Part shown: positions 1-64,000 of the stretch, in pieces
How the letters are laid out: each line of letters begins with the position of its first letter
How positions within the stretch are numbered: position 1 is the stretch's first letter
NCBI RefSeq assembly: GCF_001282785.1
Contig: NZ_CVUA01000001.1
Coordinates: 1,302,001 to 1,366,000 of the forward strand
Reading direction: 5' to 3'
From: Halolamina sediminis
GTDB lineage: Archaea > Halobacteriota > Halobacteria > Halobacteriales > Haloferacaceae
DNA: 64,000 nucleotides
Made by a program: the position numbers and the translations under genes
The notes under the pieces: model-generated
What the model was told of the DNA's origin: nothing
The model's database searches: none
What the model saw: the letters and a program-made list of their open reading frames with translations, nothing else

Positions 1-380
1 CGCCGCTCGCGCTCCCAGCCCGGAACGGTGTCGCGCAGACGCTCGAACACTCTCTCCGCGGACAGCGGCTCGTCGGCGTCCTGCAGCACTGAAAGCGTCT
101 CGCTCGCGCCGAAGACGCGCTCGCGGAACGACCCACGGATATTCTCGGCTGTCGGTTCGCGCTGGGTGCGCTTGAACCCCGAATCGGTCTCCGCGGCCAA
201 CTCCAGCGCGCGGAGGAACGTCAACCACGTCCGCGCCACGTCCCGGCTCTCGTGGCCCTCGCGGCGCATCAGCCGGGCACAGCAGTCGTTCTCCGAGCCG
301 GGGACCAGCGGCACCGCCGACTGGGCGTCCGCCACCGCGTCGAGGTCGTTCGGCGCCTCGGGCAGCGGTTTGAGTCGCAC
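1..380 (-). CDS. Conserved haloarchaeal protein of unknown function (3' part outside window)
   Basis: A GTG at 380 opens a reading frame that stays open to the window edge, about 126 residues, beginning MRLKPLPEAPNDLDAVADAQ. It starts 3 bases after the stop of mch on the same strand, so the two are probably co-transcribed. Codons have the high third-position GC typical of real genes here, and the product is acidic with a Cys-Cys pair (NDCCARLM) near residue 35. I recall similar proteins beside mch in other haloarchaea, but know no function. The GTG start is chosen because it fits the mch junction and no ATG lies near. Confidence 0.75.
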   Translation of the reverse strand, partial: MRLKPLPEAPNDLDAVADAQSAVPLVPGSENDCCARLMRREGHESRDVARTWLTFLRALELAAETDSGFKRTQREPTAENIRGSFRERVFGASETLSVLQDADEPLSAERVFERLRDTVPGWERER

Positions 381-383
381 GGC

Positions 384-1319
384 CTAGAAGCCGAAGCTCT
401 CCGCCAGCAGTTCCTCGTTGCGCTCGCCGAAGCGGTACGTCGGGCCGTCGGCCACGTCGACGGTGGCCGCTGCGGGGCCGAACACTGACTCCGGCAGCGC
501 CTCGAAGTCCCAGTCGTGGGCCCCGAAGATGTCCGCGAACGGCTCGCCGAACTCCTCGCCGGCGGCGGAGGTGACCGACTCGAACGCGTCGGCGTCGTCG
601 CTGGCGACGGTGAGGTGGACCTCGCCCCCGTAGGCCAGCGCGTCGTTCGTCCGGGCCATCGCCTCGCTCTCGTCGTAGCCGACGGGCGCGACGGGCGCAC
701 TGCCCGAGACCGAGAGCACGTCGTTCGGGTCGTACCCCGCCTCGAACAGCTGCCAGACCGCCATCTCCGGGGCGCGGGCGCCGGCGGCGACGCTGCCGGC
801 GATCGAGCCCAGTGCGAACGTCGGCAGGAACACGCCGCTCTCCTCGACGCCCGCGAGGTCGGCGACGTGGGCCGCGATCTGGTCGTCCGGCAGTTCGATG
901 CTCTCGACGGCCAGCACGGTCAGGTCGAACTCGTCGTAGTAGCCGACGGCCTCGAACTCGCTCTCGCGGCCGACCAGCGCCCGGGCCGGGCCGGAGCCGA
1001 GCCCGTCGAACACGTCGAAGTCGAGCTCCCAGCCCGCCTTCTGCGAGCACAGCAGCGCGATCCCGGGGTGGTCCGTCGACAGTTCGACGTGGGGGACGGG
1101 CGCGCCGTCGACACGGCCCATCCGGGTCGTGATCGTCGACAGCCCGGCCGTCTGGATCTCCGCGAGCAGCACGCCCGCCTCGACCCCACCGTCGACGTCG
1201 ACGCCGAAGTCCAGCACGGTCGCGCCCGAGTCGAGTTCGTAGGGCGCGACGTTGAGCTCGTCGGCGAAGTCGAGCGCCTCGTCGACCAGCTCGACCGCCA
1301 TCCGGTTGATGCTCTCCAT
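384..1319 (-). CDS. mch: Methenyltetrahydromethanopterin cyclohydrolase
   Basis: The 311-residue product matches Mch, which interconverts methenyl- and formyl-tetrahydropterin in C1 metabolism. It starts MESINRMAVELVDEALDFAD and holds the family's glycine/alanine-rich central segment (FALGSIAGSVAAGARAPE) and the VSGSAPVAPVG stretch. An open extension upstream to 1397 is rejected because the family starts at MESIN. Haloarchaea are not methanogens, so the enzyme presumably serves C1 carrier recycling for biosynthesis; the actual carrier cannot be told from sequence. It leads a two-gene unit with the unknown gene ending at the window edge. Confidence 0.93.
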   Translation of the reverse strand: MESINRMAVELVDEALDFADELNVAPYELDSGATVLDFGVDVDGGVEAGVLLAEIQTAGLSTITTRMGRVDGAPVPHVELSTDHPGIALLCSQKAGWELDFDVFDGLGSGPARALVGRESEFEAVGYYDEFDLTVLAVESIELPDDQIAAHVADLAGVEESGVFLPTFALGSIAGSVAAGARAPEMAVWQLFEAGYDPNDVLSVSGSAPVAPVGYDESEAMARTNDALAYGGEVHLTVASDDADAFESVTSAAGEEFGEPFADIFGAHDWDFEALPESVFGPAAATVDVADGPTYRFGERNEELLAESFGF

Positions 1320-1436
1320 ACGCCTTACTCCCGCCGCCCCGCGTAAAGGGGTTTTCAGTCCGTCCACGGCTCGCGGTGCCGCCGACGGTTCTGTCACCCT
1401 CAGAAGGTTTATCCCGAGAGTGTGCTATCTCATGTC

Positions 1437-2984
1437 ATGGATCGGCGGACGCTCCTGCGGAACTGTGCCGTGCTGGGGGCGGCAGGCCTGAGCGGCTGCA
1501 GCGGGCTGGCGGGTCGATCGGCCGCCCCCGACACCGACTCACCGACGCGTTCCCCGACTGCGACTGCCTCACCAACGTCGACGCGGACGGAGACGGCGAC
1601 GCCGGAACCGATGGCCGAGTTCTTGGACGAACTCGTCGGCGCGATCGACCGCGAGACCGAGGACTGGGACGAGGGCGTCAGTGTGGACGACGTCTCGGAG
1701 AGCTTCGTCGCGACGCTCCGTGACGACGACGGCTACACCGACAACGGGCTCGCCTTCCTCGATCGGTTAGAGACCGTCTCGGAGTCGTTGGAGATGCGGA
1801 ACGCTGCCCGGACCGCGGCCTCGGTCGCCGCGTTCGATTCGATCTCGGACGGCGATCTCGCGACGGTGGACCGATGGCTGGCTTTGCCGACCGGCTTTCA
1901 GAGGGGAGCGTTCATGGCGACGTCGTACCCCCCGACCGGCGCGATCGCGGGCGCCCTCGTCGACTCGTCGGGGGACGGAATGCGGGACGGGTTCCTGCTC
2001 GGGACGAGCCCGTTGCTATCCGTCGTCGAGCGACTCCACGAACCGAGACCGATCGTCGCGGAGATGGCGACGAACCTCGCCGGCGAAGGGTACACCGAAC
2101 GGGCGATCAGCTACATGCGGACGGTGTTACGCTACCGTCAGTACGAGGGTAACCCCTACGAGCGGTGGGCCCAGGCGGAGCGGCAAAACCTGCTGGTCGA
2201 AGCGACGACCGACGGCGAGATCACCGAGGCCGCATCCCGAGGGATCGGGAGCAGCAGTAGTGACCGTCTCATCGACGCACAGGCCGAGGCGTTCGGCGTC
2301 GATCCGACCCGGGGCGACACAGCGGGTGACGGGTTCCCCGACCACCTCGCGTGGCTGATGGCCGAGGAGTTCGGGTTCCCGGTCCACCCCACCGAACCGG
2401 ACGTCTACGTCGAGGTGGCGGCCGCCGAGGGGGTCGACCACCTCTCTGAGAACGAGCGGGAACGGCTGGTCGACCTGTTCGCGAACGCGCCCGGCGGACC
2501 GATTCACCTCCACTTCTACGAGGGGGCCGACGACGTCGAACCATTGACACAGGGGTACGAGGAGGCGGTCGAGTCCCGGGCGGAGGACGGCGAACGCGCC
2601 GGACTCGGCCACCACTACGTCCTGTTGAACGACCGCGACCTCGATTTCCAGGGCGAGGACGATCGGCGGGGGTTGAACACCGGAACCGCAAGTTGGGTCG
2701 ACGGAACGCTCCCGTGGACCGAACGAACGAGCGTGTTGGCACACGAACTCGGCCACTCCCTCGGGCTGTTGCCGGAGGAGTTCGGGGGGATCGATTCGGA
2801 GGAGTACTCGGTGGGCGAGTACGCGAGCGTCATGAACTACAACGGACCCGACGACTTCGCCGACTACAACGACGGCGACCCGTTCGACGACTGGGAGCAT
2901 ATGCGCGAGAACACGTTCCGGTACGGTGAGTTGGACGTCTCGGGTCTCGAGCAAACGTGGCAGAACGGCGAACCCCCGCAGTAG
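1437..2984 (+). CDS. Tat lipoprotein with metzincin-like metalloprotease domain
   Basis: The product has 515 residues. It begins MDRRTLLRN with a twin-arginine motif and a lipobox (LSGC) around residue 20, then a Thr/Ser/Pro-rich stalk, so it is probably exported by Tat and anchored to the membrane. The C-terminal part carries HELGHSLG at residues 436-443, a zinc-protease HExxHxxG signature, followed by SVMNY, which resembles a metzincin Met-turn. The usual third ligand (His or Asp three residues after the Gly) is a Pro followed by Glu, so activity is uncertain. Residues 40-420 are not recognised. An ATG at 1437 is preferred over an in-frame codon at 1422 because it places the RR motif at the N-terminus. 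Confidence 0.75.
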   Translation: MDRRTLLRNCAVLGAAGLSGCSGLAGRSAAPDTDSPTRSPTATASPTSTRTETATPEPMAEFLDELVGAIDRETEDWDEGVSVDDVSESFVATLRDDDGYTDNGLAFLDRLETVSESLEMRNAARTAASVAAFDSISDGDLATVDRWLALPTGFQRGAFMATSYPPTGAIAGALVDSSGDGMRDGFLLGTSPLLSVVERLHEPRPIVAEMATNLAGEGYTERAISYMRTVLRYRQYEGNPYERWAQAERQNLLVEATTDGEITEAASRGIGSSSSDRLIDAQAEAFGVDPTRGDTAGDGFPDHLAWLMAEEFGFPVHPTEPDVYVEVAAAEGVDHLSENERERLVDLFANAPGGPIHLHFYEGADDVEPLTQGYEEAVESRAEDGERAGLGHHYVLLNDRDLDFQGEDDRRGLNTGTASWVDGTLPWTERTSVLAHELGHSLGLLPEEFGGIDSEEYSVGEYASVMNYNGPDDFADYNDGDPFDDWEHMRENTFRYGELDVSGLEQTWQNGEPPQ

Positions 2985-2996
2985 TCTGAGCCGCCT

Positions 2997-3308
2997 TCAC
3001 CGCTCGCTCCGTGCCTCCCGCCCCAACGCTTCCTCGACGGAGTCGACTTTCGACGCCGCGTCGGCGTCGCTGGTCCGCTTGTCGTCGATCTTCAGGAACG
3101 TGCTCACGCGATCGCCGTCCACGGCCTCGTGGGCGGCCTGCGCCGCGGCGAACAGTTCGCTGATCTCGTCGGCCTCGATGGTGGTCCCCATCGGCGTGGT
3201 CTCGTAGGACACGTCGAACGCCTCGAGCGCGTCGACGGCTTTCGCGACTTCGGACCCCATCGACTCGTCGGTCGCCGGTGCGACGGAGAGGAACGCCACG
3301 ACGGTCAT
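2997..3308 (-). CDS. MTH1187-family (UPF0045) thiamine-binding-type protein
   Basis: This 103-residue protein starts MTVVAFLSVAP and ends with a charged helix, matching the small MTH1187/YkoF-like family that binds thiamine or related ligands as a homotetramer. The segments ETTPMGTTIEADEI and FLKIDDKR are typical of the family. The start at 3308 is chosen from family length; the open frame upstream is non-conserved. It converges with the lipoprotein gene, leaving only 12 bases between stop codons. The ligand in haloarchaea is not known to me. Confidence 0.85.
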   Translation of the reverse strand: MTVVAFLSVAPATDESMGSEVAKAVDALEAFDVSYETTPMGTTIEADEISELFAAAQAAHEAVDGDRVSTFLKIDDKRTSDADAASKVDSVEEALGREARSER

Positions 3309-3387
3309 GGCCGGCTGTTGACTCCCCCGGGACTTCGCTCTACCGGCGACCGGAACGCTGAGGGTAACGGCCGCACACGCCACCCCC

Positions 3388-4032
3388 GTGACCGACGATA
3401 TCGAGGTCCCCCGGGACGGCGCCGCGGTCGCGCGGCGCTACCTCCGCGTCGAACGGCTGGTCAGCGGCGCTGTCGCGCTCGGAATCGGGATCGCCGGCGC
3501 GGCGGCGTTCCTGTCGCTCCCGCCGCTGTGGGCGTTGGTCCCCATCGTTGCCCTGATGGCGCTGGCACGGGCGCCCGTGTTCCGCACGGGCGGCCGTGCC
3601 CGACTGCGAACCGACGCCGACCCCGAGGCGGTCCGCGAGGCGTTCGCGGGGCCGACACCGCCGTCGCTCGTGCTTCAGTGGGGGATCGCGGACGACGTGC
3701 GACGGGTCGACGGCGGCGCCGCGTTCGACCTCTCCTACCTGTTCGGCCTCCGGAGCGTCGAGATGGGCGTCGAAGCCGAGGTCGTCGAGAACGTGACCGA
3801 GCCGGATCGCGTGGAACTGACCGTCACGGCCGAAGGGCAGCCGTGGGGCACGTACACCGCGTGGATCGAGCCCGTCGAGGGCGGCACCGGCATCACGGTC
3901 GAGGTGCAGTCCGACCGGAAGTTCGGCCTCCGGCGGCTCCCCCAGCACCTCGTCGCGCGCCGGTACCGCGACGCCGCACTGGCGGCACAGGGGTACGAGA
4001 CCGTCGAGCGGTCGTTCTCGCTGTCGCGGTAG
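3388..4032 (+). CDS. Haloarchaeal membrane protein of unknown function
   Basis: A GTG-started frame of 214 residues. Residues about 28-62 form two hydrophobic segments with a short turn (VSGAVALGIGIAGAAAF and LWALVPIVALMALA). They are followed by a soluble acidic domain of about 140 residues with alternating beta-like segments, which could be an SRPBCC-like fold. The gene is divergent from the MTH1187-family gene with an 79-base shared upstream region. I do not recognise a function; the pattern is that of a conserved but uncharacterised haloarchaeal protein. Confidence 0.75.
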   Translation: MTDDIEVPRDGAAVARRYLRVERLVSGAVALGIGIAGAAAFLSLPPLWALVPIVALMALARAPVFRTGGRARLRTDADPEAVREAFAGPTPPSLVLQWGIADDVRRVDGGAAFDLSYLFGLRSVEMGVEAEVVENVTEPDRVELTVTAEGQPWGTYTAWIEPVEGGTGITVEVQSDRKFGLRRLPQHLVARRYRDAALAAQGYETVERSFSLSR

Positions 4033-4170
4033 CCGACGGCCACGAACGCCCGGATTCGCCGGACGAGCGCGTCGGACTGCTCACGGGGACACGCGGTGTC
4101 CCACAGCTACAGGCCTACAGTCCGCCGAGACTGCAGAGCAATGGGGAGGAGTATATAGCGTCTAGTGTGA

Positions 4171-4240
4171 GGATGAATACCACTATGGATGAACAGATCG
4201 CTGTAGGGTTATTGTACTGGAAAATACCCCTATTATAAAC
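4171..4240 (+). promoter_or_regulatory. pstS promoter with repeat elements
   Basis: TATA-like TTATAAA lies at 4234-4239, about 35 bases before the pstS ATG, so the leader would be roughly ten bases. Immediately upstream, 4206-4229 is an imperfect inverted repeat (GGGTTATT ... AAAATACCC). GGATGAA occurs twice, at 4171 and 4188, 17 bases apart. The AT-rich block stands out from the GC-rich surroundings. Given the operon, binding of a phosphate-responsive regulator here is a reasonable inference, not shown. Confidence 0.5.
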
Positions 4241-4272
4241 TGCTTTACTCGTACCCACCCCCGACTCAGGTG

Positions 4273-5382
4273 ATGGCACCGGACCCGGAGGCAGGACGAG
4301 TATCGCGGCGGAAATTCATCGCAGTGACTGGCGTTGCGGGCGTGGCGGGGGTCGCCGGCTGTTCTGGCGGCAGCGGGACCGACACCGAGGCGGGCGGCTC
4401 CAGCGGCTCCGGCTCGGGGAGTTCGAACGGGCTGGACACGACGGTCCTAACCGGCGACGGCTCCTCGACGGTGTTCCCGATCACGAACACCGCCTCCAGC
4501 TACTGGAACTCCAACCCCGAGGCGGGCGACGAGGACTACTGGCCCCAAGAGTGGGCCGACGAGTACGGCACCGACATGCGGCTGGCGGACTACTTCGCGA
4601 GCGACTACGGCTACGAGGCGACCGAGCAGCGCTCGGTCCCGCCGTTCCGTGTCAGCATCGCGCTAAGCCACTCGGGGACGGGGATCGAGGGCGTGATGGA
4701 GGGTCGCGTCGACATCGGCGACGCCAGCTCCTCGGCAGCCTCTGAACTCGGCGAGGACGCCGAGGGGCTCGACGACTTCGTCGACCACGTCGTCGGCGTC
4801 GACGGCCAGCCGATCGTCGTCAGCCCCGAGATCGCGGACGCGGGGCTGGAGTCGATCACCATCGACGAGCTGCGCGGCATCTACAAGGGCGAGATCACCA
4901 ACTGGAACGAGGTCGGCGGCCCCGATCGAGAGATCCTCGCGCTCGGCCGTGCGGAGGGCTCCGGCACGGACACCGCGTTCCGGAACAACGTCTACGGCGA
5001 CCCCGAGGAGCCGATCAGCCCCGACCAGCGCTTCGGGCAGAACCAGCAGCTCCAGCAGGCAGTCGGGCAGGCCGACAACGCGATCGCCTACATCGCGCTG
5101 GCGTTCGTCGACCCCGAGGGCGGCACCGTCCCGATCGGTCTCGAGATCGACGGCACCCTCTACGAGTACGGGAAGAACCTCGGCGCACAGGACTACCCCC
5201 TGTCGCGTGACCTCCACGCCTACACGTACGAGGACACCTCCCGCAAGGAGGCTGCCTTCATCAACTTCTGTCTGAGCGACTTCGGGCAGGAGATCTTCGT
5301 CGCCGGGAACAACTACTTCAAGCTCCCCAGCGACCGGCTCGAGACCCAGCGCGAGAAAGTCGCGGCGTCGAACTACGAGTAA
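4273..5382 (+). CDS. pstS: Phosphate ABC transporter substrate-binding lipoprotein PstS
   Basis: The 369-residue product is the extracellular phosphate receptor of the Pst importer. The N-terminus has a Tat motif (SRRKFI) and a lipobox (VAGC), then a Gly/Ser-rich linker. The mature domain has LTGDGSSTVFPI, SHSGTGIEGV, DIGDASS and the EITNWNEVGG segment characteristic of PstS phosphate-binding proteins. A GTG directly precedes the ATG at 4273, so the start may be three bases earlier. It is the first gene of the pst operon; pstC follows after 49 bases. Confidence 0.95.
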   Translation: MAPDPEAGRVSRRKFIAVTGVAGVAGVAGCSGGSGTDTEAGGSSGSGSGSSNGLDTTVLTGDGSSTVFPITNTASSYWNSNPEAGDEDYWPQEWADEYGTDMRLADYFASDYGYEATEQRSVPPFRVSIALSHSGTGIEGVMEGRVDIGDASSSAASELGEDAEGLDDFVDHVVGVDGQPIVVSPEIADAGLESITIDELRGIYKGEITNWNEVGGPDREILALGRAEGSGTDTAFRNNVYGDPEEPISPDQRFGQNQQLQQAVGQADNAIAYIALAFVDPEGGTVPIGLEIDGTLYEYGKNLGAQDYPLSRDLHAYTYEDTSRKEAAFINFCLSDFGQEIFVAGNNYFKLPSDRLETQREKVAASNYE

Positions 5383-5431
5383 CGCCACGCCCCGCGCAAT
5401 CGGCTCTCCCTGATTTATCAATGATGCATTC

Positions 5432-6589
5432 ATGACGCAGCGAGTTCCCCAAGCACGAGAGGTACTGACGCGGCTCCGTGCGGCCGTCACCCGGCGCGTC
5501 GACGGCACGAAACAGCGGGCACGCGACTACCGATCCCGGACCGAGGACGGCGCCATCGCGATGCACGGCCTCGTGATCGCGTCGGTGCTTCTGACGTTCC
5601 TGCTGTTCCTCACCGGCTCGCGGTGGACGGTGCTGCCGGTGCTGTCGTTTCTCGGGACGATGGGCGTCGGCTGGGCTCGCTATCAGGCGGAGGCCGCCAA
5701 GGCCCTGACGTTCCTGACGACCGTCGCGACGGTGTCGATCCTGACGCTGATCGTCGCGTTCCTATTGCTGGAGTCGATCCCCGCTGTCCGCGCGATGGGC
5801 GTGGACCTGTTCATGCGGGTCCGCAACCCCGCGATGGAGCCCCCCACGCTCGGGCAGGGGCTCTGGGGCCGCGGCGGCGTCTGGTCGCTCACGCCGATGA
5901 TGCTCGGCACCGCGATCACGACGCTGATCGCGACGTTGATCGCGGCGCCGGTCGGCGTCGCCGGCGCGGTGTTCGTGAGCGAGATCGCGCCCGGACGTGT
6001 CCGGGAGGTCGTCAAACCCGGCATCGAGCTGATGGCCGGCATCCCGTCGATCACGTACGGGTTCATCGGCCTCACGATCGTGAACCAGTACTTCTACGCC
6101 GAGTTCGGCACCCCAACCATCGGGACGTACTTCGCGGCCGGGCTGATGATCGGCATCATGGCGCTCCCGACGGTCGTCACCGTCGCCGAGGACGCGCTGA
6201 ACGCGGTGCCCGAGGAGATCAAAAGCGGCGCGCTCGCGATGGGGTCGACGAACTGGCAGACCACCAAGAGCGTCACCATCCCCGCGGGGCTGTCGGGCGT
6301 CTCTGCGGGCGTCCTGCTCGGTGTCGGCCGGGCGATGGGCGAGACGATGGCCGCGACGGTGATGCTCACCCACACGAAGGGGTTCCCCTCGCCCGTGTTC
6401 GACGTGTTCTCGCGCTACGGCGAGACGCTCACCACCGTCATCGCGTTCGAGGGCGGCAACGCCAGCGGCGTCCACATGAGCGCGCTGTTCGCGGCCGGCG
6501 TCGTCCTGTTCGTGATGGTGATGCTGCTGAGCGTCGCCTCGCAGTACGTCGAGTGGCGGATGCACCGGAAGCTCGGAGGTGAGCGATGA
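5432..6589 (+). CDS. pstC: Phosphate ABC transporter permease PstC
   Basis: A 385-residue inner-membrane protein with a cytoplasmic basic N-terminus of about 45 residues, two or three extra hydrophobic helices, then the PstC permease core. Core marks include AAPVGVAGAVFVSEIAPG, PGIELMAGIPSITYG and the coupling loop GALAMGSTNWQTTKSVTIPAGLSG. GRAMGETMAATVML is the typical PstC signature near the end. With PstA it forms the transmembrane channel. Its stop overlaps the pstA start in an ATGA, implying translational coupling. Confidence 0.95.
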   Translation: MTQRVPQAREVLTRLRAAVTRRVDGTKQRARDYRSRTEDGAIAMHGLVIASVLLTFLLFLTGSRWTVLPVLSFLGTMGVGWARYQAEAAKALTFLTTVATVSILTLIVAFLLLESIPAVRAMGVDLFMRVRNPAMEPPTLGQGLWGRGGVWSLTPMMLGTAITTLIATLIAAPVGVAGAVFVSEIAPGRVREVVKPGIELMAGIPSITYGFIGLTIVNQYFYAEFGTPTIGTYFAAGLMIGIMALPTVVTVAEDALNAVPEEIKSGALAMGSTNWQTTKSVTIPAGLSGVSAGVLLGVGRAMGETMAATVMLTHTKGFPSPVFDVFSRYGETLTTVIAFEGGNASGVHMSALFAAGVVLFVMVMLLSVASQYVEWRMHRKLGGER

Positions 6590-8190
6590 GCAACGTCGAA
6601 CGGAACCGGCTCGCCGGCGCGGACTCGACGGCCGGCGACCTCGTGTCGACCGGGATCCTCGCCGTCGCAGTCGTCACGTTCCTCGCGTCGTGGGTACTGC
6701 TGCTGCAGTGGGCCGACGAGACGGCGACCGTCGCCGGGCTGAGCGTGCTGAAGCTGCTCGGCGTCGGCCTCGTCGTCGTCGGCGGGGGGCTCGCGTTCCT
6801 CGGTCTCGGTTCGTGGCTCGACTACGTCGACACCGCGCCGTCGTCGACGGCAGGCGTCACCGTCGGCGCCGTGTTCGGCCTGCTGTGGGCGATCGTCGGC
6901 GGCCTCGCCGCCACGCTGGTGCTCGGGAACGACGCTGCGCTGTGGCTCCCCGTGGCCGCCCTCGTCGGGGTCGGCGGCTTCCTCGCGTCGGTCCTCCCCC
7001 CCGAGGACGTCGGCTCGACACTCCCCGTCGCGGGGGTACTGATCCTGCTCGGCGGCTTCGTCGCCGTCGGCGGCATCAACGCCGGCTGGACGTGGTCGCC
7101 GGCGTGGTCCTCCGCCGAGTTCCCGGGGAGCGAGCTCGTCCCGATCCTCGTCGTGTTCGGCACGCTGCTCGGCGCCTGGAGCGCCGGGAAGGCGAAGGCG
7201 GGGTTCGGCGCCGAGGGGCGACAGACGGGGGCGTACTACCTCGTCGGATCGGTCGTGTTCGGGATGCTCGGCGTGCTCGTACTGCTGATCGCGTTCATCG
7301 TCACCAACGGGCTGGAGACGATGCTCACGGGCGCGAGCCTGACTGGCGGCCGGTTCACTCTCCCGTTCGTCGGCGTCCGGCTCCCGTGGCCCGAGTTCCC
7401 GTTCCTCCTGAACCAGACCGGCGGGCTCTACGTCGAGATCCCGGGCGTTCTGCCCGCGGTCGTCGGGACGCTGTGGCTCGTGTTCGGCGCGATCACGTTC
7501 GCGGTCCCGCTCGGAATCGGCGCCGCGGTGTTCCTGACGGAGTACGCCGAGCGCGGGCGGTTCACGCAGGTCGTCGAGGTCGCGACCAACGGGCTCTGGA
7601 GCACGCCGAGCATCGTGTTCGGGCTGTTCGGGCTGGCGTTTCTCGTCCCGCGGATCAGCGGCGGGAACTCGATCGTCGTTGGGCAGTTGGTGCTCGGCTT
7701 CATGCTCCTGCCGCTGGTGCTCATCACCAGCCGAGAGGCGATTCTCGCGGTGCCCGACGCCCACCGCGACGCCAGTGCCGCCCTCGGCGTCACGAAGTGG
7801 CAGACGATCAGGAGCGTCGTGCTCCCGGCGGCGATGCCGGGCACCATCACCGGCGTCATCCTCGGCGTCGGCCGGATCGCCGGGGAGACGGCCCCGCTGC
7901 TGCTGGTGTTCGGCGGGGCGCCGTACCCCAGCAACTCCCCGAACGTCCTCGGCAGCTTCCAGCTCAGCGCCCAGCCCCCGTTCGTGACGAACGAGGCGCT
8001 GCTCTCCCCCGCGAGCGCCCTGCCGTACCAGCTGTACTCGACGATCACGGCCGGGGTGTTCCCCAAGGAGATCTTCACCAACACCGAGTTCGGCTGGGGC
8101 ACCGCCCTCGTCCTGCTGCTCGTCGTCGTCGGCTTCTACGCCGTCGGCGTCGGCAGCCGACTCTACTTCCGGAGGAAACTACATGAGTAA
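6586..8190 (+). CDS. pstA: Phosphate ABC transporter permease PstA
   Basis: A 534-residue integral membrane protein, much longer than bacterial PstA (about 280-300). Roughly the first 230 residues form additional hydrophobic helices, and the conserved permease domain occupies the C-terminal half ([32 protein letters not shown], coupling loop [33 protein letters not shown]). N-terminally extended PstA proteins are, as far as I recall, usual in haloarchaea. It overlaps pstC by 4 bases and pstB by 8 bases. Confidence 0.94.
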
Positions 8191-9079
8191 GACAGAGACG
8201 CGCGACGGCACCGAACAGGAGCTGACGACTACCGGCGAGACCAGCGAGGAGGTCCGCGAGGCGTGGACGGAGTACGAGTTCGCCGGCGACGCGAAACTCG
8301 CCGCCGAGGACCTCGACGTCTACTACGGCGAGGAGCGGGCGCTCCAGAGCGTCTCGTTGGAGATCCCCGACGAGTCCGTGACCGCGCTCATCGGGCCGTC
8401 GGGCTGCGGGAAGTCGACGTTCCTCCGGTGTCTGAACCGCATGAACGATCGGATCAACAGCGCACGCGTCGACGGCTCCGTGCGGCTCGACGGCGAGGAG
8501 ATCTACAGCGACGGCGTGAACCTCGTGGAGCTCCGCAAGCGCGTCGGGATGGTGTTCCAAGAGCCCAACCCGTTCCCGAAGTCGATCGCGGATAACATCT
8601 CCTACGGGCCGCGGAAACACGGCGACCTCGATACGGGGCTGCTGGCTCGCCTGCTCGGCCGCGACGACACCCAAGAGGAGCGCGAACTGGTCGAGCGGGC
8701 GCTCCGTCGGGCCGCGCTCTGGGAGGAGGTCGCGGACCGACTCGACGACAACGCGCTCGGGCTCTCCGGCGGCCAGCAACAGCGCCTCTGTATCGCGCGC
8801 TGTCTCGCGGTCGACCCCGACGTGATCCTGATGGACGAGCCCGCGAGTGCGCTCGACCCCATCGCGACCGCGAAGATCGAGGACCTGATCGAGGAGCTGG
8901 CCGAGGAGTACGCCGTCGTCGTCGTCACCCACAACATGCAGCAGGCCGCCCGGATCAGCGACCAGACCGCCGTGTTCCTCACCGGCGGCCAGCTCGTCGA
9001 GTACGGCGAGACCGACCAGATCTTCGAGCACCCGCAGAGCCAGCGGGTCGAGGACTACATCACGGGCAAGTTCGGCTGA
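8183..9079 (+). CDS. pstB: Phosphate ABC transporter ATP-binding protein PstB
   Basis: This 298-residue ATPase drives phosphate import. It has a Walker A (GPSGCGKST), an ABC signature (LSGGQQQR), a Walker B ([13 protein letters not shown]) and the switch His (VTHNMQQA). About 45 extra acidic residues precede the conserved domain, a common haloarchaeal addition. The gene overlaps the end of pstA by 8 bases and its TGA overlaps the next ATG by one base, so the order pstA-pstB-phoU is translationally coupled. Confidence 0.97.
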
Positions 9080-10062
9080 TGGAGACCAGAAAGATCCAGC
9101 AGGTCGGCGGCGGCACGTACACCGTCTCGATCCCCATCTCGTGGGCCCAGGAGCACGGCGTCGAGGCCGGCGAGACTGCGTACCTCTACACCCACCGCGA
9201 CGGCTCGCTGATCGTCCGCTGGGGCGAACGCGAGGAGACCGCTCTCGGGGCGGTCGACGTCGAGGGCGGCGACGCCGACGCGGCCGTCGACCGGACGCTC
9301 GACGCCGCGTACACCGCGGGGTTCGACCGAATCACCTTCCACGCTCTCTCGGCCGCCCAGCGGGAGTCGATCACCGCGCGGGCCCGGACGCTGATCGGCG
9401 TCGACGTGACCGAGGAGTCCGCGGACGGCGTCGAAGTCCGGTGGCTGCTGGACGACAGCGACCTCACCGTCCGCCGGTCGGTCGGGCAGCTCCGGTTCGT
9501 CGCGGGGTCGATGCACGACGCCGCGATGGCCACGCTCGCGGGCGCGACGGCCGACCCGCGATCGATCGGCGATCGAACCGAGGAGACCGACCGACTCGCC
9601 CGGCTGGTCGAGCGCCAGTGCAGCCGGGCGATGGTGCTGTTCGCGGCGCTCGACCGGCTCGACGCCACGCGCCCACAGCTGTTTGCGCAGTACCGCGCGG
9701 CGCGCGAGCTCGAGCGGGTCGGGATCGACGCCGCCGAGATCGCCCGCGCCGTCCGTCGGTTGGGCCCGGTCGAATCGGCCAACCTCGCTGCCGACGTTCG
9801 CGCCGTCGGCGACGACGCCCGCGAGACCGTCGAGATGGCGGCCGACGCGGTCGTCGACGGGGGGTCGACCGCGACGGCACACGAGGTGCTGGACCGCGCC
9901 GGGAGTGCCGCGGAAGCGGCGCGAGCGCTCCGCCGGACGGTGTCGACCGAGGCGCCGCCGGACGGCATCCTGCTCACTCGCGTGCTCGACAGCGTGCTCC
10001 GGACTACCAGCCGCGCCGAGTCGCTCGGCGAGATCGCTCTCCAACGAGTCGTTCGGTCCTGA
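9079..10062 (+). CDS. phoU: PhoU-domain regulator with N-terminal AbrB-type DNA-binding domain
   Basis: A 327-residue protein. Residues 1-50 ([22 protein letters not shown]...) match a SpoVT/AbrB swapped-hairpin DNA-binding domain. The rest is helical, with two PhoU-like repeats around residues 120-220 and 225-320. Classical PhoU relays the state of the Pst transporter. Here the fused DNA-binding domain suggests that the protein itself may repress or activate pst transcription, consistent with its place as the fifth gene. Fusions of this type are frequent in haloarchaea. Confidence 0.88.
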   Translation: METRKIQQVGGGTYTVSIPISWAQEHGVEAGETAYLYTHRDGSLIVRWGEREETALGAVDVEGGDADAAVDRTLDAAYTAGFDRITFHALSAAQRESITARARTLIGVDVTEESADGVEVRWLLDDSDLTVRRSVGQLRFVAGSMHDAAMATLAGATADPRSIGDRTEETDRLARLVERQCSRAMVLFAALDRLDATRPQLFAQYRAARELERVGIDAAEIARAVRRLGPVESANLAADVRAVGDDARETVEMAADAVVDGGSTATAHEVLDRAGSAAEAARALRRTVSTEAPPDGILLTRVLDSVLRTTSRAESLGEIALQRVVRS

Positions 10063-10142
10063 CGCGACCCGTTCTTGTTTCGTGGTAACACGCTTACAGC
10101 CAACGGCGGGCTTAACACCCACGGGCCGAACTACTCACACAC

Positions 10143-11318
10143 ATGCGAGAGGACTTCCTGCTTCTCAACCCCGGTCCGGTACCGATGAGCGACGCGGCGC
10201 GCGAGGCGATGAGCGAGCCGATGGTTTCCCACCGCTCGGGCGCGTTCGAGGCGGTGTACGAGCGCGCACAGGACGGGCTAGAGTACGTGTTCGAGCGCTC
10301 GACGCCCGACGAGACGCGAGCCACCCGGGACGGCGAGGCGCTGATCCTCAACGGGACGGCGACGATGGGGATGGAGGCCGCCGTCGCGAACCTCGTCGAC
10401 CCCGACGACGAACTCGTCGCGGTCGTCAACGGGAAGTTCGGCCGGCGGTTCAAGCGCATCGCACAGCGCCACTGCGAGGTGACGGCCGTCGAGTTCGACT
10501 GGGGCGATCCCGTCGACGTGGACGCGGTCGCCGACGCGGTGACCGACGACACCGCGGTCGTCACGGTCGTCCACAACGAGACGAGCACGGGGCTCATCAA
10601 CCCCGTCCCGGAGATCGGCGCGATGGCCGCGGAACACGACGCCCGGTTCGTCGTCGACGGCGTTACCTCCATCGGCGGCGACGAGTTCCGGATCGACGAC
10701 TGGGACGTCGACATCGCGGTGACTGACGGGCAGAAGGCGCTCGCGGCGCCGCCGGGGATCTCCGCGCTGTACGTGGCCGACGGCGTCGACGTCCACATCG
10801 ACGGCGAGGGGGCGCCGTTCTACGAGGACCTCGACTGGCACAGCCGGAAAGCGAGCCAGCATCAGACCCCCTTTACCAGCGCGGTTCCGCTGTTCCGCGG
10901 GCTCGCGGTCGCGGTCGAGGAGATCGAGGCCGAGGGGATGGGCGACCGCATCGCCCGCCACCGCCGGCAGTCGACCGCGTTCCGTGAAGCGATGTGGGCG
11001 ATGGGGCTTTCGTCGTTCCCCGAACTGAACGACGAGAGCAGCTACTCCAACACGCTGACGGCGATCGAACTGCCCGAGGGCGCCCGCGAGGAGGACAGCG
11101 ACGAGTTCTTCGACGCGGTCTCCGAGCGCGGCGTGTCGATCTCGGGCGGGCAGGCCCACCTCGGCGGCGACATCTTCCGGGTGAGCAACATGGGGAACCT
11201 CACGAGCGAGCAGCTGCTGCGGGGGATCCGAACCATCGGCGAGGCGTTCGAGCAGGTCGGCGTCGACGTGGACACCGAGGCAGGAGTCGAGACCGCGCGG
11301 CAGGAACTGGACGCGTAA
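10143..11318 (+). CDS. Class V aminotransferase (alanine-glyoxylate / serine-pyruvate type; possible phosphoserine aminotransferase)
   Basis: A 391-residue PLP enzyme. LLNPGPVPMSDAAREAM at the N-terminus and SHRSGAFEAVYE are typical of the class V alanine-glyoxylate family. VVTVVHNETSTGLINPV holds the cofactor-contacting segment, and K198 in TDGQKALAAPPG is the expected Schiff-base lysine. The neighbours serB and serA are the other two steps of the phosphorylated serine pathway, and no separate serC is seen here. Class V enzymes act as phosphoserine aminotransferase in methanococci, so that role is plausible. A TATA-like CTTAAC lies about 30 bases upstream. Confidence 0.88.
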   Translation: MREDFLLLNPGPVPMSDAAREAMSEPMVSHRSGAFEAVYERAQDGLEYVFERSTPDETRATRDGEALILNGTATMGMEAAVANLVDPDDELVAVVNGKFGRRFKRIAQRHCEVTAVEFDWGDPVDVDAVADAVTDDTAVVTVVHNETSTGLINPVPEIGAMAAEHDARFVVDGVTSIGGDEFRIDDWDVDIAVTDGQKALAAPPGISALYVADGVDVHIDGEGAPFYEDLDWHSRKASQHQTPFTSAVPLFRGLAVAVEEIEAEGMGDRIARHRRQSTAFREAMWAMGLSSFPELNDESSYSNTLTAIELPEGAREEDSDEFFDAVSERGVSISGGQAHLGGDIFRVSNMGNLTSEQLLRGIRTIGEAFEQVGVDVDTEAGVETARQELDA

Positions 11319-11321
11319 ATC

Positions 11322-11960
11322 TCAGTCGAGCAGTCCGGTCCGCTCGAACAGCGTCGCCAGCGCGTCCATCGTCGTCACCACGTCGTCACAGTGCGGTTCG
11401 ACGGCGTCCTTGGGCTCGAAGCCGACCGCGTGGCCCGCGGCTTGCAGCATCGGCAGGTCGTTCGCGCCGTCGCCGACCCCGACGGTGTTCGCGCGATCGA
11501 CGTCGTACTCTGTACAGAGCTCTTCGAGCGCGTCGTCTTTCGTCCCCTCGATCAGCGGTCCCTCGACCTCGCCGGTGAGTTCGCCGTCCGCGGTCGGGAG
11601 GTCGTTAGCGACGATCCGGTCGACGCTCGCGCCGTCGCGTTCGAGGGCTGCCTCGACGCCGGGCGTGAAGCCGCCGGTGAGGATCGCCGTCGTGTGGCCG
11701 GCGTCGTTGAGGCGCTCGATCACGTCCGCGGCGCCCGGTCGGAGCGTCGTCTCCTCGTACGCCGCGGCGGCCTCGTGTTCGGCCAATCCGTCGAGCATCG
11801 CCGCGCGCTCGCGCAGGCTCTCGGCGTAGGAGAGCTCCCCGCGCATCGCGCGGGCGGTGATGCCGCCAATCTCTTCGGCGACACCGTACCGTTCGCCAAG
11901 TGCCACCAGCATCTCCGCCTCCGAGAGCGTGCCGTCGAAGTCGAACGCGACGAGGGTCAT
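11322..11960 (-). CDS. serB: Phosphoserine phosphatase SerB (HAD family)
   Basis: A 212-residue HAD phosphatase completing L-serine synthesis. The catalytic DxD is D7/D9 in AFDFDGTLS. Motif II is ILTGGF, motif III includes K in GTKDDALEEL, and motif IV is VGDGANDLPML. E and G residues in the cap segment (AMRGELSYAESLRERAAML) match the SerB substrate pocket. It is convergent with the aminotransferase, the stops being 3 bases apart. Confidence 0.93.
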   Translation of the reverse strand: MTLVAFDFDGTLSEAEMLVALGERYGVAEEIGGITARAMRGELSYAESLRERAAMLDGLAEHEAAAAYEETTLRPGAADVIERLNDAGHTTAILTGGFTPGVEAALERDGASVDRIVANDLPTADGELTGEVEGPLIEGTKDDALEELCTEYDVDRANTVGVGDGANDLPMLQAAGHAVGFEPKDAVEPHCDDVVTTMDALATLFERTGLLD

Positions 11961-12056
11961 ACCCTCTCTCCGGGCGCGGGGGTAATCAGTCGTTTGTCCG
12001 GGATAGCCGCGGCGCGGGAGCGGTACACATTTGTCGCCGGTCGGAGTCGCCCGAGT

Positions 12057-12242
12057 ATGGTCGATCCCTCCACTGAACGGCAGCTCACCGAGATCAAGTA
12101 CCTCTTGGTGCTGACAGTCGCGCTGCTCAGTGGCCTCGTGTTTGGCCGTGACGCGTACGCGCAGATGCAGATCGCCCTCGCGAGCGTCCTCGTTCTGGGG
12201 GCCGTATTCGCGGTCCGTTCGCTACGTTCCGGCGGCAAGTAG
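12057..12242 (+). CDS. Small haloarchaeal membrane protein, 61 residues
   Basis: ATG at 12057 encodes a short acidic head followed by two hydrophobic segments (YLLVLTVALLSGLVFG and IALASVLVLGAVFAV) and a basic tail, so it is probably a two-helix membrane protein. The sequence ACACATTTGTC about 27 bases upstream is shared with the small frame before argG and may be a promoter element. Divergent from serB. No function is recognised. Confidence 0.72.
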   Translation: MVDPSTERQLTEIKYLLVLTVALLSGLVFGRDAYAQMQIALASVLVLGAVFAVRSLRSGGK

Positions 12243-12389
12243 TTCCGTCCGGTCCGATGCCGCGACGACCCACACCACTGCATACTCTCTATTTCATTCC
12301 TCGATAGTATTCACGTTCGTGCCTATTCATGGGCCAATCACTCCCATGCTTGAGAAAGCGTTAACCCCCGGGGAGAGTTCACTCGGAGC

Positions 12390-13970
12390 GTGAAGGTACT
12401 CATCACGGATCCGATCGCCGACGCCGGGATCGAACGCCTCCGCGAGGCGGGCCACGAGGTCGCCACCGACTACGACGCCGCCGGAACCGCGCTGCTCGAC
12501 GCCGTTTCCGACGCCGACGCGCTGATCGTCCGTTCGGGCACCGAGGTGACCGAGGAGCTGTTCGCGGCCGCGCCGAACCTCCAGATCGTCGGCCGTGCGG
12601 GCATCGGCGTCGACAACATCGACATCGACGCCGCCACGGAGCACGGTGTGATCGTGGCGAACGCGCCCGAGGGGAACGTCCGCGCCGCCGCCGAGCACAC
12701 CGTCGGGATGACGTTCGCGACCGCGCGCTCGATCCCGCAGGCCCACGGCCGGATGGTCGAGGGCGCGTGGGCGAAGGGAGCGTTCCTCGGCACCGAACTC
12801 AACGGGAAGACCCTCGGCATCGTCGGCCTCGGCCGCGTTGGGCAGGAGGCTGCCAAGCGACTCGGCGCGCTGGGGATGGAGCTCGTCGCCTACGACCCGT
12901 ACATCAGCGAGGAGCGCGCCGAGCAGCTGGGCGCCGAACTGGTCGAACTGGAGGAGTGTATCGACCGCGCGGAGTTCCTCACCGTCCACGTCCCGCTGAC
13001 CGACGAGACGGAGGGACTGATCGGCGAGGAAGAGCTCGCCCAGCTGGAGGACGGCTACGTGATCAACGTCGCTCGGGGCGGCGTCGTCGACGAGTCGGCG
13101 CTGGCCGACGCGGTCGAGGACGGCGTCGTCGCCGGCGCCGCGCTGGACGTGTTCACCGACGAGCCGCTCCCAGAGGGCTCGCGTCTGCGGGAGGTCGAGG
13201 ACATCGTGCTGACACCCCATCTCGGCGCCTCGACCGCCGAAGCACAGGAGCACGTCGCCGTCGCGACCGCCGAGCAGGTGCTCGCCGCGTTCACCGGTGA
13301 GCCGGTGATGAACGCGCTCAACGCTCCCTCGGTCGACGAGAGCGCCTTTCCCCGGATCGAGCCGTACATTGGCCTCGCGGAGACCGCCGGGCGGGTCGCC
13401 GCCGAGCTGTTCGACGGCCGGATCGAGCAGATCGAGGTGAGCTACGCCGGCGAGATCGCCGAGGAGGACGTGGAGCTGGTCACGGCCAGCGCACTTCAGG
13501 GGGCGTTCGCGCCGCTTGAGTGGCAGGTGAACGCGGTCAACGCGCCCCGGGTCGCCGAGGAGCGCGGCGTCGACGTGACCGAGACGAAGACCCGAAGCTC
13601 CGATGACTTCCAAAGCCTGCTGACGGTGACTGTCGGCGACGGCACCGACGAGCTCGCGGTGTCGGGAACGCTGTTCACGGGCGAGGAGCCGCGGCTGGTC
13701 TCGATCGACGGCTACCGCGTCGACGCGCTCCCCCACGGCCACATGCTCGTCGCGCGCAACGAGGACGCGCCGGGCGTGATCGGTCTCATCGGTACCGTGC
13801 TCGGCGAGTACGGCGTCAACATCGCGGGGATGTACAACGCCCGCGAGACGATCGGCGGCGAGGCGCTGACGGTGTACAGTCTCGACGACGACGTGCCCGA
13901 GGACGCGTTGGCACAACTGACGGCCGACAGCCGGATCATCGCTGTTCAGGAGATCGACCTCTCGGACTGA
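12390..13970 (+). CDS. serA: D-3-phosphoglycerate dehydrogenase SerA
   Basis: A 526-residue enzyme for the first step of the phosphorylated serine pathway. The substrate/NAD domain shows GRAGIGVDNID, the Rossmann GLGRVGQE, the INVARGGVVDE segment and the TPHLGASTAEAQ His motif. An intervening domain and a C-terminal ACT domain (about residues 450-526, MLVARNEDAPGVIG) follow, the usual long form that can be feedback-regulated by serine. The start is GTG at 12390, with a TATA-like GCGTTAAC about 30 bases before it. It converges with the kinase gene. Confidence 0.96.
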   Translation: MKVLITDPIADAGIERLREAGHEVATDYDAAGTALLDAVSDADALIVRSGTEVTEELFAAAPNLQIVGRAGIGVDNIDIDAATEHGVIVANAPEGNVRAAAEHTVGMTFATARSIPQAHGRMVEGAWAKGAFLGTELNGKTLGIVGLGRVGQEAAKRLGALGMELVAYDPYISEERAEQLGAELVELEECIDRAEFLTVHVPLTDETEGLIGEEELAQLEDGYVINVARGGVVDESALADAVEDGVVAGAALDVFTDEPLPEGSRLREVEDIVLTPHLGASTAEAQEHVAVATAEQVLAAFTGEPVMNALNAPSVDESAFPRIEPYIGLAETAGRVAAELFDGRIEQIEVSYAGEIAEEDVELVTASALQGAFAPLEWQVNAVNAPRVAEERGVDVTETKTRSSDDFQSLLTVTVGDGTDELAVSGTLFTGEEPRLVSIDGYRVDALPHGHMLVARNEDAPGVIGLIGTVLGEYGVNIAGMYNARETIGGEALTVYSLDDDVPEDALAQLTADSRIIAVQEIDLSD

Positions 13971-13974
13971 GTCC

Positions 13975-15633
13975 CTACGCGTTTTCGGCGTCGCCGTCCA
14001 CGACACCGCGGATCGCGAACCTCGCCCCGCCGCCGTCGGCTTCGTGGACCTCGATCGTCCAGCCGTGTGCCGTCACGATCTCCTGAACGATGTTGAGCCC
14101 GAGCCCCGTCCCGTCCTCGCCGGTCGTGTACCCTGCCTCGAACACGCGGTCGCGGTCGGCATCGGGGATCCCTTGCCCGTCGTCGGCGACGTAGAACCCG
14201 TCCGCCGACCGCCCCACGCGGACGGTGATCGACCCGTCGTTGTGCTCGATCGAGTTCCGAAAGAGGTTCTCGAACAGCTGGCGAAATCGGCTGCTGTCGC
14301 CCAGAATCCGACCGTCCCCCTCGATCTCGAGCGTCGCGCCGTCGGTCTCCACGACCTCCCACGCTCCCCGGGCGATCTCGGCGAGAGCGAGGGGTTCGAC
14401 GGACTCGACCGAGCGGCCGTCGCGGGTGAGCGTCAGGATGTCGTCGATCAGCGTCGTCATGCGCTCGTGGGCCCGCTCTGCGATCGCCAGATGCTCGCTG
14501 TCGTGTTCCTCCCGAGCCAGTTCGACGCGTCCTTGGGCGACGTTGAGGGGGTTCCGGAGGTCGTGGCTGACGATGCTGGCGAACGACTCCAGCCGGTCGT
14601 TCTGTCGTTCGAGGGCGCGTTCCCGTTCCCGGAGCGTCGACACGTCGACGAGCACGATCACGCGATCCGGGCTCCCGATGCTGTCGTCGAACGAGTCGAA
14701 CCGCACGTCCAGATACCGCCGGGTTCCGTTGGCATCGACGACGAGATCCTCCCCGGACTCGCCGTCCCGGAACCGTTCGAGCAGTTCGGGGTGGTCGTCG
14801 AGGACGGCCGTGATCGGCTCGCCGACGGCCGGCTCGTCCCCGAGGGCGAGCAGCCGTCTGGCAGCGCTGTTGAGGTCGACGATCCGATCGCCGGCCGTCA
14901 CGACGACGCCCTCGTCGAGCAGTTCGAGCACCGCGTCCCGCCCCCGCGTGGGCTCGATCGCGTCCCACGTCAGCAGCGCGTAGGCGAACGCGATCCCGGT
15001 GACCGAGAAGAACAGTTCGGGCTCCACCGACATCGCGCCCGTGAGGTAGAGGAAGTGCGCCAGCCACGGAACGATCGGGCCGATCAGCAGCGCCAACACC
15101 CGGCGTTCGAGGACGCGGTCGGCGTAGACGACGGTGCGGAACACGAGCCCCGTCGCGACGAGGTTCAGGAGGTTGCTGTACACCCAGCCCAGCCAGAACG
15201 CCGGCCCGAACGTCCGTTCGATGCGCACGACCCCGTCGACGACCACGAGGCCGACACTGCTCCGGACGAGCCCGTGGGCGGCGTTGGTCCAGGAGAGAAC
15301 CACAAGCGCCGCCAGCGGCGCCCCGATGAGCGCCAGATGGCGCCGACTGACGCGGTCCTCCTCGCCGGCGAGGGTGACGGCGAACGCGAATATCGAGATC
15401 GGCAGTAGGGCGATCCCCACGTACTGGACGTTGATCCAGACGAGCTTTCCGGCCAACGTCGTCGAGGCGAGTTGGAAGGCGTTTCCGCCGGTCCACACCG
15501 CGACCGCGAGGTTGAACGCGACGAGCGAACGGCTGGCAGCTGAGTTTCGACGGGCGAGCAGGTACGCCCCGACCAGTGTCGTGAGCAGCGCCGTCCCGGC
15601 GGAGAGCCACACCTCGGCGGGAAACTGCATCAT
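13975..15633 (-). CDS. Membrane sensor histidine kinase (7TM-PAS-HisKA-HATPase)
   Basis: The protein has 552 residues if read from MMQFPAEVW. Residues 1-225 contain about seven hydrophobic helices resembling the 7TM N-terminal domain of archaeal kinases, then a PAS-like region (VLELLDEGVVVTAGDRIVDLN). The H-box is IVSHDLRNPLN with H357 as phosphoacceptor, followed by an N box (ENLFRNSIEHN) and G boxes (DDGQGIPD, GTGLGLNI). The upstream open frame to 15846 is not conserved-looking and is left out. No response regulator is adjacent, so its partner and signal are unknown. The 269 bases upstream to the next gene show no further gene. Confidence 0.85.
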   Translation of the reverse strand: MMQFPAEVWLSAGTALLTTLVGAYLLARRNSAASRSLVAFNLAVAVWTGGNAFQLASTTLAGKLVWINVQYVGIALLPISIFAFAVTLAGEEDRVSRRHLALIGAPLAALVVLSWTNAAHGLVRSSVGLVVVDGVVRIERTFGPAFWLGWVYSNLLNLVATGLVFRTVVYADRVLERRVLALLIGPIVPWLAHFLYLTGAMSVEPELFFSVTGIAFAYALLTWDAIEPTRGRDAVLELLDEGVVVTAGDRIVDLNSAARRLLALGDEPAVGEPITAVLDDHPELLERFRDGESGEDLVVDANGTRRYLDVRFDSFDDSIGSPDRVIVLVDVSTLRERERALERQNDRLESFASIVSHDLRNPLNVAQGRVELAREEHDSEHLAIAERAHERMTTLIDDILTLTRDGRSVESVEPLALAEIARGAWEVVETDGATLEIEGDGRILGDSSRFRQLFENLFRNSIEHNDGSITVRVGRSADGFYVADDGQGIPDADRDRVFEAGYTTGEDGTGLGLNIVQEIVTAHGWTIEVHEADGGGARFAIRGVVDGDAENA

Positions 15634-15902
15634 GCCACCTCCGACGGCGCCCGTGTCAGAAGAGTATACACAGTCTGTACAACCCTGGGGAGGAAATGAA
15701 CAGAAGCCGGGATAAGGTTGTGGTATGGCACGATGGGGTTCCCATCTAAGTTGATCGATCCCGGAAATGTAACTATCACTACAACGATCTCCCCGCCTTC
15801 CCCGGGCCAGCGCGTGTCGGGCCCGGAACTGAAGATGTTCGCCCAAAGCCGTTCGTGGCTGGGGACCGACTTGGGGCCCATGACCACCACGAGGGTCGAC
15901 CG

Positions 15903-16394
15903 ATGAACGGGCTGCCCGAACACGCCGTCCCCGACGAGGTCGAGACCGAGGACTGGGCGCTCGCGATTCGCGGGAGCGTCGGCAACCCGCGGACGTTCGA
16001 CGCCGCCGACCTCGCCGACCTCCCGACGGAGACGTTCTCGGAGGATTTCGACTGTGAAGCCGGCTGGGTCGCAGAGGGGCTGTCGTGGCGCGGCGTCCGC
16101 GTCGGTGACCTGCTCGCCCGCGCCGAGCCGTCGCCGGAGAGCCAGTTCGCGCTCGTCCACGCGATGGACGGCGACTACGCCTGTGCCTTCCCGCTCGACC
16201 GGCTCGAAAGCGCGGTGCTGGCGCTCGAACTCGACGGCGAACCGCTCCCGATCGAACACGGCGGCCCGGCCCGGCTGGTCCCCACCGGCGACGGCGACTG
16301 CTGGGAGAGCGTCAAGTGGGTGGCGGCGATCCAACTCACTGTCGGTCGTCCCGACGGCACCGCCGGCGAGATCGCGCTCGGCGGAGTCGACTGA
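15903..16394 (+). CDS. Small sulfite-oxidase-fold molybdopterin-binding protein
   Basis: A 163-residue protein consisting of little more than the oxidoreductase molybdopterin-binding domain (PF00174-like). Cys51 in DFDCEAGW is placed as the molybdenum-ligating Cys of the sulfite oxidase/YedY fold, and LSWRGVRVGDLL, VLALELDGEPLP and HGGPARLV follow in the family order. There is no signal peptide and no dimerisation domain, so it is probably cytoplasmic and shorter than known sulfite oxidases. The substrate is unknown. ATG at 15903 is preferred to an upstream in-frame start at 15855. Confidence 0.82.
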   Translation: MNGLPEHAVPDEVETEDWALAIRGSVGNPRTFDAADLADLPTETFSEDFDCEAGWVAEGLSWRGVRVGDLLARAEPSPESQFALVHAMDGDYACAFPLDRLESAVLALELDGEPLPIEHGGPARLVPTGDGDCWESVKWVAAIQLTVGRPDGTAGEIALGGVD

Positions 16395-16472
16395 GCGGCC
16401 GCGGATCGCCGGGTCCGATAGGGATTTCTCCCTCCCCGCGCCACTCGTTCACATGAGTCCGGGTGTCTACCG

Positions 16473-17918
16473 ATGAGCGAAGCCGCGTGGCGGTTCGCCG
16501 ACGACCACGAGGACGAGCAGCTGGCGGACCTGTTCTCGCTGCTCGCCCAGCCCTCGATCAGCGCGACCGGCGAGGGCGTCGCCGACTGCGTGGAACTGGT
16601 CCAGGCGCTCTGTACCGAGTACGGCTTCGACGACGCGATCCGGGTCGAGACGCCGGGGCAGCCGGCGGTGATCGCCCGCGCCGAGGCGGACGACGCAGGT
16701 GCGACCGGCGACGGTCGGCCGGGCGCCGACGCAGGTGCGACCGGCGACGGTCGGCCGGGCGCCGACGCCGTCGACGACCCGTCGACGATCTTCGTCTACG
16801 GCCACTACGACGTACAGCCGGCCGACCCCGAGGAGTGGACCACGCCGCCGTTCGAGCCGACGATCCGCGAGGGGCCCGACGGCCGCGAGCGCATCTACGC
16901 CCGCGGCGCCGGCGACAACACGGGCCAGTGGTTCGCCCACCTCTGTGCGGTCCGGGCGCTGCGGGAGACAACCGGCCTGCCGACGAACGTCACCCTCCTG
17001 CTCGAGGGCGAAGAGGAGAGCGGCAGCCCCAACCTCGACGGCGTCGTCCGGGAGTACGCCGACGTGCTGGGGGAGGCAGACCTCGCGTACGTCGCCGACG
17101 GCCCGGTCGACGAGTCCGGGCGCCCGCACGTCCTGCTGGGCGCCCGCGGGATGCAGTACGTCCAGATCGACGTCGAGGGGCCGAACCGCGACCTGCACTC
17201 CGGGAACTACGGCGGCCCCGTCCCCAACCCCGCGTGGGAGCTCGTCCGGATCGTCGCCTCGCTGAAAGACGACTCCGGCCGCGTCGCCGTCGACGGCTTC
17301 TACGACGACGTGCGCCCGATCGACGAGCGCGATCGCGAGGCGCTCGACGCGATGCCGTTCGACGCCGAGGCAGTCAAGACGGACCTCGGGATCGACGCCT
17401 TCGCCGAGGGGCCGGGGGAGAGCTACCTCGAGAAGCTGCTGTACTACCCGACCTGCAACATCTGTGGGTTCACCTCGGGCTACGGCGGCGAGGGGAGCAA
17501 GACCGTCCTCCCTTCCACGGCGACCCTGAAAATGGACATGCGCCTCGTCGCGGATCAGGACCCCGACGCGATCTACGACGCGTTCGAGAACCACGTCCAC
17601 GAGCACGCGACCGGCGTCTGTGACGTGTCGGTGACGAAGATGGGGCAGATGCACCCCCAGCGGACGCCGCTGGACCACCCGATCCGCGAGACCGTGTTGG
17701 CCGCCGTCGCGGCCGCGTGGCCCACCGAGCCGATCCTGAAACCGACGCTCGGCGGGTCGCTGCCGACCGCGGTGTTCGAACGCGAACTGGGGCTGCCCTG
17801 CGTGACGGTGCCGTACGCGAACGAGGACGAGAACAACCACTCGCCCGACGAGAACCTCGCGCTTGACTGCTTCCGGAGCGGGATCCGGACCAGCGTCGAG
17901 CTGTTCGAGACGCTCTAG
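16473..17918 (+). CDS. M20-family metallopeptidase (dipeptidase-like)
   Basis: A 481-residue member of the M20 carboxypeptidase/dipeptidase family. Metal and catalytic residues are visible: His and Asp in YGHYDVQPAD, Asp in GAGDNTGQ, the Glu pair in LEGEEESGS, Asp in YVADGPVDE and His in NNHSPDE. The central dimerisation domain lies between (LHSGNYGGPVPNPAW). It probably hydrolyses dipeptides in the cytoplasm. A 12-residue tandem duplication occurs at about residues 74-97. Its TAG overlaps the stop of the converging lipoprotein gene. Confidence 0.9.
   Translation: MSEAAWRFADDHEDEQLADLFSLLAQPSISATGEGVADCVELVQALCTEYGFDDAIRVETPGQPAVIARAEADDAGATGDGRPGADAGATGDGRPGADAVDDPSTIFVYGHYDVQPADPEEWTTPPFEPTIREGPDGRERIYARGAGDNTGQWFAHLCAVRALRETTGLPTNVTLLLEGEEESGSPNLDGVVREYADVLGEADLAYVADGPVDESGRPHVLLGARGMQYVQIDVEGPNRDLHSGNYGGPVPNPAWELVRIVASLKDDSGRVAVDGFYDDVRPIDERDREALDAMPFDAEAVKTDLGIDAFAEGPGESYLEKLLYYPTCNICGFTSGYGGEGSKTVLPSTATLKMDMRLVADQDPDAIYDAFENHVHEHATGVCDVSVTKMGQMHPQRTPLDHPIRETVLAAVAAAWPTEPILKPTLGGSLPTAVFERELGLPCVTVPYANEDENNHSPDENLALDCFRSGIRTSVELFETL
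16692..16763 (+). repeat. Perfect 36-base tandem duplication inside M20 peptidase gene
   Basis: Two identical 36-base units (16692-16727 and 16728-16763) encode DAGATGDGRPGA twice, in frame. The units lie in the variable stretch between the N-terminal helix region and the YGHYDVQP metal site, and read as a Gly/Asp-rich surface loop. Confidence 0.95.
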
Positions 17919-18817
17919 AACGCCAGCCCGTCCTCGACCAGCCGCTCCTCGGTCGCGACCACGACCCCCGAACTCGTGCTGATCTCGGGGGCGGAATAGT
18001 TCAGCACGCCGACGGAGGCGTCGGCGCTCAGTCGGGCCTCGACGGCTGCCTCGGGGTCGGAGACGGTGTCGGGCAGGACGAACCCGCTGGTGAGCCCCAC
18101 GAGCTCTTTCTCGGCGTCGGCGACGCTGAACCCATTCGCGACGGCCGTCGGCGTGGTCTCCACGACCTGAATCCCCACGCCGTCGCCCATCGAGACCTCG
18201 GTGTAGGACTCCTGCCCGATCGCCGACTGGATCGAGGCCAGCGGGCCGTCGGTGTTCGTCCGGCGCGCGCCGTCCTCGCGGGCGTCGATCAGCGACTCGA
18301 TCGCCGCACGGTCCCGGTCGCCGTTCGCGGCGATGGCGATCCGCCCGTCGGCGACGCCGACGAGATAGGAGGAGAGCGTGGCGTCGACGCGGTAGAGTTC
18401 GTAGCCGCTGTACGTGCTGTTCACCGTCTCCGCCTCGAGCTCCTGCCGATAGGCGTCGATCATCGCCGACTGGTCGAACGCCGCCTCCACCCCGTACAGC
18501 GAGGTGGTCCACCCGCCGTTGTAGTAGACGGCGTCGAGCTCGCCGAACTCCATGGTCGGCACCGGCGGTTCGAGAAAGGCCGCCATCAGGTCGTAGCGGT
18601 CCCCGAGCACGAAGCGCCCCTCGGCCAACGCGGCCGGCTCCATCGCCCGGATCGACTCGCCGCTCTGGGCGGCGCCGCTGCCTTCCCGTTCGGGGGTCCA
18701 CCGGCCGTAGACGGTCGCGCTCCCGCCGAGCACGCCGGAACAGCCGGCGAGACCGACGACCCCGGCCGCACTGCCGACTCGGAGGGCGTCACGTCGCGTC
18801 AGCGTGGTCCGATCCAT
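17915..18817 (-). CDS. Tat lipoprotein of unknown function
   Basis: A 300-residue protein starting MDRTTLTRRDALRVG, with the twin-arginine motif and a lipobox (LAGC) near residue 25. It is therefore likely exported folded and lipid-anchored. The mature part is acidic with no catalytic motif that I recognise, and includes YNGGWTTSLYGVEAAF and GYELYRVDATLSSYLVG. The terminal stop codons of this gene and the M20 peptidase overlap at 17915-17918. ATG at 18817 is chosen because it positions the Tat signal. Confidence 0.78.
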   Translation of the reverse strand: MDRTTLTRRDALRVGSAAGVVGLAGCSGVLGGSATVYGRWTPEREGSGAAQSGESIRAMEPAALAEGRFVLGDRYDLMAAFLEPPVPTMEFGELDAVYYNGGWTTSLYGVEAAFDQSAMIDAYRQELEAETVNSTYSGYELYRVDATLSSYLVGVADGRIAIAANGDRDRAAIESLIDAREDGARRTNTDGPLASIQSAIGQESYTEVSMGDGVGIQVVETTPTAVANGFSVADAEKELVGLTSGFVLPDTVSDPEAAVEARLSADASVGVLNYSAPEISTSSGVVVATEERLVEDGLAF

Positions 18818-18976
18818 ACCGAATCGTCGCCCCAGCGACGCAAAACCCTTGTTGCCGATTGAATCGTGAAATAAAGTCACACGCGTTGTTGCAGCGTCGG
18901 TCAGCGGTCCCGTCCTCCCCGCCCCAGCAAGTACGGATAAATCGCTGGCGGCACGAGCGGTGTCTCCACGCCCGAT

Positions 18977-19072
18977 ATGCTCGACACGGCGCTCGAACAG
19001 GTCGGGACGGTGTTGCTGACGGTCGTCGGGGTGGCGTCGCCCGGCCGTTGGGTGCTGGGGCTGCTCGGCTGA
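18977..19072 (+). CDS. Possible 31-residue hydrophobic mini-protein
   Basis: ATG at 18977 opens a 31-codon frame, MLDTALEQVGTVLLTVVGVA..., with a hydrophobic core and high third-position GC. A TATA-like GGATAAAT lies about 35 bases before it. The frame sits alone between a lipoprotein and an aminotransferase. It could be a small membrane peptide or chance; there is no homolog that I can name. Confidence 0.3.
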   Translation: MLDTALEQVGTVLLTVVGVASPGRWVLGLLG

Positions 19073-19129
19073 GCCGGCCGCCGTTTCCGCCACGGGTGGC
19101 TTTATTTTCCGGCGGCGACGAATCCCGTC

Positions 19130-20347
19130 ATGACCGAGCAACGCGACAAGCGGTTCGACCACCTGTTCGCGTCGACGGTGCGCGAACGCCTCGGGCGGGA
19201 GGGGTACGGTAGCAGCGCCTCTCCGGATGCCGAGGACGCCGTCCCCCTGACGTACGGCTTCCCCTACCCGGACTCGTTCCCGACGGCGGCGTTGGAGGCC
19301 GCCACCGAGACCGTACTCGAGGAGGAGGGTGCGGACGTGCTCCAGTACGGCGGCGGCGAGTACGTCGAGCGCCTGCGCGACGGGCTGCTCGCCCGCGAGG
19401 CGACGCAGGGAGTCGACGCCACGCGGGAGGAACTGCTCCTCACCAACGGCGCGACCCACGCGCTGGACGCCGTCTGTGCGACGTTTCTCGATCCGGGCGA
19501 CGAGGTGCTCGTCGAGGCGCCGACGTTCGTCTGGAGCCTCGCGGTGCTGGACAACCACGGCGCCGCCCTCACCGGCGTCGAGATCGACCAGAACGGCCTC
19601 GATCCCGACGCGCTGGAAGCGACACTCGAAGCGCGCGAGGCCGCCGGCGAGCCGACGCCGACGCTGCTGTATACGATCCCGGAGTTCCAGAACCCCACGG
19701 GCGCGACGCTCACCCGCGAGCGCCGCGAGCGCGTGCTCGAACTGGCCGAGGAGTACGACTTCCTGATCGTCGCCGACGACGCGTACGGCGAGCTCCGCTT
19801 CTCCGGCGAGTCCCCGCCGCCGCTGTCCGCGCTGGACGACTCGGGCCGGGTGATCCGGCTCGGCACCGTCTCGAAGACGATCGCGCCCGGGGTGCGGACG
19901 GGCTGGATCGTCGCCCACGAGGCGCTCGTCGACCAGATCGGCGGGATGGCCGCCGGCGGCACCAACACGTTCACTCAGAGCGTGCTCGGCCGCTACTTCG
20001 ACGCTGGCCACTACGAGCCGACGCTGGACGAACTCCTCGACGGGTACGAGCGCCGCCGTGACGCGATGCTCGACGCGCTCGAACGCCACCTCCCGCCCGG
20101 GTCGTCGTGGACCGAGCCCGCGGGCGGCTTCTTCCTCTGGGTCACGCTCCCCGAGGGCGTCGACACCGAGGAACTGCTCCCGCTCGCGGCCGGAGAGGGC
20201 GTAACGTACCTCCCCGGCGAGCGCTTCTTCGTCGAGGACGCCCGGGGGACGCGCTCGGCACGGCTCTCCTTCAGCCACTGTTCGCCCGAGGAGCTCGAAG
20301 CCGGCGTGGCGGCGCTGGCGCGGGCGACCGAGACGTATCTGGAGTAA
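19130..20347 (+). CDS. Class I/II PLP aminotransferase (2-aminoadipate/MocR-like)
   Basis: A 405-residue fold-type I aminotransferase. LQYGGGEYVERLRDGL, TNGATHALDAVC, PEFQNPTGATL and DDAYGELRF match the 2-aminoadipate/aromatic aminotransferase subgroup. K249 in GTVSKTIAPGVRTGW is the PLP lysine, and R in the SFSH segment near the end would bind the substrate carboxylate. A TATA-like TTTATTTT at 19101-19108 is 25 bases before the ATG, so the mRNA is probably leaderless. The amino acid substrate cannot be told. Confidence 0.88.
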   Translation: MTEQRDKRFDHLFASTVRERLGREGYGSSASPDAEDAVPLTYGFPYPDSFPTAALEAATETVLEEEGADVLQYGGGEYVERLRDGLLAREATQGVDATREELLLTNGATHALDAVCATFLDPGDEVLVEAPTFVWSLAVLDNHGAALTGVEIDQNGLDPDALEATLEAREAAGEPTPTLLYTIPEFQNPTGATLTRERRERVLELAEEYDFLIVADDAYGELRFSGESPPPLSALDDSGRVIRLGTVSKTIAPGVRTGWIVAHEALVDQIGGMAAGGTNTFTQSVLGRYFDAGHYEPTLDELLDGYERRRDAMLDALERHLPPGSSWTEPAGGFFLWVTLPEGVDTEELLPLAAGEGVTYLPGERFFVEDARGTRSARLSFSHCSPEELEAGVAALARATETYLE

Positions 20348-20417
20348 CGGACCACGGAGACGTACTGGCGTAGCGGGCGGCGAAACACATTTGTCCCCCC
20401 GGCCCAACCTCACGCCT

Positions 20418-20522
20418 GTGACTCACGCGACCACCGCCGTCGACGGCACGCACGCCGCCGACGCCACCGCCGTCGCCGCCTCCCGACAGCGGCGGGTCGC
20501 GTTCCGGCCGCGGGCCGCTTAG
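20418..20522 (+). CDS. Small Thr/Ala-rich ORF with Arg-rich tail upstream of argG
   Basis: GTG at 20418 encodes 34 residues. The first twenty are Ala/Thr-rich (MTHATTAVDGTHAADATAVA) and the end is basic, with five Arg in the last thirteen residues (SRQRRVAFRPRAA). ACACATTTGTC about 30 bases upstream matches the putative promoter before the 61-residue gene at 12057. A gap of 136 bases, with its own TATA box, separates it from argG. It may be an arginine-related leader peptide or a separate mini-protein; both ideas are inference. Confidence 0.4.
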   Translation: MTHATTAVDGTHAADATAVAASRQRRVAFRPRAA

Positions 20523-20622
20523 GCCCAACTCCACCTTACCCCTTCGTCACCGTTTCGCCGATGTTCTCCAAACCTTCGTCCGGTTAGCGTGTCGTAGCAC
20601 ATTTTCTTACAAACTCTAAAGC

Positions 20623-20640
20623 GATGTATTTATCGGGTAG
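20623..20640 (+). promoter_or_regulatory. TATA box of argG
   Basis: GATGTATTTATCGGG carries TATTTAT centred near 20631, 28 bases before the argG ATG. The region from about 20590 is AT-rich compared with both neighbours. This spacing predicts a leaderless or nearly leaderless argG transcript. Confidence 0.6.
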
Positions 20641-20658
20641 CGATGTTCAGACGTAGAT

Positions 20659-21891
20659 ATGACGAAAGTCGCGCTCGCGTTCAGCGGTGGTCTGGACACC
20701 ACCGTCTGTGTCCCGCTACTGAAAGAGGAGTACGGCTACGACGAAGTGATGGCCGTCACCGTCGACGTCGGCCAGCCCGAGGCGGAGTTCGCGGAGGCCC
20801 GCGAGACCGCCGACGCGCTGGGGCTGGAGATCCACGTCGTCGACGCCAAGTCCGAGTTCGCGTCGCTCTGTTTCGACTCGGTCCGTGCCAACGCCACGTA
20901 TCAGGGCTACCCGCTCGGCACCGCGCTCGCCCGTCCCGTGATCGCCGAGGCGATCCTCGACGTCGCCGAACAGGAGGACTGCGACGCGATCGCCCACGGC
21001 TGCACCGGCAAGGGGAACGACCAACTGCGCTTCGAGACGGTCTGGCGTGGCTCCGACCTCGAAGTCGTCGCGCCCGTGCGCGAACTCGGCCTGACCCGCG
21101 AGTGGGAGGTCGAGTACGCCGCCGAGCGCGATCTGCCCGTCGAGGCGGGCAACGAGGGGACCTGGAGCATCGACACGAATCTCTGGTCCCGTTCCGTCGA
21201 GGGGGGCGACCTCGAGGACCCCAGCCACGTTCCCAGCGAGGAGATATACGAGTGGACCGAGACGCCCAGCGGCGGCGAGGAGCTCGTCGACATCGAGTTC
21301 GAGGACGGCTACCCCGTCGGGCTCAACGGCGAGCAGCTCGACCCCGTCGACCTGATCGAGGAGCTCAACGCGCTCGCGGGCGCCTACGGCGTCGGCCGCA
21401 CCGACATGCTCGAGGACCGCATGCTCGGGCTGAAAGTGCGCGAGAACTACGAGCACCCCGCCGCGACGGTGCTGCTCACGGCCCACGAGGCGCTCGAGCA
21501 GTTCGTGTTCACGAAGACCGAGCGCGACTTCAAACCCCAGATCGACCAGCAGTGGGCCGAGCAAGCCTACCGCGGGCTGGTGTTCTCGCCGCTGACCGAG
21601 AGCCTGAACGGCTACCTCGACGCCTCACAGGAGAAAGTCACCGGTACGGTGACGGTCAAGCTGCAGGGCGGCGGCGTCCGCCCGGTCGCCCGTGACTCCG
21701 AGTACGGCGTCTACTCCGAGAACGCCGCCTCGTTCAACACCGAGACCGTCAACGGGATCGAGCAGGCCGACGCGACCGGCGTCGCGAAGTACCACGGGTT
21801 CCAGGAGCGCCTCGCGAACCAGGTGACGGAGGCGGCCGAGAAAGAGGACGAGAACGAGAAAACGACGCTCTCGACCGACGGCGGGGAGTAG
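20659..21891 (+). CDS. argG: Argininosuccinate synthase
   Basis: A 410-residue enzyme joining citrulline and aspartate with ATP. The N-terminal LAFSGGLDTTVCVPLL is the ATP pyrophosphatase P-loop (SGGLDT). AHGCTGKGNDQLRFE is the citrulline/aspartate-binding segment and NEGTWSIDTNLWSR is typical of ArgG. The C-terminal 25 residues are acidic and variable. It abuts argH: the TAG is followed directly by the argH ATG, so these two form an operon. Confidence 0.97.
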   Translation: MTKVALAFSGGLDTTVCVPLLKEEYGYDEVMAVTVDVGQPEAEFAEARETADALGLEIHVVDAKSEFASLCFDSVRANATYQGYPLGTALARPVIAEAILDVAEQEDCDAIAHGCTGKGNDQLRFETVWRGSDLEVVAPVRELGLTREWEVEYAAERDLPVEAGNEGTWSIDTNLWSRSVEGGDLEDPSHVPSEEIYEWTETPSGGEELVDIEFEDGYPVGLNGEQLDPVDLIEELNALAGAYGVGRTDMLEDRMLGLKVRENYEHPAATVLLTAHEALEQFVFTKTERDFKPQIDQQWAEQAYRGLVFSPLTESLNGYLDASQEKVTGTVTVKLQGGGVRPVARDSEYGVYSENAASFNTETVNGIEQADATGVAKYHGFQERLANQVTEAAEKEDENEKTTLSTDGGE

Positions 21892-23373
21892 ATGTCCGGA
21901 GAGCCGACCGACGGTGCGGAGACCGTAGTCCGCCGCGAACGCTTCGCGGACGGGCCGGCGCGCTCGTTCATGTCAAGCCTCGACGCCGACGAACGCATCT
22001 TCGCGGCGGACCTCGCGGTCGACCGCGCCCACGCCGTGATGCTTGCCGAGCAGGGTATCGTCGGCGACGACGACGCCACGGCGATCCTCGATGCGCTCGA
22101 CGGGATCGAGACCGCCGGCCACGACGCGCTCCCGGAGGGCGAAGACGTGCACGAGGCGATCGAGTCGGCGGTCGTCGCCGAGGTCGGCCCCGCGGGCGGT
22201 CGCATGCACACCGCGCGCTCGCGCAACGACGAGGTCGCGACCTGCATCCGCTACCGCTTCCGCGAGGATCTCCTCGCCGCCGCCGAGGCCAGCCTCGAAC
22301 TCCGCGGCGCGCTGCTCGACGCGGCGGCCGCGGAGGCCGACACGATCGTTCCCGGCTTCACGCACCGCCAGCACGCCCAGCCGACCACGGTCGGCCACCT
22401 GCTCGCGTCCTACGCGGGTGCCGTGGCGCGCGACACCGAGCGCCTGCTCGCCGCCTACGAGCGCACGAACCGTTCGCCGCTCGGCGCGGCGGCCTTCGCG
22501 GGCACCACGTTCGACGTGGACCGCGAGCGCACCGCCGAACTGCTCGGCTTCCACGACGTGATCGAGAACAGTGCCGACGCCGTCACTGCCCGCGATTTCC
22601 TGATCGAGGGGTGTGCGGCCTTTGCCGCGCTGTCGGCGACGCTCTCGGGGCTCGCGGCCGACCTGATCGAGGGCGCGAAGGACGGCCACGTCGAGCTGGA
22701 CGACGCCTACGCCTCGACCTCCTCGATCATGCCCCAGAAGAAGAACCCCGACTCGCTGGAGCTGGTCCGCGCGGTCGCCGGCGACGCCGTCGGCGACCTG
22801 ACGGGGCTGCTCACGACGCTGAAGGGGCTCCCCCGCGCGTACAACCGCGACCTCCAGCGTGCCACCCCGCACGCGTGGGACGCGGTGGACATCGTCACCG
22901 AGGCGACCGTGGTCACCGCCGGCGCCGTCGCGACCGCCGAGTGGGACGCTCAGGCCTGCGCGGCCGACGCCGGGAAGGGGTTCTCGACGGCGACGGGCGT
23001 CGCGGACGCGCTCGCGAGCGCGGGCATCCCGTTCCGCACCGCCCACGAGCTCGTCGCCGACGCGGCCGCGGGGATCGACGACGAGTCGAGCGTGGACGAG
23101 CAGATCGACGCGCTCGCGGCGGCCGCGGAGGGCGTGCTCGACGACTCGCTCTCGGCGTACGTCGACGAGGCGACACTGGCGGACGTGCTCTCGCCCGCCG
23201 GCAGCGTCACTGCGCGCAGCTCCCGCGGCGGCCCCGCGGCCCCGGCGGTCACGGAGTCGCTGACCCGCCTCCGTGACACCCACGAGGAACACGCGGCGGC
23301 CGTCGACGCCCACCGCGAGGCGCTCGCGGCCGCGGACAGCCGACTGACTGCGGCGGTGACCGAGTATGTCTGA
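21892..23373 (+). CDS. argH: Argininosuccinate lyase
   Basis: A 493-residue member of the fumarase/aspartase superfamily, making arginine and fumarate. GGRMHTARSRNDEVAT and GFTHRQHAQPTT carry conserved substrate contacts. The signature loop is SSIMPQKKNPDSLEL, whose second Ser is the catalytic base. It begins at the base after the argG stop. The last codons overlap an Arg-rich open frame in another phase (see 23374-23646). Confidence 0.96.
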   Translation: MSGEPTDGAETVVRRERFADGPARSFMSSLDADERIFAADLAVDRAHAVMLAEQGIVGDDDATAILDALDGIETAGHDALPEGEDVHEAIESAVVAEVGPAGGRMHTARSRNDEVATCIRYRFREDLLAAAEASLELRGALLDAAAAEADTIVPGFTHRQHAQPTTVGHLLASYAGAVARDTERLLAAYERTNRSPLGAAAFAGTTFDVDRERTAELLGFHDVIENSADAVTARDFLIEGCAAFAALSATLSGLAADLIEGAKDGHVELDDAYASTSSIMPQKKNPDSLELVRAVAGDAVGDLTGLLTTLKGLPRAYNRDLQRATPHAWDAVDIVTEATVVTAGAVATAEWDAQACAADAGKGFSTATGVADALASAGIPFRTAHELVADAAAGIDDESSVDEQIDALAAAAEGVLDDSLSAYVDEATLADVLSPAGSVTARSSRGGPAAPAVTESLTRLRDTHEEHAAAVDAHREALAAADSRLTAAVTEYV

Positions 23374-23646
23374 GAACACCCACCCCACGGTGACCCCAGT
23401 TCTACGGCGACAGCCACGGCCAACGGCACCGCGGCGGCCCCGGCGACGGCGGCCGCGGCCGGCTCCCACCCGACTCCGGCGGGGGCCGCGACGGCCCGCC
23501 CGGGCCACCACTCACTCCGCGCCGCCGCGGCCCGTTCCGCGCGGCACCGTCCCGACAGAATTTGGCGGATAGAGTCGTCTAAGCTCTTATTTTACGGAAA
23601 ATAAATAGACGGATTAAAGTACTCCCGTCGCCTCCCTCGGAGTACG
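23374..23646 (+). other. GC-rich spacer between argH and argW with Arg-rich open frame
   Basis: The first two thirds are extremely GC-rich and the rest AT-rich. An ATG at 23366, overlapping the end of argH, opens a 68-codon frame to 23572 with about 21 Arg and many Pro (for example RRPRRRRPRP). Its third-position GC is not better than that of the alternative Ala/Thr-rich frame, which lacks a start codon. I therefore do not call it a gene. The AT-rich end carries the argW promoter: GATTAAAG at 23611-23618, about 30 bases before the ATG. Confidence 0.4.
23587..23604 (+). promoter_or_regulatory. Perfect inverted repeat upstream of argW (operator candidate)
   Basis: TTATTTT-ACGG-AAAATAA is a perfect 7-base inverted repeat with a 4-base centre. 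It lies about 10 bases upstream of the TATA-like element of argW, where a regulator could act on the seven-gene argW-argF operon. It could also form a weak hairpin at the end of the argGH transcript. Confidence 0.45.
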
Positions 23647-23817
23647 ATGTCAGAAGCTGATTGCGTGACTTGCGGCGACAGCGTCACACTGCCCGCGGAC
23701 GTCGAGATCGGCGAGATCGTCGACTGCGGGAGCTGTGGGACCGAACTCGAAGTCGTGGGCGTCGAGCCCGCCGAGCTGGCGGAGGCGCCCGACCTCGCGG
23801 AAGACTGGGGGGAGTGA
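23647..23817 (+). CDS. argW: Amino-group carrier protein LysW/ArgW
   Basis: A 56-residue acidic carrier protein. It has two CxxC pairs (C6/C9 and C27/C30) that bind zinc, and ends in the invariant EDWGE tail, whose final Glu is joined to the substrate glutamate so that intermediates stay protein-bound. Its TGA overlaps the argX ATG by one base (23817). It defines the LysW-type route instead of the N-acetyl route. Confidence 0.95.
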   Translation: MSEADCVTCGDSVTLPADVEIGEIVDCGSCGTELEVVGVEPAELAEAPDLAEDWGE

Positions 23818-24695
23818 TGGACGTCGGTCTGCTCTACTCCCGCATCCGCCCGGACGAGAAGCTCCTGCTGACGGAGCTGCGCGACCGGGGTCACGAGGTC
23901 CACAAGGTCGACGTGCGCAAGGCGACGTTCGGCCTCGACGCGCCGCCCGAGTCGCTCGGGGAGTGTGACGTGGTGTTCGACCGCTGTCTGGCGACCTCGC
24001 GATCGAAGTACGCGAGCCGGTTCATGGCCCACTACGACGTGCCGGTCGTCAACAGCCCCGAGACGGCGAAACTCTGCTCGGACAAGGTCGAGACGACGCT
24101 CGCGCTCTCTGAGGCGGATATCCCGACGCCGGAAACCACCGTCGCGTTCACGAAGGACTCGGCGCTCGAGGCGATCGAGGCCTTTGGCTACCCCTGCGTG
24201 CTGAAGCCGGTCGTCGGATCGTGGGGCAGACTGATGGCCAAGCTCGAGTCGCGCTCGGCCGCCGAGGCCGTGCTCGAACACAAGGAGACGCTAGGTCACT
24301 ACGAGCACAGTGTGTTCTACGTCCAGCAGTTCGTCGAGAAGCCCGGCCGCGACCTGCGCGTGCTGACCGTCGACGGCGAGCCCGTGGCGGCGATGAGCCG
24401 CAGTTCGGACCACTGGCTCACCAACGCCGCGACGGGCGCCGAGACGGCGTCGTTCGACCTCGATCCCGAGGTCGAGAAGTTGGCCAAGCAAGCCAGCGCG
24501 GCCGTCGGCGGCGGCCTGCTCGGGGTGGATCTGATGGAGCTCGAAACCGGGGGGTACACCGTCCACGAGGTGAACCACACGGTGGAGTTCAAGGCGCTGA
24601 ACGCCGCCGTCGACGTCGACGTGGCGGCGAAAGTCGTCGACTGGCTGGAGACGAAAGTCGACGCGGACGCTGGGGCGACGGAGGTGGAGGCGTGA
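23817..24695 (+). CDS. argX: Glutamate--LysW ligase ArgX
   Basis: A 292-residue ATP-grasp ligase of the LysX/RimK family that attaches glutamate (or 2-aminoadipate in other lineages) to the C-terminal Glu of LysW. The N-terminus is MDVGLLYSRIRPDEKLL. ATP-grasp features are PCVLKPVVGSWGRLMAK and VEKPGRDLRVLTVDG, with the metal site at HEVNHTVEFK near the end. The context, with argF, argG and argH, points to glutamate and ornithine synthesis. A dual lysine role cannot be excluded. Confidence 0.93.
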   Translation: MDVGLLYSRIRPDEKLLLTELRDRGHEVHKVDVRKATFGLDAPPESLGECDVVFDRCLATSRSKYASRFMAHYDVPVVNSPETAKLCSDKVETTLALSEADIPTPETTVAFTKDSALEAIEAFGYPCVLKPVVGSWGRLMAKLESRSAAEAVLEHKETLGHYEHSVFYVQQFVEKPGRDLRVLTVDGEPVAAMSRSSDHWLTNAATGAETASFDLDPEVEKLAKQASAAVGGGLLGVDLMELETGGYTVHEVNHTVEFKALNAAVDVDVAAKVVDWLETKVDADAGATEVEA

Positions 24696-25732
24696 CGCTC
24701 ACCGCGAGCGTCGTCGGCGCCTCCGGCTTCGCTGGCGGGGAGCTGCTCCGCCTGCTCTCAGCCCACCCGGAGTTCGAGGTCGTCCAAGCCACCTCCCGCG
24801 AGTACGAGAACCGAACGGTGGGATCGGTCCACCCGAACCTCCGCGAACTCGACCTGCGCTTCTCGGACCCGGCCGACCTCGAGTCGATCGACGCGCTGTT
24901 TGCGGCGACGCCCCACGGCGTCTCGATGGACAACGTCGAAGCGTACCTCGACGCCGCCGACACGCTGGTCGACCTCTCGGCGGACTTCCGCCTCGGCAGC
25001 GAGGCGGCGTACGATCAGTGGTACGACGGCCACAGTGCGCCCGACTACCTCGATTCGGCGACGTACGCGCTGCCCGAACTCGGCCGTGACGGGCTCGAAG
25101 ACGCGGAGATCGTCGCCTCCGGCGGCTGTAACGCCACGGCGACGATGCTCGCGCTCAAGCCGTTGGTCGATGCAGGCCTGCTGACGCCCGCGGACCAGAT
25201 CGTCGCCGACCTCAAGGTCGGCTCCTCGGAGGGCGGCGCCGGCGGCGGTGCGGCCTCGTCCCACCCGGAGCGTTCGGGCGTCGTCCGTCCGTACGCGCCA
25301 ACGGGCCACCGTCACGAGGCCGAAATCGAGGAGCAGTTGGGGCTCTCACTCTCCTTTACGGTCCACGCGGTGGATATGGTCCGCGGCGCGGCCGCGACCT
25401 GTCACACGTTCCCCACTGGCGGCGACAGCGAGATCCAGACCGCCGACCTCTGGAGTGCCTACCGCGACGCCTACGACGACGAGCCGTTCGTCCGACTGGT
25501 CGCGGGCGGCAGTGGCGTGTATCGCTACCCCGAGCCGAAATCGGTCGCGGGCACTAACCTCGCGGAGGTCGGCTTCGCCGCCGACGGCGAGCGCGTCGTC
25601 GCCTTCGCGGCTATCGACAACGTGATGAAAGGCGCCGCGGGGCAGGCAGTCCACGCCGCCAACCTCGCGTTCGGGCTCGAAGAGACGGCCGGACTCGACC
25701 AGCAGGGGCTTCACCCGGTGGGGTCGCCATGA
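24692..25732 (+). CDS. argC: LysW-gamma-L-glutamyl-phosphate reductase (ArgC/LysY)
   Basis: A 346-residue NADPH-dependent semialdehyde dehydrogenase. The start is GTG at 24692 in a GTGA overlap with argX. The Rossmann motif is VVGASGFAGGELLRLL, the catalytic Cys is in SGGCNATATM, and SSEGGAGGGAASSHPER and the His in PTGHRHEAEIEE follow the ArgC family. It reduces the acyl phosphate made by ArgB while bound to LysW. Confidence 0.94.
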   Translation: MTLTASVVGASGFAGGELLRLLSAHPEFEVVQATSREYENRTVGSVHPNLRELDLRFSDPADLESIDALFAATPHGVSMDNVEAYLDAADTLVDLSADFRLGSEAAYDQWYDGHSAPDYLDSATYALPELGRDGLEDAEIVASGGCNATATMLALKPLVDAGLLTPADQIVADLKVGSSEGGAGGGAASSHPERSGVVRPYAPTGHRHEAEIEEQLGLSLSFTVHAVDMVRGAAATCHTFPTGGDSEIQTADLWSAYRDAYDDEPFVRLVAGGSGVYRYPEPKSVAGTNLAEVGFAADGERVVAFAAIDNVMKGAAGQAVHAANLAFGLEETAGLDQQGLHPVGSP

Positions 25733-26634
25733 GCGAGTCCAACGCCGCGGTCGGCCCGGACCAGGCCCCGCTGGTCGTGAAGATCGGCGGCGCCCGCGCG
25801 GTCGACCCGGCGGGCGTGATCGAGGACGTTGCCCACGTCGTCGCGGCCGGCCGCGAGGTCGTCGTCGTCCACGGCGGCTCGACCGCCGTCGACGACACGC
25901 TCGAAGCGATGGGCGAGGAGCCAGAGTACGTCACCACGCCGTCTGGCGTCTCGGGGCGCTTCACCGACGACGAGACGCTCGAAGTGTTCGAGATGGTGCT
26001 GCCCGGGAAGCTCAACACCGAGCTGGTGACCGACCTCCGTGCGGCGGGGGTGAACGCGGTCGGGCTTTCGGGCGTCGACGGCGGCCTCGTGACGGGCCCG
26101 CGCAAGTCGGCGGTCCGGATCGTCGAGGACGGGAAGAAGAAGATTCGTCGCGGCGACCACGCGGGCAAACCCGAGCAGGTCAATGCCGACCTGCTCCGAT
26201 CGCTGCTCGCGGACGGCTACGTCCCGACGGTCTCGCCGCCGATGCTGGCTGACGACGACACCGCGGCCAACGCCGACGCCGACCGCGTGGCCGCACTGCT
26301 CGCGGCCGAACTCGGCGCCGAACTGGTGCTGCTGACTGACGTGGACGGGATCTACGCGGAGCCGGACGATCCGGCCACCCTCATCGACGAGGCGTCGACG
26401 CCCGAGGAGTTCGCGGCGGTTGAGGACGCCGCCGAGGGGTTCATGAGCCGAAAGGTCCACGCCGCCAAGGAGGCGCTTTCCGGCGGCGCCGAAGGCGTCG
26501 TCGTCTCCGACGCCACGCTCCGCAAGCCGCTGCTCGCGGCGCTTGAGGGCCACGGCACGTGGATCGCAAAGGAGTCGGTCACGGGTACGGACGACGACGC
26601 AGCGACCACAGCGAACGGGGGCGAGTCCGCGTGA
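25729..26634 (+). CDS. argB: LysW-glutamate kinase (ArgB/LysZ)
   Basis: A 301-residue amino acid kinase. VVKIGGARAVDP is the ATP-binding glycine loop, VVVHGGSTAVDD the substrate glycine loop, and LLTDVDGIY the kinase signature. It phosphorylates the gamma-carboxylate of glutamate on LysW. An ATGA overlap with argC and a GTGA overlap with argD show coupling. About 15 Ala/Thr-rich residues at the C-terminus are variable. Confidence 0.94.
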   Translation: MSESNAAVGPDQAPLVVKIGGARAVDPAGVIEDVAHVVAAGREVVVVHGGSTAVDDTLEAMGEEPEYVTTPSGVSGRFTDDETLEVFEMVLPGKLNTELVTDLRAAGVNAVGLSGVDGGLVTGPRKSAVRIVEDGKKKIRRGDHAGKPEQVNADLLRSLLADGYVPTVSPPMLADDDTAANADADRVAALLAAELGAELVLLTDVDGIYAEPDDPATLIDEASTPEEFAAVEDAAEGFMSRKVHAAKEALSGGAEGVVVSDATLRKPLLAALEGHGTWIAKESVTGTDDDAATTANGGESA

Positions 26635-27773
26635 CGGGCGAGGGGTTCGTCTTCTCCGAGAAGCCCATCGCGATCGAGTCGGGCTCGGGCGTCACGCTCA
26701 CCGCCGAGGACGGCACCGAGTACCTCGACTTCGGCGCCTCCTACGCCTGTACGCCGCTGGGGCACTCGCCGCCGGCGGTCGTCGACGCGATCACCGAGCA
26801 GGCAGAGCAGCTGCTGTACGTGCAGGGCTCCTACCCCGTCGCCGCGCGCACGGCGCTGCAGGAGCAGCTCGCCGAGGTCGCGCCGGGCGACCTCTCGAAG
26901 GTGTGGCTCTGTAACTCCGGCACGGAGGCCAACGAGGCCGCACTGAAGTTCGCGCGCTCGGCGACGGGCCGCGAGAAAGTGGTCGCCACACAGCGCGCGT
27001 TCCACGGCCGTACGCTCGGCGCCCTCTCCTTGACGTGGAAGGACGACTACCGCGACCCGTTCGGGCCGCTCCCGGGCGGCGTGGAGTTCGTCCCGTACGG
27101 CGACGAGGACGCGCTCGCCGAGGCCGTCGACGACGAGACGGCCGCCGTCTTCCTCGAACCGATCCAGGGGGAGGGCGGCGTCCACCCCGCGGGCGACGCG
27201 TACCTCCGGACTGCCCGCGCGGTGACCGAGGAGACCGGCGCGGCGCTCGTGCTGGACGAGATCCAGACCGGCGTCGGCCGCACCGGGACGATGTGGGCCT
27301 GCCAGTCGGCGGGCATCGTCCCCGACGTGCTCACGGCCGCGAAGGGGGTTGCGTCGGGGCTCCCCCTCGGCGTGACGCTCTGTGCGGACTGGATCGCCGA
27401 GGACGCGGGGAACCACGGCTCGACGTTCGCGGGCAACCCCGTCGTCGCCGCCGCCGCGAGCGCGACGCTGACACAGTTGCAGGCCGATAGTGTGCCCGAG
27501 AACGCCGCCGCGGTCGGTGGGTACCTCCGCGCGGAGCTCCGTGCGGCCGTCGACGAGCACGATCTCCCGGTGCGCGAGGTGCGCGGCTCGGGGCTCATGA
27601 TCGGCATCGAAGTCAAGCGCGGCTCGATGCGCGTGCTCCGCGATCTCGCGATCGAGGAGCAGGTGCTCGCGCTCCCGGCCGGCCGCTCCGTCGTGCGCCT
27701 GCTCCCGCCGCTCGTGATCGGGGAGGAACACGCCGACAGCGTCGTCGACAGCCTGATCGAGGTGCTCGGCTGA
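26631..27773 (+). CDS. argD: LysW-ornithine/lysine aminotransferase (ArgD/LysJ)
   Basis: A 380-residue class III PLP aminotransferase. The start is GTG at 26631, overlapping the argB stop. LDFGASYACTPLGHSPP, CNSGTEANEAALKFAR, FHGRTLGALSLTWK, VLDEIQTGVGRTG and the PLP lysine in LTAAKGVASGLPLG are all present. It transfers an amino group from glutamate to the LysW-bound semialdehyde. Confidence 0.94.
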   Translation: MTGEGFVFSEKPIAIESGSGVTLTAEDGTEYLDFGASYACTPLGHSPPAVVDAITEQAEQLLYVQGSYPVAARTALQEQLAEVAPGDLSKVWLCNSGTEANEAALKFARSATGREKVVATQRAFHGRTLGALSLTWKDDYRDPFGPLPGGVEFVPYGDEDALAEAVDDETAAVFLEPIQGEGGVHPAGDAYLRTARAVTEETGAALVLDEIQTGVGRTGTMWACQSAGIVPDVLTAAKGVASGLPLGVTLCADWIAEDAGNHGSTFAGNPVVAAAASATLTQLQADSVPENAAAVGGYLRAELRAAVDEHDLPVREVRGSGLMIGIEVKRGSMRVLRDLAIEEQVLALPAGRSVVRLLPPLVIGEEHADSVVDSLIEVLG

Positions 27774-27775
27774 CG

Positions 27776-28873
27776 ATGCCCGACCCCGTGAGCGACATCC
27801 CGGACCCGGCTGGCGCACTCGATACGCCCGGCCGCGAACTGCTCGCGGCGCTCGTCTCGATTCCCTCGCCTTCGGGCGAGGAGGCCGAGGCGGCGGCCCG
27901 TCTCGCGGAGTTTTTCGGCGACCACGGCCGTGAGGCGTGGATCGACGACGCCGGCAACGTCCGCGTGCCGGGCGACGATTCGGTGCTGCTGACCTCCCAT
28001 GTCGACACCGTCCCTGGCGAGATCCCCGTCCGCGTCGGGGACGGGGACGAGGAACTGGGCGTCGACGGCCCGGTACTCTGGGGGCGCGGCAGCGTCGACG
28101 CGACCGGGCCGCTGGCGGCGATGGCCGTCGCGGCCGTCGAAACCGGGGCGTCGTTCGTCGGCGTCGTCGGCGAGGAGACCGACTCCCGCGGCGCGCGTCA
28201 CCTGATCGAGGATCGCGACGCGCCCGAGACCGTCATCAACGGCGAACCCTCGGGCTGGGACGCGATCACCCTCGGCTACCGCGGGATCGTCGGCGGCGAA
28301 TACGCTGTCTCGACGCCTGCGGGCCACGGCGCTCGCCCGGACGCGAACGCGATCGACCACGCGACCGCGTGGTGGGAGCGCGTCCGCGCGGTCGTCGCCG
28401 AGGAGAACGGCGACGCCGAGCCCGGGGGCTTCGACACGATCACCGCCACCGCGGCGTCGATCGACGGCGGGCTCTCCAACGACGGCTCGGCCGTCACGGC
28501 GTCGATGGCTGCGCGCTTTCGCGTGCCGCCGAGCGAGGCGCCGGATTCCGTCTGTGCGACCGTCGAGGACTGTCTCGACGCTGGCGAGATCGAGTGGAGG
28601 GAGTCGATCCCGTCCCATGCCGATTCGCCACGTAGCACGCCCGCAACGGCGCTCCGGAGGGGGATCCGCGCCGCCGGCGGCGAGCCGACCCACCTGCAGA
28701 AGACCGGGACCGCCGACGCGAACCTCTACGCCGACGCGTGGGACGTCCCGGTCGCCACCTACGGCCCCGGCGACTCGGCGTTCGATCACGCGCCCGACGA
28801 GCGCCTGCCGCTTGCCGAGTTCGACCGCGCGGAAACGGTCCTGACGACCGCCTGCGAACAGCTCATCGACTGA
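27776..28873 (+). CDS. argE: LysW-ornithine hydrolase (ArgE/LysK)
   Basis: A 365-residue M20-type zinc hydrolase that cleaves ornithine from LysW and regenerates the carrier. SIPSPSGEEAEAA is the usual N-terminal motif, with metal residues in LTSHVDTVPG, GRGSVDATGPL and VVGEETDSRGARH. ATYGPGDSAFDHAPDE carries the last ligand. The start lies two bases after the argD stop. Confidence 0.93.
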   Translation: MPDPVSDIPDPAGALDTPGRELLAALVSIPSPSGEEAEAAARLAEFFGDHGREAWIDDAGNVRVPGDDSVLLTSHVDTVPGEIPVRVGDGDEELGVDGPVLWGRGSVDATGPLAAMAVAAVETGASFVGVVGEETDSRGARHLIEDRDAPETVINGEPSGWDAITLGYRGIVGGEYAVSTPAGHGARPDANAIDHATAWWERVRAVVAEENGDAEPGGFDTITATAASIDGGLSNDGSAVTASMAARFRVPPSEAPDSVCATVEDCLDAGEIEWRESIPSHADSPRSTPATALRRGIRAAGGEPTHLQKTGTADANLYADAWDVPVATYGPGDSAFDHAPDERLPLAEFDRAETVLTTACEQLID

Positions 28874-28886
28874 CTGACTCAGAACC

Positions 28887-29810
28887 ATGCACGACAACGA
28901 CACCGCGACCACGTTCCCGACGGATCTGCTCACGATCGACCAGCTCTCGCCGGCGGCGCTCCGGCGGCTCCTCGACCGCGCGGCCGCGATCGAGGCCGGC
29001 GAGGAGGCCGCCCGACTCGACGATCGGAGCGTGGCCATGGTGTTCGAGAAACCCTCGACGCGTACCCGGAGCTCCTTCGAGGCCGGCGTCGCCGAACTCG
29101 GCGGCCACCCGACGTTCCTCGGGCAGGACGACATCCACCTCGGCCACGGCGAGCCGCTGAAGGACACTGCCCGCGCGCTCTCGCAGTACGTCGACGCGCT
29201 CGTCGCGCGACTGAACAGCCACGACGACCTCGAAGAGCTGGCGGCGTACGCCGACGTGCCCGTCGTGAACGCGCTGACCGACGAAGCCCACCCCTGTCAG
29301 ACGCTCGCGGATCTGCTGACGCTGCGGCAGATCGCGGCCGAATCGGGCAGGGCGCTCGACGACATCACCCTCGCGTGGGTCGGCGACGGGAACAACGTCG
29401 CGCGCTCGCTCGTGGTCGGCTGTGCGCTTGTGGGCGTAGACCTGCGCGTCGCGACGCCGGAAGGCTACGACGTCGACGAGGACGCGATCGCGGCGGCGGC
29501 CGCGGCCGGCGGCGAGCCGACACAGTTCGACAGCCCGGAGGCGGCCGTCGCCGGCGCGGACGTGGTGTACACCGACGTCTGGGTGAGCATGGGCGACAGC
29601 GAGGAGAAACTGCCCGCGTTCGAGGGGTTCCAAGTCGACGAGGAACTGCTCGGCGACGCGAAGCTGATGCACTGTCTGCCCGCGAACCGTGGACAGGAAG
29701 TGACCGACGGCGCGCTGGAGAGCGAGCAGTCGGTAGTGTGGCAGCAGGCCGGCAACCGCAAGCCGACGCAGCAGGCGCTGCTGCTGGAGTTAATACACGG
29801 TCGCCGGTAG
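28887..29810 (+). CDS. argF: Ornithine carbamoyltransferase
   Basis: A 307-residue enzyme forming citrulline from ornithine and carbamoyl phosphate. The carbamoyl-phosphate loop is FEKPSTRTRSSFE. It is followed by LGHGEPLKDTARALS, the DEAHPCQTLADL motif and the ornithine-binding HCLPANRGQEVTD segment. It is the last gene of the argW operon, 13 bases after argE, and completes the route from glutamate to arginine with argG and argH upstream. Confidence 0.96.
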   Translation: MHDNDTATTFPTDLLTIDQLSPAALRRLLDRAAAIEAGEEAARLDDRSVAMVFEKPSTRTRSSFEAGVAELGGHPTFLGQDDIHLGHGEPLKDTARALSQYVDALVARLNSHDDLEELAAYADVPVVNALTDEAHPCQTLADLLTLRQIAAESGRALDDITLAWVGDGNNVARSLVVGCALVGVDLRVATPEGYDVDEDAIAAAAAAGGEPTQFDSPEAAVAGADVVYTDVWVSMGDSEEKLPAFEGFQVDEELLGDAKLMHCLPANRGQEVTDGALESEQSVVWQQAGNRKPTQQALLLELIHGRR

Positions 29811-29955
29811 GTGCCGCAGTACAGGCTAGCGTGTGAGCGGGGTACTCGCCGGCTGCCGTGCGAACTGACAGATATCAATAGGGTCTCACCGGTTGACTCT
29901 CGGAAAGTATTTCCGATAAATTAGGTAATATGATCGTTCACTGCTACCTTCCGAC

Positions 29956-30351
29956 ATGGGACTGTTCAGTAGCGGACCGAGCTTTTCGGACCACACGAAC
30001 CGGCTCTTGGACATCGTCGCGGACAGCTCGAACGACGCGAAACGGCGGGACGCGCTAGAGAAGCTCGCGCGGCAGGAAAACGGCGGCACGGCACTCGCGT
30101 ACGTCGTCGTGGATAGCTCCCTCCACAACGGGGACCACTTCATCCGCGAGGAAGCGATCGACAAGATGGAGTACATGCGAGCGGAGGAGGAGTTGGACAA
30201 GCTACTCGACGACAACATCGACGACCAGTACAAACTCGACGCGATCGAGGCGCTGGCATCGATCGGTGCGACCGACAAGCTGGGCGATATCGCACACCAT
30301 TTCGACGGAAGAAACGAGAAACTGAGCCGGAAGGCGTTCCAGTATCTGTAG
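29956..30351 (+). CDS. Small HEAT-repeat-like protein of unknown function
   Basis: A 131-residue, highly charged, all-helical protein. Roughly three helix pairs can be read (NDAKRRDALEKLARQE, FIREEAIDKMEYMRAEEEL and YKLDAIEALASIGATDKLGD), which look like HEAT/PBS-lyase repeats as used for protein contacts. It stands alone with an AT-rich upstream region (GATAAATTAGGTAATAT). No catalytic residues are visible. Confidence 0.7.
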   Translation: MGLFSSGPSFSDHTNRLLDIVADSSNDAKRRDALEKLARQENGGTALAYVVVDSSLHNGDHFIREEAIDKMEYMRAEEELDKLLDDNIDDQYKLDAIEALASIGATDKLGDIAHHFDGRNEKLSRKAFQYL

Positions 30352-30418
30352 CGGGCGTCGTGGGAACGGGTTCGGAGTCGGGAACCCTCCCGTCACCGGG
30401 CTTGACTGTCGACCCGGC

Positions 30419-31351
30419 TCAGAACGGCGAGGAGACGTGCTCGCTGGGGATCGCGTTCCGGACCGTCACCAGCGGGTCGACGACCTGCGAGATCTCCAGC
30501 CCGCCGACGAGGCTGCCGAACGTGTGTGCCTCGGTGGTGCTGTAGCCGTGTTCCGCCGAGAGTAGCGCCATCGCGTCCTTGTGGGCGAGCTTCGACGCCG
30601 CCTCCATCGTCTCCGCGCTCGCGACGGTTTTCCAGTGGTCGCCGGTGTCGATCAGCGGCCGCTGGAGGTCGAACTCGGGGTCGGAGATCACGTCGAGGGT
30701 CACGTCCACGTCGGTCGCGATCTCCGCGCCGGTGCCGCACATCTCGCCGTCGGCCATCACCGCCTTCGAGTCGCCCATCGCGAGCAGGCCGCCGGACTGG
30801 AACACGGGGAGGTAGAGCGTCGACCCCGCCGTCACGTCGTTGGTGTCGAGGTTCCCGCCGTGGTCGTGGGGGACGAGCGTCGAGTGGGTCTCCCCGGCGG
30901 TCGCGACGCCGATCGTGCCGATACACGGGTCGGCCGCGATCTCCCGCCCCTGGAACGTCACCCGCGGCCGGCCGTCCGCGTAGTTCGACCCCTTCTCGAC
31001 GGGGGTGACCCGGGTAAACGGCGCCTCCACGTCGGGATCGTCCTGCATGAGACCGAACCCCGGCGTGGTGACGACGCGGCCGCGGTCCTCTGCGAGTCGG
31101 ACGTCCTCGATCTCGACCCGGAGCACGTCGCCGTGCTCGGCGCCCTCGACGGCGACTGGACCGGTGGCGGCGTTGACCTCCTCGGGGATCTGTTCGAGGA
31201 GGTCCTCGTCGCCCTGGATCACGCCGTTCAGGCTGTCCCGCGTCTCGAAGGTGAGTTCGGTGCCGGGCTCGACGGTCCGGACCGGCTTCATCTGCGGGCT
31301 GAACTCGTAGACGACGCCGTGGGTGTCGTCGCTGATGGTCTCTCTGGCCAT
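30419..31351 (-). CDS. Acetamidase/formamidase family protein
   Basis: A 310-residue hydrolase-type protein. LTFETRDSLNGVIQ, TPGFGLMQDD, PCIGTIGVA, PHDHGGNLDTND and the FQSGGLLAMGDSKAVMADGE segment match the acetamidase/formamidase family, which releases ammonia from short amides. The start MARETISDD at 31351 fits the family; the frame is open upstream to 31441 but unlike the family. It is a single gene with no obvious partner. Confidence 0.9.
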   Translation of the reverse strand: MARETISDDTHGVVYEFSPQMKPVRTVEPGTELTFETRDSLNGVIQGDEDLLEQIPEEVNAATGPVAVEGAEHGDVLRVEIEDVRLAEDRGRVVTTPGFGLMQDDPDVEAPFTRVTPVEKGSNYADGRPRVTFQGREIAADPCIGTIGVATAGETHSTLVPHDHGGNLDTNDVTAGSTLYLPVFQSGGLLAMGDSKAVMADGEMCGTGAEIATDVDVTLDVISDPEFDLQRPLIDTGDHWKTVASAETMEAASKLAHKDAMALLSAEHGYSTTEAHTFGSLVGGLEISQVVDPLVTVRNAIPSEHVSSPF

Positions 31352-31466
31352 ACGCGTCGGTTGGGACGTGTTCGCAAAAAGCTGCTGTCGGTCCGCCGGT
31401 CGCCACACGGGTTTGCGTCCCACCGCGAACTGTTCAGGCATCCCCGGACTGTTCGGTTTTCGCCGA

Positions 31467-31877
31467 TCAGCCCAGATAGCGCACCGTCACCTCGTGGTCC
31501 GTCCCCGGGAGCGTGATCCGTTCTCGGAGGCGATCCCCGACGCGGTCGCGCCACCGATCCACCGCTCGCTGGTGGGCCTCGCGGTGGCGCTCGAGGTCGT
31601 ACTCGTCGGCCGCCCGGAGCCGGTCCTCGGTCTCGTCGACGCTCGGAAACGCCGGCAGATCGGCGACGAACGCCGCCGGCTCGACGTGGATCTCCTCGGG
31701 CCCGGCGTCCTCGCGGGCGACGTGGAGGCGTGCACGCATCCGACCGGAGAACGGGGCGACGAGACGGAGAACGGTCGGATCGCGGTCGCGCGCCCGGGCT
31801 TCCAACGCTGTGAGCACGTCGTCGCGGTGGACCGCGAGCGAGCGGATTCGGGTGGGGTCGGTCGACTCCTCGCTCAC
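31467..31877 (-). CDS. Conserved haloarchaeal protein of unknown function, 136 residues
   Basis: GTG at 31877 starts an acidic, Arg-rich protein. The central PFSGRMRARLHV segment looks like a conserved core that I recall from other haloarchaeal hypothetical proteins. No motif suggests an activity. It overlaps the stop of the zinc-ribbon mini-gene in a GTGA, so the two are made together. Confidence 0.75.
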   Translation of the reverse strand: MSEESTDPTRIRSLAVHRDDVLTALEARARDRDPTVLRLVAPFSGRMRARLHVAREDAGPEEIHVEPAAFVADLPAFPSVDETEDRLRAADEYDLERHREAHQRAVDRWRDRVGDRLRERITLPGTDHEVTVRYLG

Positions 31878-31990
31878 GTCGCGCGGCGCTGTCGGCCGAG
31901 TTCACCACCGCAGTCGGGGCAGTTGGCGCGGTACGAGCGGTTACTCACCGTCCGGGCACACTCCTGGCAGACGAACTGGGGGCCGACCAT
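31874..31990 (-). CDS. Zinc-ribbon mini-protein, 38 residues
   Basis: ATG at 31990 encodes MVGPQFVCQECARTVSNRSY and then 18 more residues with a second CPDC pair, a rubrerythrin-like zinc ribbon with C8/C11 and C24/C27. Similar one-knuckle proteins are common in haloarchaea. It overlaps the next gene by four bases (GTGA), which supports its reality. The function may be RNA, DNA or protein binding. Confidence 0.82.
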   Translation of the reverse strand: MVGPQFVCQECARTVSNRSYRANCPDCGGELGRQRRAT

Positions 31991-32086
31991 CGAGTAACCG
32001 TGGGGGTTCTACCGTGGTAAATGTTGTCGTGCGTTTGAGACGCTTTCTCACGCACCGTTTTCATGCGCTGGCTTCAGTGGGCCCGT

Positions 32087-33376
32087 ATGCTGGACGACGA
32101 GGCGCTCGATGCGCTGGCGACCCACACAACCCCGATGGCGCCTGCAGACCGGGGGACCGACGTGAAAGCGTCCGACCCACCGACGCCGCTGGCTCGTTCA
32201 CTCGGCGACGCCCGGATCGTCGGGCTCGGCGAGGCGACCCACGGGACCAGGGAGTGTTTCGAACACAAACACCGCCTGATCCGCCACCTCGTGAGCGAGC
32301 GGGGGTTCCGGACGGTCGCGTTCGAGGCCGACGCGGCCGCGACGACGGCGCTCGACGCGTACGTCCGGTGGGGAAGCCCGTTCGCCGACCATCCCGCGGA
32401 CGCACGGGCAGCACTCGCCGAACTCGACATGTGGCAGTGGCGGACCGAGTCCGTCCGGGCGCTGCTGGAGTGGCTCCGGGCGTTCAACGACGGTCGCGCC
32501 CCCGACGACCAGGTCCGGGTTCGCGGCGTCGACCTGAGCACGCCATCGGCGCCGGCCACACCGCTGCGGGCGTACTTCGAGCGAACCGATCTCGACGCCG
32601 AGATCGGCGCACTCCGGACCGTCGCCGACGCGACGGTCAACGACGACGCCGAGCGCGAACGCGTACTGCCGGCGGTGACTGCGGCCGCGGAGCGGCTACG
32701 CGACCGACTGGACGCGAACCGCGCCGTGTCCGAGGGATCGGTCGACGCGTGGTGGACGGCCCAGTGGCTCTGCCGCGTGATCGAACAGTCCTGTGAGTGG
32801 GCCCGCGTCAGACACGAACAGCCCGGCCCCCACCCCGCGGGGATGGCGGCACGGGACCGCTTCATGGCCGAGAACGTCCGTTGGGCACTGGATCGGGACC
32901 CCGGAACGGGCGTGGTGCTGTGGGCGCACGACGGCCACGTCCAGCGTGGAACGTTCGACGACGGCACGGGTTGGGCCGACTCGACGACGATGGGCGAGCG
33001 ACTCGCGCGGGCGCTCGGCGACGACTACCGGCCGGTCGGATTCGACTTCGCCCGCGGTTCGTTCCGCGCGGTCGGCCACGGGAGCGGCGAGGTGGAGACG
33101 TTCTTGGCCGACGAACCGAGCGAGGACACCGCGACGGCCGCGTTCGCGGCAGTCGGGGATACTCCCTACGCTCTCGATCTCGGAGCCGTCGCGGCCGACG
33201 ATCAGCTCGCGTCGTGGGTTACCGCAGTGCGGCGGAAACGCTACGTCGGTTCGGTGTTCGATCCGGCGGGGGAGAGCTACGCCCGTACCGATCTGCCGGG
33301 ATCGTTCGACTGGCTACTCGTCCTGCCCGAATCGACGCCGACTGTCGCGATCGACGGGGGACGGCAAAACTCTTAG
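32087..33376 (+). CDS. Erythromycin-esterase-family protein
   Basis: A 429-residue protein of the EreA/ChaN-like fold. GLGEATHGTRECFEHKHRLIRHL holds the conserved Glu and His of the family, FEADAAATTALDAYVRWG and LRAFNDGR follow, and VLWAHDGHVQRG near residue 280 carries the second His pair. Macrolide resistance is not implied: many environmental members have unknown substrates. An in-frame ATG at 32063 is possible; 32087 fits better with the acidic start. Confidence 0.85.
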   Translation: MLDDEALDALATHTTPMAPADRGTDVKASDPPTPLARSLGDARIVGLGEATHGTRECFEHKHRLIRHLVSERGFRTVAFEADAAATTALDAYVRWGSPFADHPADARAALAELDMWQWRTESVRALLEWLRAFNDGRAPDDQVRVRGVDLSTPSAPATPLRAYFERTDLDAEIGALRTVADATVNDDAERERVLPAVTAAAERLRDRLDANRAVSEGSVDAWWTAQWLCRVIEQSCEWARVRHEQPGPHPAGMAARDRFMAENVRWALDRDPGTGVVLWAHDGHVQRGTFDDGTGWADSTTMGERLARALGDDYRPVGFDFARGSFRAVGHGSGEVETFLADEPSEDTATAAFAAVGDTPYALDLGAVAADDQLASWVTAVRRKRYVGSVFDPAGESYARTDLPGSFDWLLVLPESTPTVAIDGGRQNS

Positions 33377-33402
33377 CGCGCTCCCGCCCCGACGGTGGAG
33401 TG

Positions 33403-33908
33403 ATGCGCGCTGTCTCGTTCGACTGCTTCGGCACGCTCGTCGCCGCCCCGCGCCCCTCGGACCCCGCCGAGGCTGTCGCTGAACAGTTGCGGACCCGCGG
33501 CGTCACGGTCCCCGCGGACTGGGGGAGGCGTACACCGAGTCGAACCTCGACTCGCCGGCCGGCGCCGGTGTGTCGCTGCCCGCCCACGCCCGCGGGGCGC
33601 TGTCGAGCCGCGGGATCGAGGCTGACGAGTCCGTGGGCCTGTTCTCGAACTGCTCGATGCCGGGGCTGGTCCGTCGCGTCCTCGGCCGTGTGGGGTTGCT
33701 CGACCAGTTCGATGCGGTGGTAACGAGCGTCGAGATTGGCTGGCGGAAGCCGGACCGCCGAGCGTTCGCCGCGGTCGCGGCCGAACTCGACGTGCCCGTC
33801 GACGCGCTGACCCACGTGGGCGACGACCGTGACGCGGACGGTGGAATCGGTCGATACGGCGGGCGGTACCTCCACATCGACGGCGGTCTGACCGAACTTC
33901 CGGACTGA
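33403..33908 (+). pseudogene. HAD-superfamily hydrolase with frameshift and internal deletion
   Basis: ATG at 33403 begins MRAVSFDCFGTLVAAPRPSD, a HAD motif I, and reads in frame up to VPADW. From 33526 the HAD sequence continues in another phase (EAYTESNLDSPAG, then LFSNCSMPGLVRR, GWRKPDRRAF and HVGDDRDADG), ending at 33908. One G added to the run of five at 33521-33525 restores a single frame. About 40 residues that relatives carry between the LPAH and LFSNC segments also seem absent, so a sequencing error alone would not explain everything. Confidence 0.7.
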
Positions 33909-33984
33909 CTCGCCGGCGGCGAGGAGTGAGCCGGGACGGCGCCGGGTGGGAACCACTAAGATGCTGGCCCGCCCGGGTCGGGGT

Positions 33985-35223
33985 ATGACCGAGGACCCGA
34001 CCGGACCGCTGGAGGGCGTCACCGTACTCGACGCCTCGCGCGTGCTCGCCGGCCCGTTCTGCGGGATGCAGCTCGGCGATCTGGGCGCCGACGTGATCAA
34101 GGTCGAACGCCCCGACGGTGGCGACCAGACCCGCCACTGGACGCCGCCCGCCTTCGGCGACGACGTTGCCTCCTACTACGCGAGCATCAACCGGAACAAG
34201 CGCTCGATCACGCTGAACCTCACCACCGAGGACGGCCGGGAAGCGTTCCGCGACCTCGCGAGCGAGGCGGACGTCGTGCTGGAGAACTTCCGTGTCGGCA
34301 AAGCCGCCGAGTGGGGACTGGACTACGAGACGCTCCGAGAATCGAACCCCGGGTTGGTGTACTGCTCGATCACGGGGTACGGACAGACCGGCCCGAAGGC
34401 CGAGCGCCCGGCGTACGACCTGATGATGCAGGCCGAGGGCGGGATGATGAGCATCACCGGCGAGGAGGGGCGGCCGCCGGTGCGGGTCGGCGTCGCCGTC
34501 GCCGACCTCGCGGCGGGGATGTACGCCACCCAGTCGGTGCTCGCGGCGCTGTTCCGCCGGGAGTTCGACGGCGGCGCGGACCGAGCAGGCGCGCCGGACG
34601 CCGAGAAAACCGGCGACCGCATCGACGTGGCGCTGTTCGACGCCCTGCTGGGCTGGCTCTCCTACATGGGGACGGACGCGTTCGCCTCCGGCGAGCCGCC
34701 CGAGCGCATGGGCTCGCGCCACCCCAACATCGCGCCGTACCAGGCGTTCGAGGCCGCGGACGGCTACGTCGTCGTCGCCTGTGCGAGTCAGGCGATCTGG
34801 TACCGGCTCTGCGAGGCGCTTGACCGGCCGGACCTCGTCGACGATCCGCGCTTCGAGACCAACGAGAGACGCGTCGACAACCGGGAGGAACTGGAGTCGA
34901 TCCTCACCGACGCGTTCGCCGATCGCAGCGTCGACGAGGTGGTCGACCTACTCCGGACCAACGACGTCCCTGTCGGCCGGATTCGGGACGTACTGGAGGC
35001 GTTCGATGACCCGCAGGCCGAGGCGCGGGGGATGGTGCAGCGCGTCACTCACCCGACGGCGGGCGAGATCGAGCTTCCGGGGTCGCCGATGCAGTTCTCG
35101 GAGTACGCGGCGACCGCACGGCGACACCCGCCGTTGCTGGGTGAGCACACCGAAGAGGTACTGGCGGAGTTGGGGTACAGCGAGGCGACGATCGAGCGGC
35201 TGGATGCGGACGGCGTCGTCTGA
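33985..35223 (+). CDS. Class III CoA-transferase (CaiB/BaiF family)
   Basis: A 412-residue enzyme transferring CoA between carboxylates. VLDASRVLAGPFCGMQLGDLGADVIKVE is the usual opening, followed by SINRNKRSITLNL and CSITGYGQTGP. D174 in VGVAVADLAAGMYA is the predicted catalytic Asp. The C-terminal helix region (ADRSVDEVVDLL) is complete. The acid substrate cannot be inferred from the single-gene context. Confidence 0.92.
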   Translation: MTEDPTGPLEGVTVLDASRVLAGPFCGMQLGDLGADVIKVERPDGGDQTRHWTPPAFGDDVASYYASINRNKRSITLNLTTEDGREAFRDLASEADVVLENFRVGKAAEWGLDYETLRESNPGLVYCSITGYGQTGPKAERPAYDLMMQAEGGMMSITGEEGRPPVRVGVAVADLAAGMYATQSVLAALFRREFDGGADRAGAPDAEKTGDRIDVALFDALLGWLSYMGTDAFASGEPPERMGSRHPNIAPYQAFEAADGYVVVACASQAIWYRLCEALDRPDLVDDPRFETNERRVDNREELESILTDAFADRSVDEVVDLLRTNDVPVGRIRDVLEAFDDPQAEARGMVQRVTHPTAGEIELPGSPMQFSEYAATARRHPPLLGEHTEEVLAELGYSEATIERLDADGVV

Positions 35224-35248
35224 GCGCGGTTCCGGATCGACTAGGAGT

Positions 35249-35941
35249 TCAGTCGTCGTCTTCCTCTCCTTCGTCGTCTTCCTCTCCTTCGTCGTCTTCC
35301 TCTCCTTCGTCGTCTTCCTCTCCTTCGTCGTCTTCCTCTCCTTCGTCGTCTTCCTCTCCTTCGTCGTCTTCCTCTCCTTCGTCGTCTTCCTCTCCTTCGT
35401 CGTCTTCCTCTCCTTCGTCGTCTTCCTCTCCTTCGTCGTCTTCCTCTCCTTCGTCGTCTTCCTCTCCTTCGTCGTCTTCCTCTCCTTCGTCGTCTTCCTC
35501 TCCTTCGTCGTTGACGTGCTTATTTTTCCTCAGTTCCTTCGGGCAGTCGCCCTTCTCCTTCACCTGCGTGGTCACGGTAGCATCGATCCCACCGGTCACC
35601 TCCATAGTCACCGTGTCACCGGAGAGCTTCACGTTGTTGAACGTCGTCGAATCGCCGGGAGACAAGACCAGTTGGTTCGACATCTCCCCCCACGAGACGT
35701 CTTCGACGGTGAACTCCTCGCTGAACTGGTTTGTCACCATCACCCGTACCGGATCGGTCCCGTTGCCGTTTCCGTTACTCTTCTCGCAGGCCGAGACACC
35801 CACGTACGCCTCCTCGGACTCGACGACGTTGACGGACACCCCGCGCTCAGCGCTGACGCTCGTGAACCCGAAACTGCCCGTGACGAGCATCGTCGCGGCG
35901 ACGACCGCCAGCAGGACGCTGACCGCGCGGTGGGTGTTCAT
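35249..35941 (-). CDS. Secreted DUF1102-like protein with (DEGEED)n acidic tail
   Basis: A 230-residue protein. Residues 1-30 form a Sec signal sequence (LLAVVAATMLVTGSFG), followed by FTSVSAERGVSVNVVESEEAYVGV, the start seen in haloarchaeal DUF1102-type proteins handled by SipW-like peptidases. The body is a beta-rich domain with one Cys pair. The C-terminus consists of 14 DEGEED hexapeptides, a very acidic rod that could bind cations or fill space outside the cell. The ATG overlaps the upstream regulator gene (ATGA). Confidence 0.8.
   Translation of the reverse strand: MNTHRAVSVLLAVVAATMLVTGSFGFTSVSAERGVSVNVVESEEAYVGVSACEKSNGNGNGTDPVRVMVTNQFSEEFTVEDVSWGEMSNQLVLSPGDSTTFNNVKLSGDTVTMEVTGGIDATVTTQVKEKGDCPKELRKNKHVNDEGEEDDEGEEDDEGEEDDEGEEDDEGEEDDEGEEDDEGEEDDEGEEDDEGEEDDEGEEDDEGEEDDEGEEDDEGEEDDEGEEDDD
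35263..35514 (-). repeat. 14 x 18-base tandem repeat encoding DEGEED
   Basis: Fourteen consecutive 18-base units (plus-strand form CCTCTCCTTCGTCGTCTT) with no visible mismatch except in the outermost unit at 35497-35514. The near-perfect identity points to recent expansion or active homogenisation, and copy number is likely variable between strains. Confidence 0.95.
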
Positions 35942-36558
35942 TCTTTCCTGAGCTCGGGCGGTTTGTCGACTTCACCGATGCGCTGGCCCCGTGCATAGTA
36001 CGTGTGAGCGACCGCGGAGACGGTGAACATCGCGGTGATGGCGGTGGCCCACGCCGCGTCGGGCAGGAGCGCGAAGGGCCACGCCCCCAACCACACCGCA
36101 GCCGTGAGCGAGGCGGCGACCCCGGAGAGCCCGAGGTAGTAGACGCTCCAGGGGATCTCGTTCCCCTGGACGACCTCCATGTACACCTCGATATCGTTGA
36201 GGGAGTCGGTCGGCTCGACCACCCCCCGGTTCTTGTTGAACTCGACGATTCCCGCGTCGTCCATCATCGGCAGATGGGACTGTTGGAGCGCCGTATACAC
36301 TCGCTTGCGCTCCTCGTAGGACACCTCCTCGACGTCGACATCGTACTCCCAGGCAGCCACCTGTTCGGCGACGTCACCGATCTCTGCGGCACCATCCGTG
36401 GCCTCCAGTGCGTGAACCGCGTACCGACGACGACGGTTCGACAGCACCTCGAACAGCTCGTCGTCGGAGAGACTCGGCGATTCTCCTTCCTCGACCGAGC
36501 CCGGGGACATGTCGCCGGCAGCCTCCCCTTGCTGCTGGCGCGGAGTTGTGGATGACAC
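35938..36558 (-). CDS. Membrane-anchored winged-helix regulator (DUF7344-type)
   Basis: A 206-residue protein. Residues 30-110 (LSDDELFEVLSNRRRRYAVH...) form the winged-helix domain common to haloarchaeal transcription regulators. Two hydrophobic helices follow (YYLGLSGVAASLTAAVWLG and AWATAITAMFTVSAVAH) and a short cytoplasmic tail. It is co-transcribed with the DEGEED protein, whose start overlaps its stop, and probably senses or controls the envelope locus. The DUF number is from memory. Confidence 0.8.
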   Translation of the reverse strand: MSSTTPRQQQGEAAGDMSPGSVEEGESPSLSDDELFEVLSNRRRRYAVHALEATDGAAEIGDVAEQVAAWEYDVDVEEVSYEERKRVYTALQQSHLPMMDDAGIVEFNKNRGVVEPTDSLNDIEVYMEVVQGNEIPWSVYYLGLSGVAASLTAAVWLGAWPFALLPDAAWATAITAMFTVSAVAHTYYARGQRIGEVDKPPELRKE

Positions 36559-37010
36559 AGAGAGAATGTTAGCATAGTAGCATATAAACCCTATGTATAG
36601 TTTAACAGACCGGTTACTAAGTTGTCTTCACCTAATTCGGGCGAAAACGCGGTATATGGGGCTACCCAGACATATTTCCTAATACAATTCTAGAATTATA
36701 ATTTGATATAATGTCGGGGAATGGGTGTTCTCGGACGGTTCAGGTGAGGTTTGTTGTAGTAATCCAGCGCTTCAGGAAGCGTCTGACGAATATCATAATT
36801 CAGTCATTAATCGAGAGCTGCTTCAGCACCTGTTGGGACTCTATCGATTACGGGGTGCCGTGTCGAACCCATTTGCCAACCATCACGAGGGGAGACGATC
36901 GACGGACTGCGGCCCCGTAGGCCGACCCTGAACCGCCTCAGACGTGCCAATACTACGGTAGTTCGTATTCAAGTAGAGGTAACGCACGCCTCCCACCGCG
37001 GAGTCCGACA
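36559..37010 (+). other. AT-rich 450-base intergenic region
   Basis: No convincing gene. From 36590 to 36720 the sequence is AT-rich (CTAGAATTATAATTTGATATAA), quite unlike the flanks. Two short overlapping open frames (36711-36920 and 36725-36931) lack the codon bias of the neighbours. The region separates the divergent regulator and surface-protein genes and may hold promoters for both; for the right-hand gene, no clear TATA is close to the GTG at 37011. Confidence 0.6.
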
Positions 37011-38462
37011 GTGAACCGTCGAACACTCACACTCGCCATCGCGTTCGTCGTCGCGGGAACGCTCGCGTTCCCGTCGGCAGCTGCGCCACTGTTCGACGGC
37101 CCGACCGACCAGCTCGGAAGCGACGTGGAGCTCGCCCCGAGCAGCGACTACGCGTACCTCGACGGCGACGACGAGCTCGTCGTCGATCTCTCACCGTCGA
37201 ACCCGGCGATCGACGGCGAGGGCGTCAACGCCGACGGGCGGACGACGATCGGGGACGTGTTCCGGGTTCGATACAACGGCTCCCGGTACGCCGACGTCTG
37301 GCTGACCCACGGCTCGGACGCGGTGACGTTCGCCGTCGACGGCCAGCCGATCGAGTCGCCGGAGAACAACGTCACCCTCGCCCCCAACGAGTCCGCCGCC
37401 ATTTCCCTCACCGTCGACACTACCGGCGGCGCCGTCGACGGCCTCGTCGACGACATCACGATCCACGCCCGGGTCGCCGAGCCCGAAGAGCAGGCGGAGG
37501 AAAACGACGACGAGATCGACGGCGTTTCGACCCTGTCGAGTGCCCCCTCCGGAGATTCGCGGAAGTTCACCTCTCTCAGCGCGGAGCCGGGAAAGCCCGT
37601 CAACTTCGACACCAGCAGACTGCCGCTGGATCGCGTCGACGGCGAGGCTCTCACCTTCGACGGGCTCTCGGTGACGAGCCCGGACCGGACGTTCTCGGTG
37701 ATCGCCGAGGCCACAGAGGCCGGCGAGGCCCAGTCGTCGGTAGTCGACGACGGCGCCGACCCGTTGGGGGCGGTCAGGATGACCGTCCGCTCCGGGAACG
37801 TCTCGAACGCGACGATGCGGTTCAGCGCACCGCCGTCGTACTTCCGGGCCCAAAACGTCGATCCCGCGAACCTCGCGGTGTACCGCCACTCCGACGGCGA
37901 ACTCTCCAGAGTCCCCGTTACGGCGACCGGCGAACGAGATGGCCGACTGACGTTCGAGGCCGTGACACCCGGGTTCTCGACGTTCATCGTCGCCGTCGAT
38001 CGCCCGCGGCTTTCGGTGACCGACGCGAGCCTCGATACGAACGCCGTCGCGCCCGGCGAGCCCGCTACCGTCAGCGCCGCCGTCGTGAACGACGGCACGC
38101 TGGCCGGCGAGCGAACCGTCCGGGTGACTGTCGACGGCACGGTGGCCGCCGAGCGGACGGTCGCGGTGCCGCCCGGCGAGCGCGAGACGGTATCGGTCCC
38201 GATCGTCCGGAACGAGACCGGCGAGTACGCCGTGGCCGTCGCCGGGAGCGAGGCCGGAACGGTCCGCGTGGTGGCCGAGGAGCGTTCCACGGCGGTGCCG
38301 AGCGAGACGGCGACAGCCTCCGCGGCGTCGACGGCACAGCCCACGCAGTCCCCCGTCGGGGAGGCCAGCGGGTTCGGGCTCCGCGCGCTGGCCGGTCTGG
38401 TGGGCCTCCTGGTGATCGTCGCCGCGACACTCCTGCTGGCTCGCCGGACGCCACAGCCCTGA
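37011..38462 (+). CDS. Surface protein with PGF-CTERM-like tail
   Basis: A 483-residue exported protein. The GTG start gives MNRRTLTLAIAFVVAGTLAFPSAAA, a Sec signal. The N-terminal third (SDYAYLDGDDELVVDLSP) resembles DUF1102-type domains. A PGF-pre-PGF-like domain ends in VTPGFSTFIVAV, then a CARDB-like beta domain (LSVTDASLDTNAVAPGEPATVSA). A Thr/Ser/Ala stalk leads to GFGLRALAGLVGLLVIVAATLLL and Arg residues, a variant of the archaeosortase sorting tail in which PGF is replaced by SGFG. Confidence 0.78.
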   Translation: MNRRTLTLAIAFVVAGTLAFPSAAAPLFDGPTDQLGSDVELAPSSDYAYLDGDDELVVDLSPSNPAIDGEGVNADGRTTIGDVFRVRYNGSRYADVWLTHGSDAVTFAVDGQPIESPENNVTLAPNESAAISLTVDTTGGAVDGLVDDITIHARVAEPEEQAEENDDEIDGVSTLSSAPSGDSRKFTSLSAEPGKPVNFDTSRLPLDRVDGEALTFDGLSVTSPDRTFSVIAEATEAGEAQSSVVDDGADPLGAVRMTVRSGNVSNATMRFSAPPSYFRAQNVDPANLAVYRHSDGELSRVPVTATGERDGRLTFEAVTPGFSTFIVAVDRPRLSVTDASLDTNAVAPGEPATVSAAVVNDGTLAGERTVRVTVDGTVAAERTVAVPPGERETVSVPIVRNETGEYAVAVAGSEAGTVRVVAEERSTAVPSETATASAASTAQPTQSPVGEASGFGLRALAGLVGLLVIVAATLLLARRTPQP

Positions 38463-38508
38463 ACTGCCGGCAGACAGCCTTTTGCCGTTCGACCGTGACA
38501 GTTGACAT

Positions 38509-39360
38509 ATGGCCCGACCGGACGACGACTCGTTTCTCGCGGCGCTACGCGACGCCGTCCGGCTCCGGGACTGTATCGCACTCGCGCTCGTGCCGGCGAT
38601 CGCCGTCGCCGTCTTCGCGCTGCCGGTCGCGCGCCGGCGATCGCTCGCGTTCGCGTACGGTGACCCGTCGCTGCTGACCGCCTACACCGCGCAGTTCGTC
38701 CACTTCGACGCCGCCCACCTCGCCGCGAACGTGCTCGGCTACGCGCTCGTCGCGGGGTTCGGCTACGTGCTCGCGGCGCTGTCGGGCTACCGGCGGGTGT
38801 TCGGCGTCACGGCGGCGACGTACTTGGTGGCGTTCTCGCCGGCGCTGTCGTGGCTGAACCTCGCGCTCCCTCGCAACGCCGTCAGCTACGGGCTCTCGGG
38901 GCTGAACATGGCGTTCGTCGGGCTCCTCGCGCTCGTGCTAGTCGCGTACGGGAGCCGGTTGGACGACCGCATCAGCGTGCGATACGCGCCGGGGCTGTTC
39001 TTCGCGGTCGTGGCGCTGATCGCGTTGATCGTTCCACGGGCGGGAACCATTACCGGGATCGGCGCCGCGAGCGTAGTCGTCGCCGCCGGCTACGTGCTCT
39101 CTGCCCGAGGGTCGTGGCCCGAGAAACCCCGAGCCGGCTGGGGACCTCGCCTCATGCAGGCCGGATGGCTCGACGCCGGCGTCCTCGGCGTCGTCACGCT
39201 GTTCGGCTACCAGTTCGTCGGCTTCGACAGCCTCGTGGGCGACAGCGGAATCGTGAACGTCTACGTCCATCTGCTGGGGTTCTGTCTGGGTTTCATCGTC
39301 CCGTACACCGCGCTCGCGCTCGGCGTCCTCGGTCCCGACCGAGCCTTTTTGTCAGACTAA
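38509..39360 (+). CDS. Rhomboid-like intramembrane serine protease
   Basis: A 283-residue protein with at least six hydrophobic segments. QFVHFDAAHLAANVLGY corresponds to the rhomboid HxxxN helix. Ser130 in YGLSGLNM fits the GxSG nucleophile, and His254 in VHLLGFCLGF fits the catalytic His. Rhomboids cleave membrane-spanning segments. Placed between a surface protein and a signal peptidase, it may process or survey those products. The match is at motif level and remote families are possible. Confidence 0.72.
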   Translation: MARPDDDSFLAALRDAVRLRDCIALALVPAIAVAVFALPVARRRSLAFAYGDPSLLTAYTAQFVHFDAAHLAANVLGYALVAGFGYVLAALSGYRRVFGVTAATYLVAFSPALSWLNLALPRNAVSYGLSGLNMAFVGLLALVLVAYGSRLDDRISVRYAPGLFFAVVALIALIVPRAGTITGIGAASVVVAAGYVLSARGSWPEKPRAGWGPRLMQAGWLDAGVLGVVTLFGYQFVGFDSLVGDSGIVNVYVHLLGFCLGFIVPYTALALGVLGPDRAFLSD

Positions 39361-39379
39361 CTCCACCCATCGCGTACTC

Positions 39380-40543
39380 GTGTCCCCCCGACGGTTCCTG
39401 ACGATCGGCGCCGAACTGGCCGTGGCGCTAGTCGTGGCGTCGCTGCTACTCGGGCAGGTGCTTGGGACGCCCGTACTGCTCGGCTATGTCGAGACCGGGA
39501 GCATGGAGCCGACGCTCGACCCGGGTGACGGGTTCGTCGCGATCCCCGACGCCGTCGCCGGCGACGTGGCGGAGGGCGACGTGATCGTGTTCCGCGCCGA
39601 GGAGCTGCAGGGCGGCGGGCTGACGACCCACCGCGTCGTCGGTGAGACCGAACGGGGGTACGTCACGCAGGGCGACGCCAACCCATTCACCGACCAGGAC
39701 GGCGACGAGCCGCCGGTGAAGGAGGGGCAGATCGTCGCCAAGGCACTCCAGATCGGCGGGAGCGTGGTAGTGATCCCGAACCTCGGGACGTTGGTCACCG
39801 GGCTACAGAGCGCGTTCGGCGCGGTCCAACAGCAGCTCGCCGTGCTCACCGGCTCGCGAGCGTTTCTCGGCACCCAAGGGCTCGCGTACGTACTGCTGGG
39901 GCTGTCGGCGCTGCTGTACCTCTACGACCTGGTCGTGGGCGGTGGCGAGCTCCGGGACCGGAGCCGGAGCCGCGATCGCGATCAGGGGATCTCCCCGGGG
40001 CTGATCGTCGCCGTGCTGGCCGGGGTGCTCGTGGCGTCGGCGACGGCGGCGATGGTGGTCCCGGCCGGCACCCAGCAGTTCGGCGTCGTGAGCGCGGAGT
40101 TCGCTTCCGAGAACCCCACCGTGATCCGACAGGGGGAGTCGGCGACGCTCCCCTACACCGTCCCGAACGGGGGGCTCGTCCCGGTCGTGGCGTACCTCGA
40201 ACCGGGCAGCGAGGGGGTGGCCGTCTCGCCCGACCGCGTCCGGGTGGGGGGCCGGGAGCAGGCTACCGTCGAGATGACGCTGTCGGCACCCCCGGAGACG
40301 GGGTACTACCGCCGGTTCGTGACCGAGCATCGGTACCTCGCGGTGCTCCCCGGGCCGGTAATCGATACGCTGTACGACGTCCACCCGTGGCTCCCGATTC
40401 TCGTGATCGACGCCGGACTTGCCGGGTCCGTCGCACTGTTGGGGCTCGTGGTGCTCGGCGGCCGGCGCGTGCGGGTCAGGGATCGGAGCTCCCGCCACAG
40501 CCGGTCGAGCTTGCGACGGCTGCTCCGCTATCTGACGCGGTAA
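39380..40543 (+). CDS. SipW-like signal peptidase with C-terminal membrane/beta extension
   Basis: A GTG-started protein of 387 residues. After a first membrane helix, S41 in ETGSMEPTL is the nucleophile. H84 in TTHRVVGE takes the place of the bacterial lysine, as in archaeal and ER-type (SipW) signal peptidases, and VTQGDANPFTD follows. The remainder is unusual: two more helices, an Ig-like extracellular domain (about residues 225-310) and a final helix with a basic tail. It likely cleaves the secreted proteins of this locus. Confidence 0.88.
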   Translation: MSPRRFLTIGAELAVALVVASLLLGQVLGTPVLLGYVETGSMEPTLDPGDGFVAIPDAVAGDVAEGDVIVFRAEELQGGGLTTHRVVGETERGYVTQGDANPFTDQDGDEPPVKEGQIVAKALQIGGSVVVIPNLGTLVTGLQSAFGAVQQQLAVLTGSRAFLGTQGLAYVLLGLSALLYLYDLVVGGGELRDRSRSRDRDQGISPGLIVAVLAGVLVASATAAMVVPAGTQQFGVVSAEFASENPTVIRQGESATLPYTVPNGGLVPVVAYLEPGSEGVAVSPDRVRVGGREQATVEMTLSAPPETGYYRRFVTEHRYLAVLPGPVIDTLYDVHPWLPILVIDAGLAGSVALLGLVVLGGRRVRVRDRSSRHSRSSLRRLLRYLTR

Positions 40544-40591
40544 CGTTCGTTTCGGATGACCAATAGTTCTATGTAACGTCATCCCGCAGGG

Positions 40592-41866
40592 ATGGGCATG
40601 ACCGAGGGGACGAGCAGGCTCCGGGCTCGCGCGATCGTGGGGTCGTGGTTCGCCGTGTTGACCATCGTACTGGTCGCAGTCGCGGTCGTGGGGGGCGCCG
40701 CAGCGTACACCGCCCACGTCGCCCCGGGGACCGAGACCGAGCAGGTCGAGCGGACCCACTGGCGGGCCGACGGCGCGTTCCAGCACAGCGCCGACGTGAT
40801 CCGCGAGAACCCCGTCTTCCCCGTCGGATCGACGCTCTCGGACCGTTCGACGTACTACGCTGGGCCGGCGCCGGTGCTCGACGGCCAGTACACGCTGACG
40901 TACGCCGGGGCGGGCGCCGAGCCGGCGACGATCGACATCGACGCAACCCTCGTGATCGAGTCGACTTCGGAGGGGACAGTGTTCTGGTCGGACCGCACTT
41001 CACTCGACGGGACCAGCGCCGAGTCGGTTGCCCCGGGTGAGTCGGTCGACCTGGGGTTCTCGGTGAACGCGACGGCGCTCGCCGACAGGCAGGCGACGAT
41101 TCAGGAGAGCCTCGGCGGCACCCAGGGGGAGATCGCCACGTTCGTCGCGATCGACGCGACGGTCGCCGGGAGCCTGAACGGGCAGCCGGCCAACCGCTCG
41201 TTCACCCACCGACTGCCGATCGCCGTCAGCGGCGAGACGTATTCGGTCGGGCCCGCGGAGGCCGGAACCGAGCCGGTGACCACGACGCGGACGGTCCGGA
41301 CGCCCCGCGAGTACGGCCCGTTCTGGTCGATCGGCGGCCCGCTCCTGTTCGTCCTCGGCGTAGCCGGCGTCGGGGCGCTCGTCGCCGGATGGCGTGAGAA
41401 CGCGTTCACCCTCTCCGAGGCCGAGCGCGACCTGCTCGCGTTCCGCGAGGAGCGTGCGGAGTTCGACGAGTGGGTCGTCCGGGCACGCCTCTCCACGGCG
41501 TTCGACGACCGGGCCCGCGCCGACGCGGAGTCGCTGGGCGACGTGGTCGACTTCGCCATCGACGCCGACACCGGGGTTATCGAGAACCCGGACACGGGGC
41601 TGTTCTACGCGGTCGCCGACGAGCTGGTCGTAGTGTACGAGCCCCCCGCACTCGCGCGGCCCGAGCCGCCCGCGGGCGACGACGGGGACGACGGCCTCGG
41701 GGCGCTCCTCGACGACGGTCTGACGCTCACCGACGAGGGGGCTGCTGACGGCGAGGACGGCGACGGAGCGTCGGCAGCCGAGTCCGACGCCGCGAGCGAC
41801 GGGGAGTCGGAAGCGGGGGAGTCGTCGGCCGCCGACGGCAGTGAGTCGGAGTCGAGTGAGAAGTAA
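40592..41866 (+). CDS. DUF5305-type membrane protein
   Basis: A 424-residue protein with an N-terminal helix (VLTIVLVAVAVVGGAAAY), an extracellular beta-rich domain of about 200 residues, and a second helix near residue 250 (GPLLFVLGVAGVGALVAGW). A cytoplasmic part with a charged helix and an Asp/Ser/Glu tail of about 60 residues follows. The architecture matches DUF5305, often found next to SipW-type peptidases. An internal ATG six bases on is an equally good start. Confidence 0.82.
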   Translation: MGMTEGTSRLRARAIVGSWFAVLTIVLVAVAVVGGAAAYTAHVAPGTETEQVERTHWRADGAFQHSADVIRENPVFPVGSTLSDRSTYYAGPAPVLDGQYTLTYAGAGAEPATIDIDATLVIESTSEGTVFWSDRTSLDGTSAESVAPGESVDLGFSVNATALADRQATIQESLGGTQGEIATFVAIDATVAGSLNGQPANRSFTHRLPIAVSGETYSVGPAEAGTEPVTTTRTVRTPREYGPFWSIGGPLLFVLGVAGVGALVAGWRENAFTLSEAERDLLAFREERAEFDEWVVRARLSTAFDDRARADAESLGDVVDFAIDADTGVIENPDTGLFYAVADELVVVYEPPALARPEPPAGDDGDDGLGALLDDGLTLTDEGAADGEDGDGASAAESDAASDGESEAGESSAADGSESESSEK

Positions 41867-41933
41867 GGCGACGCGTCTATCGAGTGTTCGTTGTTCGGTC
41901 GAGGGGTCGACACAACCACGGTAGTCTCCACAG

Positions 41934-42049
41934 CCGCACAACGGATTGCGCGGCGGGTCGCTCGCCGTGAGTCGGTTCTACACGATCACGGCATGGGCTC
42001 CGTGGCCGCACAACGGATTGCGTGGCAGGTCGCTCCCCGTGAGTCGGTT
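41934..42049 (+). repeat. Imperfect 44-base direct repeat, period 72
   Basis: CCGCACAACGGATTGCG...GTGAGTCGGTT occurs at 41934-41977 and at 42006-42049 with three mismatches. Upstream bases (CTCC) are also shared, so the whole 72-base unit may have been duplicated. It lies in the gap between the DUF5305 gene and the EthD gene. No coding role is visible. Confidence 0.9.
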
Positions 42050-42051
42050 TC

Positions 42052-42372
42052 TCACTCTGCGACGAACTGCGTCTCCTCATCCATGTACAGCACCTCGCCC
42101 GCCTCCTGATCGGAGAACTCTTCGGCGTCGGCCAGCAGCGCCTTGCCGGCGTCGGAGTCGAACGCGGCGCCGAGCTGCGCCATGTCCTCGAAGTACACCT
42201 CCGCGACGCCGTCGTAGGCGCTCTTCTCGGGCTCCGTCGGGTGGGAAGTGACGTAGCGCTCGACGCCCGGGAGCTCCTCGACCAGCGGGACGTGTTCCTC
42301 CTCCCAGTGGGTCAGAAACTCATCGTAGTCGAGTGACGCTTTCCGGACCAGCAGCACGACCATCTTGACCAT
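42052..42372 (-). CDS. EthD-family protein
   Basis: A 106-residue ferredoxin-fold protein of the EthD type. MVVLLVRKASLDYDEFLTHWEEEH is the typical opening, followed by VERYVTSHP and AEVYFEDMAQLGAAFDS. EthD proteins act as dimers and are linked to ether degradation or diverse oxidations; no partner enzyme is adjacent here. The MVKM start at 42372 is chosen by family length. Confidence 0.85.
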   Translation of the reverse strand: MVKMVVLLVRKASLDYDEFLTHWEEEHVPLVEELPGVERYVTSHPTEPEKSAYDGVAEVYFEDMAQLGAAFDSDAGKALLADAEEFSDQEAGEVLYMDEETQFVAE

Positions 42373-42497
42373 GTCTCGGACTGTCGCCGGTGTGGCCTTC
42401 GATCTGTCGGTTCGCGGACCGATCCCGCCGCCGTTTGCTGATCCGAAGAATCGGCGATCATTTGAAGTAGCTCCGAGCCAGTTGTTCACACACTCAA

Positions 42498-43406
42498 ATG
42501 CCCGCTTCGTACGGTTTCTCCCCAGACATCGGGAAGGAGGTAGCAGCCTGTAGCGGCACGCTCGGCTGTGCCGAGGCGGTCGCGGGCTCGCTCGTCGCGC
42601 TGGTGCTGTGGGCGGGGCTCTCGACCGGGCTGTTGTTCGCCCCGCGGGCGAACGTGCGGGCGGCGAAGGAGGCGATCCGTGCGGAGTACGAGGCGATCAC
42701 CGCCGAGCAGGACGCGCTGTCGTCGTTCACGTCGCAGGTGAAGGAGCTCTCGACGGCCGGGCCGACCTCGACCGCCGAGGGCGGCGGGGTCGGCGTCGTC
42801 GGCGCGGCCAACAGGCAGTCCGGCGGGATGGCACAGGTGCGGGATGCGTACCGCGAGACGGTGATGGACGTGGAGCACTTCGAGCGCGACTACGGGGAGT
42901 CGTTGCCAGTCAACCTCGCAAACGAGTTCGGCGATGGCGTCGCCGGCGCGGTCGTCGCGAACGACACGCTTTCCCCGCAGGTCAAGCGTGCGGTGATCGC
43001 GAGTGCGAAAAAGAGTCACACCCGTCGGGACCGCTACCTCGACACGCTCGACACCGAGCGCCAGCGGCTCGATCGAGCGGGCGATGCGCTCGACGACGCT
43101 GCGACCCGGTGTGCGGAGTTGGACGGGAATCGACTCCGACTGCAGTCGTTCGAGGACCTGCGGGCGCGCTTCGACCGGCTCGACGAGACACGAGAATCGC
43201 TGGAGACGGCGCTCTCCCGCCGCCAAGTGCAGATTCACGAGGGCGTGACGTTCGGCTGGCAGCGACGGGACAGCGAGTCGGTGTACCGCTACCTCTACCG
43301 GGATATGGACGCCACCTACCCCGTGCTCGCTGACGGGGCACGCGTGTTGGCCCGAATAGACGACGTGGAGAGCCGTATCACGACCGCGCTGACCGCGCAA
43401 GCCTGA
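42498..43406 (+). CDS. Haloarchaeal membrane/coiled-coil protein of unknown function
   Basis: A 302-residue protein with one hydrophobic segment near residues 25-47 (AGSLVALVLWAGLSTGLLF), then long charged helices predicted as coiled coil (AKEAIRAEYEAITAEQDALS and LDTERQRLDRAGDALDD). I recall a haloarchaeal DUF family (possibly DUF7260) with this layout, but cannot confirm it. Divergent from the EthD gene with 125 bases between. Confidence 0.7.
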   Translation: MPASYGFSPDIGKEVAACSGTLGCAEAVAGSLVALVLWAGLSTGLLFAPRANVRAAKEAIRAEYEAITAEQDALSSFTSQVKELSTAGPTSTAEGGGVGVVGAANRQSGGMAQVRDAYRETVMDVEHFERDYGESLPVNLANEFGDGVAGAVVANDTLSPQVKRAVIASAKKSHTRRDRYLDTLDTERQRLDRAGDALDDAATRCAELDGNRLRLQSFEDLRARFDRLDETRESLETALSRRQVQIHEGVTFGWQRRDSESVYRYLYRDMDATYPVLADGARVLARIDDVESRITTALTAQA

Positions 43407-43474
43407 CCGTCGCTCGTTTTTCGCCCGTAGTCTCGCGTCAGTAGTTCCAAGTTCGACGGGCGACCACAGTGGGT

Positions 43475-44395
43475 ATGGTCTCTCGCAGACGATCCCTCCA
43501 GTTCGCCGGCGCCGCCGTCGCGGCCGCGCTGGCCGGCTGTTCGGGCGACGTGCTCAGTGACGAGACGTCCCGAAAGTACGCACTGCAAATCCAGCGCATC
43601 GCGACCGAGCCCGTCCCGTGGGCGCTGTACGAACCGCCCGAGGACGAACTGTTCGGCGACCCGGCGCGGGCCGCCCTCGACGCGATCCTCCCGACTGGAC
43701 GGCACGTCACTCACGGCTACACGCCGATCAGTGAGGGCGCCTACGTCGAACACGACGGCCAGTACTACCGGATCGACCAGTTCGTCAGCGGCCGCGCGGT
43801 GCTGGAGCGCCCGCTGGTCCGGGTCGAGTCGGTCGAGGAGGCGCCCGAGGAGGCGGTGCTCCTCGACAGCCTCGAGCAGCCCAGCGCGCGAACGGTGAAG
43901 ATCCTCCACTCCCACGTCGTGACCGACGGTGCGTCGGCGTCGGCGTCGCTGCTCCGCGGCGACGCCTACGTGATGGCTCGCCCGGCCGAACGCGAGAGCC
44001 GGCTCGTCGGCGAGCTGGACGGGCGGGTCGTCAGGATGACGGCGGAGGGGGAGCTCTCCTACCGGATCCACGTGGACCGCGAACAGGTCACACTGACCGA
44101 ACACACCACGCTCGCGAACGCGGTCGCCGACGACCGCGAGGCGTTCCGGGAGGTCGTGCTGGGCTCGGCGGTCGATGCCGACCTCGGCGCGATCGACCTC
44201 TCCGAGGACGCCCGGACGCTGCTGGACCGCGCGATCGAACGGGAGACGTACCGAGAGACCGGCGAGCCGTCCGACGCGTTCGAGACGCTGCTCCGGCGGC
44301 TCGGCTTCGCTGTCGACGAGTCGGAGACGGGGCGGATCCTGTGGGACGGCCGGAGCCTGTTCCGCGCCAGTTTCTACGTGAACCGGACGGACTGA
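43475..44395 (+). CDS. Tat lipoprotein of unknown function
   Basis: A 306-residue protein starting MVSRRRSLQFAGAAVAAALAGC, with twin Arg and a lipobox. The mature part has no recognised domain; motifs include HGYTPISEGAYVEHDGQYYRI and SHVVTDGASASASLLRGDAYV. A GTG six bases upstream could also start it. In style it resembles the lipoprotein at 17915-18817, but I see no clear sequence relation. Confidence 0.75.
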   Translation: MVSRRRSLQFAGAAVAAALAGCSGDVLSDETSRKYALQIQRIATEPVPWALYEPPEDELFGDPARAALDAILPTGRHVTHGYTPISEGAYVEHDGQYYRIDQFVSGRAVLERPLVRVESVEEAPEEAVLLDSLEQPSARTVKILHSHVVTDGASASASLLRGDAYVMARPAERESRLVGELDGRVVRMTAEGELSYRIHVDREQVTLTEHTTLANAVADDREAFREVVLGSAVDADLGAIDLSEDARTLLDRAIERETYRETGEPSDAFETLLRRLGFAVDESETGRILWDGRSLFRASFYVNRTD

Positions 44396-44683
44396 GCTTT
44401 CGGGGACCCGGCCGCCGCGCCGATCGGCGGTTCCTGCCGGGCGAAACGCTCAATAAACTCCTTGGTTGAGCGCGACGAAACCCTCAAGTAGCCGTCGACG
44501 GCCACATCCGCCGTTCTGCCCGTCTGGGAGGATTCTGAACAATTCGGCTGTTTCAGCGGTTCTTTCCGATTCCTCTCCGTCCTCTCGGCCCAGAAAACAG
44601 ACAGCAGATTTAAGTGGGTGCGTACGGTATCCGAAAGTGAGACGACTGCAGTCCAGACCCATCTGTCTCTCCCCCCACACCCA

Positions 44684-45673
44684 ATGAGCGACAAAGTACA
44701 AGCGTACACCAGTGAGCGTGCCGAGGCCGCACAGAGCGACGAAGAGACCGAAGAGGAGCAGGAGTCCGTCGACGAGCTACAGTGCCCCGAGTGCGGCGGC
44801 AGCCTCGCGACCGACACCGAACACGGCGAGACGGTCTGTCAGGACTGCGGTCTCGTGGTCGACGAGGACAGCATCGACCACGGCCCCGAGTGGCGCGCGT
44901 TCGACTCCCGCGAAAAGGACGAGAAGTCCCGCGTCGGCGCCCCGACGACGAACATGATGCACGACAAGGGGCTGTCGACCAACATCGGCTGGCAGGACAA
45001 GGACGCCTACGGCAACCAGCTTTCCGCCAGCCAGCGACAGAAGATGCAGCGGCTCCGGACCTGGAACGAGCGGTTCCGGACTCGTGACTCCAAGGAGCGC
45101 AACCTCAAGCAGGCCCTCGGCGAGATCGACCGCATGGCCTCGGCGCTCGGCCTCCCGGAGAACGTCCGCGAGACCGCCTCCGTCATCTACCGACGTGCGC
45201 TCTCGGAGGATCTCCTGCCGGGACGCTCGATCGAGGGCGTCTCGACGGCCAGCCTCTACGCCGCCGCCCGGAAAGCCGGCACGCCGCGAAGCCTCGACGA
45301 GATCTCTGCCGTCTCCCGCGTCGAGAAGGACGAGATCGCCCGAACCTACCGCTACGTGGTCCGCGAACTGAAGCTGGAGATCCAGCCCGCCGACCCCGAG
45401 CAGTACGTCCCCCGGTTCGCGAGCGACCTCGGTCTCTCCGACGAGGCCGAGCGCCGCGCGCGCCAGCTCCTGCAGACCGCAAAAGAGCAGGAGGTCCACT
45501 CGGGCAAGTCGCCGGTCGGCCTCGCGGCCGCCGCCGTCTACGCCGCCTCGCTGCTCACCAACGAGAAGGTGACCCAGTCCGAGGTCAGCGAGGTCGCGAA
45601 CATCAGCGAAGTCACGATCCGCAACCGCTACCACGAGCTGCTGGAGGCCGAAGAGAGCATCCACATGCCCTGA
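44684..45673 (+). CDS. tfb: Transcription initiation factor TFB
   Basis: A 329-residue TFIIB homolog that recruits RNA polymerase to TBP-bound promoters. The zinc ribbon is C34/C37/C52/C55 (QCPECGG, CQDCGLV), the B-finger lies around SREKDEKSRVGAPTT, and two cyclin-like repeats follow (AASVIYRRAL... and GLAAAAVYAASLLT). Haloarchaea carry several TFB paralogs; which one this is cannot be told. A TATA-like GATTTAAG near 44609 suggests a leader of about 45 bases, longer than usual here. The 288 bases upstream hold no other gene. Confidence 0.96.
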   Translation: MSDKVQAYTSERAEAAQSDEETEEEQESVDELQCPECGGSLATDTEHGETVCQDCGLVVDEDSIDHGPEWRAFDSREKDEKSRVGAPTTNMMHDKGLSTNIGWQDKDAYGNQLSASQRQKMQRLRTWNERFRTRDSKERNLKQALGEIDRMASALGLPENVRETASVIYRRALSEDLLPGRSIEGVSTASLYAAARKAGTPRSLDEISAVSRVEKDEIARTYRYVVRELKLEIQPADPEQYVPRFASDLGLSDEAERRARQLLQTAKEQEVHSGKSPVGLAAAAVYAASLLTNEKVTQSEVSEVANISEVTIRNRYHELLEAEESIHMP

Positions 45674-45675
45674 GA

Positions 45676-45726
45676 CGGGTGGAGAGCTCCTTCACCACCG
45701 ACTGAGGGCTCGTTTTTCGATTTTCG
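45676..45726 (+). terminator. Likely terminator after tfb
   Basis: GGGTGGAGAGCTCCTTCACC can form a short stem, and is followed by T-runs (CGTTTTTCGATTTTCG at about 45711-45726). T-runs alone often end archaeal transcripts. The site lies directly after the tfb stop. Confidence 0.45.
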
Positions 45727-45826
45727 CGATCGATTCGACGTTCGTTCCCGTTCGAGTAGCGACGCTGGCGCACAGTCGGAGTCCGTCGAGCCCCTGAACG
45801 GGCTCGACAGGGTGGATGTCGACCTC

Positions 45827-46144
45827 TCAGAGCCAGTCGCGGACCGGCTGGACGACGCCGAGGGAGGAGCCGACGACGTAGAGACCGATCGCGAGCAGCC
45901 AGATCCCGGCGGTGAGAAACCCGATCGAGAGCCCGCTCTCGGTGGCGGTTCGGACGAGGAGGCTCCCCCCGACGAACGCCAGTGCCCCGCCGACGGTGAC
46001 CAGCGCGATCGTTCCGACGGCGTCGAGGATCGCGTCTTGGACGGCTTGTCGCACGGTTCGGTAGAGGGCTTCCTGATCGAGGTCGGACACGTCGACGGCA
46101 GTCCGGCTGTCCGACTCGTCGTCGCGTGACCGATCGGAGGGCAC
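45827..46144 (-). CDS. Small two-helix membrane protein
   Basis: A 105-residue protein with a charged head of about 45 residues and two hydrophobic helices (GTIALVTVGGALAFVGGSLLV and GFLTAGIWLLAIGLYVVGSSLG). It is divergent from the acyl-CoA dehydrogenase gene. No function is recognised. Confidence 0.7.
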   Translation of the reverse strand: MPSDRSRDDESDSRTAVDVSDLDQEALYRTVRQAVQDAILDAVGTIALVTVGGALAFVGGSLLVRTATESGLSIGFLTAGIWLLAIGLYVVGSSLGVVQPVRDWL

Positions 46145-46273
46145 GCGAGATTGAACGGCCGCTCAGGTGTTAAACGTACACGTCACCGTGGTAGCAGTCC
46201 GTGGGTCGCGGTGCCACTTCCCGGCGGCGACGGACCGGCGGGGTTTTTGCCTGCTTCGCCCATACGGCCGTGC

Positions 46274-47434
46274 ATGAGCGAGCAGGGTCTGCTGGACGTC
46301 GTCGACAGCGAGGAGCACCGGATGATCCGTGACACGGTCCGGGAGTTCTGTGAGGAGGAGATCGAACCCATCGCACAGGAGATCGAGAACGAGCACCGTT
46401 TCCCCGAGGAGATCTTCGAGCAGCTGGGCGAGCTCGACATGATGGGCGTCCCCGTCTCGATGGAGTACGGCGGGCTCGGCGGCGACCAGCTCATGTACGC
46501 GCTGGTGACCGAAGAGCTGGGCCGTGTCTCCGGCGGGATCGGGCTCTCCTACGCCGCCCACGTCTCGCTTGGCTCGAAGCCGATCGAGATGTTCGGCACC
46601 GAGGCCCAGAAGGAGGAGTGGCTCACGCCCCTCGCTGAGGGTGAGGGGATGGGCGCGTGGGCGCTCACCGAGCCCGGCAGCGGCTCCGACGCCTCCGACA
46701 TGGACACGATGGCCGAGAAAGACGGCGACGAGTACGTGCTCAACGGGACGAAGCAGTTCATCACCAACGCCAACGTCGCGAACAGCGTGCTCGTGAAGGC
46801 GGTCACGGACCCCGACGAGGGGTACGACGGCATCTCGACGTTCATCGTCGACCCAGAGAACGACGACGGGTTCGAGGTGACGACCGTCTGGGAGAAGATG
46901 GGGCTGAACTGCTCGCCCACCTGCGAGATCCAGCTCGACGACGTGCGGGTCCCGGAGGACCGCCTGCTCGGCGAGGAGGGCGAGGGCTGGGAGCAGACGA
47001 AGAAGACCCTCGACGGCGGCCGCATCTCCATCGCGGCGCTCTCGACGGGGCTCGCACAGGGCGCCTACGAGGCCGCACGCGACTACTCCACCGAGCGCGA
47101 GCAGTTCGGGCAACCGATCTCGAAGTTCGATGCGATCCGGGACAAGGTCGTGGACATGCACCGCAAGATCGAGCGCGCCCGCCTGTTGACCCACAAGGCG
47201 GCGTGGGCGTACGATCAGGGCGAGTCCGTCAGTCGCGAGTCCGCGCTGGCGAAGCTCGACGCTAGCGAGGCCGCCCGCGAGGTCGCCGAGGAGTCGGTCC
47301 AGACCCTCGGCGGCTACGGCTACACGGAGGACTTCGCGCCCCAGCGCTTCTACCGCGACGCGAAGCTGATGGAGATCGGCGAGGGGACCAGCGAGATCCA
47401 GCACCTCGTGATCGGTCGCGAGATCGGGCTCTGA
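46274..47434 (+). CDS. Acyl-CoA dehydrogenase
   Basis: A 386-residue FAD enzyme of fatty or branched-chain acid oxidation. GAWALTEPGSGSDASDM and LNGTKQFITNANVA are the FAD/substrate signatures, LGGYGYTEDFAPQRFYRDAK lines the C-terminal domain, and EIGEGTSEIQ holds the region of the catalytic Glu in many members. The chain-length preference is not clear. The real start is MSEQGLLDVVD; the frame is open upstream but unlike the family. Confidence 0.93.
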   Translation: MSEQGLLDVVDSEEHRMIRDTVREFCEEEIEPIAQEIENEHRFPEEIFEQLGELDMMGVPVSMEYGGLGGDQLMYALVTEELGRVSGGIGLSYAAHVSLGSKPIEMFGTEAQKEEWLTPLAEGEGMGAWALTEPGSGSDASDMDTMAEKDGDEYVLNGTKQFITNANVANSVLVKAVTDPDEGYDGISTFIVDPENDDGFEVTTVWEKMGLNCSPTCEIQLDDVRVPEDRLLGEEGEGWEQTKKTLDGGRISIAALSTGLAQGAYEAARDYSTEREQFGQPISKFDAIRDKVVDMHRKIERARLLTHKAAWAYDQGESVSRESALAKLDASEAAREVAEESVQTLGGYGYTEDFAPQRFYRDAKLMEIGEGTSEIQHLVIGREIGL

Positions 47435-47517
47435 TCGGTCGGTCCGAACTCGGCGTTCCTCCCTGATTCTGCGGCAGAAGAGAGCGTCCGAGAGCGTCGC
47501 CGACGCGAAAGCGGGTG

Positions 47518-48822
47518 TCAGGCGGTGTTTCGCGCCGGAACGACTGCGGCGGCAGCGACCGCGCCGCCGACGAGGACGGTCACCGCCGCCAGCCCGAACG
47601 TCGCGAGCGGGGTCGTCGCCGCGGCGACGGCGCCGCCGACCGCGTTCCCGACGCCGCCGCCGAGCCCGGTGATCGCGACGACCAGTCCCAGCGCCTCGCC
47701 GCGGACGCGTTCCGCCGCCAGCCGCGCGACGATCCCGGTCGTCGTGACCGCGACCACCGCCCACGTCACGCCGATCGCCGCGAGTGCGCTCCCGACCAGT
47801 AGCTCGCCGACGAGGACGGCCGTGCCCACGAACAGCACCGCACGGACGACCAGCGAGCCCACCTGCAGGCGCATGGCCGCGTAGCGGTCCATCAGCCGGC
47901 CCACGGGATCGTAACACACCGTCGCGCCGAGCGTGTTCGCGAGGAAGCAGAGGAACACGACCCCGTCGTCGAACCCGATGTCGGTGAGGTGGGCGGGCAT
48001 CGGCCCCCAGAACACGGCGAAGCCAGCCGAGAACAGCGCCGTCCCGGCGAAGTAGCCGAGCAGCGGCCGGCCGAAGCGCTCGGAGAGCCGCCCCGACCGC
48101 AGTGAGCGCAGCGCCCAGTACATCCGACTCGGACCGTAGGGGATGCCGCGGAGGAAGCGGTCACCGCGCCAGCTCTCCCGCGACAGCGAGCGGTAGCGAC
48201 GCAGGAACCGCTTCTCGGAGACGTGGGTCGCGTCCGGGTAGAACCGCACGAACAGCACCGTCGCTGCGACGGCGAGCAGCCCCAGCCCCGTCAGGAGCGT
48301 GCGCTGGGCCGAGACGGCCGTGTAGCCCAACCGCGGGGCGGCGGCGGTCCAGACGGTGCCGACGACCAGCCCCACCAGCCAGCCCCAGCCCTGCAGCGCG
48401 TTCAGGTGGGCGATCCGGCCGTCCCACGCCGACTGCTCGACCCCTTCGACGACGACGAGGTTCAGCACGGGCGAGGCGGCGGTGACGGCGAACCAGAGCG
48501 CGGCGTTGGCGGCGACCAGCGCGACCGGGCTCCGGAGCAGCGGCGACACCAGCAGCACCGCCGCCGTCGCGAGTAGCGCAAACAGCACGAACGGGCGTCG
48601 GCGCCCGGCCCGCCCGGCGATCCGCCCCCACAGGATCGCGCCAGGGACGCCCGCAAAGGCCGCGGTCGAGGCCATCAGTCCGACGAGGAAGGCGCCGCCG
48701 TCGAGGCTCAGCGCGTACAGCGGCAGGAGCACCGACGCGCCGCCGACGGCCGCGTAGCCGACAGCCCACGCCTGGAGCCAGCGGTCGTCCGTCGGCGTGT
48801 CGGTCGCGAACGGGAGGTTCAC
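47518..48822 (-). CDS. MFS transporter
   Basis: About 434 residues and twelve hydrophobic segments in two sets of six. The loop after helix 2 is GRIAGRAGRRRPFVLF, the family's A-motif, and the equivalent in the second half is PVGRLMDRYAAMRLQ. The substrate is unknown. The start is uncertain: GTG at 48822 is taken here, with GTG at 48879 as an alternative. It is divergent from gatC. Confidence 0.85.
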   Translation of the reverse strand: MNLPFATDTPTDDRWLQAWAVGYAAVGGASVLLPLYALSLDGGAFLVGLMASTAAFAGVPGAILWGRIAGRAGRRRPFVLFALLATAAVLLVSPLLRSPVALVAANAALWFAVTAASPVLNLVVVEGVEQSAWDGRIAHLNALQGWGWLVGLVVGTVWTAAAPRLGYTAVSAQRTLLTGLGLLAVAATVLFVRFYPDATHVSEKRFLRRYRSLSRESWRGDRFLRGIPYGPSRMYWALRSLRSGRLSERFGRPLLGYFAGTALFSAGFAVFWGPMPAHLTDIGFDDGVVFLCFLANTLGATVCYDPVGRLMDRYAAMRLQVGSLVVRAVLFVGTAVLVGELLVGSALAAIGVTWAVVAVTTTGIVARLAAERVRGEALGLVVAITGLGGGVGNAVGGAVAAATTPLATFGLAAVTVLVGGAVAAAAVVPARNTA

Positions 48823-48916
48823 AGCACCGCTGTCGAACGGTTCCCGGAAAGACGTTCTGGCGTCGATCTCGGGGCTCACCGAAACCCTTACTCCCGGTCC
48901 GCGGCGACCGAACGGT

Positions 48917-49204
48917 ATGAGCGACGGAGACGAGCCGGCGGTCACCGGCGAGGAGGTCCGGAAGGTGGCGGACCTCGCGCGGGTGGACCTGACCGACGAG
49001 GAGGTCGAGCAGTTCGCCGAGCAGTTCGAGGACGTGCTCGCGGACTTCGAAACCTTGGACGAGGTGCCCGAAGTCGAGAGCGAGCCCGACCTCGTGAACG
49101 TGATGCGGGCCGACGAGGTCGAGGAGGGCCTGAGTCAGGAGGCGGCCCTCGAGAACGCCAGCGAGACGGAGGACGGCTACTTCAAGGGGCCGCGGGTGTC
49201 GTAA
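48917..49204 (+). CDS. gatC: Aspartyl/glutamyl-tRNA amidotransferase subunit C
   Basis: A 95-residue GatC, the clamp that stabilises GatA in the tRNA-dependent amidotransferase. EEVRKVADLARVDLTDEEVEQFAEQF and the C-terminal FKGPRV are typical. A TATA-like CCCTTA lies about 30 bases upstream. The stop TAA overlaps the gatA ATG by one base. gatB is not in this window, which is usual for haloarchaea. Confidence 0.93.
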   Translation: MSDGDEPAVTGEEVRKVADLARVDLTDEEVEQFAEQFEDVLADFETLDEVPEVESEPDLVNVMRADEVEEGLSQEAALENASETEDGYFKGPRVS

Positions 49205-50502
49205 TGGCCGAGCTGAACGCCTACATCACCGAGCAGCGCATCGAGGGCGCCGACGACGGCCCGCTCGCGGGCAAGACCGTCGCGGTGAAAGACAACATCT
49301 CCACCGAGGGCGTCGAGACCACTTGCGGATCGAAGATGCTGGAGGGGTACGTTCCCCCCTACGACGCCACGGTCGTCGAGCGCCTGAAAGAGGCGGGCGC
49401 GACGATCAACGGCAAGGCAAACATGGACGAGTTCGGGATGGGGACGACGACCGAGACCTCCCACTTCGGCGCGACGCTGAACCCCGTCGACACCGACCGC
49501 GTGCCGGGGGGCTCCTCCGGCGGCTCCGCGGCGGCTGTCGCCGCGGGCGAGGCCGACCTCGCGCTGGGGAGCGATACGGGCGGCTCGGTCCGTGCGCCCG
49601 CGGCGTTCTGTGGCGTCGTCGGGATCAAGCCCACCTACGGGCTCGTCTCCCGCTACGGGCTGGTGGCCTACGCGAACTCGCTGGAACAGATCGGGCCGAT
49701 CGCGCCGACCGTCGAGGAGGCCGCGGCGCTGCTGGACGTGATCGCTGGTTCCGACGACCGCGACGCGACGACCGTCGACGAGGGTGACGGGTCGAACTAC
49801 GCCGCGGCCGCGGACGGCGACGTCGAGGGGATGACGATCGGGATCCCGAACGAACTGCTCGAGGGCGCCGACGAGGGCGTCGTCGAGACGTTCCGGGACG
49901 CGATTGACGAACTCGAGGCGCAGGGCGCCGAGACGGTCGAGGTGTCGATGCCTTCCGTCGAGAAGGCGGTCGCGGCGTACTACGTGATCGCGATGTCGGA
50001 GGCCTCCTCGAACCTCGCGCGCTTCGACGGCACTCGCTACGGGCTGAACGCCGTGGAGGCCGGCGACTACGACGACCTCTCGGAAGCTGGCAACTGGAAC
50101 GAGGCGTTCGCGACCGCCCGCGAGGAGGGGTTCGGTCCCGAAGTGAAGCGTCGGATCCTGCTCGGGACGTTCGCGCTGTCGGCCGGGTACCACGACAAGT
50201 ACTACGCCAAGGCGCAGGACGCTCGGGAGTGGATCAAGCAGGACTTCGACGAGTCGCTGCAGGAGGCGGACGTACTCGCGTCGCCGACGATGCCCGTCCC
50301 GCCGTTCGAACTGGGCGAGGGGCTGGAGGACCCGCGGACGATGTACCTCGCCGACGCGAACACGGTGCCGGTGAACCTCGCGGACCTGCCCGCGATCTCG
50401 GTTCCGGCGGGGGAGGCCGACGGCCTGCCGGTCGGGCTGCAGCTGGTCGGACCGAAGTACGGCGAGGAGACGATCGTTCGGGCGGCGAGTGCGCTAGAGT
50501 GA
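49204..50502 (+). CDS. gatA: Glutamyl/aspartyl-tRNA amidotransferase subunit A
   Basis: A 432-residue amidase-signature enzyme supplying ammonia for Gln-tRNA or Asn-tRNA formation. The catalytic Lys is in VAVKDNI, the cis-Ser in the GGSSGGSAAAV segment and the nucleophile Ser in SDTGGSVRAPA. The C-terminus LPVGLQLVGPKYGEE is complete, so the IS element 27 bases after its stop has not damaged it. It marks the left edge of the accessory island. Confidence 0.96.
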   Translation: MAELNAYITEQRIEGADDGPLAGKTVAVKDNISTEGVETTCGSKMLEGYVPPYDATVVERLKEAGATINGKANMDEFGMGTTTETSHFGATLNPVDTDRVPGGSSGGSAAAVAAGEADLALGSDTGGSVRAPAAFCGVVGIKPTYGLVSRYGLVAYANSLEQIGPIAPTVEEAAALLDVIAGSDDRDATTVDEGDGSNYAAAADGDVEGMTIGIPNELLEGADEGVVETFRDAIDELEAQGAETVEVSMPSVEKAVAAYYVIAMSEASSNLARFDGTRYGLNAVEAGDYDDLSEAGNWNEAFATAREEGFGPEVKRRILLGTFALSAGYHDKYYAKAQDAREWIKQDFDESLQEADVLASPTMPVPPFELGEGLEDPRTMYLADANTVPVNLADLPAISVPAGEADGLPVGLQLVGPKYGEETIVRAASALE

Positions 50503-50528
50503 GTCGGTAGCTCGGGTTTTCGTTTGGT

Positions 50529-51467
50529 GGGCTCTGGTGAATCGCTATACTGCGGCGGGATAGGTCGTCAGTTCAAAGGAGTTGAAGCGGGAGACTGTCG
50601 ATGCCTATGTCGAAAATCTCCCGCTTCACTCGCAAAACTGTGACGTTAGCTAAAAATGCTGTTGGTGGCCGAGGCGAAGTCGCCGCCCCCGAAGGGGGTG
50701 GCGGCTTCGCCGACTACGCCGTCGTTTCGCTTCACTGTCTCCGGATTTACTTGGCGAAACCGTATCGTGAAGCGCTTGATCTCTTGAGCGAGATGCCGCA
50801 TATTTTGGCCGAGATCGGCCTCGAAGAGGGCGATCTCCCGCATCACTCCACGCTTGTGAAGGCGTTTGATAGGTTAGAGATGAAGATCTGGCGGGTGCTC
50901 CTGCGCCTTTCGTCGCAGCTGCACGACACCGCCGATCACGCCGCAATGGACGCGACGTTTTTCGACCGCGAAACTGCCAGCAAGCACTACTGTCGCCGGA
51001 CGAATTACCGCGTTCAAACGCTCAAAGCGACTGCGCTCGTTGATACGAAAACGCAAGCTGTGCTCGACGTTCACTGTACGACTGAGAAGCGCCACGACAC
51101 GCAGATCGGCTGGCAACTCGCCCGCCGCAACGCGGGCGAGATTGCCAGCCTCGCCGCTGACAAAGGCTACGATTGGCAGCAATTGCGCAAGAAATTGCGC
51201 GAAGAGGGCGTGAGACCGCTGATCAAGCACCGCGAGTTCCGACCCATCGATTGCGCGCATAACGCGCGCATCGATGGGTCTCTATACGGCCAAAGAGCAC
51301 TGTCTGAGACCGTCTTCTCGACGATTAAGCGCACGCTCGGCCACGCGGTGCGTGCCCGAGCGTGGTACCGCGAATTTCGTGAGATCGTCCTGATGTGTGC
51401 GGTCCACAACATCAAGCGATCCGTGAAACAGTGAAACGAAACGCCTTCTGGCGATTCACCAGAGCCC
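50529..51467 (+). mobile_element. IS5-type insertion sequence
   Basis: The element is 939 bases long. Terminal inverted repeats are perfect over 17 bases: GGGCTCTGGTGAATCGC at 50529-50545 and its complement at 51451-51467. It contains one transposase gene. No target-site duplication can be seen: the left flank ends TCGTTTGGT, the right flank begins CGACAGGC. That, plus the truncated gene on its right, suggests that an adjacent deletion removed one original flank. Confidence 0.93.
50601..51434 (+). CDS. IS5-family transposase
   Basis: A 277-residue DDE transposase, intact. The triad is read as Asp in AAMDATFFDRE, Asp in SLAADKGYD and Glu in LSETVFSTIKR, with the IS5-type Y(2)R(3)E(6)R arrangement. 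HCLRIYLAKPYREALDLL is the N-terminal helix-turn-helix region. The start may be the second ATG (MSKISRF, 50607). Confidence 0.93.
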   Translation: MPMSKISRFTRKTVTLAKNAVGGRGEVAAPEGGGGFADYAVVSLHCLRIYLAKPYREALDLLSEMPHILAEIGLEEGDLPHHSTLVKAFDRLEMKIWRVLLRLSSQLHDTADHAAMDATFFDRETASKHYCRRTNYRVQTLKATALVDTKTQAVLDVHCTTEKRHDTQIGWQLARRNAGEIASLAADKGYDWQQLRKKLREEGVRPLIKHREFRPIDCAHNARIDGSLYGQRALSETVFSTIKRTLGHAVRARAWYREFREIVLMCAVHNIKRSVKQ

Positions 51468-52886
51468 CGACAGGCATTGAGCATGTCGATGAAAGCCAGC
51501 TACGTGGCGCTGGTACTCGGCATTCGCTTCCGGCGGCTGCTGGGTGCACACCCGGACAATTCGATTACGATTACCTATCGGGATATCGACGCGGACGAAG
51601 AAGTTGTGTCGGAAGATACGATCGACGTGCCGCCAGTCAATATGGCGTTCATCGATGCCGTCGAGTCTGCTCCCTCGGATATGGCCGACTACGATTCATT
51701 CGAGGAGTTCGAAGCCGCAGTCGCTGACTTAGACATTCCTGAAGACGCGAAGTACGGCTACGATACGACGACGCTTACCGACGATCTCGGGGTCACATAC
51801 AACGTCTCCTATGAGTATGGGAATATTGATCTCGAGGCAATGGGCGAGGCGGTCGACGCCGATGATCGCAACTTCACAGTGACGACCCCGGGGAGCGATA
51901 ATTTCCGCTATCGCTATCGAATTTCGACGAATGATGCAGGGGTTGACGTCTATGCAAACGGGCGGGTGTTAAACACGAATGAATGGCCATTCGAGATCGA
52001 CCGGCACCAGACACTAAACCGATTCAATGGGGTAATTCGCATCGAACCTGCCGCAGAAGAGCATGAGGTGCCGACGAATAACGAAAAGACAGGGATCGAT
52101 GAGACATCGTCGCTGTGGCAGAAGCTACGGGAGTGGCTCGATGACGACTCTCGAAAGCCACAGCGAAAGGTATACGACTCTGATAGCGACGACGATGACG
52201 ACGAGTCAAGCGGTGGCGATGGGGGTGGCAGTGGTAGCACGAACGATGGCGACGACGACACCGACACAATAGATGATGACGACACCGGAGGTGATGACGA
52301 TACCACGGGCGGGGACGATGATGAGACGGGCGATGACGACGAGTCAAGCGGTGGCGATGGCGGTACGGGTGACGATGATGATGACGACACGGGCGACGAC
52401 GACGGTGACGACACGAGTGATGGCGACGATGAATCGGGTAATGGCGATGATGACGGCACGGATGACGATGACAAGACCGACGACGATGAGGATGAATCTG
52501 AGCAAACAGAGATTGAAGCACTCATAGAGAACATCGAATCGTCTGCAAAGCCGGGAGATAGCCTCCGTTCAGAAACCGAGATCGACGGTGGCGAGATCGA
52601 TCTCATCCACGAGCAAGCGGATGGCCCTACAAATCTCTATAAGATTGTGCACGGGCAGGCCCGTCCCAACGACATCTACGAGATGATGATGTACCAAGAC
52701 CATTTCAAACGGTCTGGAGACGGGGAGTATGGGCAGACCATCCTACTCTGCACGGGCCTTACGGATGACGCAGAGTCCGATCACGACAGTATCACACACC
52801 GGACTGACGACCACGATGAGCCCTATGAATTTGTCGTCGTCACGCCGGATACGGCCTCTGAGGATCTGCCGTGGGTAACTGAGTAA
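51468..52886 (+). pseudogene. N-terminally truncated GHKL-ATPase-like protein with acidic linker and nuclease-like C-domain
   Basis: The frame is open right to the IS end, with possible new starts TTG 51477 or ATG 51483 giving about 468 residues. Residues 1-220 (YRYRISTNDAGVDVYANGR, HEVPTNNEKTGID then SSLWQKLREW) resemble the transducer half of MORC/MutL-like GHKL ATPases; the ATP-binding half is missing. A linker of about 110 residues is nearly all Asp, Gly, Ser and Thr. The last 125 residues resemble a PD-(D/E)XK-type domain (GGEIDLI, NDIYEMMMYQDHF), but the expected ExK is replaced. The family assignment is moderate; the 5' truncation is well supported. Confidence 0.6.
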
Positions 52887-52896
52887 CGCTCCACCA

Positions 52897-54435
52897 ATGG
52901 CTCCACGAAAAAGCGTCGAACGAATTCCGGGTGGCGTCGATAGCCAAACCGAGTCGATTGAGGAGATCCTCAGGTATGTTGACTCGGAATCGCCACTTGT
53001 CGAGGAGCTCACCGATTGGATTGAGGATGAATTCTCACTTGATGGTGACACCCGTGCCACGCGAGTGGTCCGATTTCTCGTCGGGATCGATCTCTTAGCT
53101 CAAACCGGGGAGCGGCTTAGCCCCGGGACCGAAGGCGGGAAATGGCTCGGTGAGGGGGCTGATGCAGAGACATATTTCGGGGCATTCGACAGTTCCATTG
53201 TCGGCTTTCGAGAAGTACTCGAAGAGCTATTCCGACACGAAGCCACCGCTGAGGAGCTCAGGGAGTTTCTGGCCAAGGATATCGGAGTTGACTGGGAAAC
53301 ATCGGAGCAGGTCACACGGCGGCTGAATTATCTCCGGTCGATTGGCTACGTGGAACTTGCCGATGGGACGTATTCGCTCAGTGCGGATGGCCGCGATTTC
53401 ATCGAGGGCAAATCTGAACGGGCTCAGTTCCAAGACCCTCCAGCCATATCGGACATCGTCGACGTTCTCGATCAAGAGACGCCCCCAGAGATCTATCTCG
53501 TCACTCAAGATATCGGGGACTTCGGCGATAGCCAAATTCACATTCCGGAAGACAATCGACACGATATTTCTCCACGGACACTGTCGGCAAACGCGCTATT
53601 CATCCATCTCGTCGACGACGAGTTCCGTGGTTATTCACGGCAGTCAGAACCCGCGACTGAAACGACGTGGAACGGAACCCGATATCGACGAGTCCCCGTC
53701 GACGTCGTCCGGTTCGACACTCCCGTCGGTATCCGAGAGGTTATCGGTGAATTGCTGGATACGGATGCAACAACCCGCCCAGACAGCTACCCGTTCTCAG
53801 CAACCGGCCTTGCAGACGTCACGATCGGCGAACTCGGGTCAGACGCCGCCTGGACGATCCTCGGCGCCGTCGACGCCGGTCGCACATACGCAGAGGCAGT
53901 CCCGGAGTACGAATTCGAGAATCCCCCGACCAAAGACGATATTGAGGGGCTCTACTACCCGGATGACGGTGTCCTTCCGGAGATCATCGGCCAGATGACC
54001 CAAGCGCTGACTGGTGGTCAGCATATCGTCTTAGTTGGCCCACCTGGCACGGGAAAAAGTGAGCTGGCAAAGCAGGTAGCTAGCCATCTCGTCGAATCGA
54101 ACGTGACCATGGTGACTGCGACTGCCGACTGGTCGTCGTTCGACACGATCGGCGGGTATCAGCCTGAGGGTCAATCGGGGCTGAATTTCTCGCCGGGTGT
54201 CTTCCTCGACCGGTTCCAAGACGATGACGGGAATCCGACTAACGAGTGGCTCATCGTCGACGAACTGAATCGCGCCAACGTCGACAAAGCCTTTGGATCG
54301 CTGTTCTCGGCGCTGGCTGAGGATAGCGTCACAACGGCATTCAAAGACGATGACGTCATGGATGTTTCCATCAGTATCGAAGGCTTCCGCCGCAGTCTCG
54401 TGGTTTTACTGGGCAAGGTAATCGGCCGTGGGTAA
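52897..54435 (+). pseudogene. C-terminally truncated McrB-like AAA+ ATPase
   Basis: 512 residues. Residues 1-170 contain two winged-helix-like modules (VVRFLVGIDLLAQTGERLSP, LNYLRSIGYVELADGTYSL). The AAA+ domain begins near residue 350, with Walker A VGPPGTGKSELAK (about 379) and Walker B WLIVDELNRANVDKAFG (about 452), the form typical of McrB-type ATPases. The protein stops 60 residues later at 54435, lacking sensor 1, the arginine finger and the lid, so a deletion joint is expected near 54390. It begins 10 bases after the GHKL-like gene, so the two were an operon. The 170 bases after it show no gene. Confidence 0.72.
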
Positions 54436-54606
54436 TCGTGTGTGAGTAACCGGCCGCCGCACCGCGTTTTTGCCTAGTGATGTGTCAGTATCTAATTTGT
54501 AAATCAGAATGAGTAGTCTGGTGGATTCGTCCAAGATACTGTCGATGAAGTGAGTGAAGGATACCGCTGCAGGTAGAGGGAACACGACAGATACTGGGAG
54601 AACCAG

Positions 54607-55149
54607 TTAGACTGAATTCTGGTGGTCGTGGGTTACCTGTACTTCCGTCCTGCTATCGTCGGTTTCAACGATGTCCTGCTCACGGTCAACGTTCGGCAAG
54701 CTCCCATCGTCGTACGCTTCGGCGGGGTACACTGACACGCACGTCGCGTTCAACTCAGGATCCCGGCCTTCGTAGACCGGCTTCAGCACGACACTCCCGG
54801 CTATTAGGCGTTCGTACAGTGGGCTGGGGAGCGCCGTTATGATCTTTACTCGGGCTGCGTCGACGTCTCCAGTTACTATGTCGTCGTTACTAACGCCTGT
54901 GAGGCTACTCGTGCCGATGAACTCCAACGAGGGCCTGTCTACAGCATCGCTTGCCAGGACTGCTTTGTCGTGTCGTTCGTGGTAGTACCATGCTGTCTTC
55001 GCACCTTGTGTCGTATCGACTCGCGGACTCTGGAATCCGACCTCGGCGACGAATTCGACAGGGAGTTGGAACTGCTCGTTGCTGGAGACAGTACGGCGTA
55101 ACTGTGAGGGTAACGGGTCCGCCGGCGGTTGCTTTTCTGATTCGACCAT
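54607..55149 (-). CDS. Unrecognised island protein, 180 residues
   Basis: An ATG-started frame with an acidic product and no membrane helix or known motif. FQLPVEFVAEVGFQSPRVDTTQG and YYHERHDKAVLAS could be a beta-rich domain. A TATA-like TTTATATT (minus strand, about 55176-55183) is 27-34 bases before the ATG, in good agreement with a leaderless transcript. Its codon use is less GC-biased than that of core genes. Function unknown. Confidence 0.6.
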   Translation of the reverse strand: MVESEKQPPADPLPSQLRRTVSSNEQFQLPVEFVAEVGFQSPRVDTTQGAKTAWYYHERHDKAVLASDAVDRPSLEFIGTSSLTGVSNDDIVTGDVDAARVKIITALPSPLYERLIAGSVVLKPVYEGRDPELNATCVSVYPAEAYDDGSLPNVDREQDIVETDDSRTEVQVTHDHQNSV

Positions 55150-55523
55150 CGGTTCAAACCCCGTAGATGATACTTGTGAATATAAACCCTCGCACAGGAC
55201 TCAGATTGCCCTGTCCGTTGGAATCGCCTGTAATCGCCACTGAGCGACGTATTTCGGGCTCTTCTACAGATGGCGTAGAAAAGAACGTGAGCAGACTCAG
55301 GGCCGATGACTCAGTGGAAGGTTCAGTTGAGTTCGCACATAGCTCTGGCTGCTGTTATGGAATTTTCGTAACCCCAACACAGAGGCCCGATCAGTGGTCC
55401 CGTTCGTTGAGATGGTACCAGGCAGAGCAGGTCGGCTCTGGTCTCATCGGCTGTCTGGCGGTGTGTCCGATGCTCTCTGGGTGCCAGAAAGTACGCACGG
55501 CCGGCGTGTCACTGGTGAGCCGC
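55150..55523 (+). other. 374-base intergenic region between divergent island genes
   Basis: Holds the promoter of the leftward gene. A plus-strand frame is open from 55167 into the next gene, but its content (Cys-rich, mixed codon use) looks non-coding, so it is not used. No tRNA, repeat or operator is recognised. Confidence 0.55.
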
Positions 55524-55877
55524 ATGTCGTCGATGACACCGACTGTGACTGAGAAAGACGCACTCCCGTCCGTGGCTGGGACTGATTCGTGGGAGTCGAT
55601 CGGGCGGCAGCTTCTCCGGGCGAAACTGGAGCATACTGGTGAGGTTGTTGTGCGGGATGCGTTCCAGCAGGCTGCGAGCCGTATCGGCGCTGACGAATCG
55701 TTGACTGCGGACGATATTCGGGAGCTACGCCGTGCACTGGAAACTGCAGAAGCGGCCGTCAGCCTCGCTGCGACAGCCTCCCCGGAGACAGCACCACTCC
55801 CGGACGTTTGGGAGTTCCTCGACGCTGACGGGAGATCGGCGTACGTTGCTGAAGTCGAACGCCGGCGCGAACACTGA
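55524..55877 (+). CDS. Conserved-looking haloarchaeal protein, 117 residues
   Basis: Starts MSSMTPTVTEKDALPSV after a GGTGAG Shine-Dalgarno-like stretch at 55514-55519. The product is helical and acidic (WESIGRQLLRAKLEHTGEVV, LRRALETAEAAVSLAATA, and VWEFLDADGRSAYVAEVERR). I associate similar small proteins with haloarchaeal accessory regions but know no function. The visible ribosome-binding site contrasts with the leaderless core genes. Confidence 0.65.
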   Translation: MSSMTPTVTEKDALPSVAGTDSWESIGRQLLRAKLEHTGEVVVRDAFQQAASRIGADESLTADDIRELRRALETAEAAVSLAATASPETAPLPDVWEFLDADGRSAYVAEVERRREH

Positions 55878-56022
55878 CCGCGTGGCGTTGTAGCAAGCAA
55901 TACTACTACTGCGTTATTCGACAGCCTCTTTCCCGGTCATTCGAGTTCCGACGGACTGGCGAGAATCAGATTAGCCGCCGATCGGTGTTCAGGACCACCC
56001 CCTCGAAGCCATTCTAGAAAAT

Positions 56023-56097
56023 TTGTGATGGGAACATTTGTTCGACTGTCACAATTCTGTTCTCATAACATGTTTGTTTTTCAACAAGAAGTTTAAT
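56023..56097 (+). promoter_or_regulatory. Nested palindromes and TATA box upstream of integrase gene
   Basis: TTGTGA (56023-56028) and TCACAA (56049-56054) form an outer inverted repeat around an inner perfect palindrome GAACATTTGTTC (56032-56043), nearly concentric. A TATA-like TTTAATA at 56092-56098 is 22-28 bases before the ATG at 56120. The arrangement suits a dimeric repressor controlling the recombinase genes. The rest of the gap from 55878 is AT-rich and has no gene. Confidence 0.5.
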
Positions 56098-56119
56098 ACA
56101 GCACCCATTACGGTGAGGT

Positions 56120-57424
56120 ATGACGGACCGACCGAAAGACAACCCAGACGATACCGACGAGTATCGAGACTGGGGACACGACCTCACAACCCTCCAAGAC
56201 ATCGGGGAAGAGATCCTCGACGACTGGCGGGAAGACAACCCGCACTCACCTCGGGACTACCCAACGGTTCAATGGCTAGCCGAGAACGGCTACTCACATC
56301 TCCGCTGGATACTCCGAGAGAAGCACGATATGGGTACCCCGGAGTTCTTCGTGCTCCTCACTTCCGCGGGTGGCCAGGAAGGATACGAGTGGCACATCGA
56401 CGACGTCGCAACGATCGGGATCGCAAAAACGTATCTCGACGACCGCGTCGCGTGTCGTGATTGGGAATACTCGACAAAGCGAACGAACCGTTCACGGATC
56501 AACAGCGTCCTCCGGCGGTTTAGCGAAGAGTACGGCGACGCGGCGGTCGTCGCGTACGCAAACGATCCGGAACGGAAAACAGAGCTCTACGAGACGTTCA
56601 AGCAGATCGGGATCAGCCTCCGTGACGAGTGTGCGTCCGACGAGTCCGCACTGAAGTTCGTCCGTGCCGCCCATCGGTTCTTCGAATGGCTCGAACGATC
56701 GGACCGGATCGAGTTCGACCCGATGGAAGACATCGAAGAGGAGTTCACGTGGGCGGTAGACCCAGAGCCGACGCCGCTGACAGAGGAGCAAGTCAAGCGA
56801 CTCTGGATTACTGCTGAGACGGACGAAGAACGCGTCTTGGTGATCGGGTACTGTGTCTGGGGTGTTCGAACGAGCGAACTTCCCCGCGTGCACGTCACGC
56901 AGTTCCAGTTCGACCAGGAGCCCCCAAAGATCAGCTTCGACGAACGTGACCGGAAGAACGGGCTCGGCGAGGTCAGCCTCCTGTTCGGGCTTGACGCGGT
57001 GGCGAGTCTCCTCGACACACGCGCTCGCCAGCCGGATTGGAACGGGCATCTCTTCCCGAGTCCGAAGGACGGCCGGCCGTTCCTCTGTGGGAGGCAGGCG
57101 CGGGAGAAGTTCAAAGATCTCTGTCGAAGAGCCAACGTCACCATCGACGGTGACGTCGCCACCCCGAAACACGGCCGGTCGTTGTACTACAACGTCCTGG
57201 CCGATGCGGAGACTGATCTGCTGGAGATGGCCGCGAACCTCGCGGAGGAACAGGGCGCAAAAGACCCAGTCTCGGTGCGGGACTTCTACTTGACGCCGGA
57301 GCGGCGAGATCGGTACCGCCGGGTCTTCTTCCGCTACCGGATGCGCCAGATCTTCCCGGACGATGCGTTCGCGGACACCGGCGACGGCCCCGGCTTCGAC
57401 CGATCACTGGACGACTTCGAGTGA
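56120..57424 (+). CDS. Tyrosine recombinase/integrase-like protein
   Basis: 434 residues. Residues 95-205 look like a SAM-like core-binding domain (RTNRSRINSVLRRFSEEYGD). The catalytic part has R250 in WGVRTSELPRVH and the HxxR-like box in TPKHGRSLYYNVL. The nucleophile Tyr is less certain (possibly in RDFYLTPERR), so it may be a diverged or partly inactive member. It is followed by a second recombinase after 34 bases in the same direction, suggesting an operon. Confidence 0.72.
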   Translation: MTDRPKDNPDDTDEYRDWGHDLTTLQDIGEEILDDWREDNPHSPRDYPTVQWLAENGYSHLRWILREKHDMGTPEFFVLLTSAGGQEGYEWHIDDVATIGIAKTYLDDRVACRDWEYSTKRTNRSRINSVLRRFSEEYGDAAVVAYANDPERKTELYETFKQIGISLRDECASDESALKFVRAAHRFFEWLERSDRIEFDPMEDIEEEFTWAVDPEPTPLTEEQVKRLWITAETDEERVLVIGYCVWGVRTSELPRVHVTQFQFDQEPPKISFDERDRKNGLGEVSLLFGLDAVASLLDTRARQPDWNGHLFPSPKDGRPFLCGRQAREKFKDLCRRANVTIDGDVATPKHGRSLYYNVLADAETDLLEMAANLAEEQGAKDPVSVRDFYLTPERRDRYRRVFFRYRMRQIFPDDAFADTGDGPGFDRSLDDFE

Positions 57425-57458
57425 GCCAGCACGCACCCCCATTCCAAACAACAGACCA

Positions 57459-58640
57459 ATGACTGACACCGTGGATGACGAAGAGTTCCTGAAACAACGA
57501 CTCTCCGAGGACCCGTCGGAGGAGTTCCTCGAAGCGATCGCTTCAACGATCGTCGATGAGATGTCGGAGTCGTTCCCGGAGCTCTCCCGGAAGTCTCGAC
57601 CGATGGATGCGGTTCTCCGCGAGTTTCGTGAGAACAAACTGGAGGAAGTTGACTCAACCCGGCAGTACGAACGGAAGTTGGATTACCTTCAGACGTACCT
57701 TGCCGAGGAAGCACGCGTCGAAACAACGGAGGATCTCACCAGTGAAGATGTCGAACGGTACGATACGTGGCGGAAATACGAATCGTTGACGCGTGAGGAG
57801 CCGTTATCGGTCTCTACACTACGGGACGATATGTATCTCTTCCGTGAGTCCATCCAGCATCTGATCGAGCACCGGATGGCGCCGGTTCGCTTCGAGAAGT
57901 CCGTCAATATTCCCGAACCCGAATACGAGAACGGTGACGGGGTGGATGAAAAACAACTGGACCCGGAGATTGCGAAGGCTGCCCTGGAGTATCTGCGGAA
58001 GTACGAGTATGCTACTGTCGAGCACGTCGCCATGGAGTTGATGTGCCAGTTCGGTCCGCGCAAGAACGGCCTACGTGGGCGTAACGTGGATGATTTCGAT
58101 TACGACGAGGGAACACTCACGTTCAAGCATGACTCGGCGACGCCGCTCAAGAACGACGAAGGAAGCGAACGTGAGGTCACTCTCTACGGCGCTGTTCCCG
58201 AGATCATTCAGGACTACCTCGCCAATAAACGTCCCGCGGCCGTGGACGACGAGGGACGCGAGCCGTTGTTGACGAAAGGGGACGGGCGGATCAGTCCCTC
58301 GACGCTGCAGACGATCGCGTACATGTGGACGCGGCCGTGCGCGGTCGGGCTCGGGTGCCCACACGACCGGGACCCTGAGGAGTGTGAAGCGGCTCAGACG
58401 AACAATTCCGCGTTCAAGTGTCCGAGCAGCCGGGCACCACACCACATCCGCACCGGGTACATTACTGACCAGAAGAACCAGGGCGTGTCGGCGGAGGCGG
58501 TTGCCCAGCGGTGCGACGTTTCTCCTCGCGTGCAGGACCTTCACTATGATCTCCCGGACGAGACTGAAGAACGGGAACGGTACGAGGACGAGTTCCGGAA
58601 CGCCGACGATGATCCGGACTCCGGGTTCACTCACGAGTAA
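57459..58640 (+). CDS. Tyrosine recombinase (XerC/D-like integrase)
   Basis: 393 residues. The N-terminal helices (RQYERKLDYLQTYLAEEARV) form the core-binding domain. R201 in FGPRKNGLRGRNVDDF is the first catalytic Arg, APHHIRTGYIT is the HxxR box and Tyr in VQDLHYDLPDE is the predicted nucleophile. A Cys/His cluster (LGCPHDRDPEEC, KCPSS) matches the haloarchaeal subgroup. It is related to the recombinase at 60701-61714, which has the same block. The start is ATG 57459; longer reading is not needed. Confidence 0.85.
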   Translation: MTDTVDDEEFLKQRLSEDPSEEFLEAIASTIVDEMSESFPELSRKSRPMDAVLREFRENKLEEVDSTRQYERKLDYLQTYLAEEARVETTEDLTSEDVERYDTWRKYESLTREEPLSVSTLRDDMYLFRESIQHLIEHRMAPVRFEKSVNIPEPEYENGDGVDEKQLDPEIAKAALEYLRKYEYATVEHVAMELMCQFGPRKNGLRGRNVDDFDYDEGTLTFKHDSATPLKNDEGSEREVTLYGAVPEIIQDYLANKRPAAVDDEGREPLLTKGDGRISPSTLQTIAYMWTRPCAVGLGCPHDRDPEECEAAQTNNSAFKCPSSRAPHHIRTGYITDQKNQGVSAEAVAQRCDVSPRVQDLHYDLPDETEERERYEDEFRNADDDPDSGFTHE

Positions 58641-58795
58641 TCGCTGGGAAGGTCGCGTAATCGTGCGGGTTTCGGTCTGTCCTCTCGCCGAAGTTCGATA
58701 GGAGCCAGTAGCCTGAGGGTGTACGAAGGTGCCGGGACGCTCAGTGAGCGTGGTGTCGTTATCTGGCGGGAAGTGCGATCGACGGTCTGGTGTTC

Positions 58796-58842
58796 GTCGA
58801 TTCAATCGACCGCGACTAGATTCTCAAAAAGAGCAAGATATT
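58796..58842 (+). promoter_or_regulatory. Promoter and palindromic operator of the wHTH-nucleotidyltransferase pair
   Basis: GTCGATT-C-AATCGAC (58796-58810) is a perfect 15-base palindrome. It is followed after about 20 bases by GATATTTATAAATAAG (58828-58843), a strong TATA element 30-40 bases before the GTG at 58872. An autoregulating antitoxin is expected to bind at such a site. The 231 bases between the recombinase and this gene contain nothing else recognisable. Confidence 0.55.
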
Positions 58843-58871
58843 TATAAATAAGTTGCGTGTTTTGAGATAGA

Positions 58872-59822
58872 GTGCTCTCTGAATCGGAGCTCACCGTCCT
58901 CTCACAGCTGAGTTCACAGGCGGCTGAGGGAGTGATACAGCGAGAGTTAGCTACCGCCCTCGACTGGGACCCAGGGCATACGTCCCGGATCGTGTCGACA
59001 CTCGCAGAAAACGGGTTAGTCACCAGAGACCAACAGAACGGTCGGTACAGAGTGGCACTATCGAACGCCGAACCCGCACAGCGATTCGCCGATCTCGTAC
59101 GCGAGTTCCCGCACGTCGATTTCCCGGACCTGCTGGGTGGATCGACGATCCAGATCCTCTACCATCTGGATGGCGAGCGAACAGCAGCGGACCTCACGGA
59201 ATGGACCGGCGTGAGTCGAGCGACAGTCTACCGTCGACTCAAACAGCTACGGAACGTCGGCATCGTCACGAAACGCGACGCTCGATTTGCCCTGACGACG
59301 CAGTTCGAAGACCTGGCAGCGTTTGCGCGGTCGCTCGTCCGCCACATGCATCGGCAGGAATCGAGTGACCACGCTGCTGGCGTCCGGCTTATCTGGACCG
59401 ACGTCGACGAGTACCTGTTCGGTTGCCAAGGGGACGTGACTGCATCACTGTTTCACCAGACTGGACCGGACGCGCTTGACCAGTACGGGATTTCCCTGTT
59501 AACGCGAGAGGACCAGTACTATTTCCGGTCCGAACACCGAGCGGAACTCGCGCCGGAAGACATCGTGTGCCACCTGCTGCTGATCGACGACGGCGCTCGG
59601 TACCGATCGTACTGCCTGTTACTGATTGCTGCGTGCGAGATTGGCGCGGAGACACTCACCCGGACGGCTGAACGCTACGATCGAGAAGCCGAGATCGATC
59701 TTCGTGGCATCGTGGCGGAGCTCCGTGCGTATCTCGACGCCGACGGCGCGGTGTCCAGCGAGACGCTGCCAGAATGGGATACGTTCAAATCGACGGCCGC
59801 TGACTACAACATATCCCTATGA
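58872..59822 (+). CDS. Winged-helix protein, likely antitoxin/regulator of adjacent nucleotidyltransferase
   Basis: 316 residues with two winged-helix units: residues 1-62 (LSQLSSQAAEGVIQREL... HTSRIVSTLAENGLVTR) and 90-140 (ADLTEWTGVSRATVYRRLKQL). A C-terminal domain of about 170 residues is unrecognised (VRLIWTDVDEYLFGCQGDV). The stop overlaps the start of the nucleotidyltransferase (ATGA at 59819-59822). wHTH antitoxin plus nucleotidyltransferase toxin is the AbiEi/AbiEii arrangement. Start GTG at 58872. Confidence 0.72.
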   Translation: MLSESELTVLSQLSSQAAEGVIQRELATALDWDPGHTSRIVSTLAENGLVTRDQQNGRYRVALSNAEPAQRFADLVREFPHVDFPDLLGGSTIQILYHLDGERTAADLTEWTGVSRATVYRRLKQLRNVGIVTKRDARFALTTQFEDLAAFARSLVRHMHRQESSDHAAGVRLIWTDVDEYLFGCQGDVTASLFHQTGPDALDQYGISLLTREDQYYFRSEHRAELAPEDIVCHLLLIDDGARYRSYCLLLIAACEIGAETLTRTAERYDREAEIDLRGIVAELRAYLDADGAVSSETLPEWDTFKSTAADYNISL

Positions 59823-60655
59823 CGCCTCGCCCACAGTTCGACGCAGCGTATATCGAGGCGGAGCTGCAGGAACTCGGCGCGACGCTACACGCCGAGGTCA
59901 CCGCGTTCCTCATCGGCGGCGGGGCGATGGCATTCCGGGGGCTGAAAGACACGACCAAAGACATCGACCTGGTCGTCACGACGGAGGACGAATTCGACCG
60001 GTTACTTGCCGCGCTCGGCGACCAGGGGTACGAGGAAGTGTCCGAACTCGACGAGACGTACCAGCAGCTCGGCGCGAGGCTCTGTCTGGAAAACGACGAC
60101 GGCTGTCGGATAGACGTGTTCAACCGCCAGGTCGCCAACAAGCTCATCTTCAGTGACGGGATGCAGGAGCGAAGTGAAGAGTACCTCACATCCAGCGAGC
60201 TCACTGTCCAGCTCACTGCGCTGGAAGATATCTTCCTGTTCAAGACCGTCGCCAAGCGCCCTGACGACATCGACGACATGAACACGCTGATCCAGACCGG
60301 GCTGGACTTCGAAGCGATCGGCCGTGAGATCACGGCGCAGGTCACGTTACTCGACGGGAAGCGATTCACGACGCATATCCGTGAATCCCTCGACAAATTG
60401 GACGAGCAATACGAGGTACAGACACCGCTCGAAGACACCGTCGATGAGTACTACGCACAGTACATGGACGAGTTGGAAGTCAGGCTCGTGTTGGACGAGG
60501 ACAATCCCATGTCGGTGGATTCGATCGCCGAGGAGCGTGGTCTCGACCGGAGTCACGTTGGCGAACAGTTAGCGCAACTCGAAACGTACGGGCACGTCCG
60601 ACGGACAGACTCGGGGTATGTTGATACCGGCAAGCGCGATGCGTTCGATGAGTGA
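59819..60655 (+). CDS. Nucleotidyltransferase-fold protein (AbiEii/DUF6036-like, likely toxin)
   Basis: 278 residues. AFLIGGGAMAFRGLKDTTKDIDLVV is split here as the glycine loop (FLIGGGAMAFRG) and the metal-binding DID of TKDIDLVVTTEDEF, with the third acid probably in CRIDVFNR. Together these mark a minimal nucleotidyltransferase like AbiEii and MenT toxins. The last 60 residues form another winged-helix-like module (SIAEERGLDRSHVGEQLAQL), an unusual addition. Paired with the winged-helix gene, it is probably a toxin-antitoxin or abortive-infection unit. Confidence 0.75.
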   Translation: MTPRPQFDAAYIEAELQELGATLHAEVTAFLIGGGAMAFRGLKDTTKDIDLVVTTEDEFDRLLAALGDQGYEEVSELDETYQQLGARLCLENDDGCRIDVFNRQVANKLIFSDGMQERSEEYLTSSELTVQLTALEDIFLFKTVAKRPDDIDDMNTLIQTGLDFEAIGREITAQVTLLDGKRFTTHIRESLDKLDEQYEVQTPLEDTVDEYYAQYMDELEVRLVLDEDNPMSVDSIAEERGLDRSHVGEQLAQLETYGHVRRTDSGYVDTGKRDAFDE

Positions 60656-60700
60656 ATAAAGCGGTTGTGATGCGGTTCTCCCGTGGGTCGTGGACGTGGG

Positions 60701-61714
60701 TTACAGGTTGTCCAAGTATTCCCTCCGTTGCTCCATCCGTTCCCGCTCGGTACGACGGTCGTAGTGCTGTTCGATGACTCGCTGACTGACGTTCGCTCGG
60801 TCGCTGACCACTTTGTCCGGCATGTCGCTGTTCAGGCTATGCGTGATGCTGCCCCGGCGAATCGCGTGCGGGCTGACGCTCGATGGGCAGTTGAAGGCGT
60901 TGTCGCGTTCGAGTGCGGAACACTCTCCGAGGTCACGGTCGTGCGGGCACTCAGTACTGTAGGTACACGGCCGGGTCCATCGGTAGACGTAGGTGCGCAG
61001 CGTCGTCTTGTTCGTCCGCCCCTGCCGCGACGCCAGCAACGGTTCTCGACCGTACTCGTCGGTCACCGACGGTCGCTTCGTTTCGATCCAGTCGTCGATG
61101 AGGTCGCACACTCTGTCCGAGAGGGCGACCATTCGCTCACCGTCACCTTGGTTCTTGATCGGTGTCCCGGTGTCCGGGCGGTGCCGAATCTTGAGGAACT
61201 GTTCGTCCGGATCGTAATCATCGACGTCGAGGGCGTGAACACCGCCGATGCGCATCATCGTGTGCCACATCAGGGCGATTGCGACGTGCTGGATGCTCGC
61301 GTACTCGTACGTCTCAAGATGGCTGAGGAGTTGCGAGGCATCATCACTGTCCAACATCACGTCACGGGAGTTCTCGTCCGGGGTGATCGACGGGGACAGC
61401 ACCTTCTGGCTCAGGTCCTGTTCGACGCCATCGACGGACTCCAGCCACCTGATGAACACGCGGAGTGTGTCCATCTGGGTTTTCTCGCTGACCTTGTTCA
61501 GGTCGCCGTCCTCCCGTCGCCACAGCCGGTACCGGTGGAGCTGGCGGCCGTTGAGCGTGTTGAGGTTCTCAATCTCCTCGACTTCGTCGCACCAGCGGAC
61601 GAAGTGCCCGAGGCGGTACTTGTGGCCCGTGAGTGAGGCCTCCGAGAGTTCGTTTTCCTTGTCTGCGAGGTACAGTTCGAGCGCGGTTTCGGCATCGATT
61701 GGTTCGAGACTCAT
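60701..61714 (-). CDS. Tyrosine recombinase (XerC/D-like integrase)
   Basis: 337 residues from MSLEPIDAETALELYL. Core-binding domain (LTGHKYRLGHFVRWCDEV), catalytic Arg in WHTMMRIGGVHALDV, HxxR in SPHAIRRGSITH and Tyr in VIEQHYDRRTE. It carries the ECPHDRD and FNCPSS blocks like the recombinase at 57459. It points toward that gene, the two enclosing the wHTH-nucleotidyltransferase pair. An open extension upstream to 61912 is not conserved-looking. Confidence 0.87.
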   Translation of the reverse strand: MSLEPIDAETALELYLADKENELSEASLTGHKYRLGHFVRWCDEVEEIENLNTLNGRQLHRYRLWRREDGDLNKVSEKTQMDTLRVFIRWLESVDGVEQDLSQKVLSPSITPDENSRDVMLDSDDASQLLSHLETYEYASIQHVAIALMWHTMMRIGGVHALDVDDYDPDEQFLKIRHRPDTGTPIKNQGDGERMVALSDRVCDLIDDWIETKRPSVTDEYGREPLLASRQGRTNKTTLRTYVYRWTRPCTYSTECPHDRDLGECSALERDNAFNCPSSVSPHAIRRGSITHSLNSDMPDKVVSDRANVSQRVIEQHYDRRTERERMEQRREYLDNL

Positions 61715-61992
61715 GGTCAGTTTTCTCCGGTCAGGCGAACCCCACGAGCCCCGGGTACTCCCCGTTCCATTCCGACGAGCTGAACGCCCGAAATAACCAA
61801 AAGGAAGCGCTGTCACGCCGCGTGACCAAGTCCTGCAGCGCCCATTCGTTTTTCGAACGGACCACATCGACGAGAGTCCGGTACAGTGTTTTACCATCGG
61901 ACCGTCGTACATGCTTGGTTACCTTCGATTTTCTACCGTGGGTCGGCACATCCGTTCGTCTCGTGAAAATCGAGAGAACGAGTGCCCACCAG
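61715..61992 (-). other. Intergenic region at the right end of the island
   Basis: The 278 bases between the recombinase and the SHOCT gene have mixed composition. A minus-strand frame (61731-62048) runs through it but overlaps the SHOCT gene and lacks typical codon bias, so I do not call it. No tRNA gene or att-like duplication of a tRNA 3' end is seen. Confidence 0.5.
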
Positions 61993-62328
61993 TCACTCCT
62001 CGAGTCGGCGTCGACGCTCTTCGAACTCATCCTCAGAGATCTCTCCACGAGCGTACCGGGCCCGGAGCGTCGTCAGTGCAGTATCCGTCTGGCTTCGTCC
62101 AGTCGCCGGCGTACGCTCCCGTGCGTAAATTCCGTAGCCGAGGGTGAGAACCACAGTTAGCAAGACGAGCGGCCAGAGGAGTGGCCACCAGCCGAAGCCG
62201 CTCATTCCCCCGCCCATACTTCCGGAGTGGCCACCGCCGTGCTGTGCGGTGGCGACCCCAGCGGTTGCGATCAACCCGACGAGGCCACCGGTAGTACGAA
62301 CGATGGCGGTTCTGTACGTGGGGCTCAC
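61993..62328 (-). CDS. SHOCT-domain membrane protein
   Basis: 111 residues. A signal-like N-terminus (GGLVGLIATAGVATAQHGGG), a Gly/Met/His-rich loop, a hydrophobic helix (WWPLLWPLVLLTVVLTLGYGIY) and the C-terminal SHOCT motif (LRARYARGEISEDEFEERRRRL). The GTG start at 62328 overlaps the trxB stop (GTGA), so it is the third gene of the thioredoxin operon. The His/Met-rich loop could bind metal; that is inference. Confidence 0.82.
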   Translation of the reverse strand: MSPTYRTAIVRTTGGLVGLIATAGVATAQHGGGHSGSMGGGMSGFGWWPLLWPLVLLTVVLTLGYGIYARERTPATGRSQTDTALTTLRARYARGEISEDEFEERRRRLEE

Positions 62329-63371
62329 GGGGCAGGTTGTTCCTGACTGGCCGTCGTGGTCGCCGTCGATCCGTCTGAACTCCGGAGTGTCTCGAGGAAC
62401 TCCTCAGCGTCGAGGGCAGCCATGCTCCCGGTCCCGGCGGACGTGATCGCCTGCCGATAGCGCGGGTCGGCGACGTCACCAGCAGCGAACACCCCATCGA
62501 CAGTCGTCCGGGCCGTAGGTCGGCCGGCGTCGTCGGGTTCAGTGAAGACGTAGCCGTTCTCGTCCCGCTCGATCCCAGTGTCGTCGAGGAACCGTGTGTT
62601 CGGCGTGTGCCCGACCGCGTAGAACACGCCGCCGATATCGACGGTCTCGCGTTCGACGTCGATCCCGGATTTGGCCTTCTCTCTCGGATATCCCTCGGGA
62701 TGTGAGACGAGTGTGGCGCCGGTAACGCCCTCCGCTTGCGAGCCGTGGATGGTTTCGAGTTCCGCGTTCCAGCGGAACTGGACGTCGTCGTGGTCGCGGG
62801 CGCGGCTGGCCATGATCTCGGACGCACGCAGTTCCTCGCGGCGGTGAACGACCGTCACGGAGTCGGCAAACTTCGCGAGGAACAACGCTTCCTCCATCGC
62901 GCTGTCGCCACCACCGACGACGAGAACGTCGTCGCCGCGGTGAAAGGCACCGTCACAGGTCGCACACGTCGACAGTCCGTGGCCCATCAGCTCGTCCTCG
63001 TTCTCGGCGCCGACCCAGCGCGCGCTCGCGCCGGTCGCGACGATCAGCGACCGCGTGTATATCGTGTCGTCGGTCGACAACGACAGCTCCAACGGCTGCT
63101 CATCCAAGACTACGTCCTCGATGCGGCCGTGTTGGAACTCCGCGCCGAACTGCTCGGCCTGCTCCTTCCCGCGCTGGACGAGGTCCATCCCGCCGACGCC
63201 GTCGGGGAAGCCGAGGTAGTTCTCGACGTCCGTCGTCAGCGTGAGCTGGCCGCCCGGCTCGTCGCCCTCGAGGACGAGGGGTTCGAGATCGCCACGCCCG
63301 GCGTACACAGCCGCGGAGAGGCCCGCGACGCCCGACCCGGCGATGACGAGGTCGTGGATATCCCGAGTCAT
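62325..63371 (-). CDS. trxB: Thioredoxin reductase-like flavoprotein
   Basis: 348 residues. The N-terminal FAD motif is VIAGSGVAGLSAAVYAGR, the redox-active pair is C136/C139 in STCATCDGAF, the NADPH motif is VVGGGDSAMEEALFL and the second FAD segment is GVFAAGDVADPRYRQ. It recycles oxidised thioredoxin, here the adjacent TrxA. The start immediately precedes the trxA stop region. The last 25 residues are a variable Ser/Thr-rich tail. Confidence 0.94.
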   Translation of the reverse strand: MTRDIHDLVIAGSGVAGLSAAVYAGRGDLEPLVLEGDEPGGQLTLTTDVENYLGFPDGVGGMDLVQRGKEQAEQFGAEFQHGRIEDVVLDEQPLELSLSTDDTIYTRSLIVATGASARWVGAENEDELMGHGLSTCATCDGAFHRGDDVLVVGGGDSAMEEALFLAKFADSVTVVHRREELRASEIMASRARDHDDVQFRWNAELETIHGSQAEGVTGATLVSHPEGYPREKAKSGIDVERETVDIGGVFYAVGHTPNTRFLDDTGIERDENGYVFTEPDDAGRPTARTTVDGVFAAGDVADPRYRQAITSAGTGSMAALDAEEFLETLRSSDGSTATTTASQEQPAP

Positions 63372-63731
63372 CTACTCGGTGTGGCTCTCGATGAGCGTTC
63401 GAAGTTGGTCTTCACCCTGGAGACCGACAACTTCCTCGACCTGTTCGCCGTCAGCGAACAGAATCAGCGTGGGAATGCCCTGGACGCCGTAGGCGTTCGC
63501 AAGCGACTGGTTGGCGTCGACGTCGACTTTCGCGACGGTCGCGTCGGTCTCGGCAGCCAGCGTCTCGACGGTCGGTTCGAGCATCTGGCACGGCCCACAC
63601 CAATCGGCGTAGAAGTCCGTGAGGACGACATCGTTCTCTGCGACGATGTCGTCGAGCTCGGACTGCCCGTCGACGTAGAGCGGTTCGTTCGTGCTCGCGT
63701 TGCCAGCGTCGGATGCAGTATCAGTTGCCAT
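63372..63731 (-). CDS. trxA: Thioredoxin
   Basis: 119 residues with the active site C45-G-P-C48 in DFYADWCGPCQMLEP and the cis-Pro loop in VQGIPTLILF. The N-terminal 20 residues are an acidic extension. ATG at 63731 is preferred over a GTG nine bases upstream. It is the first gene of trxA-trxB-SHOCT, reading into trxB without a gap. On the minus strand a TATA-like TTAATTA around 63757-63763 is about 28 bases before the start. Confidence 0.95.
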   Translation of the reverse strand: MATDTASDAGNASTNEPLYVDGQSELDDIVAENDVVLTDFYADWCGPCQMLEPTVETLAAETDATVAKVDVDANQSLANAYGVQGIPTLILFADGEQVEEVVGLQGEDQLRTLIESHTE

Positions 63732-63885
63732 CACCAGCACGTACGCACCAGCGCTAATTAAGAGTTTTGGAGAATAGGCACAATACTACCCAATACGAAC
63801 TCCGGCGAGAAATGTCGTTCGTGACTCGATAGTACGTGAGATCTATCGAGAGGAGTAACGCAACTCGGGAGAGGGAAGGAGAAAG

Positions 63886-64000
63886 TTAGCTTTCGGCGGC
63901 CGGCGCCGCAGTCTCGGACTGTTCGTACTTGGTCTCGAACTCCTGGATGAGCTGCCCCATCTTCGCGTACCAGTCGTTGAGCAGGCGCTGCATGTCGTCG
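63886..64000 (-). CDS. C-terminal end of an unidentified helical protein (5' part outside window)
   Basis: The last 38 codons of a minus-strand gene ending at TAA 63886-63888. The visible part reads MQRLLNDWYAKMGQLIQEFE and then an Ala/Pro/Glu tail. The heptad-like helix recalls structural or polymer-granule-associated proteins of haloarchaea, but this is too little to name it. The 154 bases between it and trxA hold the trxA promoter. Confidence 0.6.
   Translation of the reverse strand, partial: DDMQRLLNDWYAKMGQLIQEFETKYEQSETAAPAAES

Follow-up and report, generated by a model that had tools for sequence, protein, structure and literature searches.

The six-gene locus at positions 35249 to 41866 of the window (the whole stretch of 64,000 nucleotides analyzed here, C1:1302001-1366000 of the 2.84-Mb contig of genome G000) is a real and conserved cassette of a surface-fibre kind, and this kind was described in 2025 for the haloarchaeal Tat-fimbriae (tafi) (Galeva et al., iScience 2025, 28:111793, as cited in PMC12687288). 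In this Halolamina-type haloarchaeon, the locus is probably one half of a split tafi-like surface-fibre system, the half that processes and anchors the fibres. What is new here is its divergence, the placing of subunit genes apart from processing genes within this genus, and a rhomboid gene as a regular member of the set. The features computed were the gene set, its conservation, domain homology, conserved catalytic residues and a subunit array encoded at a remote site.

All six genes that the original prediction had named within 6.6 kb were found as real, intact ORFs coinciding with those picked by codon-position GC and acidity, and their homologues were found in the same order and on the same strands in many genomes. 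Two genes are read leftward, encoding a DUF7344 winged-helix protein (35938-36558) and a TafC-like secreted protein (35249-35941), with the stop of the former overlapping the start of the latter (ATGA). Beyond a gap of 452 bp, four genes are read rightward: those for a TafF-like surface protein (37011-38462), a rhomboid intramembrane serine protease (38509-39360), a SipW-like signal peptidase of the archaeal S26B type (39380-40543) and a DUF5305 membrane protein (40592-41866). They are separated by 46, 19 and 48 bp, which is what an operon would show. The divergent intergenic region (36559-37010) is AT-richer and is the site of one to four subunit genes in other genera. Elsewhere in the window, a HAD-type hydrolase gene lies in two frames (33466-33908), through a frameshift or a sequencing error, and an uninterrupted 263-aa ORF occupies the same place in locus L032. 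From 50001 to 62000 the GC content falls from about 70% to 56 to 60%, possibly marking an acquired segment.

The assignment to the tafi kind comes from Haloarcula-type loci with SipW, DUF7344, DUF5305 and rhomboid genes, whose proteins exceeded the cut-offs of the NCBIfam models NF052520 to NF052523 (TafA, 250 bits; TafC, 555 bits; TafE, 219 bits; TafF, 571 bits). Locus L068 passes all four models; its attribution to Haloarcula is suggested by these models together with the host reported in the literature. L063 belongs to a different genus within that family and exceeds the cut-offs of TafA, TafC and TafE. A cassette of SipW, DUF7344 and DUF5305, with the rhomboid optional, is common to the window, L068, L121 and L122. 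Since the same gene set passes the Taf cut-offs in Haloarcula-type loci, we place the window locus in the tafi kind, which it resembles in having a TafC-like gene beside DUF7344 together with TafF-like, SipW-like, DUF5305 and often rhomboid genes, with homologous domains. This supports the original proposal of an extracellular-fibre type of locus, but not its statement that the gene combination had no described function. The window locus also differs from tafi. Its TafC-like and TafF-like proteins scored 31.2 and 36 bits against cut-offs of 410 and 420, so far below these equivalog thresholds that functional equivalence with the Taf proteins is not established. Its cassette has neither a TafA nor a TafE gene, its TafF-like protein carries PGF-pre-PGF and CARDB domains and a single C-terminal helix, and the Halolamina subunit array lies about 1.06 Mb from the cassette. 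The locus is best described as a relative of tafi that has diverged from it: it probably works in a similar way, although its proteins fail the family cut-offs.

Regions of roughly 18 kb flanking rhomboid and SipW homologues were collected, and their genes were called and labelled with iterated profiles. The gene set, whose conservation the original prediction had proposed to check, does co-occur across haloarchaea: of the 43 collected loci with this SipW, 40 carried DUF5305 and 40 the TafF-like gene. A DUF7344 gene adjoined 36 of them, small subunit genes were present in 34, a TafC-like gene in 32 and a rhomboid gene in 28, the last count being biased by the choice of many loci through their rhomboid. 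DUF5305 was found in one of the 38 loci lacking this SipW. Class-wide positions, which are independent of the rhomboid-based choice of loci, placed a rhomboid within 3 kb of 60 of the best 79 SipW matches and of 72 of the 147 listed. Within the class Halobacteria, the SipW family occurred in 299 of 391 sampled genomes and the rhomboid family in 167. Two tafi-like cassettes lie on plasmids, pHME505 of Hfx. mediterranei (L135) and pHrrPV6 of Halorubrum sp. PV6 (L134), where their genes are mostly annotated as hypothetical; on the PV6 plasmid the gene in the TafF position, which precedes the rhomboid gene, shares one base with it.

The SipW-like protein matched the archaeal signal peptidase I model TIGR02228 (58.8 bits; cut-off, 51.85), with a serine in a GSMEPT motif and a histidine in a TTHRV motif, and S41 and H84 were invariant in an alignment of 20 sequences. 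It has a long C-terminal extension, comprising an extracytoplasmic C-terminal domain and a final TM helix, and hydropathy indicated four helices, the third and fourth being separated by about 110 aa; the predicted SipW-like peptidase with extra domains was borne out. It is the sole full-length copy of its family in the genome. The DUF5305-type protein was likewise correctly named (Pfam, 154.5 bits); with two helices by hydropathy, its probable topology is a TM segment, an extracytoplasmic domain of about 210 aa, a second TM segment and an acidic cytoplasmic tail. The predicted membrane winged-helix regulator matched DUF7344 (PF24035, 105.5 bits) and has a hydrophobic C-terminal part with one strong helix; it is a probable regulator. 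A role in anti-phage defence was also considered and rejected, as PADLOC returned no match for the rhomboid, SipW or DUF5305.

Domain analysis of the TafF-like protein revealed a signal peptide, an N-terminal domain homologous to fibre subunits, PGF-pre-PGF (36.4 bits; cut-off, 28) and CARDB (26.2 bits; cut-off, 22.7) domains, and a tail reading E-SGFGL, followed by a TM helix and ARR. Hydropathy gave a signal helix and a C-terminal helix. The N-terminal domain aligned with the small fibre subunits at an hhalign probability of 98.6% over 157 columns. The protein had been predicted to be PGF-CTERM-like; it is a surface protein with PGF-pre-PGF, but the PGF-CTERM sorting signal model was unmatched by its SGFG tail, and that label was dropped.

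The predicted rhomboid-like protease scored slightly below the Pfam cut-off (21.0 bits against 22.6), although it is catalytically complete. Among 23 relatives, the GxSG serine (S130) and the TM6 histidine (H254) were invariant and the HxxxN motif (H70/N74) was nearly so; at least five helices were seen by hydropathy. Of 41 rhomboids, 29 adjoined a protein whose C-terminus forms a TM tail, compared with 47 of 871 genes overall, as judged by a crude hydropathy rule in loci partly chosen by rhomboid similarity. The same pairing was seen outside the full cassette in 6 of about 11 cases, and the tail beside the rhomboid has a conserved motif, E-P-[AGS]...-TM-RR. This gene pairing is suggestive of a tie between the rhomboid and cleavage of surface parts. 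A strict pairing of rhomboid and tail was not upheld: the EP[AGS] tail persists at loci L112 to L115, which have no rhomboid nearby, and L068 has a rhomboid and a TafF without the EP tail. Among loci with a strong TafF, a rhomboid lies near it in several genomes, not all. In view of the tails without a rhomboid and the tail-less L068, we propose only tentatively, as a possibility that we doubt, that the rhomboid cuts the EP[AGS]-TM-RR tail of the TafF-like base protein and so acts as an archaeal rhombosortase counterpart controlling fibre anchoring or release, with the Halolamina subunits provided in trans from about 1 Mb away.

The same observations could mean that the locus is a rhombosortase-like sorting unit, in which a rhomboid is dedicated to processing the TafF-like/CARDB protein with its tail, and in which the main function is this pairing rather than fibre making. 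Rhombosortases and their dedicated targets are gene neighbours (PMC3237569), and the window resembles the rhombosortase/GlyGly-CTERM arrangement in that a rhomboid gene adjoins one for a protein with a motif-TM-basic tail. However, the rhomboid scored 18.2 bits against the rhombosortase model TIGR03902, for which the cut-off is 84, and the tail motif is EP[AGS] rather than GG. The looseness of the pairing and the way in which it was counted also weigh against a sorting unit, and the rhomboid is a less constant partner than SipW, DUF5305 or the TafF-like gene. We therefore regard it as unlikely.

The TafC-like protein was identified by its weak TafC match and by its homologues, which occupy the same place in relatives. 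It has a Sec-type signal peptide ending GSFG-FTSVSAER, which is its one signal helix by hydropathy, a single beta domain of about 110 aa and a (DEGEED)n acidic tail; no Pfam domain matched it. Its N-terminus aligned with the small fibre subunits at 98.5% over 54 columns, largely in the signal peptide. The prediction of a DUF1102-like secreted protein with an acidic repeat tail held for secretion and for the tail, but DUF1102 is a distant resemblance only. That model touches the TafF-like protein instead, at 20.1 bits and under its cut-off of 22.2, and the name was abandoned as absent or below threshold. The tail is encoded by a perfect tandem array (35253-35511) of 14.4 copies of an 18-bp unit, 100% identical, and the corresponding tails in Halolamina relatives are entirely different, being PTPT-rich or KTETPEPDEE-rich. 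A perfect array together with unrelated repeats in relatives points to a fast-changing spacer or surface-exposed stretch; changes in length by whole 6-aa units would preserve the frame. The protein may be a minor subunit or an adhesin. In another reading, the locus makes a matrix or an adhesin without polymer fibres, and the acidic-tailed protein and the TafF-like CARDB protein are themselves the working surface proteins. This would suit the fact that these two are the only surface proteins encoded at the locus, and CARDB and an acidic repeat tail fit an adhesin or ion-binding surface protein. It is nevertheless improbable, given the homology of the TafF-like N-terminal domain and the TafC-like N-terminus to fibre subunits and the constant company that such subunits keep with the cassette in other genera.

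The main fibre subunits do not lie within the 6.6 kb that the original prediction named; this genus encodes them at other sites. In other genera, one to four small Tat-signal proteins (M-RR-K-F...GTGAFTSV) are encoded between the DUF7344 and TafF-like genes; no small subunit gene was found in the cassette in the window (36559-37010) or in genomes G073, G089, G279 (Halolamina rubra, a relative in the same genus; contig NZ_BBJN01000045) and G391. A search of the organism's own genome with the subunit profile gave nine places. Four are TafE/TafA-related Tat-signal subunits (MQRRKFIAGLGSL...GAFTSV) at C1:272067-275260, with RR motifs and TafE scores of 47 to 63 bits against a cut-off of 155. This array adjoins AMP-ligase-like and antiporter-like genes, and no SipW gene adjoins it. 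Of the remaining places, one lies at 1.857 Mb and two lie at 2.752 Mb; the others are weak matches to the TafC-like and TafF-like window proteins. The 1.857-Mb site (C1:1855146-1858055; L104:6147-9056) encodes a 969-aa protein with the subunit domain as an N-terminal module followed by a long unrelated region. The 2.752-Mb site (C1:2752077-2754540; L105:8078-10541) encodes two proteins that carry Tat signals and are related to TafE; a further DUF7344 gene adjoins them, and no SipW lies nearby. Halolamina relatives also have subunit arrays outside the cassette, and those of G073 and G089 lie close to a 625-aa gene resembling the one beside the array in G000, which suggests one ancestral separation. 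The subunit profile matched PDB chain 9p0a, 'Pilin', at 1e-29; its Tat signal (MNRRNVLVGLG...GAFSSV) and domain fit the profile, but the match is to the in-trans subunit family and not to the window proteins directly. That the locus is a reduced, decaying tafi locus in which fibre making ended with the loss of the subunit genes, as their absence from all five cassettes might suggest, is very unlikely, since none of the six genes is broken, their catalytic residues are conserved, at least five Halolamina genomes have kept the cassette (with genes apparently split in G391) and subunit arrays are retained at another site. At the G391 locus (L109), the SipW and rhomboid genes each appear split in two, through frameshifts or assembly errors.

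The link to TasA in the original prediction stood insofar as SipW-like peptidases and TasA-like proteins go together, but kinship to canonical TasA/camelysin (Peptidase_M73) is distant. As in TasA/SipW of Bacillus, there is a dedicated SipW-type peptidase, along with secreted beta-domain subunits in which an aromatic residue directly follows the cleavage site; unlike the TasA/SipW and M73 proteins, the window proteins matched neither Peptidase_M73 nor TIGR04088, the SipW-dependent signal model. Peptidase_M73 matches were found in the same genome at 412 to 416 kb, and canonical TasA membership of the window locus was rejected in favour of a true TasA-type locus at 411 to 419 kb. This separate TasA/camelysin-type locus (C1:411.6-418.6 kb; L131:7668-14610) encodes a DUF7344-like HTH protein, Peptidase_M73-like and TIGR04088 proteins, and a further SipW-like peptidase, the genome's second, of 359 aa (417-419 kb). 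Its secreted proteins bear Tat-like signals and SipW-dependent sites reading 'TAYFSD', and one of them includes a VWA-like domain. AlphaFold models of two window domains, from alignments of the window protein and one relative, were all-beta at low confidence (pLDDT 59 and 61), and Foldseek gave neither a significant PDB match. The top match of the TafF-like N-terminal domain model was the Sulfolobus acidocaldarius thread filament (PDB 7pnb, PMC9715654; E 1.9e-3, TM-score 0.39), a resemblance that is a hint only.

For the preferred reading, a split tafi-like system, we infer the export route, cleavage sites, polymerization, anchor role, rhomboid substrate and regulation as follows. The SipW-like peptidase would remove signal peptides at ...G-(A)F-T-S-V... 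from the TafC-like and TafF-like proteins and from the Tat-exported small subunits, the latter supplied in trans from 272 to 275 kb. Service of this remote array by the window SipW is presumed; the second SipW-like enzyme could serve it instead. The subunits would polymerize via TasA-like beta domains, and the TafF-like protein, with its C-terminal helix in the membrane and its subunit-like N-terminal domain, would form the base of the fibre or its anchor on the cell side. A minor or outer position may fall to the variable-tailed TafC-like protein, while DUF5305 may partner either SipW or the anchor in the membrane and DUF7344 may be the regulator. The rhomboid may cut the TafF-like tail to release or hand over the fibre.

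These findings extend the Tat-fimbriae beyond a description centred on Haloarcula to a cassette found across the class Halobacteria, and they name SipW, DUF5305, DUF7344 and often a rhomboid as its regular partners. As of 2025, the natural substrates of haloarchaeal rhomboids still awaited identification (PMC11985538), and the TafF-like tail offers a specific candidate for one of them. The Halolamina genomes further indicate that subunit genes and processing genes can part within a genome.
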